From the NCBI GenBank assembly GCA_012329065.1, contig JAAXPZ010000008.1:1-37169 (forward strand): a stretch of 37,169 nucleotides of DNA. Reading direction: 5' to 3'. The notes under the pieces are model-generated. The model was not told the origin of the DNA, did not search any database, and was given only the letters and a program-made list of their open reading frames with translations. The position numbers were made by a program, and so were the translations under genes. The stretch's first letter is position 1; each line of letters begins with the position of its first letter. The DNA is from Sulfurovum sp. (lineage in GTDB: Bacteria > Campylobacterota > Campylobacteria > Campylobacterales > Sulfurovaceae). Positions 1 through 37,169 of this stretch are shown here, piece by piece.

Positions 1-1
1 A

Positions 2-250
2 AAAGAATGGAAAAAGTTGCCCCCACCTATTCAAAAACAATTTAAGAAAAAATTAAAAGAACGGTTATTAAATCCACGCAATAAAGCTAGTCAATTACGA
101 GGCTTTAAAGATACATATAAAATAAAACTTCGTTCCGTTGGTTACCGTTTGGTCTACGAAGTAAATGACAAAGAAATTACAGTTTATATTATTGCGGTTG
201 GCAAAAGAGAACGTGGTATTGTTTATACTAAGGCTGAAACCAGAAAATAG
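2..250 (+). CDS. RelE-family toxin, 5' end cut by window
   Basis: C-terminal part of a small basic type II toxin of the RelE/ParE superfamily, whose members are usually ribosome-dependent mRNA endonucleases. The reading frame is open from base 2 and reads EWKKLPPPIQKQFKKKL before the first possible start (TTG at 17), so the true start lies before the window and about 10 residues are probably missing. Family features seen are the Lys-rich helix near the start, the L..P....LRG segment, the strand KIKLRSVGYRLVYEV and the late VGKRER motif. The antitoxin gene is not visible and should lie upstream. An attC site begins right after the stop codon, so this is the tail of an integron-type gene cassette. 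The family call is firm; the subfamily and activity are not. Confidence 0.85.
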   Translation, partial: KEWKKLPPPIQKQFKKKLKERLLNPRNKASQLRGFKDTYKIKLRSVGYRLVYEVNDKEITVYIIAVGKRERGIVYTKAETRK

Positions 251-326
251 ATATAACAAGACAAATTCACTCGGACGTTCCACTACGCTGCGCTTCGTTC
301 CACGCCGGTGATTTGCGACGTTAGGT
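251..326 (+). other. Integron attC recombination site
   Basis: A folded attC site starts at the toxin stop codon. The outer core pair is TAAC (254-257) with GTTA (320-323), and GTTAGGT (320-326) fits the GTTRRRY consensus. The inner arms pair CAAAT, CAC and CGG on the left (262-274) with CCG, GTG and ATTTG on the right (305-315). That is 11 bp broken only by two unpaired T residues (267 and 271) on one strand, which are the extrahelical bases integron integrases use to choose the strand. The 30-base apical part contains the CTGCGCTTCG stretch common in such sites. The expected recombination point lies inside the GTT at 320-322. No integrase gene is in the window. Confidence 0.85.
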
Positions 327-452
327 CGAAGTTACATTTTACCCTTTTTCAATAAATAATCATTAACAGTAAAGACATTAAAGAAGATATAAATTTGAAT
401 TTTTCTGATGATGCAACAAGCAACCTGCCTTGAACTCAGGAGACTTGAAAAT

Positions 453-980
453 ATGATCCAAAAAAAGAATCATACAGATACGAATATTTTTACCAAATTA
501 ATGTCGATGGACGATGCTACATGGGAACGACATGCTAATCCAAAGAGTGTATGGACACGAGTTGTTACTGGCATACCTGTCATATTTATGTCAATTTGGA
601 GCATAAATTCTTTAGGTTGGTGGAGTCTAATTATTATTTCTATTTCTGTTTTTTGGTTGTGGATTAACCCAAGATTGTTTTCTCCTCCTGATAGCACTAA
701 CAACTGGGCATCTAAAGTGACTTTTGGTGAAAGAGTCTGGTTAAATCGCTCAAAATATCCTATCCCTGCTCACCATATAAAATGGGCAAATTTTCTTTCT
801 ATTATTGCGGGGATTGGGTTTTTAATTGGAATTATTGGCGCATTTTTGAATATGCTTCTTCCTGCAATTGCAGGAGGGCTTATATCTTGGTTCGGTAAAA
901 TGTGGTTTTGCGACCGTATGGTGTGGCTTTTTGAAGACATGAAAGACTCACATGCTGAGTATAAAAGTTGGTTGAAATAG
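453..980 (+). CDS. DUF6653-like membrane protein
   Basis: A 175-residue protein I recognise as resembling the uncharacterised DUF6653 family; its function is unknown. Visible features are a WERHANPKSVWTR segment near residue 23, a hydrophobic pair of helices following it, a conserved-looking WINPRLFSPPDSTNNWASK stretch, a GERVWLNR motif, PIPAHH, and a second hydrophobic pair (residues about 110-145), giving about four membrane segments. I chose ATG 453 because AGGAG at 438-442 precedes it. An upstream ATG at 408 would add 15 residues without a clear ribosome binding site. It lies directly downstream of the attC site and would be the next cassette, but no attC follows it, so it may be the last cassette or ordinary flanking DNA. 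Confidence 0.7.
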   Translation: MIQKKNHTDTNIFTKLMSMDDATWERHANPKSVWTRVVTGIPVIFMSIWSINSLGWWSLIIISISVFWLWINPRLFSPPDSTNNWASKVTFGERVWLNRSKYPIPAHHIKWANFLSIIAGIGFLIGIIGAFLNMLLPAIAGGLISWFGKMWFCDRMVWLFEDMKDSHAEYKSWLK

Positions 981-1174
981 TCTAAAGGGAATAAATAAAA
1001 AAGGAAAAAAGGGGTCAGTTGCCACCTTAAAAAACCCTAAAAAACACAACAATAATACCAGTGTTTACTAAAATATTTTAAGCGTCTATTCTGATCGCAT
1101 CCCTGTAGTCTTTTTGTGCAGTTGTGGGTTATACATCTCTCCACTTTTATATAAAGAGTGAGTCACGACAATAA

Positions 1175-1339
1175 GCTTTCTCATCACAGCTATTTGTATT
1201 ATATGAAGGGCATTTCCTCGTAAACTCAGGGCAGTTTACAGATAAATGGGCAAGAGGTAAAGGATTTGTAAGTGGTAATCACATATTTGATGTTGAGTGT
1301 AACAAAGATGACAACATCATTAAAAGCTACAAACCCTAA
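1175..1339 (+). pseudogene. Coding-like fragment in a decayed intergenic region
   Basis: The region 981-1510 holds no intact gene. Within it the frame 1175-1339 is open, ends in TAA and has protein-like composition (YEGHFLVNSGQFTDKWARG, then FVSGNHIFDVECNKDD) but has no start codon with a ribosome binding site, so it looks like the C-terminal remnant of a lost gene. I do not recognise the family. A second short coding-like stretch near 1393-1485 (EEMRLEALSTKEQKLMH) is also broken. At 1011-1018 there is a GGGGTCAG octamer shared with the terminal repeats of the RAYT unit at 35.6-36.5 kb, possibly a solo repeat scar. Confidence 0.3.
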
Positions 1340-1510
1340 AAGGAACTTTTTGATAAGTAATATTGTATCAAGTCCTCAATATAGAGAACATATTGTTTTC
1401 AGAACCAAAAGAAGAGATGAGACTAGAAGCATTGTCTACTAAAGAACAAAAGCTCATGCACATCTTGGTCTTTGCGGGAATATAGAAGAATATTACAGGT
1501 GCACTATAAT

Positions 1511-2911
1511 TTATATTTTTTCCCATATTGTGCCATCTGCAGTGTCCATGATAGCAATATCCATGGCATTTAATTCATCCCTGATACTGTCTGAAGTTTC
1601 AAAATCTTTAGATTTTTTTGCTTTATCCCTTTTTGAAAGTAATGCCTCTATTTTGCTTTTTACCTCATCATCTATGCCTATTTGAAAGTAGCTATACGGC
1701 TCTTTGCCCCCAACACCCAATAGTTGTCCGATAAGTTCGATATTGGCAATAGTTTCTTTTTTAAGTACCTTGTTTTTTGGATTCTTATCTAACTCTTCAT
1801 TGGTAGACGCTATCATCTCATCTATGACAGAGAGTGCTACGGAGATATTGAGATCATCACTCATTGCATCTAGCAAAGACTGCTTAAAATCCTTGTTTGG
1901 AATCGATGCCTTGCCTAATGCCACTCTTTTTTTGAGTCTATATAGTTTGTCAAGCCTTTTTTTGGCAGACAGTAGATCTTCCTCAACGAAGTTAAAATCA
2001 TTTCTATAATGGATTGATATAAGATAAAAACGCAAGACCTCTGCGTCATATATTTTAAGTGCATCTTTGAGAAAGAAGCTATTGCCTAGAGATTTACTCA
2101 TCTTATCTCCAGCTATCTGCACAAATCCGTTGTGCATCCAGTATTTGGCTATCTCTTTACCCGTGGCACATCTACTCTGGGCTGCTTCATTCTCATGGTG
2201 GGGAAACAGCAGATCTACACCTCCTGCATGGATGTCTATATGGTAGTTCTCATCTCCATCAAAATACCTATCTATCATAGCCGAACACTCTATATGCCAG
2301 CCTGGACGACCTCTGCTAAATGGACTGTCGAAACAGACGCTATCATCTTTGGAGCAAGCTTTCCACATAGCGAAGTCTTTGGGATTTTGTTTTTCGCTGT
2401 TGTGGTTGATGCGGCTTTGGTTTTCTTCATCTTCAGTAACTTTGTGAGAGATACTGCCATAGTGAGAGTCCTTGGAGGTATCAAAATAGACATCACCAGA
2501 TGGCGTAAGATAAGCAGACTCTTTGTCTATGAGGTTTTGTATCATATTGCTCATCTGCTGTATATTTTCTGTGGCTTTAGGCTCTATATCTCCCCTTAGT
2601 ACTCCTAGGCAATCCATCTCGTACAAATATCTCTCTATAAAATGATTGGTGATGTCTGCTAGACTTTGCCCTGTTTCGTTCATTTTGTTGATAATTTTGT
2701 CATCCACATCCGTGAAGTTTTTCACTAGTTTGACTTTATAATCCAATACCTTGAGCGTGCGAACCAAAAGATCAAAACTCAACGCAGACCTAGCATGCCC
2801 CAAATGTGCATCATCATAAACAGTGGGCCCGCATACATAAATAGATGCTTCATTTTCTCGTATCGGCACAAAGGGCACTTTGGTTTTCTTGGCAGAGTCA
2901 TATATAACCAT
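1511..2911 (-). CDS. cysS: Cysteinyl-tRNA synthetase
   Basis: Class I aminoacyl-tRNA synthetase that charges tRNA-Cys in the cytoplasm. At 466 residues it has the normal family length. Seen in order: the CGPTVYDDAHLGHARS segment with a zinc-ligand Cys and the HIGH-type motif (HLGH), the GWHIECSAM motif with a second zinc Cys, HIDIHAGGVDLLFPHHENE with the His ligand, KMSKSLGN for ATP binding, and a C-terminal helical anticodon-recognition domain. ATG 2911 is preceded by AAGGA about ten bases upstream. It follows the 3136-3630 gene and murJ on the same strand. I recall murJ-cysS as adjacent in C. jejuni; here a small gene is inserted between them. Confidence 0.97.
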   Translation of the reverse strand: MVIYDSAKKTKVPFVPIRENEASIYVCGPTVYDDAHLGHARSALSFDLLVRTLKVLDYKVKLVKNFTDVDDKIINKMNETGQSLADITNHFIERYLYEMDCLGVLRGDIEPKATENIQQMSNMIQNLIDKESAYLTPSGDVYFDTSKDSHYGSISHKVTEDEENQSRINHNSEKQNPKDFAMWKACSKDDSVCFDSPFSRGRPGWHIECSAMIDRYFDGDENYHIDIHAGGVDLLFPHHENEAAQSRCATGKEIAKYWMHNGFVQIAGDKMSKSLGNSFFLKDALKIYDAEVLRFYLISIHYRNDFNFVEEDLLSAKKRLDKLYRLKKRVALGKASIPNKDFKQSLLDAMSDDLNISVALSVIDEMIASTNEELDKNPKNKVLKKETIANIELIGQLLGVGGKEPYSYFQIGIDDEVKSKIEALLSKRDKAKKSKDFETSDSIRDELNAMDIAIMDTADGTIWEKI

Positions 2912-2973
2912 GTAGATATTCCTTGTACAAAATGTATCGTAATTATATCTTGTAAAGTAGAAATTGGCAATTA

Positions 2974-3021
2974 AACCCGAATGATGTAATTCTATTGTGC
3001 TGTGGTCTCATAATTCGGGTT
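2974..3021. other. Long-loop inverted repeat between cysS and upstream gene
   Basis: A perfect 9-bp inverted repeat, AACCCGAAT at 2974-2982 and ATTCGGGTT at 3013-3021, encloses a 30-base loop and is followed on the plus strand by seven A residues. Read in the direction of cysS transcription it has only a short T run after the stem, so it is a weak terminator at best. It could instead be a regulatory or RNA-processing hairpin in the cysS leader. The rest of 2912-3135 shows no gene. It does contain CTAGAGGTACCCTTT near 3050, a degenerate look-alike of the MITE end described elsewhere, and GACTGTCCCCATT near 3092. Confidence 0.4.
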
Positions 3022-3135
3022 AAAAAAATCGATACCAAAATGACTTTACTAGAGGTACCCTTTATTATTGGCAATATTCAAAACCTATGGCGACTGTCCC
3101 CATTGTAGGATTTAAGTAGACATGATATGTAGTTT

Positions 3136-3630
3136 TCATTTGCCTTTATTGGCTTTGGCTTTGGCTTTGGCTTTTAAAATTTTCATTCCCTTGTCGTACT
3201 GCTCTTTAGTTAATATATCTCTAAGTGTGAGATACATATTAATCCTGTGCATCGTAGCCTGCTTTTTGAGATCAGCTATCTCATCAAGGTATGGCTTTAG
3301 CTCTTCAACAGTTTTAGCTTCATCGTACATACCTTTTCTGACAGTATTTTCAAGCTCCATGGCTCTATTCATCAGTTTTGCAATCTTTGGAAGCATACTC
3401 ATATAGATCCTGTTGGAAAACGCTTCAGATTGTTTGCTTGTTACATTAAGTTCGGAGCTAAACTTCATTATCATCGCCCCACCCAAAATAATAGGAACAA
3501 GTTCATTTTGTGGTTTGCCTACTGTTATAGCACCTCCACTTGTTTTTTTACTCTCTTTTACAGTTGGCGGGTTTGCCATCAACAAACTTGCCATACTTAT
3601 AGTTACCATTAAAAGTTTCGATATACTCAT
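3136..3630 (-). CDS. Periplasmic helical protein, possibly Spy/CpxP-like
   Basis: A 164-residue secreted protein of unknown function. ATG 3630 was chosen because a strong GAGGGGG ribosome binding site precedes it; an upstream start at 3657 would put charged residues before the signal peptide. Residues 1-20 (MSISKLLMVTISMASLLMAN) look like a cleavable signal peptide. The mature part has a short Gly/Ser-rich linker and then long amphipathic helices, including a MNRAMELENTVRKGMYDEAK region and a late LTLRDILTKEQYDKGMK segment that recalls the LTxxQ repeat of Spy/CpxP-type periplasmic chaperones. It ends in a Lys/Ala repeat (KAKAKAKANKGK). The Spy/CpxP relation is a guess from one motif. It lies between murJ and cysS on the same strand with its own 240-bp upstream gap. 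Confidence 0.7.
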   Translation of the reverse strand: MSISKLLMVTISMASLLMANPPTVKESKKTSGGAITVGKPQNELVPIILGGAMIMKFSSELNVTSKQSEAFSNRIYMSMLPKIAKLMNRAMELENTVRKGMYDEAKTVEELKPYLDEIADLKKQATMHRINMYLTLRDILTKEQYDKGMKILKAKAKAKANKGK

Positions 3631-3872
3631 AAAAACCCCCTCTTTTTTATTTTTCACAATTATTAAATCATGTTCGTTACTATAGCGTAATAAGCTTATT
3701 CTGCCGATAATAAAAAATTATAAATCTGTTTAAGCATCTCTGTGAAATGATTAAAATAACGAACAATGGTGACTAGTATCATTTAAAACCATTTATTAAA
3801 AGCCAGTAGGGTAAAATAAACATGAGAGTTCACGATAAGTTAGAATCAGCCGAGGTGGTACGATAAAACATA

Positions 3873-5282
3873 TCAGCCGCGTATCCACTCCATAAGCCAT
3901 AAATTTATCTCATAAAAGAGAGCTCCCAAAATCGCAATACCAACAAGAAGCAAAGCAGTATTTCTAGAAAAAAGTATTTGTGATACATGTCTGAATCCAA
4001 CCTCTCTGAGAGTCAGAGAGAATAGTATCCAGCCACCTATGCTACCTGCAAGCGCGAGTCCTGCTGCACCCATGTATTGCATCAATACAAGTGAAGCAGT
4101 TACATTAAACACAAGTGAAACAGTAGCTATCTTGGCAGCTTTCATATGCCTGTGTGAGGCATATAGGTACATGGATAGGAGCTTGGCTAAACCAAACGGG
4201 ATGAGACCCACAAGGTACATTGATAGCACAAGAGCGGTCTTTTCTGTGTCTGCTTCTGTAAATTTACCTCGTTCAAATAGTAGCCAAGTGATAGCTTCAG
4301 AGAATATCACGCCACCCAAGGCAAAGACACCTAGTACTGCCAGCATAAGCCAGAATGCTTTGGCTAGATTGTGATAAGCTTCCTCCTCTCTACCGTTCAA
4401 TAATACTTTGGATATGGATGGAAATAGGGCAGTAGAAGCCGCTATAGCGATGATAGCAAGAGGAAGCTGAAATACCTGATTGGCATAAAATAGAGATGAG
4501 ATGGATCCAGAAACTAGAAAAGATGCTAGCCAGGTATCTAGAAAGGCATTAATTTGTGGGGTTGAGTTTCCCCATATGGCAGGGATAAATAGTTTGTTGA
4601 ATTTTTTGTTCTCACCTTTTACATCTTTTTGTTTTCTGTATTTCCAGCCACCCGTTAGAAGGGGCATGAGTTTGTATCTGTAGACACTATATAGATGCAG
4701 AGCTACTTGCATGACTCCACCAACTATCACAGAGACAGCTAGAGCGATGGCTACCTGTTTTGGGTCATCATGGCGGTAGATAAAAAGTGCTGCTATCATG
4801 GCAAAGTTTAGCAACACAGTTGAAAATGCTGTTGTTGCAAAGTGTTCCTTGTATTGCAGTAAAGAACCAAGAAAAGTAACTATAAATACAAGAGCTAGAT
4901 ACCAAAATGTAATTTGCATCATAGGTGCAGTCTCAGCCACTTGTACATCAGTCCAGCCGATGACTAGCAGTCTTGTAAAAAATTCTGGGAAAAGTGCCAC
5001 TATGACAGAAGAAGCGGTAATAAAGAGCAGGAATCTTCTCAAGATAGAGACAGCAAAGACACCCTTGTTTCTGGATGCTACAAAAGACGGCAGGAATGAT
5101 TGTAGAAATGCTCCTTCACCAAAAATACGGCGAAATAGATTTGGTAGCTTGAATGCAACCAAGAACATATCGCTATATATGGTCTGACCTAGCACAGATG
5201 CCATAAGTAGGTTTCTGATAAAGCCTGCAATGCGAGAGAGCATAATACCAGCACTATTGGTAAAAAACGACCGAAACTTCAT
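3873..5282 (-). CDS. murJ: Lipid II flippase MurJ (MviN)
   Basis: Inner-membrane flippase of the MOP superfamily that moves lipid II to the periplasmic face for peptidoglycan synthesis. It has 469 residues with about 13-14 hydrophobic segments. Family signatures seen are the N-terminal SAGIMLSRIAGFIRNLLMAS, the DMFLVAFKLPNLFRRIFGEGAF stretch with its central-cavity Arg residues, and the QVFQLPLAIIAIAASTALFPSIS segment. ATG 5282 gives a start of normal length; GCGAG just upstream is a weak ribosome binding site. It is divergent from the 5406 membrane protein gene, with 123 bp between them carrying both promoters. Between this gene and the next one on its strand (3631-3872) I see no gene. Confidence 0.95.
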   Translation of the reverse strand: MKFRSFFTNSAGIMLSRIAGFIRNLLMASVLGQTIYSDMFLVAFKLPNLFRRIFGEGAFLQSFLPSFVASRNKGVFAVSILRRFLLFITASSVIVALFPEFFTRLLVIGWTDVQVAETAPMMQITFWYLALVFIVTFLGSLLQYKEHFATTAFSTVLLNFAMIAALFIYRHDDPKQVAIALAVSVIVGGVMQVALHLYSVYRYKLMPLLTGGWKYRKQKDVKGENKKFNKLFIPAIWGNSTPQINAFLDTWLASFLVSGSISSLFYANQVFQLPLAIIAIAASTALFPSISKVLLNGREEEAYHNLAKAFWLMLAVLGVFALGGVIFSEAITWLLFERGKFTEADTEKTALVLSMYLVGLIPFGLAKLLSMYLYASHRHMKAAKIATVSLVFNVTASLVLMQYMGAAGLALAGSIGGWILFSLTLREVGFRHVSQILFSRNTALLLVGIAILGALFYEINLWLMEWIRG

Positions 5283-5405
5283 TTTACTCGCTTTTTTTAA
5301 AGTTATTCTATCTAAATGTTAATAACTTTACCAGTTTAAGGTTTTAGTAAACATATTTTGATAGAATCCATTGAACTAAAAATATATAATAGATAAGGAA
5401 AACTT

Positions 5406-6566
5406 ATGGAAAAAAGACCTGCATATAACCCGCTATATTGGCTGGCAGCACTTGGAGCTGGTGGACTTTCGGTATCATTTTTTATGTATATTAACTTTAT
5501 GATAGAGCATAAAGGTACACCTATGGCAACCTTTGACTATGTATATCCTGCATTGATTAAGGGTGATTGGCTGTCTATAGTGACAGCATTATCATTGATA
5601 GCAATATTGATTTTCGCCTTTTTGCATATCAAACTGGTTCTATGGAATCTGAAAGAGTTCAAGGCATTTAAGCAAACTGAAATATATCAGAAGCTAAAAA
5701 GTGGAAATTCTGAGGTAACTCTAATGGCTATGCCTTTGGCACTAGCTATGACAATAAATGTATTTTTTGTCATTGGTGCTGTTTTTATACCAGGACTTTG
5801 GGGTGTAGTCGAGTATCTATTCCCGTTTGCATTTTTAGGATTTGCGGCAGTTGGATATTTGGCTTTGAAGATATTTTATGAATATTTATCTAGACTTCTT
5901 GTAACGGGAGATTTTGATTTTACTCAAAATAATTCTTTGGCACAGATGCTGTCTATCTTTACTTTTGCAATGATTGCTGTAGGTATGGCAGCCCCTGGAG
6001 CCATGAGTAATAATCTGACAATCAATGCTATAGGAATAGCAGGAGCCATATTTTTTCTATCCATCTCTTTCTTACTGCTTTTGATCAAGATTGTACTAGG
6101 TTTCAAAAGTATGTTCAGACATGGTATATCCAAAGAGGCATCTCCATCACTATGGATTATAATTCCTATATTGACACTTATTGGCATCACGCTGGTTCGT
6201 ATTAACTTTGGGTTGGATCATCATTTTGATTCTGAAGTCCCAAAAGCAAGCTTCTTTACATTGACAGTATTCGTGATATCTTTCCAGCTGATATTTGGAA
6301 TATTAGGATATTCGGTTATGAAAAAAGTTGGTTATTTTGAGACATTTGTGCATGGAGATAATAAATCGGTCCCTAGCTTCGCACTTATCTGTCCTGGTGT
6401 TGCATTGACAGTAATGATATTTTTTGTGATCCAGTTTGGACTAGTGATGAATGGTGTAGTTGAGAAATACTCAGTATGGTATTTTTTGTTATTTATACCA
6501 GCAATATATCTACACTATAAAACTGCTTACTATTTCTTTAAACTCAAAACAAAATTTGCTCTTTAA
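5406..6566 (+). CDS. Ten-helix membrane protein, TDT/TehA-like (TsoY-type?)
   Basis: A 386-residue integral inner-membrane protein with ten hydrophobic segments (about residues 9-31, 55-77, 107-128, 132-158, 179-201, 204-232, 246-265, 283-305, 323-350 and 356-378). Ten helices with paired small-residue segments fit the tellurite-resistance/dicarboxylate transporter (TehA/SLAC1) fold. I also associate this sequence type (start RPAYNPLYWLAALGAGGLSV) with Campylobacterota proteins labelled TsoY, some of which contain selenocysteine; that label is from memory and unverified. No in-frame TGA occurs here; the one Cys in the late PGVAL segment (ALICPGVAL) is a possible Sec-equivalent. AAGGA at 5395-5399 precedes the ATG. 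It is followed by ruvA after 106 bp. The substrate is unknown. Confidence 0.7.
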   Translation: MEKRPAYNPLYWLAALGAGGLSVSFFMYINFMIEHKGTPMATFDYVYPALIKGDWLSIVTALSLIAILIFAFLHIKLVLWNLKEFKAFKQTEIYQKLKSGNSEVTLMAMPLALAMTINVFFVIGAVFIPGLWGVVEYLFPFAFLGFAAVGYLALKIFYEYLSRLLVTGDFDFTQNNSLAQMLSIFTFAMIAVGMAAPGAMSNNLTINAIGIAGAIFFLSISFLLLLIKIVLGFKSMFRHGISKEASPSLWIIIPILTLIGITLVRINFGLDHHFDSEVPKASFFTLTVFVISFQLIFGILGYSVMKKVGYFETFVHGDNKSVPSFALICPGVALTVMIFFVIQFGLVMNGVVEKYSVWYFLLFIPAIYLHYKTAYYFFKLKTKFAL

Positions 6567-6672
6567 GATTTGCCCTTAATCTAGTAAAAATATGACAATT
6601 TGTCATATTTTTACCTACTCCCAAAAAACCTCGATATACTTTGCTTATGGTATTGTACTACAAAGGATGGAT

Positions 6673-7230
6673 ATGATAGTAGGAATAGAGGGAAAAATAG
6701 AGCGAAAAGAGCCGACATTTGTGCATATAAATGTTAATGGACTGATACACGAAGTGCAGGTATCTATCAATACTTCTAATGCTATCAAAGAACAAACTGT
6801 CAAACTTGTTGTTACGCAGGTAATCCGTGAGGATGCTAATCTACTTTTTGGCTTTATAGATCATGACGAAAAAAGGATGTTTGACACAGTAATCAAGATC
6901 AACGGTGTGGGCCCCAAGGTAGGACTTGCTATCTGCTCCACATTTACTCCTCCAACTTTTGCCAAAATAGTCGCCTCCAAAGATGTTTCTATGCTGAAGA
7001 GAGTGCCAGGTATAGGTCCAAAGGCGGCTAGTCGTATCCTGGTAGAGCTTGCAGATTTTATTGTAAATGGAGATGAGAATAGTAGTATAACTTCATCCAA
7101 TACCGAAGCGGTCATGGCACTTGAGTCCCTAGGCTTCAAGAGAGCAGTAATAGAAAAGGCTCTATCGGGTTGCAGTGGAGATACGGCAACTCTAGTCAAA
7201 GAGGGGCTAAAAAAATTGCAAAGGTTATGA
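6673..7230 (+). CDS. ruvA: Holliday junction DNA helicase subunit RuvA
   Basis: DNA-binding subunit of the RuvAB branch-migration complex. At 185 residues it has normal length. Domain I is an OB fold starting [20 protein letters not shown]; domain II has two helix-hairpin-helix motifs, [11 protein letters not shown] and [16 protein letters not shown]; domain III (from about residue 140) is the mobile RuvB-contacting part with [14 protein letters not shown] chose ATG 6673 because RuvA proteins start with M-I-V-G and AAAGGA at 6662-6667 fits; the open frame runs back to 6592 but that part is not RuvA-like. The stop is followed after 4 bp by the next gene, so the two are probably co-transcribed. 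ruvB is not in the window. Confidence 0.96.
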
Positions 7231-7234
7231 TGTT

Positions 7235-8389
7235 GTGAATAAAAACTATCAAACTATTATAATTGGAGCTGGAGCATCAGGACTGATGTTTGCTTCACTC
7301 TTGCAAGCTAAGAGCAATACGCTTATCATTGACAGCAATAAAAATATTGGTGCCAAAATAGCTATATCTGGTGGTGGAAAATGTAATCTAACCAACGAGA
7401 TTGTAAGTAGTGACAATTATCTTGGCATAGAGTGGTTTGTGCAGAGTGTTTTGAGTAGGTTTGACGAGCAGCAGGTGCTGGAGTGGTTTGCAGGCAGAGG
7501 TTTGGAATTGATTGTGCGAAAAGACGGTCAGTATTTTTGTGAAAACTCTGCCAATGATATTATAGATATATTTAAAAGAGAGGTCGTAGATACTGAGATA
7601 TTATTAGATACAAAAGTTATTGATGTGCATAAAGAAAATGGCTTGTTCGCGATCAAATCCAATAAAGGCATGCTATACTCAGAGAGTCTCGTGGTGGCAT
7701 CAGGCGGACTTAGTTTTCCTAGGCTGGGTGCTTCATCCATAGGACTTGATATTGCAAAGAGTTTTGGTCACACAACTACGGTAACAGCACCTGCTTTGGT
7801 CGGCTTCACGCTTCAATCAGAGCAATTATTCTTCAAGGAGTTGAGCGGTTCTTCTGTTTTTGTTAGCGTTTCGGTAGACGATAAGGTGCATAGTGGCGAT
7901 ATGCTTTTTGCACATAGGGGTATTAGTGGACCCGCTATTTTAAATGCATCACTCTATTGGGAAAAAGGGAATATAGAGATTGATTTTTTGCCTAACTTTT
8001 CACTAGATAGTATAAAGGGAAGCAAAAAACAGCTCTCTACATTGTTGCCACTTCCAAAAAAAGTTGCTAAAGCCTTTTTAGACTATCTCGGTGTTACTGA
8101 CAGAGCAGCAGAAAAAGTATCTACTGAGGAGCTGGGCAAACTAAAGGTTTTACAAAACTACAGTTTCGCTCCAGCAGGTACTTTTGGCTATTCAAAAGCA
8201 GAAGTTACTCGTGGCGGTGTAGTGGCAGATGAAGTTGACCCATACAACATGATGAGCCTTAAGGAGGCAAATCTATATTTTATCGGCGAAGTACTGGATG
8301 TTACAGGGGAGCTTGGAGGGTATAATTTTCAGTGGGCTTTCTCGTCAGCATTTGCTTGTGCAAATAGCTTTGGAGATGATGATGCTTAA
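7235..8389 (+). CDS. HI0933/BaiN-family flavoprotein
   Basis: FAD-dependent oxidoreductase of the HI0933 (BaiN/YhiN-like) family, 384 residues, probably cytosolic; the physiological substrate of this branch is not known. The N-terminal Rossmann fingerprint GAGASGLMFASLLQ binds the FAD adenosine, and ISGGGKCNLTN is the family-typical second motif. SEYSL-type strands around residue 150 end in VASGGLSFPRLGASSIG, and the C-terminal part has EVTRGGVVADEV and FIGEVLDVTGELGGYNFQWAFSSA, the closing FAD-contact motif. The start is GTG 7235, four bases after ruvA; the only in-frame alternative would shorten the Rossmann fold. The 3' end overlaps the start of the next gene. No sign of truncation. Confidence 0.9.
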   Translation: MNKNYQTIIIGAGASGLMFASLLQAKSNTLIIDSNKNIGAKIAISGGGKCNLTNEIVSSDNYLGIEWFVQSVLSRFDEQQVLEWFAGRGLELIVRKDGQYFCENSANDIIDIFKREVVDTEILLDTKVIDVHKENGLFAIKSNKGMLYSESLVVASGGLSFPRLGASSIGLDIAKSFGHTTTVTAPALVGFTLQSEQLFFKELSGSSVFVSVSVDDKVHSGDMLFAHRGISGPAILNASLYWEKGNIEIDFLPNFSLDSIKGSKKQLSTLLPLPKKVAKAFLDYLGVTDRAAEKVSTEELGKLKVLQNYSFAPAGTFGYSKAEVTRGGVVADEVDPYNMMSLKEANLYFIGEVLDVTGELGGYNFQWAFSSAFACANSFGDDDA

Positions 8390-9218
8390 GATAATCACTA
8401 TATCGTTCATGATACTAATCTTTCTACTGTTGGTCTATAATATATTTTCTCCTTTATTTAAAGACAGTAACGGCATGAAGCAGCAAGAAAACCGTAAAGT
8501 AGTTACAGAAAAAGAATATAAAGAGCAGAAACCTAGTATTGAAAAAAAAGATAAGCCAAGTAAAGACGGTTCGTGGATGAAGAACACTATTGACAATATA
8601 AGACAACAAGAACCAATTCAAGAAACTATGGCAGAAAGCATAGAGCGAATAGATGGCGAAGTTGGCGATTCGATTTTTATTCGTATATTTAAAAAGGAAG
8701 CAGAACTTGAGGTGTGGATGATGAGTGCTGAGAAGTACCATTTGATTCAAACCTATCCTATATGTGCCTATTCTGGAGATCTTGGACCCAAGCTAAAGGA
8801 GGGAGATAGGCAGAGTCCAGAAGGGTTTTATTATGTCACCAAAAGCAGACTTAACCCCAATAGTAAATTTCATCTCTCGTTTAATTTGGGATATCCCAAC
8901 AGATACGATAGAATTCATAAGAGAACAGGTAGTTTTTTGATGGTACATGGAGATTGTGTATCTATTGGCTGTTATGCGATGACGGATGATAAGATTGAGG
9001 AGATATATGAATTGGTTGAACAGGCACTATTGCGTGGGCAAAGGCATGTGAAAGTGCATGCTTTTCCATTTAGAATGGATGACAAAAAACTACAAGTTTT
9101 TTCTCGAAATAAATGGTATCAATTTTGGGTAAATCTTAAAGAAGGATATGATTTTTTTGAGGAAAATAAAATACCTCCAGATGTGGGAGTGGAAGCAAAA
9201 AAATATACCTTTTATTAA
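8382..9218 (+). CDS. Membrane-anchored L,D-transpeptidase-fold protein, YafK/DpaA-like
   Basis: A 278-residue envelope protein with an N-terminal membrane anchor (residues 1-20, LKIITISFMILIFLLLVYNI), a charged Lys/Glu-rich linker to about residue 85, and a YkuD catalytic domain. The active site reads MVHGDCVSIGCYAMTD: His plus the Cys nucleophile in SIGCYAM, the variant seen in YafK-type proteins rather than the SxGCIR of classical enzymes. In E. coli the YafK protein (DpaA) detaches Braun lipoprotein from peptidoglycan, so hydrolysis or remodelling is as likely as cross-linking. Three consecutive ATG codons lie at 8376, 8379 and 8382; TTGGAG at 8370-8375 best serves 8382. The start overlaps the preceding stop, so translation is probably coupled. 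Confidence 0.85.
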   Translation: MLKIITISFMILIFLLLVYNIFSPLFKDSNGMKQQENRKVVTEKEYKEQKPSIEKKDKPSKDGSWMKNTIDNIRQQEPIQETMAESIERIDGEVGDSIFIRIFKKEAELEVWMMSAEKYHLIQTYPICAYSGDLGPKLKEGDRQSPEGFYYVTKSRLNPNSKFHLSFNLGYPNRYDRIHKRTGSFLMVHGDCVSIGCYAMTDDKIEEIYELVEQALLRGQRHVKVHAFPFRMDDKKLQVFSRNKWYQFWVNLKEGYDFFEENKIPPDVGVEAKKYTFY

Positions 9219-9312
9219 CTTATTGTTAATTATTTATTAACTTTTTGGTTACTATTAAAGAAAATAAGATAAAATACAGCTTATTTTGTTGCATCAAAAG
9301 GAAAAACAGATT

Positions 9313-10572
9313 ATGAAATATAAGATTTTATGGGCGATAATAGCTACATTTTTTTTAGGCGGGTGTGTAGTTACAGATCCATATTTATCAAAATCAGGTT
9401 GGAAATATTCACAACAAAGTGAGCTTTTAGAAATACTAAAAACAGATAAATATGCTTCTTTGTGTGAACTGAGACCAATATATGAAAAATATCTTCAAAA
9501 TAAAAATCCCAAACTTTTCAATAAACTACTAGTGGGATATGTACAAAATCTGGCAAACAGTTGTATAAGCGTAAGTTCCTTCAAGGCATCTCAGCGAGCC
9601 AAAAAAGCAGGAAAAACAAAAACACATTATGAGATACAGATGCAGAGTGCAAAAGCAAGCAGTATTATGCTTCAGCTTCAGTCGGGTAAGTCTATAGAAG
9701 ATATTCTAAAGCCTTATATCCCAACTTCACCTCAATTTAATAGATTGCTATTATATTATCACAGCATGAGGTCAGGTGGCGATAGCAAGCAACTACAAAA
9801 AGTCAAGCTGAATATCGAACGAACAAAATTGATGAAGCCGAGCAGTTGGAGTACTTTTGTTTTAATCAATGTACCAGAGTATAAGTTTAGACTTTTCGAA
9901 ATGGGTGGCAAAAAGATGGAGTTTGCAGTTGTGGTTGGAAACAAGAAATGGCAAACACCGATATTCACATCAACGCTCAAATATGTTGTGCTCAATCCTA
10001 CATGGAATGTGCCAGATAATATTGCCAGAGATGAGCTCATCCCAAAGATTATACGCAATCCAAATATACTGAAGCGTAAAAACATGGTAGTTAGAAAAGA
10101 TTATAATATAAATTCTCCTCATGTTGATCCAAGGAGTGTCAATTGGAAGCTGTATTTGACTAAAGCATACAAAAAGAAAAATTTACCTCATAAGCTAATA
10201 CAGAAATCTTCTGGAAGAAATGCATTAGGAACAGTGAAGTTTATGTTCCCTAACCGTTTTGCTGTATATATGCATGATACACAAGCAAAGAGTTTATTTA
10301 AGAAAAAACATAGAGCTTATAGTCATGGGTGTATTCGACTATCTAAGCCTCAAAAGCTACTTAAACATGTATCTAATAACTATACTTCACATGGTTTTGA
10401 TACAATCAATAAGCGATCAAATACGAAGAAAACTAACTATATTAATTTAAAGCAGCACATCCCAGTGAAAATCGTCTACCTTACGGCATATGTTGATGAG
10501 GGAGGAACGCTTAAGTTTTTCAATGATGTATATGGATTTGATTCTAGCCAGAAGCTAAGAGGAACACCATAA
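9313..10572 (+). CDS. Lipoprotein L,D-transpeptidase, YcbB-like
   Basis: A 419-residue lipoprotein with a YkuD L,D-transpeptidase domain that should form or exchange 3-3 peptidoglycan cross-links in the periplasm. Residues 1-19 form a signal peptide ending in the lipobox LGGC. A helical N-terminal region (about 30-185) precedes the catalytic domain, which begins at STFVLINVPEYKFRLFE. Catalytic motifs are VYMHDTQAKSLF (His) and RAYSHGCIRLS (Cys nucleophile and Arg), the spacing and wording of the YcbB/LdtD group, but the protein is about 200 residues shorter than E. coli YcbB. ATG 9313 has AAAAGGA ten bases upstream. It follows the preceding transpeptidase-fold gene after 94 bp and is followed by a hydrolase gene after 3 bp. 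Confidence 0.92.
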   Translation: MKYKILWAIIATFFLGGCVVTDPYLSKSGWKYSQQSELLEILKTDKYASLCELRPIYEKYLQNKNPKLFNKLLVGYVQNLANSCISVSSFKASQRAKKAGKTKTHYEIQMQSAKASSIMLQLQSGKSIEDILKPYIPTSPQFNRLLLYYHSMRSGGDSKQLQKVKLNIERTKLMKPSSWSTFVLINVPEYKFRLFEMGGKKMEFAVVVGNKKWQTPIFTSTLKYVVLNPTWNVPDNIARDELIPKIIRNPNILKRKNMVVRKDYNINSPHVDPRSVNWKLYLTKAYKKKNLPHKLIQKSSGRNALGTVKFMFPNRFAVYMHDTQAKSLFKKKHRAYSHGCIRLSKPQKLLKHVSNNYTSHGFDTINKRSNTKKTNYINLKQHIPVKIVYLTAYVDEGGTLKFFNDVYGFDSSQKLRGTP

Positions 10573-10575
10573 CAA

Positions 10576-11298
10576 ATGGCTAGCAAAAGAGTCCTATATA
10601 GAGAGTATACATTCGATATCAGCTATACTCTCGTTAATACTTCTTTGTCAAAAAGTATACTGATTCTGCATGGCTGGGGTAGCAATAAAGAGTTGATGAA
10701 ACAGGCTTTTACCAAAAGATTTGCAGGATATAAACATATCTATGTGGATATGCCGGGTTTTGGTAAAAGTAACAATGATACGGTTTTAACGACAAGTGAT
10801 TATGCAGAAATAATGAAGTTGTTTTTAGGTGAACTTGGAGCGACAGTACAGATCGCTATGGGGCATTCATTTGGCGGGAAGGTTGCAACACTGCTTCAAG
10901 TACCTTGTTTGGTGCTTCTCTCTTCAGCTGGTATTGTGACTGACAAACCATGGTCTATCAAGCTCAAGATAGCTACAGTTAGGTTTTTAAAACCTCTAGG
11001 CATGAAAAAGATTCGATCGTTATTTGTCGCCCCAGATGCCAAAAACATGAGTCATGAGATGTATGAGACCTTTAAAAATGTGGTAGATGAAGATTTTGAA
11101 GTAGAATTTTCCAAAAGTCGGAGCAAAGGACTGCTCTTTTGGGGCATAGATGACACAGCAACCCCTCTTTGCACAGGTGAGAAGATCGCGGCACTTATTC
11201 CAGATAGTGAGTTTTATCCATTAGACGGAGATCATTATTTTTTCTTACAACATGCAGATTTTATTGAGCAGAAAATCATACAGCATTGCATGGATTGA
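10576..11298 (+). CDS. Alpha/beta-hydrolase next to murF
   Basis: A 240-residue cytosolic alpha/beta-hydrolase of unknown substrate. Seen are the oxyanion-hole segment LILHGWGSNK, the nucleophile elbow GHSFGG (Ser), the acid in FWGIDDTATPL and the catalytic His in DGDHYFFLQH, so the triad is complete. There is no signal peptide. ATG 10576 lies three bases after the previous stop. A hydrolase directly before murF is also, as I recall, the arrangement in Campylobacter jejuni, which suggests a long-kept but undescribed link with wall-precursor synthesis. An esterase, thioesterase or lipase-like role are all open. Confidence 0.88.
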   Translation: MASKRVLYREYTFDISYTLVNTSLSKSILILHGWGSNKELMKQAFTKRFAGYKHIYVDMPGFGKSNNDTVLTTSDYAEIMKLFLGELGATVQIAMGHSFGGKVATLLQVPCLVLLSSAGIVTDKPWSIKLKIATVRFLKPLGMKKIRSLFVAPDAKNMSHEMYETFKNVVDEDFEVEFSKSRSKGLLFWGIDDTATPLCTGEKIAALIPDSEFYPLDGDHYFFLQHADFIEQKIIQHCMD

Positions 11299-11369
11299 TA
11301 ATTAGTCTTGTTCACAGCCCGCACACAGTATAATGTAAGCAATTTTTATCAAACAAAGGGGTTTGCTTT

Positions 11370-12779
11370 ATGAATCTTATGAATGTTGCAGGGCATATGC
11401 TTTTTCTGGCAGCTATCGGATACTATCTTATTACCAATTTGCAGTGGTATATCTATAAGATAAGCAGAGTACTTTTTAACCATACCAAGCCATGGTGGCA
11501 TCTTCTTTATTTTGTAATACCTTATGTGCTTTATCTCAGTGCAAATTATCTTGGCGGATATGGGTATATCGTTGCTATCTTATATGTGATAATGATATAT
11601 ATGTGGCACAAAGGGCTAGACAAGCCATTAGTGTGGACAGGAAGAGTCAGACGATTTTCGGTTCTTCTGATGTTTGTCACTCTATATATCTCGTTTACTT
11701 TTCATAATTTATCTGTATTGATTCCATTAATAGTGACCTATATTGCATCCTACTTTATTGAAAAGGTTTTATTTGGCAATTATAGGAGACGAGCGGAGCA
11801 GAAGCTTGATGATATGGAAGATATGATTACTATTGGAATCACGGCGAGTTATGGAAAAACTAGCATTAAAAATTTCATTGCACATTTGCTTTCTAGTAAA
11901 TACCGCACATACCCGACACCTAGATCAGTAAATACTTTTGGTGGAGTGGTTAGGGATATAAACGAAGATCTGCCTGAGGATACAGAGATATATGTCGTAG
12001 AGATGGGCGCTAGAGGCAAAGGTGATATAGCTGAGATAAGCACCTTTGTAAATCCACAATATGTCATAGTGGGTCAGATAGGTCCAGCACATATAGAGTA
12101 CTTCAAAACACTAGAAAATATACGCAACACAAAAATGGAGATTATTCAATCAGATAGACTCAAGGAAGCATGGGTGCACGAGAGTGCTCAAGTTAAGCCA
12201 GAGGATTATGTACATATATTTGGTGATGATATTAAAGATATAGAAGCGACACTCGATGGCACAAGTTTTACACTCGATGGCGTACGATATAGTGCAAGTA
12301 TTCTTGGGGCGTTTAACGCAGTAAATTTGGCAGTATCTGTGAAAATAGCCAGAGTATTGGGTCTGACTAATGATGAGATACAACAGGGTTTATCTACACT
12401 CAAAGCAGTAGACCATAGGCTCCAGCGTATCGATGCAGGAGGAAAGCTTATACTTGATGATAGCTATAATGGCAATATAGATGGCATGATGACAGCTTTT
12501 GATTTGGTATCTACTCATGGGGGGCGAAAAGTTCTTATTACTCCAGGATTGGTCGAGGTGGATGACGAGTTCAACGAGCAAGTAGCCAAACGAGCAAACG
12601 AGGTTTTTGATCTGGTGGTTGCAACTGGTGATTTGAATTATGAGATATTTAAAAAATATATAGATGATGAAAAGCTTCTAAAGCTACCCATAAAGAGTGC
12701 AATGGAGCAAATGCTAGCGGAACAGACTTATCCAGGAGATTTAATACTATTTGCTAACGATGCACCATCTTTTGTGTAA
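11370..12779 (+). CDS. murF: UDP-MurNAc-tripeptide--D-Ala-D-Ala ligase MurF
   Basis: Cytoplasmic ATP-dependent ligase that adds D-Ala-D-Ala to UDP-MurNAc-tripeptide. It has 469 residues. The first 130 residues are an unusual membrane part with four or five hydrophobic segments (such as LFLAAIGYYLITNLQWYIY and FVIPYVLYLSANYLGGYGYI), in place of the usual soluble MurF N-domain; I recall this form from Campylobacterota. The central Mur ligase domain starts with the P-loop GITASYGKTSIKN, followed by EMGARGKGDI, QIGPAHIEYF with the metal-binding His, and LGAFNAVNLAVSVKIA. The C-terminal domain has DHRLQRIDAGGKLILDDSYNGN. AAAGGGG upstream of ATG 11370 is a good ribosome binding site. It converges with recO, 16 bp apart. 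Confidence 0.95.
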   Translation: MNLMNVAGHMLFLAAIGYYLITNLQWYIYKISRVLFNHTKPWWHLLYFVIPYVLYLSANYLGGYGYIVAILYVIMIYMWHKGLDKPLVWTGRVRRFSVLLMFVTLYISFTFHNLSVLIPLIVTYIASYFIEKVLFGNYRRRAEQKLDDMEDMITIGITASYGKTSIKNFIAHLLSSKYRTYPTPRSVNTFGGVVRDINEDLPEDTEIYVVEMGARGKGDIAEISTFVNPQYVIVGQIGPAHIEYFKTLENIRNTKMEIIQSDRLKEAWVHESAQVKPEDYVHIFGDDIKDIEATLDGTSFTLDGVRYSASILGAFNAVNLAVSVKIARVLGLTNDEIQQGLSTLKAVDHRLQRIDAGGKLILDDSYNGNIDGMMTAFDLVSTHGGRKVLITPGLVEVDDEFNEQVAKRANEVFDLVVATGDLNYEIFKKYIDDEKLLKLPIKSAMEQMLAEQTYPGDLILFANDAPSFV

Positions 12780-12795
12780 TAGTTTACTTGTGTCA

Positions 12796-13413
12796 TTATA
12801 GTCCCTTGATGACAACAGAATAAAGAATATCTATCTCGCTATCATTTAGATAGATAGTTTTCCCTTCTCTGAAAAACTCGTCTATTTTACTCTTGTTTAT
12901 AGCAGAGGCATAAATGCATTCAGGGTGAGCTGGTTTAAAAGATGTCATAAGCGAGACTGACTCCCCCAAGTCTTGTTCACATATGTAGCATTTGCCTATA
13001 GGGTAGATACGACCTTCAAACTTCAATAGCTCTACATAGCTTTCACAAACAATTCGCTTAGGGTTTTGCTTATCCCATTTTCTTGCTGCTTTTAGAAGTA
13101 GATCGAAATAGAACCTATCGAGCTCTTCTGTATCTCTGAGGTGAGGTTCAAATAATTTGATAAAATTATGCCAGAGCATGAGCCTGTTTCGATCTCTGAG
13201 CCACTTGAAGCCCATCTGCGAGAGACTTCTGAGTCTAGGCAAGAATCTACCATCTTCTCCTTCGACCTCAAAGTCAATCAAATGACCAAGTTGCAATATA
13301 GAGTGCCTAGCACCAAAAAATCTATAGTAGCTTCTAGCGGATTTGTCTGTTAGGACTATAGCGATACTGTCTTCATTTTTGGCACGTCTGAGTGCTACCA
13401 CAAAACCTTTCAT
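12796..13413 (-). CDS. recO: Recombination mediator protein RecO
   Basis: RecFOR-pathway protein that helps load RecA and anneals single strands. It has 205 residues, the short Campylobacterota form. The N-terminal OB-fold part starts MKGFVVALRRAKNEDSIAIVLT; the helical middle has LMLWHNFIKLFEPHLRDTEELD and FDLLLKAARKWDKQNPKRIV; the C-terminal zinc site is CYICEQDLG followed by HPEC. The overall sequence is diverged from E. coli RecO, so the call rests on domain order and the zinc site. No clear ribosome binding site precedes ATG 13413; instead an extended -10 promoter box lies six bases upstream. Confidence 0.85.
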   Translation of the reverse strand: MKGFVVALRRAKNEDSIAIVLTDKSARSYYRFFGARHSILQLGHLIDFEVEGEDGRFLPRLRSLSQMGFKWLRDRNRLMLWHNFIKLFEPHLRDTEELDRFYFDLLLKAARKWDKQNPKRIVCESYVELLKFEGRIYPIGKCYICEQDLGESVSLMTSFKPAHPECIYASAINKSKIDEFFREGKTIYLNDSEIDILYSVVIKGL

Positions 13414-13419
13414 AGCTAT

Positions 13420-13428
13420 ATTATAGCA
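13420..13428 (-). promoter_or_regulatory. Extended -10 promoter of recO, likely leaderless start
   Basis: On the minus strand the sequence TGCTATAAT (an extended -10 box, TGn plus a perfect TATAAT) ends six bases before the recO ATG. Transcription normally begins 6-8 bases after the box, which would place the first transcribed base at or within the ATG. That fits the missing Shine-Dalgarno sequence. A longer transcript from further upstream is possible. Confidence 0.5.
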
Positions 13429-13582
13429 CTATAGATGTAAACTTAACTATAATATAAAAGTATCAAAATGAAATTATTTTGTAACCAACTAGTAACTTTA
13501 TAGGGTTCCTCATTGTATATTTTAGAAACAGTCACTATACTTATAGCGTATCAAAATGATAACATTTACAGAAGGAACAAGA

Positions 13583-14641
13583 ATGAACAAGATTTTACTG
13601 GGTGCTTTGGCACTATCGTTTACCACAGGTGTGCTTATGGCACAAGACACTCTTAGGCTTATCACATGGAAGGGCTATGTGCCAGCAGAGCTAAAAGAGA
13701 AGTTTGAAAAAGAGACGGGCATCGAGCTAAAGATTACTTATTCAAACAATGAAGAGATGATCGCAAAGCTTAGAGCTACTAGGGGTGGTGGATTTGACCT
13801 TGCACAGCCAAGCCAAGACAGAATCAGCTTTGTGCAGAAAAAATTCCCTATCTATCAGCCAATAGATTATGCCAAGGTGAATACTGCTCAGCTTATCCCT
13901 TCTATGCTAGATGCTGTTAAGAAAAATACAGCAGTTGACGGCAAAGGATATGCTGTTCCTATGTGTTACGGAACAACTGGTCTTATAATTAACAAGAAAG
14001 AGGCTCCTGAAGCAGGTGATTGGTCTGATTTGTGGAATCCTAAGTATACAGGTAAAATTTCTTACAGACTTAAAAGACCACTTCTTATAGGTGCAGCGTT
14101 TGGTATGGGTGAAGATCCATTCTCTTTATATGGTGACAAAGCGGCATACGAGAAGTTGATTGAAAAAGTTACAAAGAAATTGATAGATAGTAAAAAAATG
14201 GTCAAGAACTACTGGACTAGTGGTGACACTCAAAAGGCCAACATTACTAGCGGTGATGTAGTAGTTCAATCAGGTTGGGATGGAATCGGCTGGCAGCTAC
14301 ACAAGGCTAATGCTGATATCGATTTTGTAGCACCAAAAAGTGGTGCACTTGGCTGGATAGATACTTATGCAATCCCTAAAAAGTCTAAAAATATTGAAGG
14401 TGCTTACAAATTTATTAACTTTATGCTAAAGCCTGAGAATGCAGCGTTCTTTACAAATAAAGAAGGTTATGGTACAGCATCACTTGGTGCAGAGAAGTTC
14501 CTAAATGACGAGATCAAAGCAAATTTTGCAAGATCATTTTCTAAAGCTGATATAGACAACATCAAATGGCATCCACCAGTACCAGCTGGTTTTGAAGAGA
14601 TTGAGTCTAAAGCACTTGAGAGAATCAAAGCAGCAAACTAA
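13583..14641 (+). CDS. PotD-family periplasmic binding protein, probably not polyamine-specific
   Basis: Periplasmic substrate-binding protein of an ABC importer, PotD/PotF family, 352 residues. Residues 1-20 are a signal peptide ending in LMA, mature start QDTLRLITWKGYVP. ATG 13583 has GAAGGA upstream, and TATACT at 13536-13541 is a possible -10 box. Compared with E. coli PotD recalled from memory, the tryptophans and the late WID aspartate are kept, but the segment holding the key acidic residues Asp168 and Glu171 aligns with YRLKRPL (residues 161-167 here), so Asp168 becomes Lys164 and Glu171 becomes Leu167. A ligand with positive amines would be poorly held. The downstream phosphodiesterase genes suggest an anionic organophosphate. 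The family is firm; the ligand is inference. Confidence 0.85.
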   Translation: MNKILLGALALSFTTGVLMAQDTLRLITWKGYVPAELKEKFEKETGIELKITYSNNEEMIAKLRATRGGGFDLAQPSQDRISFVQKKFPIYQPIDYAKVNTAQLIPSMLDAVKKNTAVDGKGYAVPMCYGTTGLIINKKEAPEAGDWSDLWNPKYTGKISYRLKRPLLIGAAFGMGEDPFSLYGDKAAYEKLIEKVTKKLIDSKKMVKNYWTSGDTQKANITSGDVVVQSGWDGIGWQLHKANADIDFVAPKSGALGWIDTYAIPKKSKNIEGAYKFINFMLKPENAAFFTNKEGYGTASLGAEKFLNDEIKANFARSFSKADIDNIKWHPPVPAGFEEIESKALERIKAAN

Positions 14642-14647
14642 TTGTTC

Positions 14648-14680
14648 CCAAAGAGCCTTCAGCTCTTTGGTGTAGTTTTT
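14648..14680 (+). terminator. Hairpin with T-rich tail after the binding-protein gene
   Basis: A perfect 9-bp stem, CCAAAGAGC at 14648-14656 and GCTCTTTGG at 14662-14670, with a 5-base loop lies just after the binding-protein stop and is followed by TGTAGTTTTT. It looks like a partial intrinsic terminator or RNA-stabilising hairpin. Such elements are common after the first gene of ABC importer operons, where the binding protein is needed in excess of the membrane parts. Confidence 0.75.
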
Positions 14681-14727
14681 AGGGTTTTACGGAGTCTTAA
14701 ATACTATAGATACAAAAAGGGTTATGT

Positions 14728-15783
14728 ATGAGTAATATACTGGAAATCAAAGATATGTCAAAATTCTTTGATGATTTTACTGCAGCAGACAGTGTCAATC
14801 TTTCTGTCAAAGAGGGTGAATTTGTTTCTATATTAGGCCCTTCTGGATGTGGTAAGACGACACTTTTGAGGATAGTTGCAGGATTCTTGGAAGAGTCTCG
14901 TGGTGAGGTTCTGATCAAGGGTAAAAATATGAAGAGTGTCTCTCCTGAAAATAGACCAGTCAATATAGTATTTCAATCTTTGGCACTCTTTCCAATGATG
15001 AATGTGTATGAAAATGTAGCCTTTGGTCTAAAAAGAAAAAAACTAAACAAGCAAGAGATAGAAAAAGAGGTTTTATCTATGCTGGAGCGTGTAGGGCTTC
15101 AAGGTTTTGAAAAGAAGAAGATCAATGAGCTATCAGGAGGGCAGAAGCAGAGGGTTGCTATTGCTAGAAGCCTAGTTATGAAGCCATCTATTTTGCTTCT
15201 TGATGAGCCACTAAGTGCACTTGATAGAAAACTTAGAGAGCATATGAAAGTTGAGCTAAAAGAGCTACAAAGAGAGATAGGTACTACATTTATCTATATC
15301 ACACATGATCAGTCTGAAGCTCTTGTGATGAGTGACAGGGTGGCTGTCATGAATAAAGGTTTTTTAGAGCAGGTAGATACCCCTCAAAACTTATATAGAA
15401 ACCCAAAAACTGCATTTGTAGCAGGATTTGTTGGTGAGAACAATCGCTTTGAGATAGTTCGAAAAGAAGACAAAGAGATAATCACAAAAAGTGGGATGAG
15501 AATCAGTAGACCATGCCTTGAGTTTACACCAGATGTAATGTATATTCGTCCAGAAGCTTTTATGCTAGAGCCAAGCAAAGATATGGAAGATATAGCAGTT
15601 ATGGAGGCAGAGATTAAAACAATTCTTTTTGATGGAGCAAACACCAAGATGTCAGTACTTGTCGACAGCAGAGAAGAAGTGCTTATCGCACTTCAGCAAA
15701 ATGCAAAATTTCAAACACTCAAAGAGGGTGATGTCATCAAAATCGGTGTAGCATACGATAATATCAAATGTTACAAGGAGTAG
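14728..15783 (+). CDS. PotA-like ABC importer ATPase
   Basis: ATPase subunit of the importer, 351 residues, PotA/CysA-type subfamily. In order: Walker A GPSGCGKTT (about residue 37), Q-loop VFQSLALFP, signature LSGGQKQRVAIARS, Walker B ILLLDEP with D-loop SALD, and switch His in THDQSEA. The C-terminal third (from about residue 235) is the TOBE regulatory domain, with MYIRPEAFML. It begins 86 bp after the binding-protein gene and is separated from it by the hairpin. The following permease gene starts three bases after its stop, so ATPase and permeases are translated as one unit. ATPase sequence does not determine the substrate. Confidence 0.93.
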   Translation: MSNILEIKDMSKFFDDFTAADSVNLSVKEGEFVSILGPSGCGKTTLLRIVAGFLEESRGEVLIKGKNMKSVSPENRPVNIVFQSLALFPMMNVYENVAFGLKRKKLNKQEIEKEVLSMLERVGLQGFEKKKINELSGGQKQRVAIARSLVMKPSILLLDEPLSALDRKLREHMKVELKELQREIGTTFIYITHDQSEALVMSDRVAVMNKGFLEQVDTPQNLYRNPKTAFVAGFVGENNRFEIVRKEDKEIITKSGMRISRPCLEFTPDVMYIRPEAFMLEPSKDMEDIAVMEAEIKTILFDGANTKMSVLVDSREEVLIALQQNAKFQTLKEGDVIKIGVAYDNIKCYKE

Positions 15784-15786
15784 GGT

Positions 15787-16635
15787 ATGCAGGATAATAA
15801 AAAAGCATTTTATTTTCTGCTGATACCAGTATTGCTATGGCTTGTGATGTTGATTATCCTGCCACATGTAGATCTGTTTTTTAGTTCATTTAAGCCAAAT
15901 AGCGGCGAAGATACTTATACTCTTGAAAACTACCTTATATTCTTTCAGGATAAAATATACTGGTCGACTTTTCTCTATACAACTGCATATGCCATTGGTG
16001 TTACACTGTTGGCATTTATAGTAAGTTTTCCTGTTGCATTTTATCTTGTGAAGGTTATAAGCCCCAAACATGCTGCATTTTTGATGCTTATGTTGCTTAT
16101 ACCTCTGTGGATAGGAGAGCTTGTTACAATATATGGTTGGGTTATACTGCTGGGTGACAAGGGTGCAATAAATGAGTCACTGATATTTTTAGGAATTATA
16201 GATACACCCATCACTATGCTCTATACCAACTTTAGTATGATTATTGGTCTTTTGTATATGTCCATGTTATTTATGATTATACCTATCATGACGACCTTGG
16301 AGAGCCTTGATGATGCACAGATAGAGGCTGCCAGTGATCTGGGCGCTAGTAAATTTACTATTTTTAAATCTATTGTTATACCTCACTCAATGCCAGGTAT
16401 AATTAATGGTTCAATTATTGTCTTTATGCTAGTTATTGGTGACTATCTCGCACCAAATATTCTAGGAGGCAAGAGTTCATTGTGGTTTACAGAGCAGATA
16501 TACAATCAGTTCTTGTCAACATTTAACTGGAATCAAGGTGCCGCATTTGGCTTTCTGTTGCTAATAATATCATCAGCTACCATATGGGCAGCCCTTAGGT
16601 TGTCTGGACAAAAATTAGAAAAGGTAGAAAATTAA
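15787..16635 (+). CDS. PotB-like ABC importer permease
   Basis: First inner-membrane permease of the importer, 282 residues with six hydrophobic segments. The cytoplasmic coupling loop (EAA motif) is EAASDLGASKFTIFKSIVIPH, which contacts the ATPase. Other family features are the early TTAYAIGVTLLAFIVSFPVAF helix, WIGELVTIYGWVILLGDKG and the late DYLAPNILGG segment typical of PotB/PotH. It lies three bases after the ATPase gene, and the second permease starts one base after its stop. Confidence 0.92.
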   Translation: MQDNKKAFYFLLIPVLLWLVMLIILPHVDLFFSSFKPNSGEDTYTLENYLIFFQDKIYWSTFLYTTAYAIGVTLLAFIVSFPVAFYLVKVISPKHAAFLMLMLLIPLWIGELVTIYGWVILLGDKGAINESLIFLGIIDTPITMLYTNFSMIIGLLYMSMLFMIIPIMTTLESLDDAQIEAASDLGASKFTIFKSIVIPHSMPGIINGSIIVFMLVIGDYLAPNILGGKSSLWFTEQIYNQFLSTFNWNQGAAFGFLLLIISSATIWAALRLSGQKLEKVEN

Positions 16636-16636
16636 T

Positions 16637-17488
16637 ATGATACAATCACTTCCAAACTCACCTGTATATAAATATGGGTATAGACTGTATATCGCATTAT
16701 TTTTTGCCTTTTTACTTTTGCCACTTATAGCGATATCTGTATTGGCATTTAATGACACAACATCAATTACTCTTCCTTGGAAAGGTTTTACATTAGATTG
16801 GTTTTTTGCTGATACTACAGCAAGAAAAGGTCTTTTTAGCGATGCAGACCTTCTTCAGAGTATATGGATCAGCTTACAGACAGCATTTTTGATGGCAGGA
16901 CTATCTACTGTTGTGGGCACAATTGCTGCATTATTGTTTGAACAGTATAACTTTAGATTTAAGAACTTACTTTACTTCTTTGCTATTGCTCCTTTAGTTA
17001 TACCCGGTGTTATACTTGGTATATCTATTCTGCTTGGCTCAACCTATGTAGGGGGGATTTTGGATACAAAATTTGGCATAGATCTTGAGATATTTGGTCC
17101 AGGGTTTTGGCTTGTTGTTTTGGGACAATTCTCTTTTGGTGCCACTTATGTAATGCTACTTGTGGCTGCCAGACTCAAAAAGTTTGACTTCGCACTTGAA
17201 GAAGCTGCATTAAGTCTAAAGGCAAGCAGATTAGAGTCTATATGGTATATCACAATTCCATTCCTTAAGCCTGCTATTATCGGTGCATTTGTGGTAGCAT
17301 TTTTGATGAGTTTTGCAAATTTCAACACAACGATATTTTTGATAGGCTCTGATCCTACATTGCCAGTTGATCTCTATTCTAGAATTAAATTTAGTTCCAC
17401 ACCAGTACTAAATGCAGTTTCGTTTATGATTATACTTATTATCACGATTGTTGCAACTGCCAGTGTATTTATAAAAAAGAAAAAATAG
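16637..17488 (+). CDS. PotC-like ABC importer permease
   Basis: Second inner-membrane permease of the importer, 283 residues, six hydrophobic segments. It begins with a short cytosolic part and a large periplasmic loop (FNDTTSITLPWKGFTLDWFF) typical of PotC/PotI. The EAA coupling loop is EEAALSLKASRLESIWYITIP. The last TAG overlaps the GTG start of the next gene by one base, so the phosphoesterase is translated right after the permease, a strong sign that it acts on the imported compound. Confidence 0.92.
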   Translation: MIQSLPNSPVYKYGYRLYIALFFAFLLLPLIAISVLAFNDTTSITLPWKGFTLDWFFADTTARKGLFSDADLLQSIWISLQTAFLMAGLSTVVGTIAALLFEQYNFRFKNLLYFFAIAPLVIPGVILGISILLGSTYVGGILDTKFGIDLEIFGPGFWLVVLGQFSFGATYVMLLVAARLKKFDFALEEAALSLKASRLESIWYITIPFLKPAIIGAFVVAFLMSFANFNTTIFLIGSDPTLPVDLYSRIKFSSTPVLNAVSFMIILIITIVATASVFIKKKK

Positions 17489-18291
17489 TGAAGATAATTC
17501 ATCTGACAGATACCCATCTGCTGGAGACACAGGGGGACAATTTATATGGACTGAACCCTGCATATAGACTTAAAAGGGCACTTAAAAGTATAGGCAGATT
17601 ACATAAAGATGCAGATTGCATCGTAATCACTGGTGATTTGGTCAATGAGCCATCTATAAAGGCCTACAGGGTATTGCAAGAGCTATTGGAAGAATCCAAA
17701 ATTCCAGTTTACTTACTGGTGGGAAATCATGATAGCAGGCAACAATTTGGAAAACATTTCCCCGACTTTATACAAGATGGGTTCGTACAGTATGAAGCAG
17801 AGATAGATGGTCGTATACTGTTGTTTCTAGATACCCTAGTAGAGGGAGAGTCTTATGGTATGCTTTGTGATGAAAGAATACTCTGGCTAAAAAAGAGACT
17901 CAAAAAGCATAAAAAGAAGGATGTATTACTCTTCATGCATCATCATCCAGTAGAGTCAGGACTCTACGAGATGGACAGTAATGCAAATTTCAGGACAAAA
18001 GATGCCTTTTGGGATCTTCTTGTCGAGTATGATTGTGTTAAGCATATAGCTTTTGGACATCTGCATCGTATCATGCATGCTACATACAAAGGTATTGCTA
18101 CTCACTCTACTAGAAGTACTACCTTTCAAGTCTCTTATCAGCCTCACAGTAACTCTGAGCATCTTACAAATCAGGAAAAGGCGACTTATGCTATTATTGA
18201 GATAAACAAGCATGGTACTATACGGATACACCACCATGAGTATCTAAATGAGAAGATGTATTACAAGGACGAGTCAAGGTTTTCGGGATGA
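17488..18291 (+). CDS. Metallophosphoesterase, GpdQ/CpdA-like phosphodiesterase
   Basis: Binuclear-metal phosphodiesterase, 267 residues, without signal peptide, so cytosolic. The full metal-site set is present: DTH (residues 7-9), GDLVNE, GNHD, MHHHP and GHLH. The LYG after the first motif and the THSTRSTTFQVSYQ C-terminal strand resemble class III cyclic-nucleotide/glycerophosphodiester phosphodiesterases (CpdA, GpdQ) and related phosphonate-diesterases. The family alone allows cAMP hydrolysis; the position between the importer and a second glycerophosphodiesterase favours cleavage of an imported phosphodiester. GTG 17488 overlaps the permease stop, and the 3' end overlaps the next gene by 4 bp. 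Confidence 0.88.
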   Translation: MKIIHLTDTHLLETQGDNLYGLNPAYRLKRALKSIGRLHKDADCIVITGDLVNEPSIKAYRVLQELLEESKIPVYLLVGNHDSRQQFGKHFPDFIQDGFVQYEAEIDGRILLFLDTLVEGESYGMLCDERILWLKKRLKKHKKKDVLLFMHHHPVESGLYEMDSNANFRTKDAFWDLLVEYDCVKHIAFGHLHRIMHATYKGIATHSTRSTTFQVSYQPHSNSEHLTNQEKATYAIIEINKHGTIRIHHHEYLNEKMYYKDESRFSG

Positions 18292-19094
18292 ACTTTATGG
18301 ATCAGTTTAGCTCAAACAAACTGGTTGTAGCACATCGTGGATATCGTGCCTGCTATCCAGAAAACACACTGCTGTCATTTAAAAAAAGCTTAGGAAAGTG
18401 TGACCTTATAGAACTTGATGTGGGATTTAGTAAAGACGGTATGGCTATTGTCATACATGATGATACGCTTGATAGAACTACAGATGTTGCCTCAGTAGAT
18501 TGTTTTGATTTCCCATATAATATCGTAGATTATGAATATGATATGATAGAAAGCCTAGATGCTTCATCATGGTTTGTTCGTAGTGACCCTTTTGGAACTA
18601 TCTCGCAAAATATTGTTTCTATACAAGAGTTGCAAGAATCTCCTATCCAAAAGATACCAACCTTAAAAGAGGTACTCATCTTTTTAAAGCAAAATAATAT
18701 GCCTGTAAATGTTGAGCTTAAGGATATGAGCGGTACCAAGTTTGATGCTCTAGCTACAGAAAAAGTATTGGATATAATACATGACCTTGATATGGTAGAT
18801 ATGGTGATAATCTCTTCTTTTAATCATGCTTATCTTCGCCAAGTAAAGAAAGTAAATCCAAATATTTGCATTGCTGTCTTGCAAATATATGAAAATATAG
18901 AAAATATTGTTGAGTATTTAAAAAGCCTAGATGCATCATGTTATCACCCGGAGCTAGGAATTGCAAACAGAAGAGTTGTTCAGAAGGTATCAGATGCTGG
19001 AATTATGGTAAATGTTTTTACAGTGAACGACCCTAAAGACCAAGAGCGTTTGTATGGTTATGGGGCAAGGAGTATATTTACAGATTTTTTATAA
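18288..19094 (+). CDS. Glycerophosphodiester phosphodiesterase (GDPD/UgpQ type)
   Basis: Hydrolyses glycerophosphodiesters to sn-glycerol-3-phosphate and an alcohol. It has 268 residues and no signal peptide, so it is the cytosolic UgpQ type. The TIM-barrel active site is visible: AHRGYRACYPENT (His and Arg), ELDVGFSKDGMAIVIHDDTLDRTTD with the metal-binding Glu and Asp and the second catalytic His, and NVELK. The end has VFTVNDPKDQERLYGYGARSIFTDF, matching the closing barrel strand. An insert of about 35 residues after DRTTD is longer than in E. coli UgpQ. ATG 18288 overlaps the preceding stop by 4 bp; the pyruvate kinase ribosome binding site starts at the stop codon. Confidence 0.92.
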   Translation: MNFMDQFSSNKLVVAHRGYRACYPENTLLSFKKSLGKCDLIELDVGFSKDGMAIVIHDDTLDRTTDVASVDCFDFPYNIVDYEYDMIESLDASSWFVRSDPFGTISQNIVSIQELQESPIQKIPTLKEVLIFLKQNNMPVNVELKDMSGTKFDALATEKVLDIIHDLDMVDMVIISSFNHAYLRQVKKVNPNICIAVLQIYENIENIVEYLKSLDASCYHPELGIANRRVVQKVSDAGIMVNVFTVNDPKDQERLYGYGARSIFTDFL

Positions 19095-19104
19095 AGGAGA
19101 CATC

Positions 19105-20541
19105 ATGAGTGCAAGTACCAAAATAGTGGCTACCTTAGGTCCAGCAAGCAATAGTTTAAAGATGATAACAAAGCTCATGAAGGCGGGAGTAAGCATATTC
19201 CGCCTTAATTTTTCACATGGTAGTCATGCTGAGCATCTTGAGACATTGAATATCATAAGAGCTGCATCCAAACAACTTCAGGTTACAATAGCAGTGCTTC
19301 AGGATATCTCTGGCCCAAAGCTAAGAATAGGCGATATAGATAGACAGTTTGATCTAAAAGAAGGAGATCAGATAACTTTTGTCTATGAGTGTGTAATAGG
19401 TTATCAGGTTAGTATAGATTCCTATGTGGTAAGCATAAATTATCCAGATATTCTAAAAAGAGTTAAGGAGGGTGAGTATATATATCTCTACGATGGAACC
19501 ATACGAGCTAAAGTTGTATCCGTAGGGGAAAATGTAAAGGTTAGAGTAGAAAACAATGGTCTTTTAAGTTCCAAAAAAGGGGTTAATTTCCCAAACACTG
19601 AGATAGGAATTGATGTACTTACGAGCAAAGATCGAGAAGATATAGCTTGGGGTGTTGCCAATGGTGTAGATATGTTTGCCATATCATTTGTGCAAAATGC
19701 AGATGATATATTAAGTGTAAGCAACTTGCTAGATGGATATGACGCCAAGATAATTGCAAAAATAGAGAAGTTTGATGCCATAGAACATATTGATGAGATT
19801 TTGGCAGTATCAGATGGGCTGATGGTGGCAAGAGGTGATTTGGGTATAGAAGTGCCTTATTATGAGGTTCCCACTCTTCAGAAAATGCTCATACGAAAAG
19901 CTAACGAGCAAGCAAAGCCGATCATCACAGCCACTCAGATGCTCTTGAGTATGACTAGAAGTCCAAGTCCTACCAGGGCTGAAGTCTCTGATGTTGCCAA
20001 TGCGGTTTTGGATGGTACTGATATGGTCATGCTGTCAGAGGAGAGTGCTATAGGTGACAATCCCGTAAATACTGTAGAGACTATGAGTAGTATCATTAGG
20101 CAAACGGAGAGGATTTATCCTTGTCGCAGAAAAGAAATATGGAAATCATACGATAAAGGCAATATCATCGAGCGTTCTGTAGTCAATATCGCAGACAAAC
20201 TGGGAGCTACAGGTATCCTATCTTTGACAAGTTCAGGAAGAAGTACAGTGAAAATATCCAGATTTAGACCCAAGACAAAAATATATGCATTTACGCATAC
20301 ACAAAGTCTGCTAAACCAATTAAGTATGTTGTGGGGCGTGACACCTATAGTCAAACTACCAATCTTGTCACCATCTAAGCTTATACAGGCTATGCTTGTC
20401 GCACTAGATGATGCAGGTAGACTTGATAAAAATGGATTATATATCACAGCTATCGGATATCCAGCAGGAGTGCCTGGATCCACCAATACCATCAAGATAC
20501 TCAATGAGGCAGAAATCTTATATTATTTGAACTTAGATTGA
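19105..20541 (+). CDS. pyk: Pyruvate kinase
   Basis: Converts phosphoenolpyruvate and ADP to pyruvate and ATP. It has 478 residues, normal length. Seen are the N-terminal STKIVATLGPASN, FRLNFSHGSHAEH with the ATP-contact residues, LQDISGPKLRIG, IAKIEKFDAIEHIDEIL with the catalytic Lys and metal-binding Glu, MVARGDLGIEVP, and MTRSPSPTRAEVSDVANAVLDGTD. The C-terminal effector domain is present. ATG 19105 has AAAGGAGA at 19093-19100, which begins on the last base pair of the upstream stop, so it is the last gene of the importer-phosphodiesterase operon. Its place there suggests that carbon from the imported substrate flows to pyruvate. A right half of the MITE-like repeat abuts the stop. Confidence 0.95.
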   Translation: MSASTKIVATLGPASNSLKMITKLMKAGVSIFRLNFSHGSHAEHLETLNIIRAASKQLQVTIAVLQDISGPKLRIGDIDRQFDLKEGDQITFVYECVIGYQVSIDSYVVSINYPDILKRVKEGEYIYLYDGTIRAKVVSVGENVKVRVENNGLLSSKKGVNFPNTEIGIDVLTSKDREDIAWGVANGVDMFAISFVQNADDILSVSNLLDGYDAKIIAKIEKFDAIEHIDEILAVSDGLMVARGDLGIEVPYYEVPTLQKMLIRKANEQAKPIITATQMLLSMTRSPSPTRAEVSDVANAVLDGTDMVMLSEESAIGDNPVNTVETMSSIIRQTERIYPCRRKEIWKSYDKGNIIERSVVNIADKLGATGILSLTSSGRSTVKISRFRPKTKIYAFTHTQSLLNQLSMLWGVTPIVKLPILSPSKLIQAMLVALDDAGRLDKNGLYITAIGYPAGVPGSTNTIKILNEAEILYYLNLD

Positions 20542-20557
20542 TTAGAGGTGTCCTTAA
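20542..20557. repeat. Solo end of the TTAAGGGCACCTCTAA repeat family
   Basis: TTAGAGGTGTCCTTAA directly follows the pyk stop. It matches the right end of the MITE at 34197-34367 (TTAGAGGTGCCCTTAA) with one change. No matching left end is seen within 200 bases, so it is a solo or decayed copy. Confidence 0.6.
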
Positions 20558-20602
20558 GTATCTCATGATAAAATAGTATAATTATATACGGCGGATTATT
20601 AT

Positions 20603-21820
20603 ATGAATAGAACTATTGTTGTTTTTCTACTTTTTTCTTCATTGCTTTCAGGGGGTGGCTATTTTTCTACTCAAGATGATATTTGTAAAGAAGCGACTGA
20701 TCACTATTGTGCAAATGATTCAGAAGCTATAAAAAACTTACAATTGTCTCTAGCATCGGATAGAAACCTTAAGCGAGTCATCAGTATGGACGGCATATTG
20801 GGAGATAATACTCATGAGGCTGTCATTGTTTTTCAGAAACATTATGGGATTGAGCCAGCAGATGGGTGGGTAGGCAAAAAAACAAGGCAAAAGCTGGATG
20901 AGGTTTATGACCTCAAGCCATTTTCTTTTTCTAGAGCTGGTGATATATGTGAAGAAGCAGAAGGACAGGAATGTCCAAATGAGTTCGAGGAAGTTCGTAA
21001 CTTCCAGATAGTTATGAATTTTGATAAAAATATGAGCGTTGATCTGGACATGGATGGCAATTGGGGCAAAAACACTATGGCAGCAGCAGTAAAAATGCAG
21101 AAAATTTATGGAATGATACAGGTTGATGGCTGGATTGGAAAGGGCTCCAAGCGACTACTAGACAAGCTCTCAGCAGGACTATTATTTCCTAAAGTACCCA
21201 AGATGTTTAGGCAAGTTAGAACTGGTAAGATAGCGACACTGAGTGGCAACATAGGAGCCAGCAAGAGAGTAAGAGCTGGTAGCTACGCGGCTTTTAAGCG
21301 TAGCAAAGGATATCCCAAAAGCTTTGCTGTGTACCGTAATGATAAGCTACTCAAAAAAGCAAGCACAATCAAGACGAAAATTGTGATCAATAAGAAAACT
21401 CAGCGTATAAAACTCTTCGTGGGTAGTGAAGTGGCTATTGACTCCCCATGCACCACTGGAGCTATTAGAAAACTAGAGCCCAATACTCGAAAAGTATATA
21501 ACAAAAGTACCCCAAGTGGAAACTTTAAAATAACAGAAAAGATTGTTGATAAACGATCTACGATATTTGGTAAACTTTATCGTAATGGTAAAATGGTTTG
21601 GAGAGGAGATAGGCGTAAATACAAAGGGCCTTCAGCCAAATATATAGGTGCATCACTCAAAAACTGGATGAGACTAACCAGTTCAGGTATAGGTATCCAC
21701 GGCAGTAAATATGTAAAACGATACCCAGCTACAAATGGATGCATTCGTGTGCCCTACAATGTGGTCACAAAGATTTTTAAATATGCCAAAAAAGGTACGC
21801 CAGTTAAGATTGTGAATTGA
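20603..21820 (+). CDS. L,D-transpeptidase with two peptidoglycan-binding domains
   Basis: A 405-residue secreted wall enzyme. Residues 1-19 form a signal peptide. Two PG_binding_1-type repeats follow: about 25-100 (LQLSLASDRNLKRVISMDG..LGDNTHEAV..FQKHYGI..ADGWVGKKT) and 105-190 (same pattern with MDGNWGKNTMAAAVKMQKIYGM and DGWIGKGS). Each carries a Cys pair near its start (ICKEATDHYC and ICEEAEGQEC) that may form disulfides. The YkuD domain covers about 245-405; the active site is GIGIHGSKYVKRYPATNGCIRVP, with His, Cys nucleophile and Arg. Expected role is 3-3 cross-linking or peptide exchange in the periplasm. It stands alone, convergent with thiQ after 3 bp. Confidence 0.92.
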   Translation: MNRTIVVFLLFSSLLSGGGYFSTQDDICKEATDHYCANDSEAIKNLQLSLASDRNLKRVISMDGILGDNTHEAVIVFQKHYGIEPADGWVGKKTRQKLDEVYDLKPFSFSRAGDICEEAEGQECPNEFEEVRNFQIVMNFDKNMSVDLDMDGNWGKNTMAAAVKMQKIYGMIQVDGWIGKGSKRLLDKLSAGLLFPKVPKMFRQVRTGKIATLSGNIGASKRVRAGSYAAFKRSKGYPKSFAVYRNDKLLKKASTIKTKIVINKKTQRIKLFVGSEVAIDSPCTTGAIRKLEPNTRKVYNKSTPSGNFKITEKIVDKRSTIFGKLYRNGKMVWRGDRRKYKGPSAKYIGASLKNWMRLTSSGIGIHGSKYVKRYPATNGCIRVPYNVVTKIFKYAKKGTPVKIVN

Positions 21821-21823
21821 TAT

Positions 21824-22492
21824 TTAATCTTCTTTGGAGAATGATTTATCAAGTTTTAGAATACCATCTTTCATGCTATATACTTGGTCAGCAAGTAGGT
21901 TACAATCCTCTATTTCATGAGTGATCATAATGGTGTGTAGGTTATTGTCTTCGGTTATCTTTTTGACTAGATCAAGCATTTGTAGCCTAGTCTCTCTATC
22001 TAGTCCAGTAAAAGGCTCGTCAAGTAAGAGTATAGGCTTGTTGCGAAGCAGTGCACGAGCTAGTGCTACTCTCTGCTGTTGTCCGCCTGATAGTTCTGTG
22101 GCAAGCTTTTGTTCATGTTTTGAAAGGTTCATTTGGGATAGTATCTCTTTGACCCTACCTAGCTGCTCTTTATTAGCTTTCCCTTTTGGGTTTATGCCTA
22201 GTAGTATATTTTTATGCACAGAAAGATGCTCAAAAAGATTATGCTGTTGAAAAAGTATAGTGACTGGTCTCTTTTCTATAGGTAGCTCGAGTAATTCTTC
22301 ATCATCAAGCTTAACAGATCCACTATCTGCATCTAGGAACCCTGCGATCAGATCAAGCATGGTTGACTTACCGCTACCACTTTCACCCAGTACTCCGATA
22401 ATTTTGCCAGAAGACATCTGTAGGGCAAAATGATAAGTGTATATTGTGGCGACAGTTTTATAGCTGTATGTCAGATTTTCTATATTGAGCAT
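21824..22492 (-). CDS. thiQ: Thiamine ABC importer ATPase ThiQ
   Basis: ATPase of the thiamine/TPP importer, 222 residues, the short ThiQ form without a C-terminal regulatory domain. Walker A GESGSGKST, signature LSGGQQQRVALARA, Walker B ILLLDEP and switch His in ITHEIED are all present. ATG 22492 is preceded by AGGGAGA; the frame extends to 22507 but that adds no family sequence. It overlaps the 3' end of the permease gene by 35 bp, so the two are translationally linked. Confidence 0.9.
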   Translation of the reverse strand: MLNIENLTYSYKTVATIYTYHFALQMSSGKIIGVLGESGSGKSTMLDLIAGFLDADSGSVKLDDEELLELPIEKRPVTILFQQHNLFEHLSVHKNILLGINPKGKANKEQLGRVKEILSQMNLSKHEQKLATELSGGQQQRVALARALLRNKPILLLDEPFTGLDRETRLQMLDLVKKITEDNNLHTIMITHEIEDCNLLADQVYSMKDGILKLDKSFSKED

Positions 22493-24113
22493 TCTCTCCC
22501 TTTGCAAATATTCTTGGTATTATAACAAAGAGACCCAAAACCAAGACTAGAAGTATTAGTGCAACTCCTGCTGCATCACTATTACGGTATGATCCCATAA
22601 GCTGATATAAGTACCAAGGAAGTGTAGTGATCTCATCACTCCCAAAGAGAGCAATCACTCCTAGGTCTCCAAGTGACAATGCAAAAGATAGAGCAAAAAT
22701 ATAGCTTATGGATGAGCGGAGATATGGTATCTCGCAATATCTCCATCGTACCAATGTGCTAAGCCCAAGAGAGAGGGTCAGCTTATCATACCTATAAGCA
22801 GTTTTCTGCATAGCAGGATAGATAATCGAGAGGGCAAAAGGTAGACTCATCAAAACATTGGCAGTGAGTACCGCTATCATCGCCCAAATAATCATAGGTG
22901 CTTCAAACCTCTGTGATATAAGAAAGAATCCAAAACCAAGTATGAGTGAGGGGATAGCTAGATATAAGTTCCCTGAAAAAGCTATCATTAATTCCAGTGT
23001 CTTGCTAAACTTAGAGTCCGAGATCTTAAATGGCAGGATGAAATTGCGTCTTGCATCGCTGAGAAGTAGGGCAAATAGTACAGTCAGACAGGCAGAGACT
23101 GTGGCAATAGCCAAGCTGATACTAAGCGATCTTATAAAGAGTGGATTTGTGACAATTCTTATAAAGTCTGCTTGTATACCGTCTGCAACTATGGCAATAA
23201 GTGGTAATATAAAAATAATTGTCGATAGAGCTATAATGGCTCTTTGGAGCAAGCCTCTATTTTTTGGTTCTCTCCATGTTATGAGGCTATTGGAGGTTTT
23301 TAGATTTCCTGATCCTACTCTGAAACTAGATGATAGGAGAACGAGCATTATAGATATGCTAAGCTGAATAAGAGCAAGTTTGAGAGCAAAAGGAATATCA
23401 AAATCTATCTTAATAGCCTCATAGATGGCAACTTCTAGTGTGTTGTTCGACGGTGATCCTCCAAGAAGCAATACTATGGCAAAAGAGGTAAAGCAGAGCA
23501 GAAATATAGTAGCAGCCATACTTACTATCGTTACTCTGATAGCCACCCACTCCACAAGCCAAAATCTCTGCCATGCGGAGAAGTTTAGACTCTTGGCAAG
23601 TCTATATTTCTCTTTGGGTATAGATTCAAAGCTATGCAGTAAGCCTCTTGATGCAAATGATGCATTGAGATAGACATGAGCTATCAAAATACCTGCAAGA
23701 CCATAGAGCCAACCTCCAAATGAATAGTCGAAGAGGTATAGAGATAGTCTGTTTAGCCAACCGTTGTTGCCAAGAATAGTAATCATTCCAAAAGCCACTA
23801 TGAGTGTAGGCAGTACAAGAGAAGATGAAAAGAGTGCAATAAGTAGGCTTCGTCCCTTGAAATTTGCTTGATGTGTGAGACTCCATGCCAATACTGTCCC
23901 AGCAGATACAGATAGTACAGTGGATATGCTAGCTTGATATAGTGTAAACTTCACAAGTCCCATGATTCTATCGTCTATGATAGAGATTGGAGCGGCGTCC
24001 GAAAAATTGTAAAGTAAACTGAATAATAGAACTGCAAAAGAGAGTAGGGCTATAGATATGGTGAGCCCTGGGATAACAGAGGCTCTAAATCTCCATATCT
24101 CTTTGTGTAGCAT
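22458..24113 (-). CDS. thiP: Thiamine ABC importer permease ThiP
   Basis: Two-domain inner-membrane permease of the thiamine importer, 551 residues, with about twelve hydrophobic segments. Two EAA-type coupling loops are visible, one in each half, around KYRLAKSLNFSAWQRFWLVEW and RYDKLTLSLGLSTLVRWRYCEIP, as in ThiP and FbpB-type fused permeases. The start could be GTG 24140 (overlapping thiB) or ATG 24113 (two bases after the thiB stop); I prefer 24113, which puts MLHKEIWRFRASVIPGL just before the first helix. Substrate assignment rests on the TPP riboswitch and the ThiB partner, since the sequence alone would also allow an iron importer. Confidence 0.88.
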   Translation of the reverse strand: MLHKEIWRFRASVIPGLTISIALLSFAVLLFSLLYNFSDAAPISIIDDRIMGLVKFTLYQASISTVLSVSAGTVLAWSLTHQANFKGRSLLIALFSSSLVLPTLIVAFGMITILGNNGWLNRLSLYLFDYSFGGWLYGLAGILIAHVYLNASFASRGLLHSFESIPKEKYRLAKSLNFSAWQRFWLVEWVAIRVTIVSMAATIFLLCFTSFAIVLLLGGSPSNNTLEVAIYEAIKIDFDIPFALKLALIQLSISIMLVLLSSSFRVGSGNLKTSNSLITWREPKNRGLLQRAIIALSTIIFILPLIAIVADGIQADFIRIVTNPLFIRSLSISLAIATVSACLTVLFALLLSDARRNFILPFKISDSKFSKTLELMIAFSGNLYLAIPSLILGFGFFLISQRFEAPMIIWAMIAVLTANVLMSLPFALSIIYPAMQKTAYRYDKLTLSLGLSTLVRWRYCEIPYLRSSISYIFALSFALSLGDLGVIALFGSDEITTLPWYLYQLMGSYRNSDAAGVALILLVLVLGLFVIIPRIFAKGENAQYRKSDIQL

Positions 24114-24115
24114 AC

Positions 24116-25111
24116 TTATTTTGCGACTGCTTGAATCCACTCATCAACATATAATTTCTTATTTTCTTTTACTTTTTGACTATCCATTAGTATCATTTTT
24201 GAAGGAACCTTGAGAGTAGAGAAGCCATTTGGGAGACCTTTTTTGGTTTTGACTACTGGATATGTCCAATTTGTAGTAGGGATAATATCTTGAAAGGTAT
24301 CAGATAGCATAAATTGTAGGAATTTTTGTGCCAGTTCTTTGTTTTTAGAGCTCTTGAGCATAGCTGCCACCTCTATCTGCCCATAGTGTCCTTCCTTGAA
24401 GTCTGCTGATAGATAATTAGTCTTCTCTTCGGCTATGATATGGTAAGCTGGCGATGTTGTGTAGCTCAGTACCATGTCTGCCTCACCTTTGAGAAACAGT
24501 CCATATGCTTCTGACCAACCTTTGGTAATAGTGAGGATATGTGGTGATAGTCGTTTCCAATACTCTGCTGCCTTGTCTCCATATACTGATTTAACCCACA
24601 ATAGAAGCCCAAGGCCTGGTGTGGAAGACCTGGGATCTTGTATGACTATTTTGAAACCCTTTGGCATAGATACTAGCTCTTCAAAGGAAGTAGGTACTTT
24701 TTTTAGCTTATCCATATCATATACAAATGCAAAATAGCTATAATCAAAAGGCACAAATGTATCATCATTCCAGTCTTTTGGAAGCACTACCTTACTAGTA
24801 TCTGTCGAGTGCTTCTCAAAAAGCTTTGTCGCTTTGGCAGTAAGAGCGATACTTGTATCTAGCCCCAGCAAGACATCTGCTTTGGTTCTGCTGCCTTCCA
24901 TCTGTATTTTTCGTAGGGTTCCTATGGCAGATGAAGAGGCTACAAAATTTAGAGTACAGTTGCACTCCTTTTCAAAAGCTTCTTTGATCTTTGGAGCTGG
25001 ACCCCAAGAAGCGGCAAAAGAATCATATGTGTAGACAGTGAGTGTTGGCTTCTCGGTAGCATATAATGCACCTGCCATGATAAGTGTGAGTAGTAGAAAA
25101 TTCTTTTTCAT
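24116..25111 (-). CDS. thiB: Thiamine ABC importer binding protein ThiB
   Basis: Periplasmic thiamine/TPP-binding protein, 331 residues, family length. Residues 1-18 form a signal peptide (MKKNFLLLTLIMAGALYA). The mature protein starts TEKPTLTVYTYDSFAASWGP, the typical ThiB opening, followed by DVLLGLDTSIALTAK, VPFDYSYFAFVYD, IQDPRSSTPGLGLLLWV and VLSYTTSPAYH, which form the ligand cleft. GTAAGGA at 25118-25124 (minus strand) is the ribosome binding site and takes part in the riboswitch fold. First gene of the thiBPQ operon. Confidence 0.93.
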   Translation of the reverse strand: MKKNFLLLTLIMAGALYATEKPTLTVYTYDSFAASWGPAPKIKEAFEKECNCTLNFVASSSAIGTLRKIQMEGSRTKADVLLGLDTSIALTAKATKLFEKHSTDTSKVVLPKDWNDDTFVPFDYSYFAFVYDMDKLKKVPTSFEELVSMPKGFKIVIQDPRSSTPGLGLLLWVKSVYGDKAAEYWKRLSPHILTITKGWSEAYGLFLKGEADMVLSYTTSPAYHIIAEEKTNYLSADFKEGHYGQIEVAAMLKSSKNKELAQKFLQFMLSDTFQDIIPTTNWTYPVVKTKKGLPNGFSTLKVPSKMILMDSQKVKENKKLYVDEWIQAVAK

Positions 25112-25270
25112 AGTTTATCCTTACTTTGTTATTATGGTAAGGAGAGATTGTTTGTGCAATAAAATTTGATTGCAACGAAGCTTCTCTTCCTTACGCCAGA
25201 ATTACCTGGTTCAAGTTCAGCGGGTAGGCTTTGTCTTCTCAGCTATTTTGGGTTAATAGCACCCCGAGAG
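25112..25270 (-). promoter_or_regulatory. TPP riboswitch and SD-hiding expression platform
   Basis: The aptamer lies at about 25184-25270 on the minus strand. It has the THI-box landmarks in order: CGGGGTGC, GCTGAGAA, a pyrimidine-rich ACCCGCTGAAC part, TTGAACCAGGTAATTCTGGCGTAAGG. The 3' arm of its closing helix contains GTAAGGA (25188-25194). The platform contains TCCTTAC (25137-25143), and the thiB ribosome binding site is again GTAAGGA (25118-25124). TCCTTAC can pair with either copy but not both. With TPP bound the aptamer helix should keep its own arm, leaving TCCTTAC to cover the ribosome binding site and stop thiamine uptake. Confidence 0.93.
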
Positions 25271-25322
25271 TGTTGAACTGATAATATAACAGATTTGGAT
25301 AAAAATAGTCTTAATATGAAAC

Positions 25323-26201
25323 TCATTTAATCTTCCGTATAAACAATCCACCCAATATCAAGACAAGTGCTACCCATACATTTATTTCTGGTATTGAATT
25401 GAAGAATAGCCATGACCAAAATATGGTAAACATAGGAATGAGATATGATACCTGAGACATGAACTGTACCCCAGTTCTCTGAACTAGATTAATCCGCATG
25501 AGTGAGGCTAGGGCGGTGGGTACTATAGCTAAGTATATGATGGTCAAGAACGGATAAGAGAGTAGCGAGATACTGCTTGGAGGCACAAGTAATATAAAAG
25601 GAAACATCATTAGTGACGCTGTGAGAAACATAGAGCAGGAGCAGACGAGGGTATTGATGTGATGTAATTTCCTTATCAAAAAGCCAGATGTTATGTAACC
25701 CATGACAGCTATGAGCATGGCAACTTTGCCATAAAGACCATATATATCGCCAGAAAAGAAATCATCCCCAAAGAGGATAAATATGCCAATAAAACCCATA
25801 GAAACGCCGATAAGTTTAAATATATTTATTTTCTCGTCATGCGTGACAAAATGAGATGTAATCAGTGCAATAAACGGCCCAACTGCTAACAATACAGCAG
25901 CAGTGCTTGCTGAGACATACTGTTGACCCCATGAGATGAGATAGAAGGGCATAGCATTGTTGAGCAGTCCTAGCACGATAAGCATGACCCAGCTTTTTTT
26001 ATCTCTAGGGAAGGAGAACTTTCTGAATAGGATAAACAGTAACAATAAAAGTGCAGCTATTGATATCCTATAAAAAGCCACTTGGAATGGATGGAATCCA
26101 GTCAAGGCATACTCTATACCCACAAAAGCACTGCCCCATATGGCTGATAGCAACATAAGCCAAAAATAGTCTATGTGTCTAGCATTTTGAATTGTTTTCA
26201 A
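25323..26201 (-). CDS. EamA/DMT-family permease in the glp operon
   Basis: A 292-residue inner-membrane permease with ten hydrophobic segments and two EamA repeats, each opening with the family pattern (MLLSAIWGSAFVGIEYAL and the repeat near residue 150, VAMLIAVMGYITSGFLI). Drug/metabolite transporters of this type move small metabolites, often as exporters; the substrate cannot be read from sequence. The start is TTG 26201, which overlaps the stop of the upstream flavoprotein gene as TTGA, so it belongs to the glycerol-3-phosphate operon and may move a related metabolite. A second, only distantly similar EamA gene lies at 32279-33193. Confidence 0.88.
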   Translation of the reverse strand: MKTIQNARHIDYFWLMLLSAIWGSAFVGIEYALTGFHPFQVAFYRISIAALLLLLFILFRKFSFPRDKKSWVMLIVLGLLNNAMPFYLISWGQQYVSASTAAVLLAVGPFIALITSHFVTHDEKINIFKLIGVSMGFIGIFILFGDDFFSGDIYGLYGKVAMLIAVMGYITSGFLIRKLHHINTLVCSCSMFLTASLMMFPFILLVPPSSISLLSYPFLTIIYLAIVPTALASLMRINLVQRTGVQFMSQVSYLIPMFTIFWSWLFFNSIPEINVWVALVLILGGLFIRKIK

Positions 26202-27445
26202 CTTTTCTGCTCTTCTTTGTATGTCACTTCCAGCCTATCGGATTTTTTGATAGGAATATTGAACCAGTCAACTGTTATACTTAGATATGGTACTGCACTT
26301 ATCTCTTGTCTCATCACCTCTTTATCGTTTAGCAGAATATTGAGTACACCTTTTGTATGTTTTGGGAATCTTATCTTGCACAGGTATTTCTGCTTTTTGT
26401 TACACTCTATGAGAGTAGGATAACACCACCCTATAGCTCCACCTATCTCTATCTTGACTGTGATAGGAATATCATTTTTTTGTAGCGATTTATGTATTGC
26501 TATTCCAGCTTTTTTGCCCTCGAAATAGCAGTTGAATGCCGTTAGTGCACCTCTGATCACATTACCTGCTAGAAAATACCGTTTATCTTTTGTTTGGAAG
26601 TTGTGTGTTATATCTGTAGAGCGGTTAAGTAGGTTGAAGTCATGTAAATGCTTCTGTAGCAAAGAACTCTCAGGAACAAAGCCACCAGAAAAAATCACAG
26701 CGTCACATTCTATGGTTTGCTCTGTATTGTTCTTGGAAATAGTAATACTTTTTACTTCTTTGTCTTCAGTGTTTATGCTTAGAAGCTTTGTGGATGTGTG
26801 AACTGGCGTTTTTAGTAGATATTTGGATGCATAGCTAAGTATACTAAAACTTTTGATTTTATCTTCTTCTTCGATGATTCCTGTGACCTCTATGCCTGCC
26901 TCTCTTGCCGTCATAATAGCAGAGAATGATACTATCTCACTTCCTATGATTACTGCTTTATTGAAAGGCTTACGATGGTGAATGTGCACAAATCTTTGCA
27001 GGGCTCCTGTGGTTATAATATTTGGACTTCTGCCGCCACTTATTGCCATAGAAGACCGTGTAGTTTCTCTGGCTCCCATAGCAAATAGAATTCTTTTTGC
27101 TATGTATTTGATCTCTCCATCTATGGTACTAAATGTTAGAATATCACCATTAATATGAGTTAGCGAATGTTTGAGTTTGATTGCCACGGAATGCTCTTTG
27201 GCTTTTCTCTCAAGAGTCATGGCATAATCCAAACCAGTCATAGGTCTATAGAATTCCATCAGTCCAAACCCCTGATGATCGCAGTGTCTGGATGTCATGG
27301 CTACTTGGTTTTCCCTGTCAAAGACCAGCATATTTTTGTCATGTCCAAGCTTGGATAGTTCTATGGCAGCAGCTATTCCTGCAGGCCCAGCTCCAATGAT
27401 AGCAATATCTATCTCAATAGGCTCTCCTATATCATTTTGGTACAT
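26198..27445 (-). CDS. GlpB-like NAD(P)/FAD-dependent oxidoreductase
   Basis: A 415-residue pyridine-nucleotide-disulfide-type flavoprotein without the redox Cys pair. The Rossmann motif is IIGAGPAGIAAAIELSK, then MGARETTRSSMAISGGRSPNII, the NAD(P)-side IIGSEIVSFSAIMTAREAG, and VIFSGGFVPESSLL before the last FAD contact FLAGNVIRGALTAFNCYFEGKKAG. About 85 C-terminal residues form an extra beta-rich domain. Proteins of this kind pair with a BFD-carrying GlpA-like dehydrogenase, as here, and are thought to pass electrons onward. In Firmicutes a small DUF1667 protein usually completes the set; none is present. The start overlaps the upstream stop by 19 bp. Confidence 0.85.
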   Translation of the reverse strand: MYQNDIGEPIEIDIAIIGAGPAGIAAAIELSKLGHDKNMLVFDRENQVAMTSRHCDHQGFGLMEFYRPMTGLDYAMTLERKAKEHSVAIKLKHSLTHINGDILTFSTIDGEIKYIAKRILFAMGARETTRSSMAISGGRSPNIITTGALQRFVHIHHRKPFNKAVIIGSEIVSFSAIMTAREAGIEVTGIIEEEDKIKSFSILSYASKYLLKTPVHTSTKLLSINTEDKEVKSITISKNNTEQTIECDAVIFSGGFVPESSLLQKHLHDFNLLNRSTDITHNFQTKDKRYFLAGNVIRGALTAFNCYFEGKKAGIAIHKSLQKNDIPITVKIEIGGAIGWCYPTLIECNKKQKYLCKIRFPKHTKGVLNILLNDKEVMRQEISAVPYLSITVDWFNIPIKKSDRLEVTYKEEQKS

Positions 27446-28887
27446 GATTTCTTTACCTCACTTTCACATATACTTGCTACGCTTGCCATGCAGTTGAATC
27501 CTTGACACCTACCCATCATAGCTCTGGTACGCCTTTTGAGTCCGCTCATTGTTCCTGCTGGAGTATCTCCTACGCATGCCTCTCTGATTTCCCTATCTGT
27601 TACCATCTCACAATGACACACGATTCGCCCATATCCAGCTACCTGATGATCTCTACTGCTAAATTGTGAAATATTTGGAATGGATATTTTTTTACTTGCT
27701 TTAGGTGAGTTATATTTTGTATCATTTAGCTCATAAACATGTTTTGCCAATCCAAGAGCAGAAGTGAGTCCAGTTGATCGTATGCCACCAACAGTAATCC
27801 AATTTTTCTCATCATTAAATTTGACTCTATAATATGTCTCATCTGAAGCAGGTCTGAGTCCAGCAAATATCGCCGTGACCTCATGTTCTTCAAGTGCTGG
27901 TAGCATAGTGTATGCTTTCTGTTTGAGATCTTCCAGTGTTTCTTTTGTGGTTATGCTATCTATTCTGTTATCTTGGTCTTCAGCTGTAGGTCCTACCAGA
28001 AGATTACCAAAAGCAGTTTTAGTGATGACAACACCTTTGGTTCTCTTAGTTGGCACAGGTAGTATGATAGAATTGATTAGGTCATATGCTGTCTCATCAA
28101 AGATAAGAAATTGTCCTTTTCTTGGAATGATTTTAAAGTCGATATTTCCACTTATCTTTTCAACTATATCTCCATATAGACCAGCTGCATTGATTACAAC
28201 TTTTGCCCTAATAGGATTTTGTTTTGTATCCAGCTCCCAATATGCACCATTGTGCTTTCCATTTGTAACCTCATGACTAAAAGCTGTTTTTCCTCCACAG
28301 GATATGCCTTTTTTGACATAAGCAAGTGGGGCACTCCAAGCATCGATGACCGCCTCACCATGTACTATGATAGCACCTTGTGCATTTTTTGATAGATTTG
28401 GCTCCATAGAGAGCACCTTTGATGAGGCTATCTGCTCTAGCTCCTGAACGCCATTTCCAAGTCCTTTTTTCAATATGCCATCTAGCTTCTCTAGCTGTTC
28501 TTCATTCCATGCGACTACCATTGCCTTGGTGTGCAATATCTGTAGATTCAGCTCATCTTTGAGCTTCAAGAACTCATCATAACCTTTTTGAACACATGCA
28601 AGCTCTAAGCTCTCTGCTGGAGCATCAAAGCCTGTGTGGAGTAAGGCACTGTTGCCTTTACTAGCACCTTCTAATATATCATTTTCTTTTTCGATCAACA
28701 CGGCTTTGGCACCCTGCTCACAAAACTCTTTAAATATAGCACAGCCCACTACACCTGCACCGATAATAGCGATGTCAAATATTTCATTTTTCTGAAACTT
28801 TTTGTGTCGAATTGGAAAAATTGTATTTAAGTTGATAGTATTCATGTTTGGCCTAGCTCTGATTTGGTATGGTTTTTTTTTCGACAT
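27427..28887 (-). CDS. GlpA-like glycerol-3-phosphate dehydrogenase with BFD [2Fe-2S] domain
   Basis: A 486-residue FAD protein of the DAO family. An N-terminal extension of about 37 residues precedes the Rossmann motif IAIIGAGVVGCAIFKEF. The segment SKGNSALLHTGFDAP matches the FAD-covering loop of GlpA/GlpO-type enzymes, with GLRPASDETYYRV and GGIRSTGLTSALGLAKHVYE near the end of the catalytic domain. The last 60 residues are a BFD-type [2Fe-2S] domain with Cys-x-Cys in IVCHCEMV and Cys-x4-Cys in GRCQGFNC. Likely role: oxidation of sn-glycerol-3-phosphate, or of a related 2-hydroxy compound, with the following flavoprotein as partner. AAGGAG before ATG 28887 lies within the end of glpD. Confidence 0.87.
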   Translation of the reverse strand: MSKKKPYQIRARPNMNTINLNTIFPIRHKKFQKNEIFDIAIIGAGVVGCAIFKEFCEQGAKAVLIEKENDILEGASKGNSALLHTGFDAPAESLELACVQKGYDEFLKLKDELNLQILHTKAMVVAWNEEQLEKLDGILKKGLGNGVQELEQIASSKVLSMEPNLSKNAQGAIIVHGEAVIDAWSAPLAYVKKGISCGGKTAFSHEVTNGKHNGAYWELDTKQNPIRAKVVINAAGLYGDIVEKISGNIDFKIIPRKGQFLIFDETAYDLINSIILPVPTKRTKGVVITKTAFGNLLVGPTAEDQDNRIDSITTKETLEDLKQKAYTMLPALEEHEVTAIFAGLRPASDETYYRVKFNDEKNWITVGGIRSTGLTSALGLAKHVYELNDTKYNSPKASKKISIPNISQFSSRDHQVAGYGRIVCHCEMVTDREIREACVGDTPAGTMSGLKRRTRAMMGRCQGFNCMASVASICESEVKKSCTKMI

Positions 28888-28890
28888 AAT

Positions 28891-30453
28891 TTATACTCCT
28901 TCTGTAAGCAAAGTTTTAGCTTCCAACTCTAATGTATCCCTTGTGTCTTTATCCCACCTGAGTACATCTTGCATAATATCGCAAACGCGAGGCAATATCT
29001 CTAGTGACATCGCTCTGTTTTTGAGCCCAAGATTGATCCGTCTTACGATAAAGTCTAGTGGTTTTTTGACATATTCATATCGGATACAGTAGAGTAGCTC
29101 TGCTATCATTGTTTCATTTTTGGGATGTAATTTAGCTGAAGCATTTTCACTATTGGCGATCTCTATGACCTTATAAGATTGGTCTCCGTATAGATTTTTT
29201 AGATGTTTTTCTATGTTTGTAGCCGTGATATCTTTCTGGCTCCCTACAACTCTGTATTGATTTGTTTTGCATGGGTGGCTCTGCGTGGTCTTTCCTAATT
29301 TCTGTAGTACAAGGTCTATAGTAGATTCTGACATGGATCTATAGCTAGTCCACTTGCCACCAGCCACGGTCATAAGTCCAGAGTTTGAGAATACTGCTAT
29401 ATGTTCTCTAGCTATTGTTGCTGTGCTTTTTGCTTCATTTTGCTTCAGTAGAGGACGAATACCAGCAAAGGTAGCAAGAATATCATATTTATAAATATGA
29501 ATATTAAGATATTCATTAATATTTTTTAATAGGTAAGAAATTTCTTCTTCTTCTGCTCTAGGATGTTCACTTATGTTACACACTATATCGTTAGTTCCTA
29601 TTAGACAGTTGCCTTGATAGGGGAGCACAAACAGAACCCTGCCATCACTTGTTTTGGGTATCATAATGCCTTTAGGTGACGGCAAGAATTTTTTATCTAC
29701 AATGATATGTATGCCACTACTTGTTTGTATTATTTGCTTACATTCAGCCTCATCTAATTTTCTAACTTCATCTATAAAAGGCCCAGTAGCATTTATGACT
29801 ATCGATGCTTCTATAGAGAAGGTTTTAGAACTTAGCTTATCCCATATAGAGACAGCAACTATCTTACCACTTTTTTTCTGGAAGGATATGAGCTTATGAT
29901 GATTGTGGGCACCCGCTCCATTTTCTTGGGCACTTTGAAGTAATGCTATTGTCATCCTGCTATCATTGAATGTTCCATCATAATAGCTGACTGCTGCTTT
30001 AAGCCCTTTGGGGCTAATCGCTGGGTTGAGCGCAAGAGTTTTTTTGGCAGATAATATTTTACTTTTGCCTAGAGTAGCGTTGCCTGAGATTATGTCATAC
30101 AGGAAAAGTCCAGCATAAATATAGGGAACTTCCCACCATCGATATAAGGGAGTGATTAGCTCGATAGTATTAGCTAAATGAGGAGCATTTTGCAAGAAAA
30201 GTTTTCTTTCTCTGAGTCCTTCTTTGACTAGACTATATTGAGCCCTATCACATCTTTTAACTGCCGCTTCAAGATACCTTACTCCTCCATGGATAAGTTT
30301 GGTGCTTCTGCTACTGGTTCCTTCTGCAAAATCATTTTGTTCAAACAGTATCACAGAAAGCCCTCGCAATGAGGCATCTAGAGCAATACCTGCACCAGTA
30401 GCTCCTCCTCCTATTATGACAATATCATACTGCTTGTCTATTGTATTATCCAT
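28891..30453 (-). CDS. glpD: Aerobic-type glycerol-3-phosphate dehydrogenase GlpD
   Basis: Membrane-associated FAD enzyme that oxidises sn-glycerol-3-phosphate to dihydroxyacetone phosphate and reduces quinone. At 520 residues it has the normal length. Seen are the Rossmann motif VIIGGGATGAGIALDASLRG, the strongly conserved GTSSRSTKLIHGGVRYLE, the ERKLFLQNAPHL segment, INATGPFIDEVR and VAGGKWTSYRSMSE, then the C-terminal helical domain. First gene of a four-gene operon (glpD, GlpA-like, GlpB-like, EamA). An 8-bp inverted repeat (TATCCATC at 30447-30454 and GATGGATA at 30474-30481) spans the start codon and could be an operator or translation-control hairpin. No glycerol kinase or facilitator gene is nearby. 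Confidence 0.95.
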   Translation of the reverse strand: MDNTIDKQYDIVIIGGGATGAGIALDASLRGLSVILFEQNDFAEGTSSRSTKLIHGGVRYLEAAVKRCDRAQYSLVKEGLRERKLFLQNAPHLANTIELITPLYRWWEVPYIYAGLFLYDIISGNATLGKSKILSAKKTLALNPAISPKGLKAAVSYYDGTFNDSRMTIALLQSAQENGAGAHNHHKLISFQKKSGKIVAVSIWDKLSSKTFSIEASIVINATGPFIDEVRKLDEAECKQIIQTSSGIHIIVDKKFLPSPKGIMIPKTSDGRVLFVLPYQGNCLIGTNDIVCNISEHPRAEEEEISYLLKNINEYLNIHIYKYDILATFAGIRPLLKQNEAKSTATIAREHIAVFSNSGLMTVAGGKWTSYRSMSESTIDLVLQKLGKTTQSHPCKTNQYRVVGSQKDITATNIEKHLKNLYGDQSYKVIEIANSENASAKLHPKNETMIAELLYCIRYEYVKKPLDFIVRRINLGLKNRAMSLEILPRVCDIMQDVLRWDKDTRDTLELEAKTLLTEGV

Positions 30454-30505
30454 CGCATAATAGTAGCATCAAAGATGGATATGGGGGCTTAAAAAAAGAT
30501 TCAGA

Positions 30506-30631
30506 ATGGTTGCGTTGTCTATAGTGCTTATTGCTTTGTTTGTTGCGACAGTATTTGTACTTGATGATAAGCAGAATAAGGCTAAAATATTACGCATAAA
30601 GTGTATTTTGCATCGTTACCATGATGTATAG
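30506..30631 (+). CDS. Possible 41-residue single-helix membrane peptide
   Basis: An ATG frame encoding 41 residues with one clear transmembrane helix (VALSIVLIALFVATVFVL) followed by a basic tail (DDKQNKAKILRIK). No good ribosome binding site precedes the ATG, and the frame is open back to 30467 without another start. It sits in the gap between glpD and the lipoprotein gene, opposite in strand. It may be a real small protein, a remnant of a larger gene, or chance. Confidence 0.25.
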   Translation: MVALSIVLIALFVATVFVLDDKQNKAKILRIKCILHRYHDV

Positions 30632-30634
30632 TAG

Positions 30635-31564
30635 TCAGCTTGGCATTTTCTCAAATGTAATAGTTGCCTGACTTGAGTTGTTTTCTCCGTCATTTGCTTT
30701 AAATCTAAAGCTGTTCGGCACTCCATCGAAACAATCTTTGCTTGCTTGAGGGGTATCTATTCTTAAAATCATTGTTCCATTATTTTCAAACACCAAAGTA
30801 CCATAGCTTGGATCAGATAGCTTTATGAAAGTTAGAGAATCGCCATTACGATCTTCTGCTTTGAGGGTAAAGTAAGCATTATTCCATATATCACAACATA
30901 GAAGGATAGTATCATCAAGTGCTACAGGTGCATCTGTTTGAGGCTCTCGTTCGGTTATTGTAATAATCATCTCATCACTACTTGATAGTCTATCATTATC
31001 CGTAGCAGTGTATATTAGTGTGTGCCGTCCAGCTATAGTAGCTTCGTATTCAAAAGATTTCGAGGCAGATAATAGACTTGACCCTTCTTTCCATGATCTA
31101 TCTTCAATGCTTCCGTCACTATCATTGTCTTCAGCACTAATAGTAATTGTGTCACCGACCAACAATTGCTTATCAGCTCCTGCATTTACACTTGGAGCCT
31201 TATTGACAGGTAAGCTAAGACCAGTAACCACTATAGATACAGTCGCTATATCGGTATTATCGCTGAAGCCAACTTCGAGAACATAAGAGAATGTGTCAGT
31301 GCCCGTATAATTATGATCAGGAGTATAGGTGATGGTCTTGTTTGACTCAATGGTTGCACTTGCGTTGTTTGAGCTTGTGACACTTTTTATCTTTTTTTCA
31401 AGACTATAATTTCCATCATTTGACAATACATCGATATTGCTGCTTTGGTTCATAGGAACTATTATTGAATCATTCTTTGCATCCGCATTCTTCGGGAATA
31501 CACCCCCACCACCTTCACAACCAAATAAAAATATAATAGAAATAACTAAAGTATACTTTTTCAA
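30635..31564 (-). CDS. Surface lipoprotein with Ig-like/PKD-like repeats
   Basis: A 309-residue lipoprotein. The signal peptide ends in the lipobox LFGC, with a Gly-rich tether (EGGGG) after the acylated Cys. Three beta-sandwich modules follow: a cadherin/VCBS-like one (about 28-112, ending TITYTPDHNYTGTDTFSYVLEV), a PKD-like one (about 118-205, APSVNAGADKQLLVGDTITISAEDND and TLIYTATDND), and a third with a Cys pair (about 210-309, ending FRFKANDGENNSSQATITF). This is a cell-surface or periplasmic binding or adhesion architecture; no enzyme motif is visible. The start is TTG 31564, with AGGAG seven bases upstream. Confidence 0.82.
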   Translation of the reverse strand: MKKYTLVISIIFLFGCEGGGGVFPKNADAKNDSIIVPMNQSSNIDVLSNDGNYSLEKKIKSVTSSNNASATIESNKTITYTPDHNYTGTDTFSYVLEVGFSDNTDIATVSIVVTGLSLPVNKAPSVNAGADKQLLVGDTITISAEDNDSDGSIEDRSWKEGSSLLSASKSFEYEATIAGRHTLIYTATDNDRLSSSDEMIITITEREPQTDAPVALDDTILLCCDIWNNAYFTLKAEDRNGDSLTFIKLSDPSYGTLVFENNGTMILRIDTPQASKDCFDGVPNSFRFKANDGENNSSQATITFEKMPS

Positions 31565-31672
31565 GGCAATCTCCTGATACTAACTGAAATTATAAGATAC
31601 TGGCTATCATTATATTTTAATCTATATTATACTGTGCTAAATGCTATAATTCCAAAACCATAGAGGGATAAA

Positions 31673-31729
31673 ATGAAAAATATAATATATAAATCACATT
31701 GTGTAAATATGCATAGGTACTCAGTGTGA
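31673..31729 (+). CDS. 18-residue leader ORF overlapping the next start
   Basis: ATG 31673 follows GAGGGA and opens an 18-codon frame (MKNIIYKSHCVNMHRYSV) that stops at TGA 31727-31729. The GTG start of the YcxB-like gene is at 31726, giving a GTGA overlap. This is the layout of a translated leader coupled to a gene with a poor ribosome binding site of its own. Alternatively the frames were once one gene and a frameshift separates them. Confidence 0.4.
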   Translation: MKNIIYKSHCVNMHRYSV

Positions 31730-32223
31730 GCATCTCACTTTCTTTTTCATGGAACGAGCAGGCATTTGCTACTGCAGGAGAGATTGCCTATAAATACAAG
31801 GCGACTCATACATATAAGAAATACTACGGATATTTTTTTATAGCTCTCATGGTACTAGGCTCATTTAGAGCAGTTGGACTTGGGGACTACTCTATGCTTT
31901 ATATTGGTGTGATACTATCTCTTTACTGGTATGTAGCTAGAGGTCTACTCTATAAAAGTAGGCTCAAAAGTCAATTTAAGAAAGAACACATCAAAAATGC
32001 AACTATGAAATTTACTTTTTCCAAAGAGGGTGTCAATATAAATGGAAACATGATTCCGTGGAGTCATATTTCTAAAGTGATTGTTCATCCAAAAGGTTTT
32101 TTACTGGAGAGAAGAGAGGGATATCCATACATACCTGCAACGGCATTCGAGAGTGACAATGATGTGGAAAAGCTATTGGACATACTGGAACAAGAAGATA
32201 TTTTATTATTGCGAATGAGTTAA
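31726..32223 (+). CDS. YcxB-like membrane protein
   Basis: A 165-residue protein with two close hydrophobic segments (about residues 32-72) followed by a soluble beta domain. The pattern, a Tyr/Lys-rich lead-in, two helices, then FSKEGVNINGNMIPWSHISKVIVHPKGFLLE and YPYIPATAFES, fits the uncharacterised YcxB-like family found in many bacteria. Function is unknown. The GTG start overlaps the 18-residue leader frame. Its stop codon TAA lies inside the TTAA of the palindromic repeat at 32220-32251. Confidence 0.75.
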   Translation: MSISLSFSWNEQAFATAGEIAYKYKATHTYKKYYGYFFIALMVLGSFRAVGLGDYSMLYIGVILSLYWYVARGLLYKSRLKSQFKKEHIKNATMKFTFSKEGVNINGNMIPWSHISKVIVHPKGFLLERREGYPYIPATAFESDNDVEKLLDILEQEDILLLRMS

Positions 32224-32251
32224 GGGCACCTCTAATAATAAGTGTCCTTAA
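32220..32251. repeat. Palindromic member of the TTAAGGGCAC repeat family, possible terminator
   Basis: TTAAGGGCAC at 32220-32229 pairs with GTGTCCTTAA at 32242-32251, a 10-bp stem with one G-U pair and a 12-base loop. The left arm plus loop start (TTAAGGGCACCTCTAA) equals the end of the MITE at 34197. It looks like both ends with the centre deleted. It also lies between two converging genes, where the hairpin could end transcription in both directions. Confidence 0.65.
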
Positions 32252-32278
32252 ATTTATTGAAGCTATATGGTTATCGCA

Positions 32279-33193
32279 TTACTTAGTGAAATTTCGGACA
32301 AAAACCCCAAGCCATAAACCAGTACCTATCAGTAACCCTCCAACTAAGTGATAGAGTTCTATAGTTTCTCCAAGAAAAAATACAGCCATTATAGCACCAA
32401 AAAGAGGCATAAGGTGAATAAACTGCCCTCCGACAGAAGCCCCTAATTTTTTCATACCATAGTTCCAAGCAAGATAAGAGATGATGGATGGGAATATAGC
32501 TATATAGGTGAATGCCATAATCATATTGTTGTTGAGTATGATTTGTTCTTGAAATGGATCTAATATCCATATAGGAAATATCATGATAGTCCCTAGCAGC
32601 AATAGTATGCCTAAAAATGGTACTGAGCTCAGCTCTTTTGGTCTGAGGTATTTTAGCAATATAGAATAAAGTGCCCAGACTAAGGCTGCTAACAGCATCC
32701 ATAGGTCACCCTTGTTGATTTCAAGTGTTACCAATACTTGCATATTTAGCTTGACCAATATCACAAGAACTCCCAGTAGGGAGATAATGACACCTAATAT
32801 CTGCCTAAATGATATCTGTTCTCCAAAAAATATACTAGTGATAAGAAGAATAAATATAGGAATAAAAGAGTTCAGTAAGGTTGCATTTGTAGCAGTTGTA
32901 TATAGTAGACTAATGTAGGCTAAAGAGTTGAATAGGCTTACGCTCAAAAGTGCCAAGACTGATATCTGCCAAAAATCTCTCTTGATAATATCTTTTTGCA
33001 ACCACATGGATTTTATAGCAAAAGGAAGAAAAATAACACTTGCAAGAAGCCATCGCCAAAAGGAAAGACCTATAGGAGCATGCTGGTCTGCAACAGCTTT
33101 TCCTACGATAAAATTACCTGCCCAAAGTAGGGGAGGTATGATCATGACGAGATAAGGCTTAATCGTTTTTCCTTCAGAGAGCTTATGTGGCAT
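32279..33193 (-). CDS. EamA/DMT-family permease
   Basis: A 304-residue permease with ten hydrophobic segments and two EamA repeats: the first opens PYLVMIIPPLLWAGNFIVGK with the typical RWLLASVIFLPFA segment, the second starts near KGDWMLLAALVWALYSILLK. The C-terminal SVGGQFIHLMPLFGAIMAVFFLGETIELYHLVGGLLI is characteristic. The substrate is unknown. ATG 33193 was chosen because AAAGGA lies about a dozen bases upstream; the frame continues to 33217. It is divergent from the selenoprotein gene, with 74 bp between the starts. Confidence 0.87.
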   Translation of the reverse strand: MPHKLSEGKTIKPYLVMIIPPLLWAGNFIVGKAVADQHAPIGLSFWRWLLASVIFLPFAIKSMWLQKDIIKRDFWQISVLALLSVSLFNSLAYISLLYTTATNATLLNSFIPIFILLITSIFFGEQISFRQILGVIISLLGVLVILVKLNMQVLVTLEINKGDLWMLLAALVWALYSILLKYLRPKELSSVPFLGILLLLGTIMIFPIWILDPFQEQIILNNNMIMAFTYIAIFPSIISYLAWNYGMKKLGASVGGQFIHLMPLFGAIMAVFFLGETIELYHLVGGLLIGTGLWLGVFVRNFTK

Positions 33194-33267
33194 TATATCA
33201 AAAATCCTTTGTTGCACATTTACTGCACAGTGGATTGGCTATACTTGCAAAAATCAAAGGAGAAACA

Positions 33268-33663
33268 GTGAAGAAGTTATTTTTATTTTTCGTTATTGTG
33301 CTATCAGCATCGTTTGCTCAAGCTGCTGCAGGATGGCTTGGTGACTATAGTGCCACTCTAGCAAAAGCACAAAAAATTCACAAACCAATTGTCATGATGT
33401 ATTCAGCAGAGCATTGACCAACTTGTAATAAAATGAAGCAGGATGTTTTCACACAAAAAAAAGTTGCAAGTTTTCTCTCCAGGAATTTTGTGTCAGTGGA
33501 GCTGGATGTAGACAAAGATGAGCTAGTAGAAGGCTTCAGTGTCGTCGCTGTACCTACATTCTATGTATTAACCGAAAAAGGAAAGATGATAGATGCGGTA
33601 GTGGGCGGTGCAAATGCTAAACAATTTGTAGATTATCTAAAAAGCGTATTGCCCAAAAAGTGA
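33268..33663 (+). CDS. Periplasmic thioredoxin-fold selenoprotein (Sec-Pro-Thr-Cys)
   Basis: The frame from GTG 33268 (AAAGGAG upstream) to TAG-free end at 33663 is interrupted only by TGA at 33415-33417. Reading that TGA as selenocysteine gives a 131-residue protein: signal peptide MKKLFLFFVIVLSASFAQA, then KPIVMMYSAEH-Sec-PTCNKMKQDVF, a strand SVELDVDKDEL, and the cis-Pro loop VAVPTFYVLTEKGK. Sec50 falls exactly on the first Cys of the thioredoxin CxxC active site, and Cys53 is the partner. Both halves keep the fold without frameshift. Its role would be thiol-disulfide or peroxide chemistry in the periplasm. The alternative is a nonsense-mutated pseudogene, which the exact active-site position makes unlikely. 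Without selenocysteine insertion the product would stop after 49 residues. Confidence 0.85.
33415..33455 (+). promoter_or_regulatory. Sec codon and candidate SECIS hairpin
   Basis: Bacterial selenocysteine insertion needs a hairpin shortly after the UGA. Here UGAA (33434-33437) can pair with UUCA (33448-33451) around the loop GCAGGAUGUU, with UGU/ACA pairing possible below it. The loop begins 20 bases after the UGA and shares GCAGG with the E. coli fdhF SECIS loop as I recall it. The stem is weak and AU-rich, so the structure is tentative. Confidence 0.45.
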
Positions 33664-33688
33664 TGCTATTCTATTTCACAATTTGGGA

Positions 33689-34156
33689 TTATTTGACTAG
33701 ATAAAAGTATGCCACATCATTCCTTGCTTCCATTTCATACCTATTTTCAGGAGTTTGGATAGTCATGGATGTGTTTGTGGTGCCAACCGTGGCAGTGGCA
33801 TTGCACTCCGAACTTATATTTTGACATTTGTAGCGAATAGTGATGCTGTCTTTGAAGTAATGTTTCTCTTCGACTCTTAACAAATATTCTTTATCGCTTA
33901 AGTGAGTTATCTTGAGAATATTTCCTCTATGCATGGAAGCGATTTGATCAGCATCTATCTTGAGTATAGCAATAGGTTGCATAGATCTATAATTTTCAAA
34001 TACAAATTTTGTCTTTGAGCCATCCATCTCTCGGAATACCTCTGTTGTCTTCTCAAAGGTTCTGATGTTTGGTACAATATAGTTGCGTTCAGATGCAAAA
34101 CAGTGTGTAGAAACCCCTAAATTTAGTAAGATTGAAATCCCAGCAGTCCACTTCAT
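33689..34156 (-). CDS. Unknown secreted protein
   Basis: A 155-residue periplasmic protein I do not recognise. ATG 34156 is preceded by AGGGGGC and opens a signal peptide (MKWTAGISILLNLGVSTHCFA). The open frame runs to 34261, but those extra codons lie mostly in the MITE-like repeat and are not believable. The mature part (SERNYIVPNIRTFEKTTEVFREMDGSKTKFVFENYRSM) is mostly beta-strand in pattern and has one Cys pair (YKCQNISSEC) that could form a disulfide. It converges with the selenoprotein gene, 25 bp apart. Confidence 0.65.
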   Translation of the reverse strand: MKWTAGISILLNLGVSTHCFASERNYIVPNIRTFEKTTEVFREMDGSKTKFVFENYRSMQPIAILKIDADQIASMHRGNILKITHLSDKEYLLRVEEKHYFKDSITIRYKCQNISSECNATATVGTTNTSMTIQTPENRYEMEARNDVAYFYLVK

Positions 34157-34196
34157 TGCCCAGCCCCCTATATTTGTTTGATTATTATTAAAATGA

Positions 34197-34367
34197 TTAA
34201 GGGCACATCTAGCAATAGGTGATGCCCGCAGGGTGGACTTTGCAAACGCAATCTTGCACAAAATATTTAAGGCGTCTTAGCTATGGCTAGGACTTATAAA
34301 TCTTTTGCACAACCTTACATTTGCAAAGTCCATTGGGGGTATTACCTATTGTTAGAGGTGCCCTTAA
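34197..34367. mobile_element. MITE-like element with TTAA flanks
   Basis: A 163-bp element (34201-34363) lies between TTAA copies at 34197-34200 and 34364-34367. Its two ends form a long imperfect inverted repeat: the left 46 and right 44 bases match at about 40 positions, starting GGGCACATCT on the left and GGGCACCTCT on the complement of the right, and ending at ACTTTGCAAA on both. The centre is unrelated and non-coding. The ends and TTAA flanks suggest a non-autonomous IS-derived element with a 4-bp target duplication. No transposase for it is in the window. Confidence 0.8.
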
Positions 34368-34528
34368 ATATTTCGTATAGATAATTATATCCGAATGAGA
34401 TTACTTGAGTGTGACTTTGCCAGTATTTACAATGATGTTCAATAGTTTTAATTCTTATCTTGATTTGAGACAATTGTTTTTTGGTTGTGTTGTGTTAAAA
34501 TGATAAAAATTTTAAAAAGGCAAACAGA

Positions 34529-34867
34529 ATGAATATTGAAAATGCAAGACCATTGACTGTAGATAATGCTACGGTAGAGTTTATAGAAGGTACAGTAGAT
34601 GGCGTAACTACATATAAATTTGACACCACAAAAGAGGGTCATCCTATGGTTAATGCTATGGCAGGATTAGCTATACTTGGAGATGATGAACAGTTGCTGA
34701 TGGTAAATCATTGTGCACCTATGGGGCTATATCCAAAGATAGAGAATGAATTTAATCACTCACACCAAGAGATGCCAGATGGCACAACACATATACTTTT
34801 TACCAAAAAAGAGGGCACTCAAAGTACAACAGACTTTTCAGCTACTAGTTGTGGCGGCGGGTGCTAA
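34529..34867 (+). CDS. Unknown protein ending in Cys-Gly-Gly-Gly-Cys
   Basis: A 112-residue soluble protein I do not recognise. It has no signal peptide and no membrane segment. Notable are FIEGTVDGVTTYKFDTTKEGHPMVNAMAGLAIL, a NHCAPMGLYPKI segment with a lone Cys-Ala-Pro, and the extreme C-terminus SATSCGGGC, a flexible Cys pair suited to metal binding, disulfide exchange or transfer of a sulfur or selenium species. AAAAGG lies upstream of ATG 34529. It is a single gene with its own upstream region, about 0.9 kb from the selenoprotein gene. Confidence 0.75.
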   Translation: MNIENARPLTVDNATVEFIEGTVDGVTTYKFDTTKEGHPMVNAMAGLAILGDDEQLLMVNHCAPMGLYPKIENEFNHSHQEMPDGTTHILFTKKEGTQSTTDFSATSCGGGC

Positions 34868-34908
34868 GAGTCTGTATAAAAATGAAATAGTATTTGGAGA
34901 TAGTCTAC

Positions 34909-35250
34909 TCAATAGACTATCTTGTCTCCTATAGCGTATAACTTGCACTCTCCACTAATTTTATTTTTAGACTTAGTATTGCTAGTGTTACATCTTTTTA
35001 ATGCTTCTGTATTAGCTTTGTCCTGAGAAGTAAATTCAAAAGAATATCCTGAGGCAAATCTTTTGTCAGCACTTATAATCACTGCCATTGCTTTATTGGG
35101 CCTAAAAGTCTTATACTCATTATATATTTTATCTAGATCTGCTATCCCACTGCTTTTACTATCGTCAAAAGGATTAAAGCTAGATATTGAGCAGCCAGTT
35201 AGCGAAATCAATATCGTACTCACCATCGAACCAAAAATAATATTCTTCAT
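34909..35250 (-). CDS. Small lipoprotein, DUF4189-like C-terminal part
   Basis: A 113-residue lipoprotein with a clear signal peptide and lipobox (ISLTGC). The mature part is short. AMAVIISADKRFASGYSFEFTSQDKANTEALKRCN resembles DUF4189-type domains, in which an alanine/lysine-rich helix with one Cys pairs with a later Cys (GECKLYAIGD here). Function is unknown. GGAGGC stands seven bases before ATG 35250. Confidence 0.75.
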   Translation of the reverse strand: MKNIIFGSMVSTILISLTGCSISSFNPFDDSKSSGIADLDKIYNEYKTFRPNKAMAVIISADKRFASGYSFEFTSQDKANTEALKRCNTSNTKSKNKISGECKLYAIGDKIVY

Positions 35251-35459
35251 TTAATGCCTCCAAGTTTTATTATTTTAGATTGTATAGTTTTTATTCTTAA
35301 TGTATAGGAAAACATCCATGATAGTACGACAGTAAGTATATAGATATGTTATACTATTTCTATACACAAGAACAGAATCAAATTCTAGTGCTACTTAAGT
35401 TCTTCGTCATCAAATAAACCTTCCCAAAAACAATCAACTACTAGAGTTAAGGGGTAGAA

Positions 35460-35620
35460 ATATCGTATAAACATTGCAGTCTTGAAGAGAGATATTATAT
35501 CTATATAGAGCTACAAAAAGACACATCAATCAATGCTATTGCAAAAACATTAGGCGCCCACAAGGTAGCGTTTCCAAAGAAATACTACGCAATACAGGCA
35601 AGAGAGGGTACAAAATCTAG
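35460..35620 (+). pseudogene. IS30-family transposase remnant (N-terminus, frameshifted)
   Basis: From 35460 the plus strand reads ISYKHCSLEERYYIYIELQK then DTSINAIAKTLGAHK, the N-terminal helix-turn-helix of IS30-family transposases. A frameshift near 35566 moves the match to the frame at 35570-35620 (VSKEILRNTGKRGYKI), and the expected first Met is ATA. The match stops at 35620, exactly where the RAYT-associated repeat begins, so the rest of the gene was lost there. The remaining part of the gap (35251-35459) shows no gene; it may hold the left end of the IS. Confidence 0.75.
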
Positions 35621-36556
35621 AGGTCAGAAATCTAGAGGTCAGGTAACAATTACAACTCATCTTCTACTCCTCTTTACCACAGCAGAAATAGCCTGCTGTG
35701 ATATACCCAATACTTTAGCAATCATCTGCTGAGAGTAACCTTCTTTATAAGCTTTGACTATCTGTTCATTTCTCTTTTTCAACTCTTTTATTTTTGAGAA
35801 CTGTTTTTTTAGTTTAGGTTCATCTGGTTTCTTATCACTATTTGGAGCTTCTACTAGACTGGCTGCTTTTCTCATCTCTTCTAGTTGGGAGCTATCCACG
35901 CTAGTATTTAAAAATGCTTTTATAGCGTCTGTATCATCTTTATAGTTTTGGACTATCCATGACTGTTTTAGACACTCAGGGACATTGTCACTATCTAAGA
36001 AGTTCTTGTATGAGCTGTATGGGTACTCTTCTAGTTGTTTTACCATGTTTGCTTTGAGTGGGTTTTGTTCTATGTAGAGCATGAGTGTATAAAGATACGC
36101 TTCATCTGTGACATACCATGATTTAAATCTTCCTTGCCATAGGTGTCCTACTCTTTTGTTTTTTTTGTTAAAGTAGATGGCGTAACTCATGTTAAGTTGT
36201 CTCATAAACTTTGAAAGGTTTTCTGTTTGTATTTCTATAAGCAGATGATAGTGATTTCTCATAAGACAATAATTGTGTATTGTGATACCGTAGCTTTTGG
36301 CATGAAAGCACATCAGTTCCTCAAAGTATTCATAATCATCTTTTTCTTTAAAGACGACTATTTGCTCTACACCTCTGTTGATAATATGATAATAGCCTGC
36401 TATTTCAATACGTGGTTTTCTTGGCATTCATACTCCTTCTTGGAGAGTATAGCAGAAAAAGATTAGATTGTGATTGTTACCTGACCCCTAGACTTTGACC
36501 CCTAGACTTGCTAGACTTTGACCCCTAGACTTTGACCCCTAGACTTCCTAGACTCT
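35613..36556. mobile_element. RAYT (REP-associated transposase) unit with flanking repeat arrays
   Basis: The transposase gene lies between inverted ends: TCTAGAGGTCAGGTAACAAT at 35631-35650 and its complement at 36473-36492, 19 of 20 identical. Outside each end the repeat is iterated. On the left are two perfect 15-bp copies (35613-35642). On the right are four copies of TGACCCCTAGACTT (36482, 36496, 36519 and 36533) plus two partial ones (36511 and 36548). This matches the view that RAYTs act on REP-like repeats that surround their own gene. Confidence 0.8.
35657..36427 (-). CDS. REP-associated tyrosine transposase (RAYT, IS200-like)
   Basis: Single-strand Y1 transposase of the REP-associated group, 256 residues. 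It starts MPRKPRIEIAGYYHIINRG, the usual RAYT opening. The HUH metal motif is HYHLL (in RNHYHLLIEIQ), and the catalytic Tyr is probably in EAYLYTLMLYIEQNPLKA. The C-terminal 55 residues are an extra part: a charged linker (KKPDEPKLKKQFSKIKELKKR) and a helix-turn-helix (EGYSQQMIAKVLGISQQAISAVVKRS) that may add DNA recognition. The start ATG 36427 is preceded by AAGGAG on the minus strand. The gene is intact and probably active. Confidence 0.92.
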   Translation of the reverse strand: MPRKPRIEIAGYYHIINRGVEQIVVFKEKDDYEYFEELMCFHAKSYGITIHNYCLMRNHYHLLIEIQTENLSKFMRQLNMSYAIYFNKKNKRVGHLWQGRFKSWYVTDEAYLYTLMLYIEQNPLKANMVKQLEEYPYSSYKNFLDSDNVPECLKQSWIVQNYKDDTDAIKAFLNTSVDSSQLEEMRKAASLVEAPNSDKKPDEPKLKKQFSKIKELKKRNEQIVKAYKEGYSQQMIAKVLGISQQAISAVVKRSRR

Positions 36557-36607
36557 CGCCGTTGTATCCATAGACTTCAAAGCCATTGAAGAAAAAAGAA
36601 AAGGTCA

Positions 36608-36634
36608 TTTTTGACGATTACATATCGTCAAAAA
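36608..36634. terminator. Symmetric hairpin, probable bidirectional terminator
   Basis: TTTTTGACGA at 36608-36617 and TCGTCAAAAA at 36625-36634 form a perfect 10-bp stem with a 7-base loop. The A/T ends give a T tract on either strand, the form of a bidirectional intrinsic terminator. It lies between the RAYT repeat array and the toxin-antitoxin operon. Confidence 0.6.
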
Positions 36635-36720
36635 TTCGTAACTTTAACTACCGATTCCATAACTTTTTAAAAAAAGTTCTACAAAAATCTCAGAGAAAAA
36701 CAAAAATCTTAAAAATTTGC

Positions 36721-36726
36721 TATAAT
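36721..36726 (+). promoter_or_regulatory. -10 box of the toxin-antitoxin operon
   Basis: A perfect TATAAT 29 bases before the antitoxin ATG in an A/T-rich tract without an obvious -35 box, as usual for Campylobacterota sigma-70 promoters. An AACTTTTT/AAAAAGTT inverted repeat at 36661-36678 could be an operator for autoregulation. Confidence 0.55.
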
Positions 36727-36755
36727 AGCTAGAACAAAACCTATTGGAGGTAACT

Positions 36756-36992
36756 ATGCAAACATTAACTATCGAAGTCAAAGATGACTTTATGACAGAG
36801 TTTATGAAAATGATTGATACTGTAAAAGACAATGTTATAGTTAAAAAAGATAAAAACCTAGAACTTGACCAATATTTTTATGAAAGACAAAAAGATTTAC
36901 AGAAAACAATGGATGATATTGAGAGTGGAGAAATGCTTACATATGACTTTGAAACCTCAATGGATGAGCTAATTAAAGAGTTGGAAAGTTGA
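36756..36992 (+). CDS. Antitoxin of a ParE-type system
   Basis: A 78-residue acidic protein with a short beta-strand start (MQTLTIEVKDDFMTEFMKMID) followed by helices, the form of small Phd/RelB-like or ribbon-helix-helix antitoxins. The C-terminal part (DDIESGEMLTYDFETSMDELIKELES) is the likely toxin-neutralising region. GGAGG lies seven bases before ATG 36756. It overlaps the toxin gene by 4 bp (TTGA), the usual TA layout. Confidence 0.82.
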   Translation: MQTLTIEVKDDFMTEFMKMIDTVKDNVIVKKDKNLELDQYFYERQKDLQKTMDDIESGEMLTYDFETSMDELIKELES

Positions 36993-37169
36993 AAATTGTT
37001 GAATCACGAAAATTCAAACTGAGACTGCAAATAATAACTAATTACATCAAAAAAGATAAACAAAGTGCTTCAGTTAAATTTGCAAAAGACCTAAAAAAAA
37101 TTATCAAAGATCTAAATAATTCACCTTTAAAATATAGACCATCTATATATTTTGATGATAAAAATATTA
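36989..37169 (+). CDS. RelE/ParE-family toxin, 3' end cut by window
   Basis: The first 60 residues of a ParE/RelE superfamily toxin, running off the window end. It begins at TTG 36989, overlapping the antitoxin stop. LKIVESRKFKLRLQIITNYI followed by KFAKDLKKIIKDLNNSPLKYRPSIYF is the typical two-helix hairpin and first strand of ParE-type toxins. The target (gyrase or mRNA) cannot be told from this part. Confidence 0.78.
   Translation, partial: MKIVESRKFKLRLQIITNYIKKDKQSASVKFAKDLKKIIKDLNNSPLKYRPSIYFDDKNI

Follow-up and report, generated by a model that had tools for sequence, protein, structure and literature searches.

A PotD-family importer of probably switched ligand class encoded beside phosphodiesterase genes in Sulfurovum

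The receptor gene and its surroundings

The window, that is, the whole stretch of Sulfurovum sp. DNA analysed here (37,169 nucleotides), carries on its forward strand a 361-residue open reading frame (13556..14641) for a PotD-like periplasmic substrate-binding protein (SBP), recognized by the Pfam model SBP_bac_8, by NCBIfam models, by its AlphaFold2 model and by fold matches. The true start of the SBP is probably the ATG at 13583, which, as judged by eye, is preceded by an AGAAGGA-like ribosome site; residues are numbered here from the start of the ORF at 13556, and the residue numbers of an earlier note on this DNA, counted from the ATG, are 9 lower. Pfam matches are confined to SBP_bac_8, 1, 6 and 11, and the best NCBIfam model is that of PotD (NF007048), at 146 bits against a cut-off of 582, which is a weak test for PotD since the 20 true PotDs of the control described below (372–443 bits) also fall under it. 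The AlphaFold2 model (81 sequences) has a mean pLDDT of 91.7. Its top Foldseek match is 7xjm, VcPotD1 with spermidine (E 1.6e-27), and in VIA the top PotF and PotD chains give Z-scores of 34–35 and an rmsd of 2.4–2.7 across ∼315 residues, so that the predicted fold of the SBP is the PotD/PotF fold. The superposition on PotD and PotF that the earlier note had proposed thus confirms a common fold, the comparison being one at fold level. The GABA-binding proteins 4eq7 and 8jv1 are also among the same-fold VIA matches.

The SBP gene heads an operon in which it is followed by genes for an ATPase (14728..15783), two permeases that are PotB-like (15787..16635) and PotC/PotI-like (16637..17488), a calcineurin-type phosphoesterase (17488..18291) and a glycerophosphodiester phosphodiesterase (GDPD; 18288..19094), all on the forward strand. 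The ATPase and permeases were assigned by family models and by the synteny of relatives; the ATPase is PhnT2/PotA-like, with PhnT2 as its best-scoring model, although the protein exceeds the cut-off of none of the 25 models listed. SBP and ATPase genes are separated by 86 bases, and the later gaps are of 1–3 bases or are overlaps. Within the 86 bases lies a terminator-like hairpin with a T-rich tail (14648..14670, forward strand), detected by a pattern scan (2 found against a shuffle mean of 1.0) and with a fold z-score of -2.04, which perhaps damps downstream expression; such a hairpin would suit a receptor made in excess over its transporter. Downstream, a pyruvate kinase ORF (19054..20541, forward strand; NCBIfam above cut-off) overlaps the end of the GDPD gene. 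Its true start is probably later than 19054, and it may be on the same transcript as the operon.

The calcineurin-like phosphoesterase (PF00149) resembles GpdQ, SpdA and Icc. Its best solved match is 2dxl/2zo9 (E 6e-22 for 2dxl), which we take to be GpdQ, with the metal-ligand motifs aligned; the motifs D-x-H, GD, GNHD, HH and GHxH mark GpdQ-like metallophosphoesterases. In NCBIfam the best model is SpdA, a 2′,3′-cyclic nucleotide phosphodiesterase, at 191 bits against a cut-off of 400. The GDPD is UgpQ-like (PF03009, 130.6 bits against 23.6) and its alignment retains AHRG, ENT, IELD and HDxxxDRTT. Both phosphodiesterases are apparently cytoplasmic, because their catalytic motifs start within the first 18 residues (D-x-H at residues 8–10 of the phosphoesterase, HRG at 16–18 of the GDPD) and leave no room for a signal peptide.

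Genes of glycerol-phosphate metabolism lie further along on the reverse strand. They are a GlpD-type glycerol-3-phosphate dehydrogenase (28891..30453; PF16901 DAO_C over cut-off, NF008899 at 300 bits of 360), a FAD enzyme with a BFD domain that is like GlpA or type-2 glycerol-3-phosphate oxidases (27427..28887; 240 bits of a cut-off of 460), and a flavoprotein of the pyridine-nucleotide-disulphide type (26198..27445), whose gene in relatives commonly accompanies the GlpA-like one. A ThiB-ThiP-ThiQ-like thiamine ABC importer (21824-25111, reverse strand), of which ThiB is over its curated cut-off, separates the PotD-like operon from these glp-type genes. A model search did not find GlpT in the window's genome, and GlpT was above cut-off in 1 of 11 genomes tested, a result that counts in favour of the reading proposed below.

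Pocket residues and the motif clade

In PotD, spermidine is held by four acids, Glu36, Asp168, Glu171 and Asp257. Bases 14060–14086 of the window encode S169, Y170, R171, L172, K173, R174, P175, L176 and L177, and include a charge-reversed segment, Y-R-L-K-R-P-L (residues 170–176; 14063..14083, forward strand), in which K173 corresponds to PotD Asp168 and L176 to PotD Glu171. Both pairings had been claimed in the earlier note, there as Lys164 and Leu167, from an ungapped alignment to E. coli PotD; here the letters and numbering of E. coli PotD were taken from phmmer output for 8y5h, with W34-T35-E36-Y37 in place. A MAFFT alignment of the SBP with 80 relatives and E. coli PotD brings D168 to K173 and E171 to L176, and the same ungapped register, at a probability of 100, comes from an hhalign comparison of the family profile with one built from E. 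coli PotD and 20 control-class PotDs. Single-sequence phmmer opens a 4-residue gap after K173, which leaves the D168 pairing unchanged and sets Ala180 opposite Glu171. All three alignments thus have Lys at the Asp168 position and a non-acidic residue at that of Glu171. The lysine claim is accordingly borne out by every method and the leucine claim by MAFFT and hhalign, agreements on which misalignment was rejected. In the AlphaFold2 model a strand spans residues 168–170 and a helix starts at 174, which is compatible with this register but no proof of it.

A scan of named genomes returned 210 relatives, and the counts that follow rest on the best 80 of the 210 (59–89% identical). Their titles include Sulfurovum, Nitratifractor, Sulfurospirillum, Arcobacter, Desulfocapsa, Desulfuromusa and Thiotrichaceae, names suggesting that many are vent or sediment organisms. 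The window and 80/80 of these best relatives share R171, L172, K173, R174 and P175, a conservation by which chance or a local mutation was rejected as the explanation. In the segment profile across homologs that the earlier note had called for, these five positions are uniform, and the two arginines to which it had drawn attention (its Arg162 and Arg165, here R171 and R174) are invariant. At the Glu171 position the 80 relatives have T (31), L (29), I (19) or V (1), and at the Glu36 position G (77), S (2) or D (1). Among the four spermidine-holding acids, only Asp257 (Asp269 in the window SBP) is kept, in 80/80, one relative having an acid at 36. Trp34, Trp229 and Trp255 (PotD numbering) are retained in the 80 relatives, in agreement with the earlier note's statement that the tryptophan box is otherwise intact. 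Asp242, at the position of PotD Asn230, is Asp in 81/81 rows, window included, and Asp88 (PotD Tyr85) is invariant in the motif family, Asp being found there also in 9 of 20 true PotDs. Acids filling the pocket in place of those lost were the circumstance that the earlier note had named as counting against it; they occur in part, the Asp257 position being acidic and that of Asn230 becoming so, and none occurs at the Asp168 and Glu171 positions. With Asp257 kept and Asp242 gained, the pocket as read from the alignment is re-set and not simply cationic.

The SBP gene of a relative, L009 (1501-2544; the same place as L120 and L245), 64% identical to that of the window, has an in-frame TGA at the first pocket tryptophan, which is otherwise invariant, and the rest of the gene is open; the genome consists of one contig, and sequencing error, a broken gene and recoding are all possible. 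L086 (Nonlabens) and L088 (Arcobacter) seemingly represent one SBP locus, with equal identity to the window and the same neighbour start, which suggests a mis-assigned contig.

As a control, matches to the PotD model were sorted by score tier in 199 genomes of the class of Halodesulfovibrio, which we take to be Desulfovibrionia. Regions spanning ∼8.5 kb per side, shortened by contig ends in four low-tier, one top-tier and one middle-tier cases, were collected for 20 top-tier (372–443 bits), 18 middle-tier (155–204) and 20 low-tier (110–137) matches, and the top-tier and low-tier sets have 19 genomes in common. The top-tier proteins, regarded as true PotDs, have D or E at 168 in 20/20, E at 36 in 19/20 and an acid at 171 in 16/20. 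Middle-tier proteins have Ser at 168 and mostly retain Glu36 and Glu171, and the low-tier proteins have YR[LVM]KRP together with G at 36 in 20/20. An unrooted tree of 155 sequences contains one branch (length 0.81, local support 1.0) that parts 106 motif sequences from the 49 others; a support value of 0.251 on the same tree is an artefact of re-rooting, by which support labels were shifted. On the evidence of these alignments and the tree, the motif is characteristic of a clade whose members are found in genomes that also encode true PotDs, and the lost pocket acids and gained basic residues are a fixed feature of that clade.

More distant relatives were found in a search of plasmid records, 17 of which matched, the 15 listed being 31–54% identical. 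Five were examined, four alphaproteobacterial and one from Paraburkholderia; the segment is YRLKRP in three and MRLRRT or MRIRRP in two, with a basic residue at the Asp168 position in all five. The neighbour genes described below were absent from these five loci when sought with the same models. One of the SBP genes directly follows ugpBAEC, and alphaproteobacterial ones have genes for aldehyde or alcohol dehydrogenases or for TRAP transporters close by, so the ligand may differ in the alpha- and betaproteobacterial relatives.

That the SBP is still a polyamine receptor, its substitutions being offset by other Asp residues, seems very improbable. In its favour are the conserved fold, aromatic box and Asp257, the presence of Asp88 and Asp242, PotD as the best NCBIfam model and one plasmid record that annotates the relative as PotD; against it stand the loss of Glu36, Asp168 and Glu171, the basic residue that all 80 relatives have at position 168, and the occurrence of true PotDs in the same genomes. 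A polyamine receptor as annotated was rejected on the pocket residues together with gene context.

Gene neighbourhoods of motif loci and of true PotDs

Neighbouring ORFs were clustered, cluster representatives were named by family search and the clusters were turned into search models; with the exception of the Pfam GDPD model, these derive from the family's own loci and could miss divergent genes elsewhere. Around the 80 relatives, a GDPD was found nearby in 36, a GpdQ-like enzyme in 29, both in 15 and either in 50, and a glp-type gene (GlpD, the GlpA-like enzyme, GlpK or a DeoR/GlpR-type regulator) lies near 39. At least one sought gene is present near 60/80; a few of the counted matches are weak (in L058 and L059, GDPD at 85–87 bits and GlpD at 232–241 bits). 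The remaining 20/80 are without sought neighbours, many being on short contigs, but L099 and L103 have full flanks. Downstream sequence suffices for a comparison of gene order in 55 loci, and in 36 of these the gene after that of the second permease encodes a phosphodiesterase on the same strand. GpdQ-like and UgpQ-like enzymes have unrelated folds and have the hydrolysis of glycerophosphodiesters as a common known activity, so that their interchange in one slot points to a common activity on glycerophosphodiesters. In L087 a type I phosphodiesterase/nucleotide pyrophosphatase (11831-12604) occupies the slot of the GDPD or metallophosphoesterase.

Motif loci of the control class have a GDPD within ∼8.5 kb in 11/20 cases, against 0/20 for true-PotD loci and 0/18 for middle-tier loci, an excess at the motif loci with a Fisher p of 7e-7. 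A circular control, arising from family-derived models, was dismissed by a renewed search of 21 control genomes with the Pfam GDPD model, which found 24 GDPD genes, 11 of them next to the 11 motif loci already counted. The 8.5-kb flanks of the 20 true-PotD loci had no GDPD gene, and neither had those of the 11 middle-tier regions, out of 18, that lie in these 21 genomes. The 20 control-class motif regions contained no glp-type gene or GpdQ-like enzyme, and 9 of them had none of the sought neighbours. Among 298 genomes drawn from the window's own class, judged by their identifiers to be the same set in each search, the motif protein is present in 9, the motif having been read in all of these, and GlpD is over cut-off in 20, namely in 6/9 motif genomes against 14/289 others (p 3e-6, uncorrected for kinship); in three of the nine motif genomes GlpD is below cut-off.

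Residues and neighbours together speak against a polyamine receptor and favour a phosphorylated ligand, anionic or zwitterionic. The earlier note's inclination toward an anionic or neutral ligand in place of a polyamine is in this way supported, by a charge change fixed in a clade and by phosphodiesterase and glp neighbours that are missing around true PotDs of the control class.

Whether the ligand need contain phosphorus at all can be questioned, since the GABA-binding relatives 4eq7 and 8jv1 have the same fold and alphaproteobacterial relatives adjoin aldehyde or alcohol dehydrogenases or TRAP transporters. An anionic or zwitterionic ligand without phosphorus, such as a carboxylate or an amino acid, with the genomic link being secondary, is nevertheless improbable in view of the strong phosphodiesterase and glp link in the 80 relatives and its absence around the control true PotDs.

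Somewhat less remote, if still unlikely, is a receptor for another organophosphorus compound, with the phosphodiesterases acting on other substrates. Candidates would be glycerol-3-phosphate by itself, a phosphonate such as 2-aminoethylphosphonate, and a nucleotide diester, either cyclic or short. In its favour are the best models of the ATPase (PhnT2) and of the metallophosphoesterase (SpdA), and loci that carry glp genes where no phosphodiesterase was found. So too is the setting of the importer in L045 (1522-7836) and L046, both Sulfurovum, where it follows genes for a CBS/histidine kinase, a glycerol-3-phosphate cytidylyltransferase fused to a GFO/IDH oxidoreductase, a PhnW-like aminotransferase and LicD; the genes of L045 were named by family search and those of L046 equated by the same gene starts. 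Glycerol-3-phosphate alone, however, needs no GDPD or GpdQ-like enzyme, of which one follows the second permease in most of the loci counted above, and a phosphonate is disfavoured by the score of the SBP in the phnS2 model, 37 bits against a cut-off of 393. As a general ligand, 2-aminoethylphosphonate is countered by the occurrence of the PhnW-like gene in L045 and L046 only, among 29 loci inspected. Downstream of the L045 importer is another metallophosphoesterase, and the L045/L046 cluster is possibly one for surface phospho-decoration.

Proposed ligand and comparison with known systems

The preferred reading, which we regard as probable on the strength of residues and neighbours, is that of a PotD-family importer repurposed for glycerophosphodiesters and/or sn-glycerol-3-phosphate. 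The SBP would serve as periplasmic receptor for an ABC importer of the PotABCD type that has switched from polyamines to glycerol-phosphate compounds. Its likeliest ligands would be glycerophosphodiesters, the head groups left by deacylation of phospholipids (glycerophospho-ethanolamine, -choline or -glycerol, for example), and perhaps sn-glycerol-3-phosphate. What we infer of ligand binding is that the retained tryptophan/tyrosine clamp would grip the ligand between the lobes, that the basic YRLKRP at the PotD Asp168/Glu171 site would hold the phosphate, and that Asp269 (PotD Asp257) and Asp242 would hold hydroxyls or an amine. As the phosphodiesterases apparently lack a signal peptide, the diester would have to enter uncut; cleavage by the GpdQ-like enzyme, the UgpQ-like one or both would follow in the cytoplasm, and the freed glycerol-3-phosphate would then be converted by GlpD or the GlpA-like enzyme to dihydroxyacetone phosphate for lower glycolysis.

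With PotD and PotF (PotABCD, PotFGHI) the window system has in common the fold, the make-up of SBP, ATPase and two permeases, the aromatic box and Asp257. It differs in having K for Asp168, T, L, I or V for Glu171 and nearly always G for Glu36, in the basic RLKRP segment, in its gene neighbourhood and in forming its own clade. UgpBAEC and UgpQ provide the precedent of ABC import of a diester followed by a cytoplasmic phosphodiesterase of the UgpQ type, so that the uptake proposed here would have the same substrates (glycerol-3-phosphate and glycerophosphodiesters) and the same logic of import and then cleavage. The window phosphodiesterases match the families of GpdQ (Enterobacter aerogenes) and E. 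coli UgpQ, catalytic motifs included, and neither of these two enzymes is known to come from a PotABCD-type operon. PhnD belongs to another Pfam family than the window SBP, for which no phosphonate-binding (PhnD-type) Pfam match was obtained as would go with membership of the PhnT family of GpxB and PhnD; the UgpB model is absent among its 8 NCBIfam matches (E up to 0.001). Membership of both the UgpB and PhnD groups was judged by sequence models only; that neither family figures among the structural matches listed carries no weight.

UgpB, of the CUT1 family, and GpxB, of the PhnT family, are stated to be the only G1P transporters known to date (PMC12718374). According to the same paper, the amine-binding Glu177 and Asp205 of PhnD correspond to Arg223 and Thr247 in the glycerol-phosphate receptor GpxB, for which its authors suggest a specificity for G1P/G3P (PMC12718374). 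GpxB is like the window SBP in that amine-binding acids have been replaced, in GpxB on the way to glycerol phosphate (PMC12718374), and unlike it in belonging to a different SBP family (3.A.1.9). By analogy, the pocket change described here would be a parallel to that from PhnD to GpxB in a third receptor family. A search of the open-licence PMC literature found no PotD-type receptor for glycerol phosphate or glycerophosphodiesters.

A bolder extension is doubtful at present: that glycerol-phosphate uptake arose independently a third time in this clade, in addition to UgpB and GpxB, that its half-reversed pocket, with aromatic box and Asp257 kept, is fitted to zwitterionic glycerophospho-ethanolamine or -choline, and that it is a main recycling route for membrane-lipid C, P and N in sulfur bacteria that by their names inhabit vents or sediments. 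Taken by itself, the occurrence of a widespread PotD-family importer that has probably switched ligand class would mean, if true, that a sizeable clade of importers resembling spermidine/putrescine transporters are phospholipid-recycling transporters, and would shift metabolic models of these organisms from polyamine uptake to the use of lipid debris. It would also be a clean case of a ligand switch, from amine to phosphate on one fold by few fixed residues, that echoes the one from PhnD to GpxB. The pattern [YM]R-x-[KR]-R-[PT], taken from the sequences examined, could serve as an annotation rule.

A further PotD-like type was met with in L020 and L246, which have RAHSS or RAHSA at the segment, WSDY at the Glu36 site and FWSNAQET later in the sequence, possibly reflecting another ligand switch. 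The search of the 298 genomes of the window's class also returned a tenth match (E 6e-62) with a different segment, VRAHSA.

Follow-up and report, generated by a model that had tools for sequence, protein, structure and literature searches.

A thioredoxin gene with an in-frame UGA

The window, by which we mean the whole 37,169-nucleotide stretch of DNA analysed here, carries on its forward strand a thioredoxin-like gene whose frame is interrupted once, at codon 50, by a TGA. The features identified in and around this gene are the following.

33256 to 33262, + strand: Shine-Dalgarno sequence AAAGGAG, 5 nt 5' of the GTG, recognised in the sequence
33268 to 33663, + strand: complete gene for the putative selenocysteine (Sec) thioredoxin, with a GTG start, 131 codons and a TGA stop; codon 50 is UGA
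33268 to 33324, + strand: predicted signal peptide, residues ~1-19, read by eye, with KK, a hydrophobic core and an AQA/A cleavage motif (cut between AQA and A)
33415 to 33417, + strand: in-frame UGA, the predicted Sec50, where CxxC proteins have their first active-site Cys; the aligned codon is UGA in 15 genes and Cys in 13 CPEC homologs
33424 to 33426, + strand: predicted resolving Cys53 of U-P-T-C, invariant in the ortholog alignment
33553 to 33555, + strand: cis-Pro96 of the thioredoxin fold (VAVPTF)

Translation of 33268-33663 yields VKKLFLFFVIVLSASFAQAAAGWLGDYSATLAKAQKIHKPIVMMYSAEH-TGA-PTCNKMKQDVF...VAVPTFYV...LPKK, followed by the terminal TGA. The TGA at 33415-33417 is the only internal stop in the 131-codon frame and lies in phase. 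This direct reading bears out the initial annotation, which had joined two frames across a single TGA, had placed that TGA at the first Cys of the CxxC motif (giving Sec-Pro-Thr-Cys), where the CPEC homologs have their Cys, and had described the cis-Pro loop as intact; the VAVPTF proline indeed forms an invariant alignment column. The two pieces into which gene finders were expected to divide the gene are also as described, with 49 codons 5' of the TGA and a 76-aa ORF opening at the first ATG 3' of it. In the ortholog of the nearest relative (L022), the same AAAGGAGAAACA is found 5' of the start codon, which there is ATG.

Conservation of the UGA among related genomes

TGA occupies codon 50 in 15 genomes from three genera and two families of a single order: the host and 10 others in its family, and four in a second family. 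The active sites of these genes read UPVC in nine cases, UPEC in four and UPTC in two, and within the host family the orthologs that keep the TGA are 43-58% identical to the window protein. A further 13 close homologs have Cys (CPEC) at the UGA site. An alignment of homologs at this residue had been proposed at the outset, and the close relatives aligned here carry either Sec or Cys at the position and no other residue.

The ratio pN/pS was below 1 both 5' and 3' of the TGA, with values of 0.1-0.6 on the 3' side. The excess of synonymous over non-synonymous change on both sides indicates that the 3' part is translated in frame with the 5' part. Judging from these ratios and from the orthologs with TGA at the same codon, the arrangement of the gene is not a product of chance.

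In a phylogenetic tree the CPEC group falls among the UGA forms, with a midpoint root and moderate branch support. Its position suggests a replacement of Sec by Cys. Several other matches were discarded as Sec forms. Five of them (L033, L034, L037, L043 and L046), flagged as containing one TGA, end with this codon and have CPEC or another CxxC as their active site; in a paralog from the host's own genome (C60), flagged as having a TAG inside, an in-frame reading puts the TAG just 3' of the stretch that matched and shows a CPWC active site, so that this gene is not recoded.

Selenocysteine machinery in the host and its relatives

The host genome (1.94 Mb) was found to encode a tRNA-Sec with anticodon TCA, selA adjoining selB, and a selD gene with an in-frame UGA of its own, in VRAAGU. 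All of the components that the initial annotation had proposed to search for (selA, selB, selD and tRNA-Sec) are thus present. Two genes for formate dehydrogenase alpha subunits (fdhA) also have an in-frame UGA, at ARIUH and ARLUH respectively. Since UGA stands at the classical places of selD and of both fdhA genes, the host genome very probably uses Sec.

The relatives were scored for selA alone among the Sec-machinery genes, and selA by itself can persist without Sec decoding, as in H. pylori (PMC4607533). It was present in 11 of 11 TGA-bearing genomes of the host family vs 23 of 164 others (Fisher 3e-9, a value that overstates certainty because the related genes are not independent), and in all four TGA genomes of the second family.

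A conserved hairpin 3' of the UGA

Downstream of the UGA, comparison of the orthologous sequences revealed an RNA element inside the coding sequence, composed of a lower helix and an apical hairpin, the loop of which lies about 24 nt 3' of the UGA.

33420 to 33429, + strand: lower SECIS-like helix, 5' arm, pairing with 33463-33472
33435 to 33449, + strand: apical hairpin GAAGCA-GGA-UGUUUU of 6 bp, with a loop (33441-33443) that begins with GG; from comparative folding and covariation
33463 to 33472, + strand: lower SECIS-like helix, 3' arm, pairing with 33420-33429

The element does not emerge from the window sequence folded by itself. The segment 33415-33455, in which the initial annotation had suggested looking for a SECIS, folded no better than its shuffles (z +0.4), and folds of the single sequence near the TGA were in general not significant (z about 0 to +0.5). 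The alignment of 11 UGA sequences, by contrast, folded with -13.4 kcal/mol, as compared to -3.2 +/- 2.1 kcal/mol for column shuffles (1 of 500 as good) and -2.7 +/- 1.7 kcal/mol for codon shuffles (0 of 500 as good). No structure signal was obtained from the alignment of the Cys homologs, where the corresponding value was -1.4 and 155 of 300 shuffles were as good.

In 14 aligned sequences the apical hairpin had 100% of its cells paired, one pair varying on both sides (A-U/G-C), and the lower helix had 88-91% of its cells paired, three to four pairs having changes on both sides. For the whole structure, two-sided changes were seen in four pairs, and in five after the second family was added. 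The four sequences of that family, which lay outside the definition of the structure, keep six of the six hairpin pairs; the lower helix is weaker in them (f9), at 8 of 10 pairs. Hairpin and GG-initial loop together were found in 15 of 15 UGA genes vs 0 of 13 Cys genes, so that structure and codon correspond completely.

The window gene therefore has the hairpin just 3' of the UGA, with a G in its apical loop, by which bacterial selenoprotein genes are recognised, and on comparative grounds the element appears to behave as expected of a bacterial SECIS. It is of the same kind as the published epsilonproteobacterial SECIS, a hairpin that has 5/6 bp, follows the UGA by a few nt and carries an invariant G in its loop (PMC4607533). 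Hairpins also lie by the UGA codons of the host selD and two fdhA genes (L051, L054 and L055), with the loop G about 5 nt nearer to the UGA; the correspondingly greater distance in the thioredoxin gene is a point against the assignment.

Explanations for the internal TGA

Three explanations other than Sec insertion were considered. The gene might be broken, as a pseudogene or through a sequencing or assembly error, the TGA representing a mutated TGC or TGT; it is indeed one base away from a Cys codon, and an ordinary gene finder would divide the frame in two. An error in sequencing, which the initial annotation had named as a possible objection, is ruled out by the TGA at the same codon in 14 further genomes. 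The 15 TGA codons come from independent assemblies, with 43-58% protein identity within the host family, and together with pN/pS values of 0.1-0.6 3' of the TGA they leave a broken gene exceedingly improbable. One may also regard the TGA as a genuine stop between two short proteins, the second starting at the ATG 3' of it, where the 76-aa ORF does open. However, neither half makes a complete thioredoxin, the PxCN between TGA and ATG is conserved as protein, the TGA aligns exactly with the Cys of intact homologs, and the codon is TGA in 15 of 15 members of the TGA set and TAA or TAG in none; we consider a genuine stop very improbable. Finally, the TGA could be read as another amino acid, either Trp following a code change, as TGA-to-Trp reassignment exists in other bacteria, or Cys by suppression. 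The same gene, however, terminates with TGA, its homologs have Cys at the site and never Trp, and the Sec machinery is present, with selA in all of the TGA genomes, so that the probability of such a reading is negligible.

Because both the UGA and its RNA signal are kept in 15 related genes, and a complete Sec machinery is encoded in the genome, the in-frame stop of the window gene is, by these comparisons, almost certainly read as selenocysteine.

Fold and export of the predicted protein

For searches of domain models, Cys was set at codon 50. The best Pfam match was PF13098 (Thioredoxin_2), with 3.8e-13 and 50.1 bits vs a gathering cut-off of 27; PF13899 (Thioredoxin_7) and PF00085 (Thioredoxin) also exceeded their Pfam cut-offs, the protein scoring better to PF13098 and PF13899 than to PF00085. 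No NCBIfam model was above its cut-off. The classical thioredoxin model TIGR01068 reached 26.4 bits vs a cut-off of 96.8, and the NCBIfam models for the DsbD, DsbH, TsoB and Trx7-PDZ selenoproteins were all far under theirs, with sub-threshold matches of 35 vs 330 bits for DsbD and 27 vs 190 bits for DsbH.

An AlphaFold model of the window protein has the thioredoxin fold, with a pLDDT of 84.6 and low confidence across the predicted signal peptide. A hydrophobic N-terminus that starts with K/R is common to all aligned orthologs, which is consistent with export. The solved structures nearest to the model were a Bacteroides exported cytochrome c biogenesis-related domain, DsbH (TM 0.69), a Thermus thioredoxin and the C-terminal domain of DsbD (DsbD-gamma, TM 0.64-0.69). 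The window protein differs from DsbD-gamma and DsbH in being small and stand-alone and in having the predicted Sec for the first Cys. Frame, conserved UGA, Sec machinery, conserved RNA structure and fold were thus each observed by computation.

Proposed function

Taken together, these results make it highly likely that the gene encodes a selenoprotein of thioredoxin fold with predicted export, in which UGA50 specifies Sec by means of the SECIS-like hairpin within the coding sequence, and which probably acts as a periplasmic reductase. As regards export, direction of reaction, electron donor and substrate, we infer the following scheme. SelB and tRNA-Sec would decode UGA50, directed by the hairpin, a step for which the sequences give strong support, and the mature periplasmic protein would probably be a fast thiol/selenol-disulfide reductase with a Sec50/Cys53 pair (U-P-T-C). 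By analogy with the thioredoxin family, from which the catalytic scheme follows, Sec50 would act as the nucleophile, attacking a substrate disulfide or an oxidised thiol, and Cys53 would resolve the intermediate. The resulting selenenylsulfide would most likely be re-reduced by the membrane protein DsbD, of which the host genome encodes a full-length form.

An additional scenario is that Sec is inserted as proposed and that the protein is an oxidase/isomerase or a peroxidase-type enzyme, not a reductase. The initial annotation had put forward a possible role in sulfur or peroxide chemistry. Sec is suited to peroxide chemistry, and putative disulfide isomerases are among the PDB sequence neighbours; nevertheless, the nearest fold neighbours of known direction (DsbD-gamma and DsbH) are reductases, and the single domain leaves no room for a dimerisation domain. 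We regard this scenario as unlikely, if clearly less so than those in which Sec is not inserted, and retain the periplasmic reductase as the preferred reading.

Relation to known selenoproteins

The initial annotation had described the protein as an unusual redox enzyme. This was overstated, since most characterised selenoproteins are thioredoxin-like and UxxC families are many (PMC13188914). One predicted family of thiol:disulfide interchange selenoproteins, with representative WP_011366075.1, combines PF13098 with UxxC (PMC13188914 Table 1, PMC1794560 Table 1); the window protein has the same Pfam domain and motif, and may or may not be an ortholog. The members of that family in the 2006 survey come from Deltaproteobacteria, Syntrophus and Geobacter (PMC1794560), whereas the window gene is from Campylobacterota. 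A selenothioredoxin has also been catalogued (PF00085, UxxC, WP_010956703.1). It shares the thioredoxin fold and UxxC with the window protein, which differs in its predicted export and in its better scores to PF13098 and PF13899. A 2015 survey of Epsilonproteobacteria listed one Sec 'thioredoxin' (PMC4607533), which may belong to the same family as the window protein. In the open-licence literature we found no description of the gene in Nitratifractor or Sulfurovum.

Similar in length and N-terminus are the CPEC homologs of Sulfurovum and related genera, with 34-38% identity and, in most, the active site MMMYSA-xCPEC; they differ from the window protein in having Cys for Sec and in the absence of the SECIS hairpin. 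These pairs of UGA and Cys homologs, with the hairpin present or absent accordingly, offer a clean natural case of Sec/Cys exchange in a predicted periplasmic thioredoxin. The catalogues, then, already include Sec thioredoxins as well as UxxC selenoproteins with PF13098, to which the window gene adds a well-supported and usually split member. Its recognition mends a gene model that routine annotation can be expected to break in two, in at least 15 genomes, and an exported thioredoxin would join formate dehydrogenase and SelD in the predicted selenoproteome of the group.

More tentatively, the UP[TVE]C proteins may form an exported Sec-thioredoxin subfamily specific to Campylobacterota and apart from the deltaproteobacterial UxxC proteins, with Cys forms nested inside the Sec forms by Sec-to-Cys replacement in Sulfurovum and relatives, the Sec protein providing chemolithotrophs with a dedicated reductant in the periplasm. 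We consider this combination possible, and somewhat doubtful as a whole.

Gene neighbourhood and other features of the window

Comparison of gene contexts identified no partner gene of the Sec-thioredoxin conserved between genera, and the genome context names no substrate for it. In the genus with UPVC active sites the neighbours include HAD-type phosphatase-like and FAD oxidoreductase-like genes, among others, with no evident link. In the window's own genus, one genome has a DsbA-like ORF directly 3' of the Sec-thioredoxin, and in both genomes that have the gene a DUF2249-like protein, ending in CGGGC or CSGGCG, is encoded near it. In the nearest relative the latter lies at L021 289-627, L021 and L022 being the same locus; in the window it is found at the following position.

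34529 to 34867, + strand: DUF2249-like protein of 112 aa with a C-terminal CGGGC, below the Pfam cut-off, its homolog lying by the Sec-thioredoxin of the nearest relative

An Rfam search of the window returned only a TPP riboswitch, away from the gene (25171-25276, - strand) and upstream of a likely thiamine-type ABC transporter operon (24116-25111, 22458-24140 and 21824-22507, all on the - strand). Three FAD oxidoreductase genes at 26198-30453 (- strand), which are GlpD-like, DAO with Fer2_BFD, and pyridine nucleotide-disulfide oxidoreductase-like, form a cluster resembling a glycerol-3-phosphate oxidation operon. Near the contig end an IS200-like (Y1) transposase with a C-terminal helix-turn-helix is encoded at 35657-36427 (- strand), and three separate L,D-transpeptidase (YkuD) genes occur within the 37-kb window, at 8298-10572 and 20603-21820.
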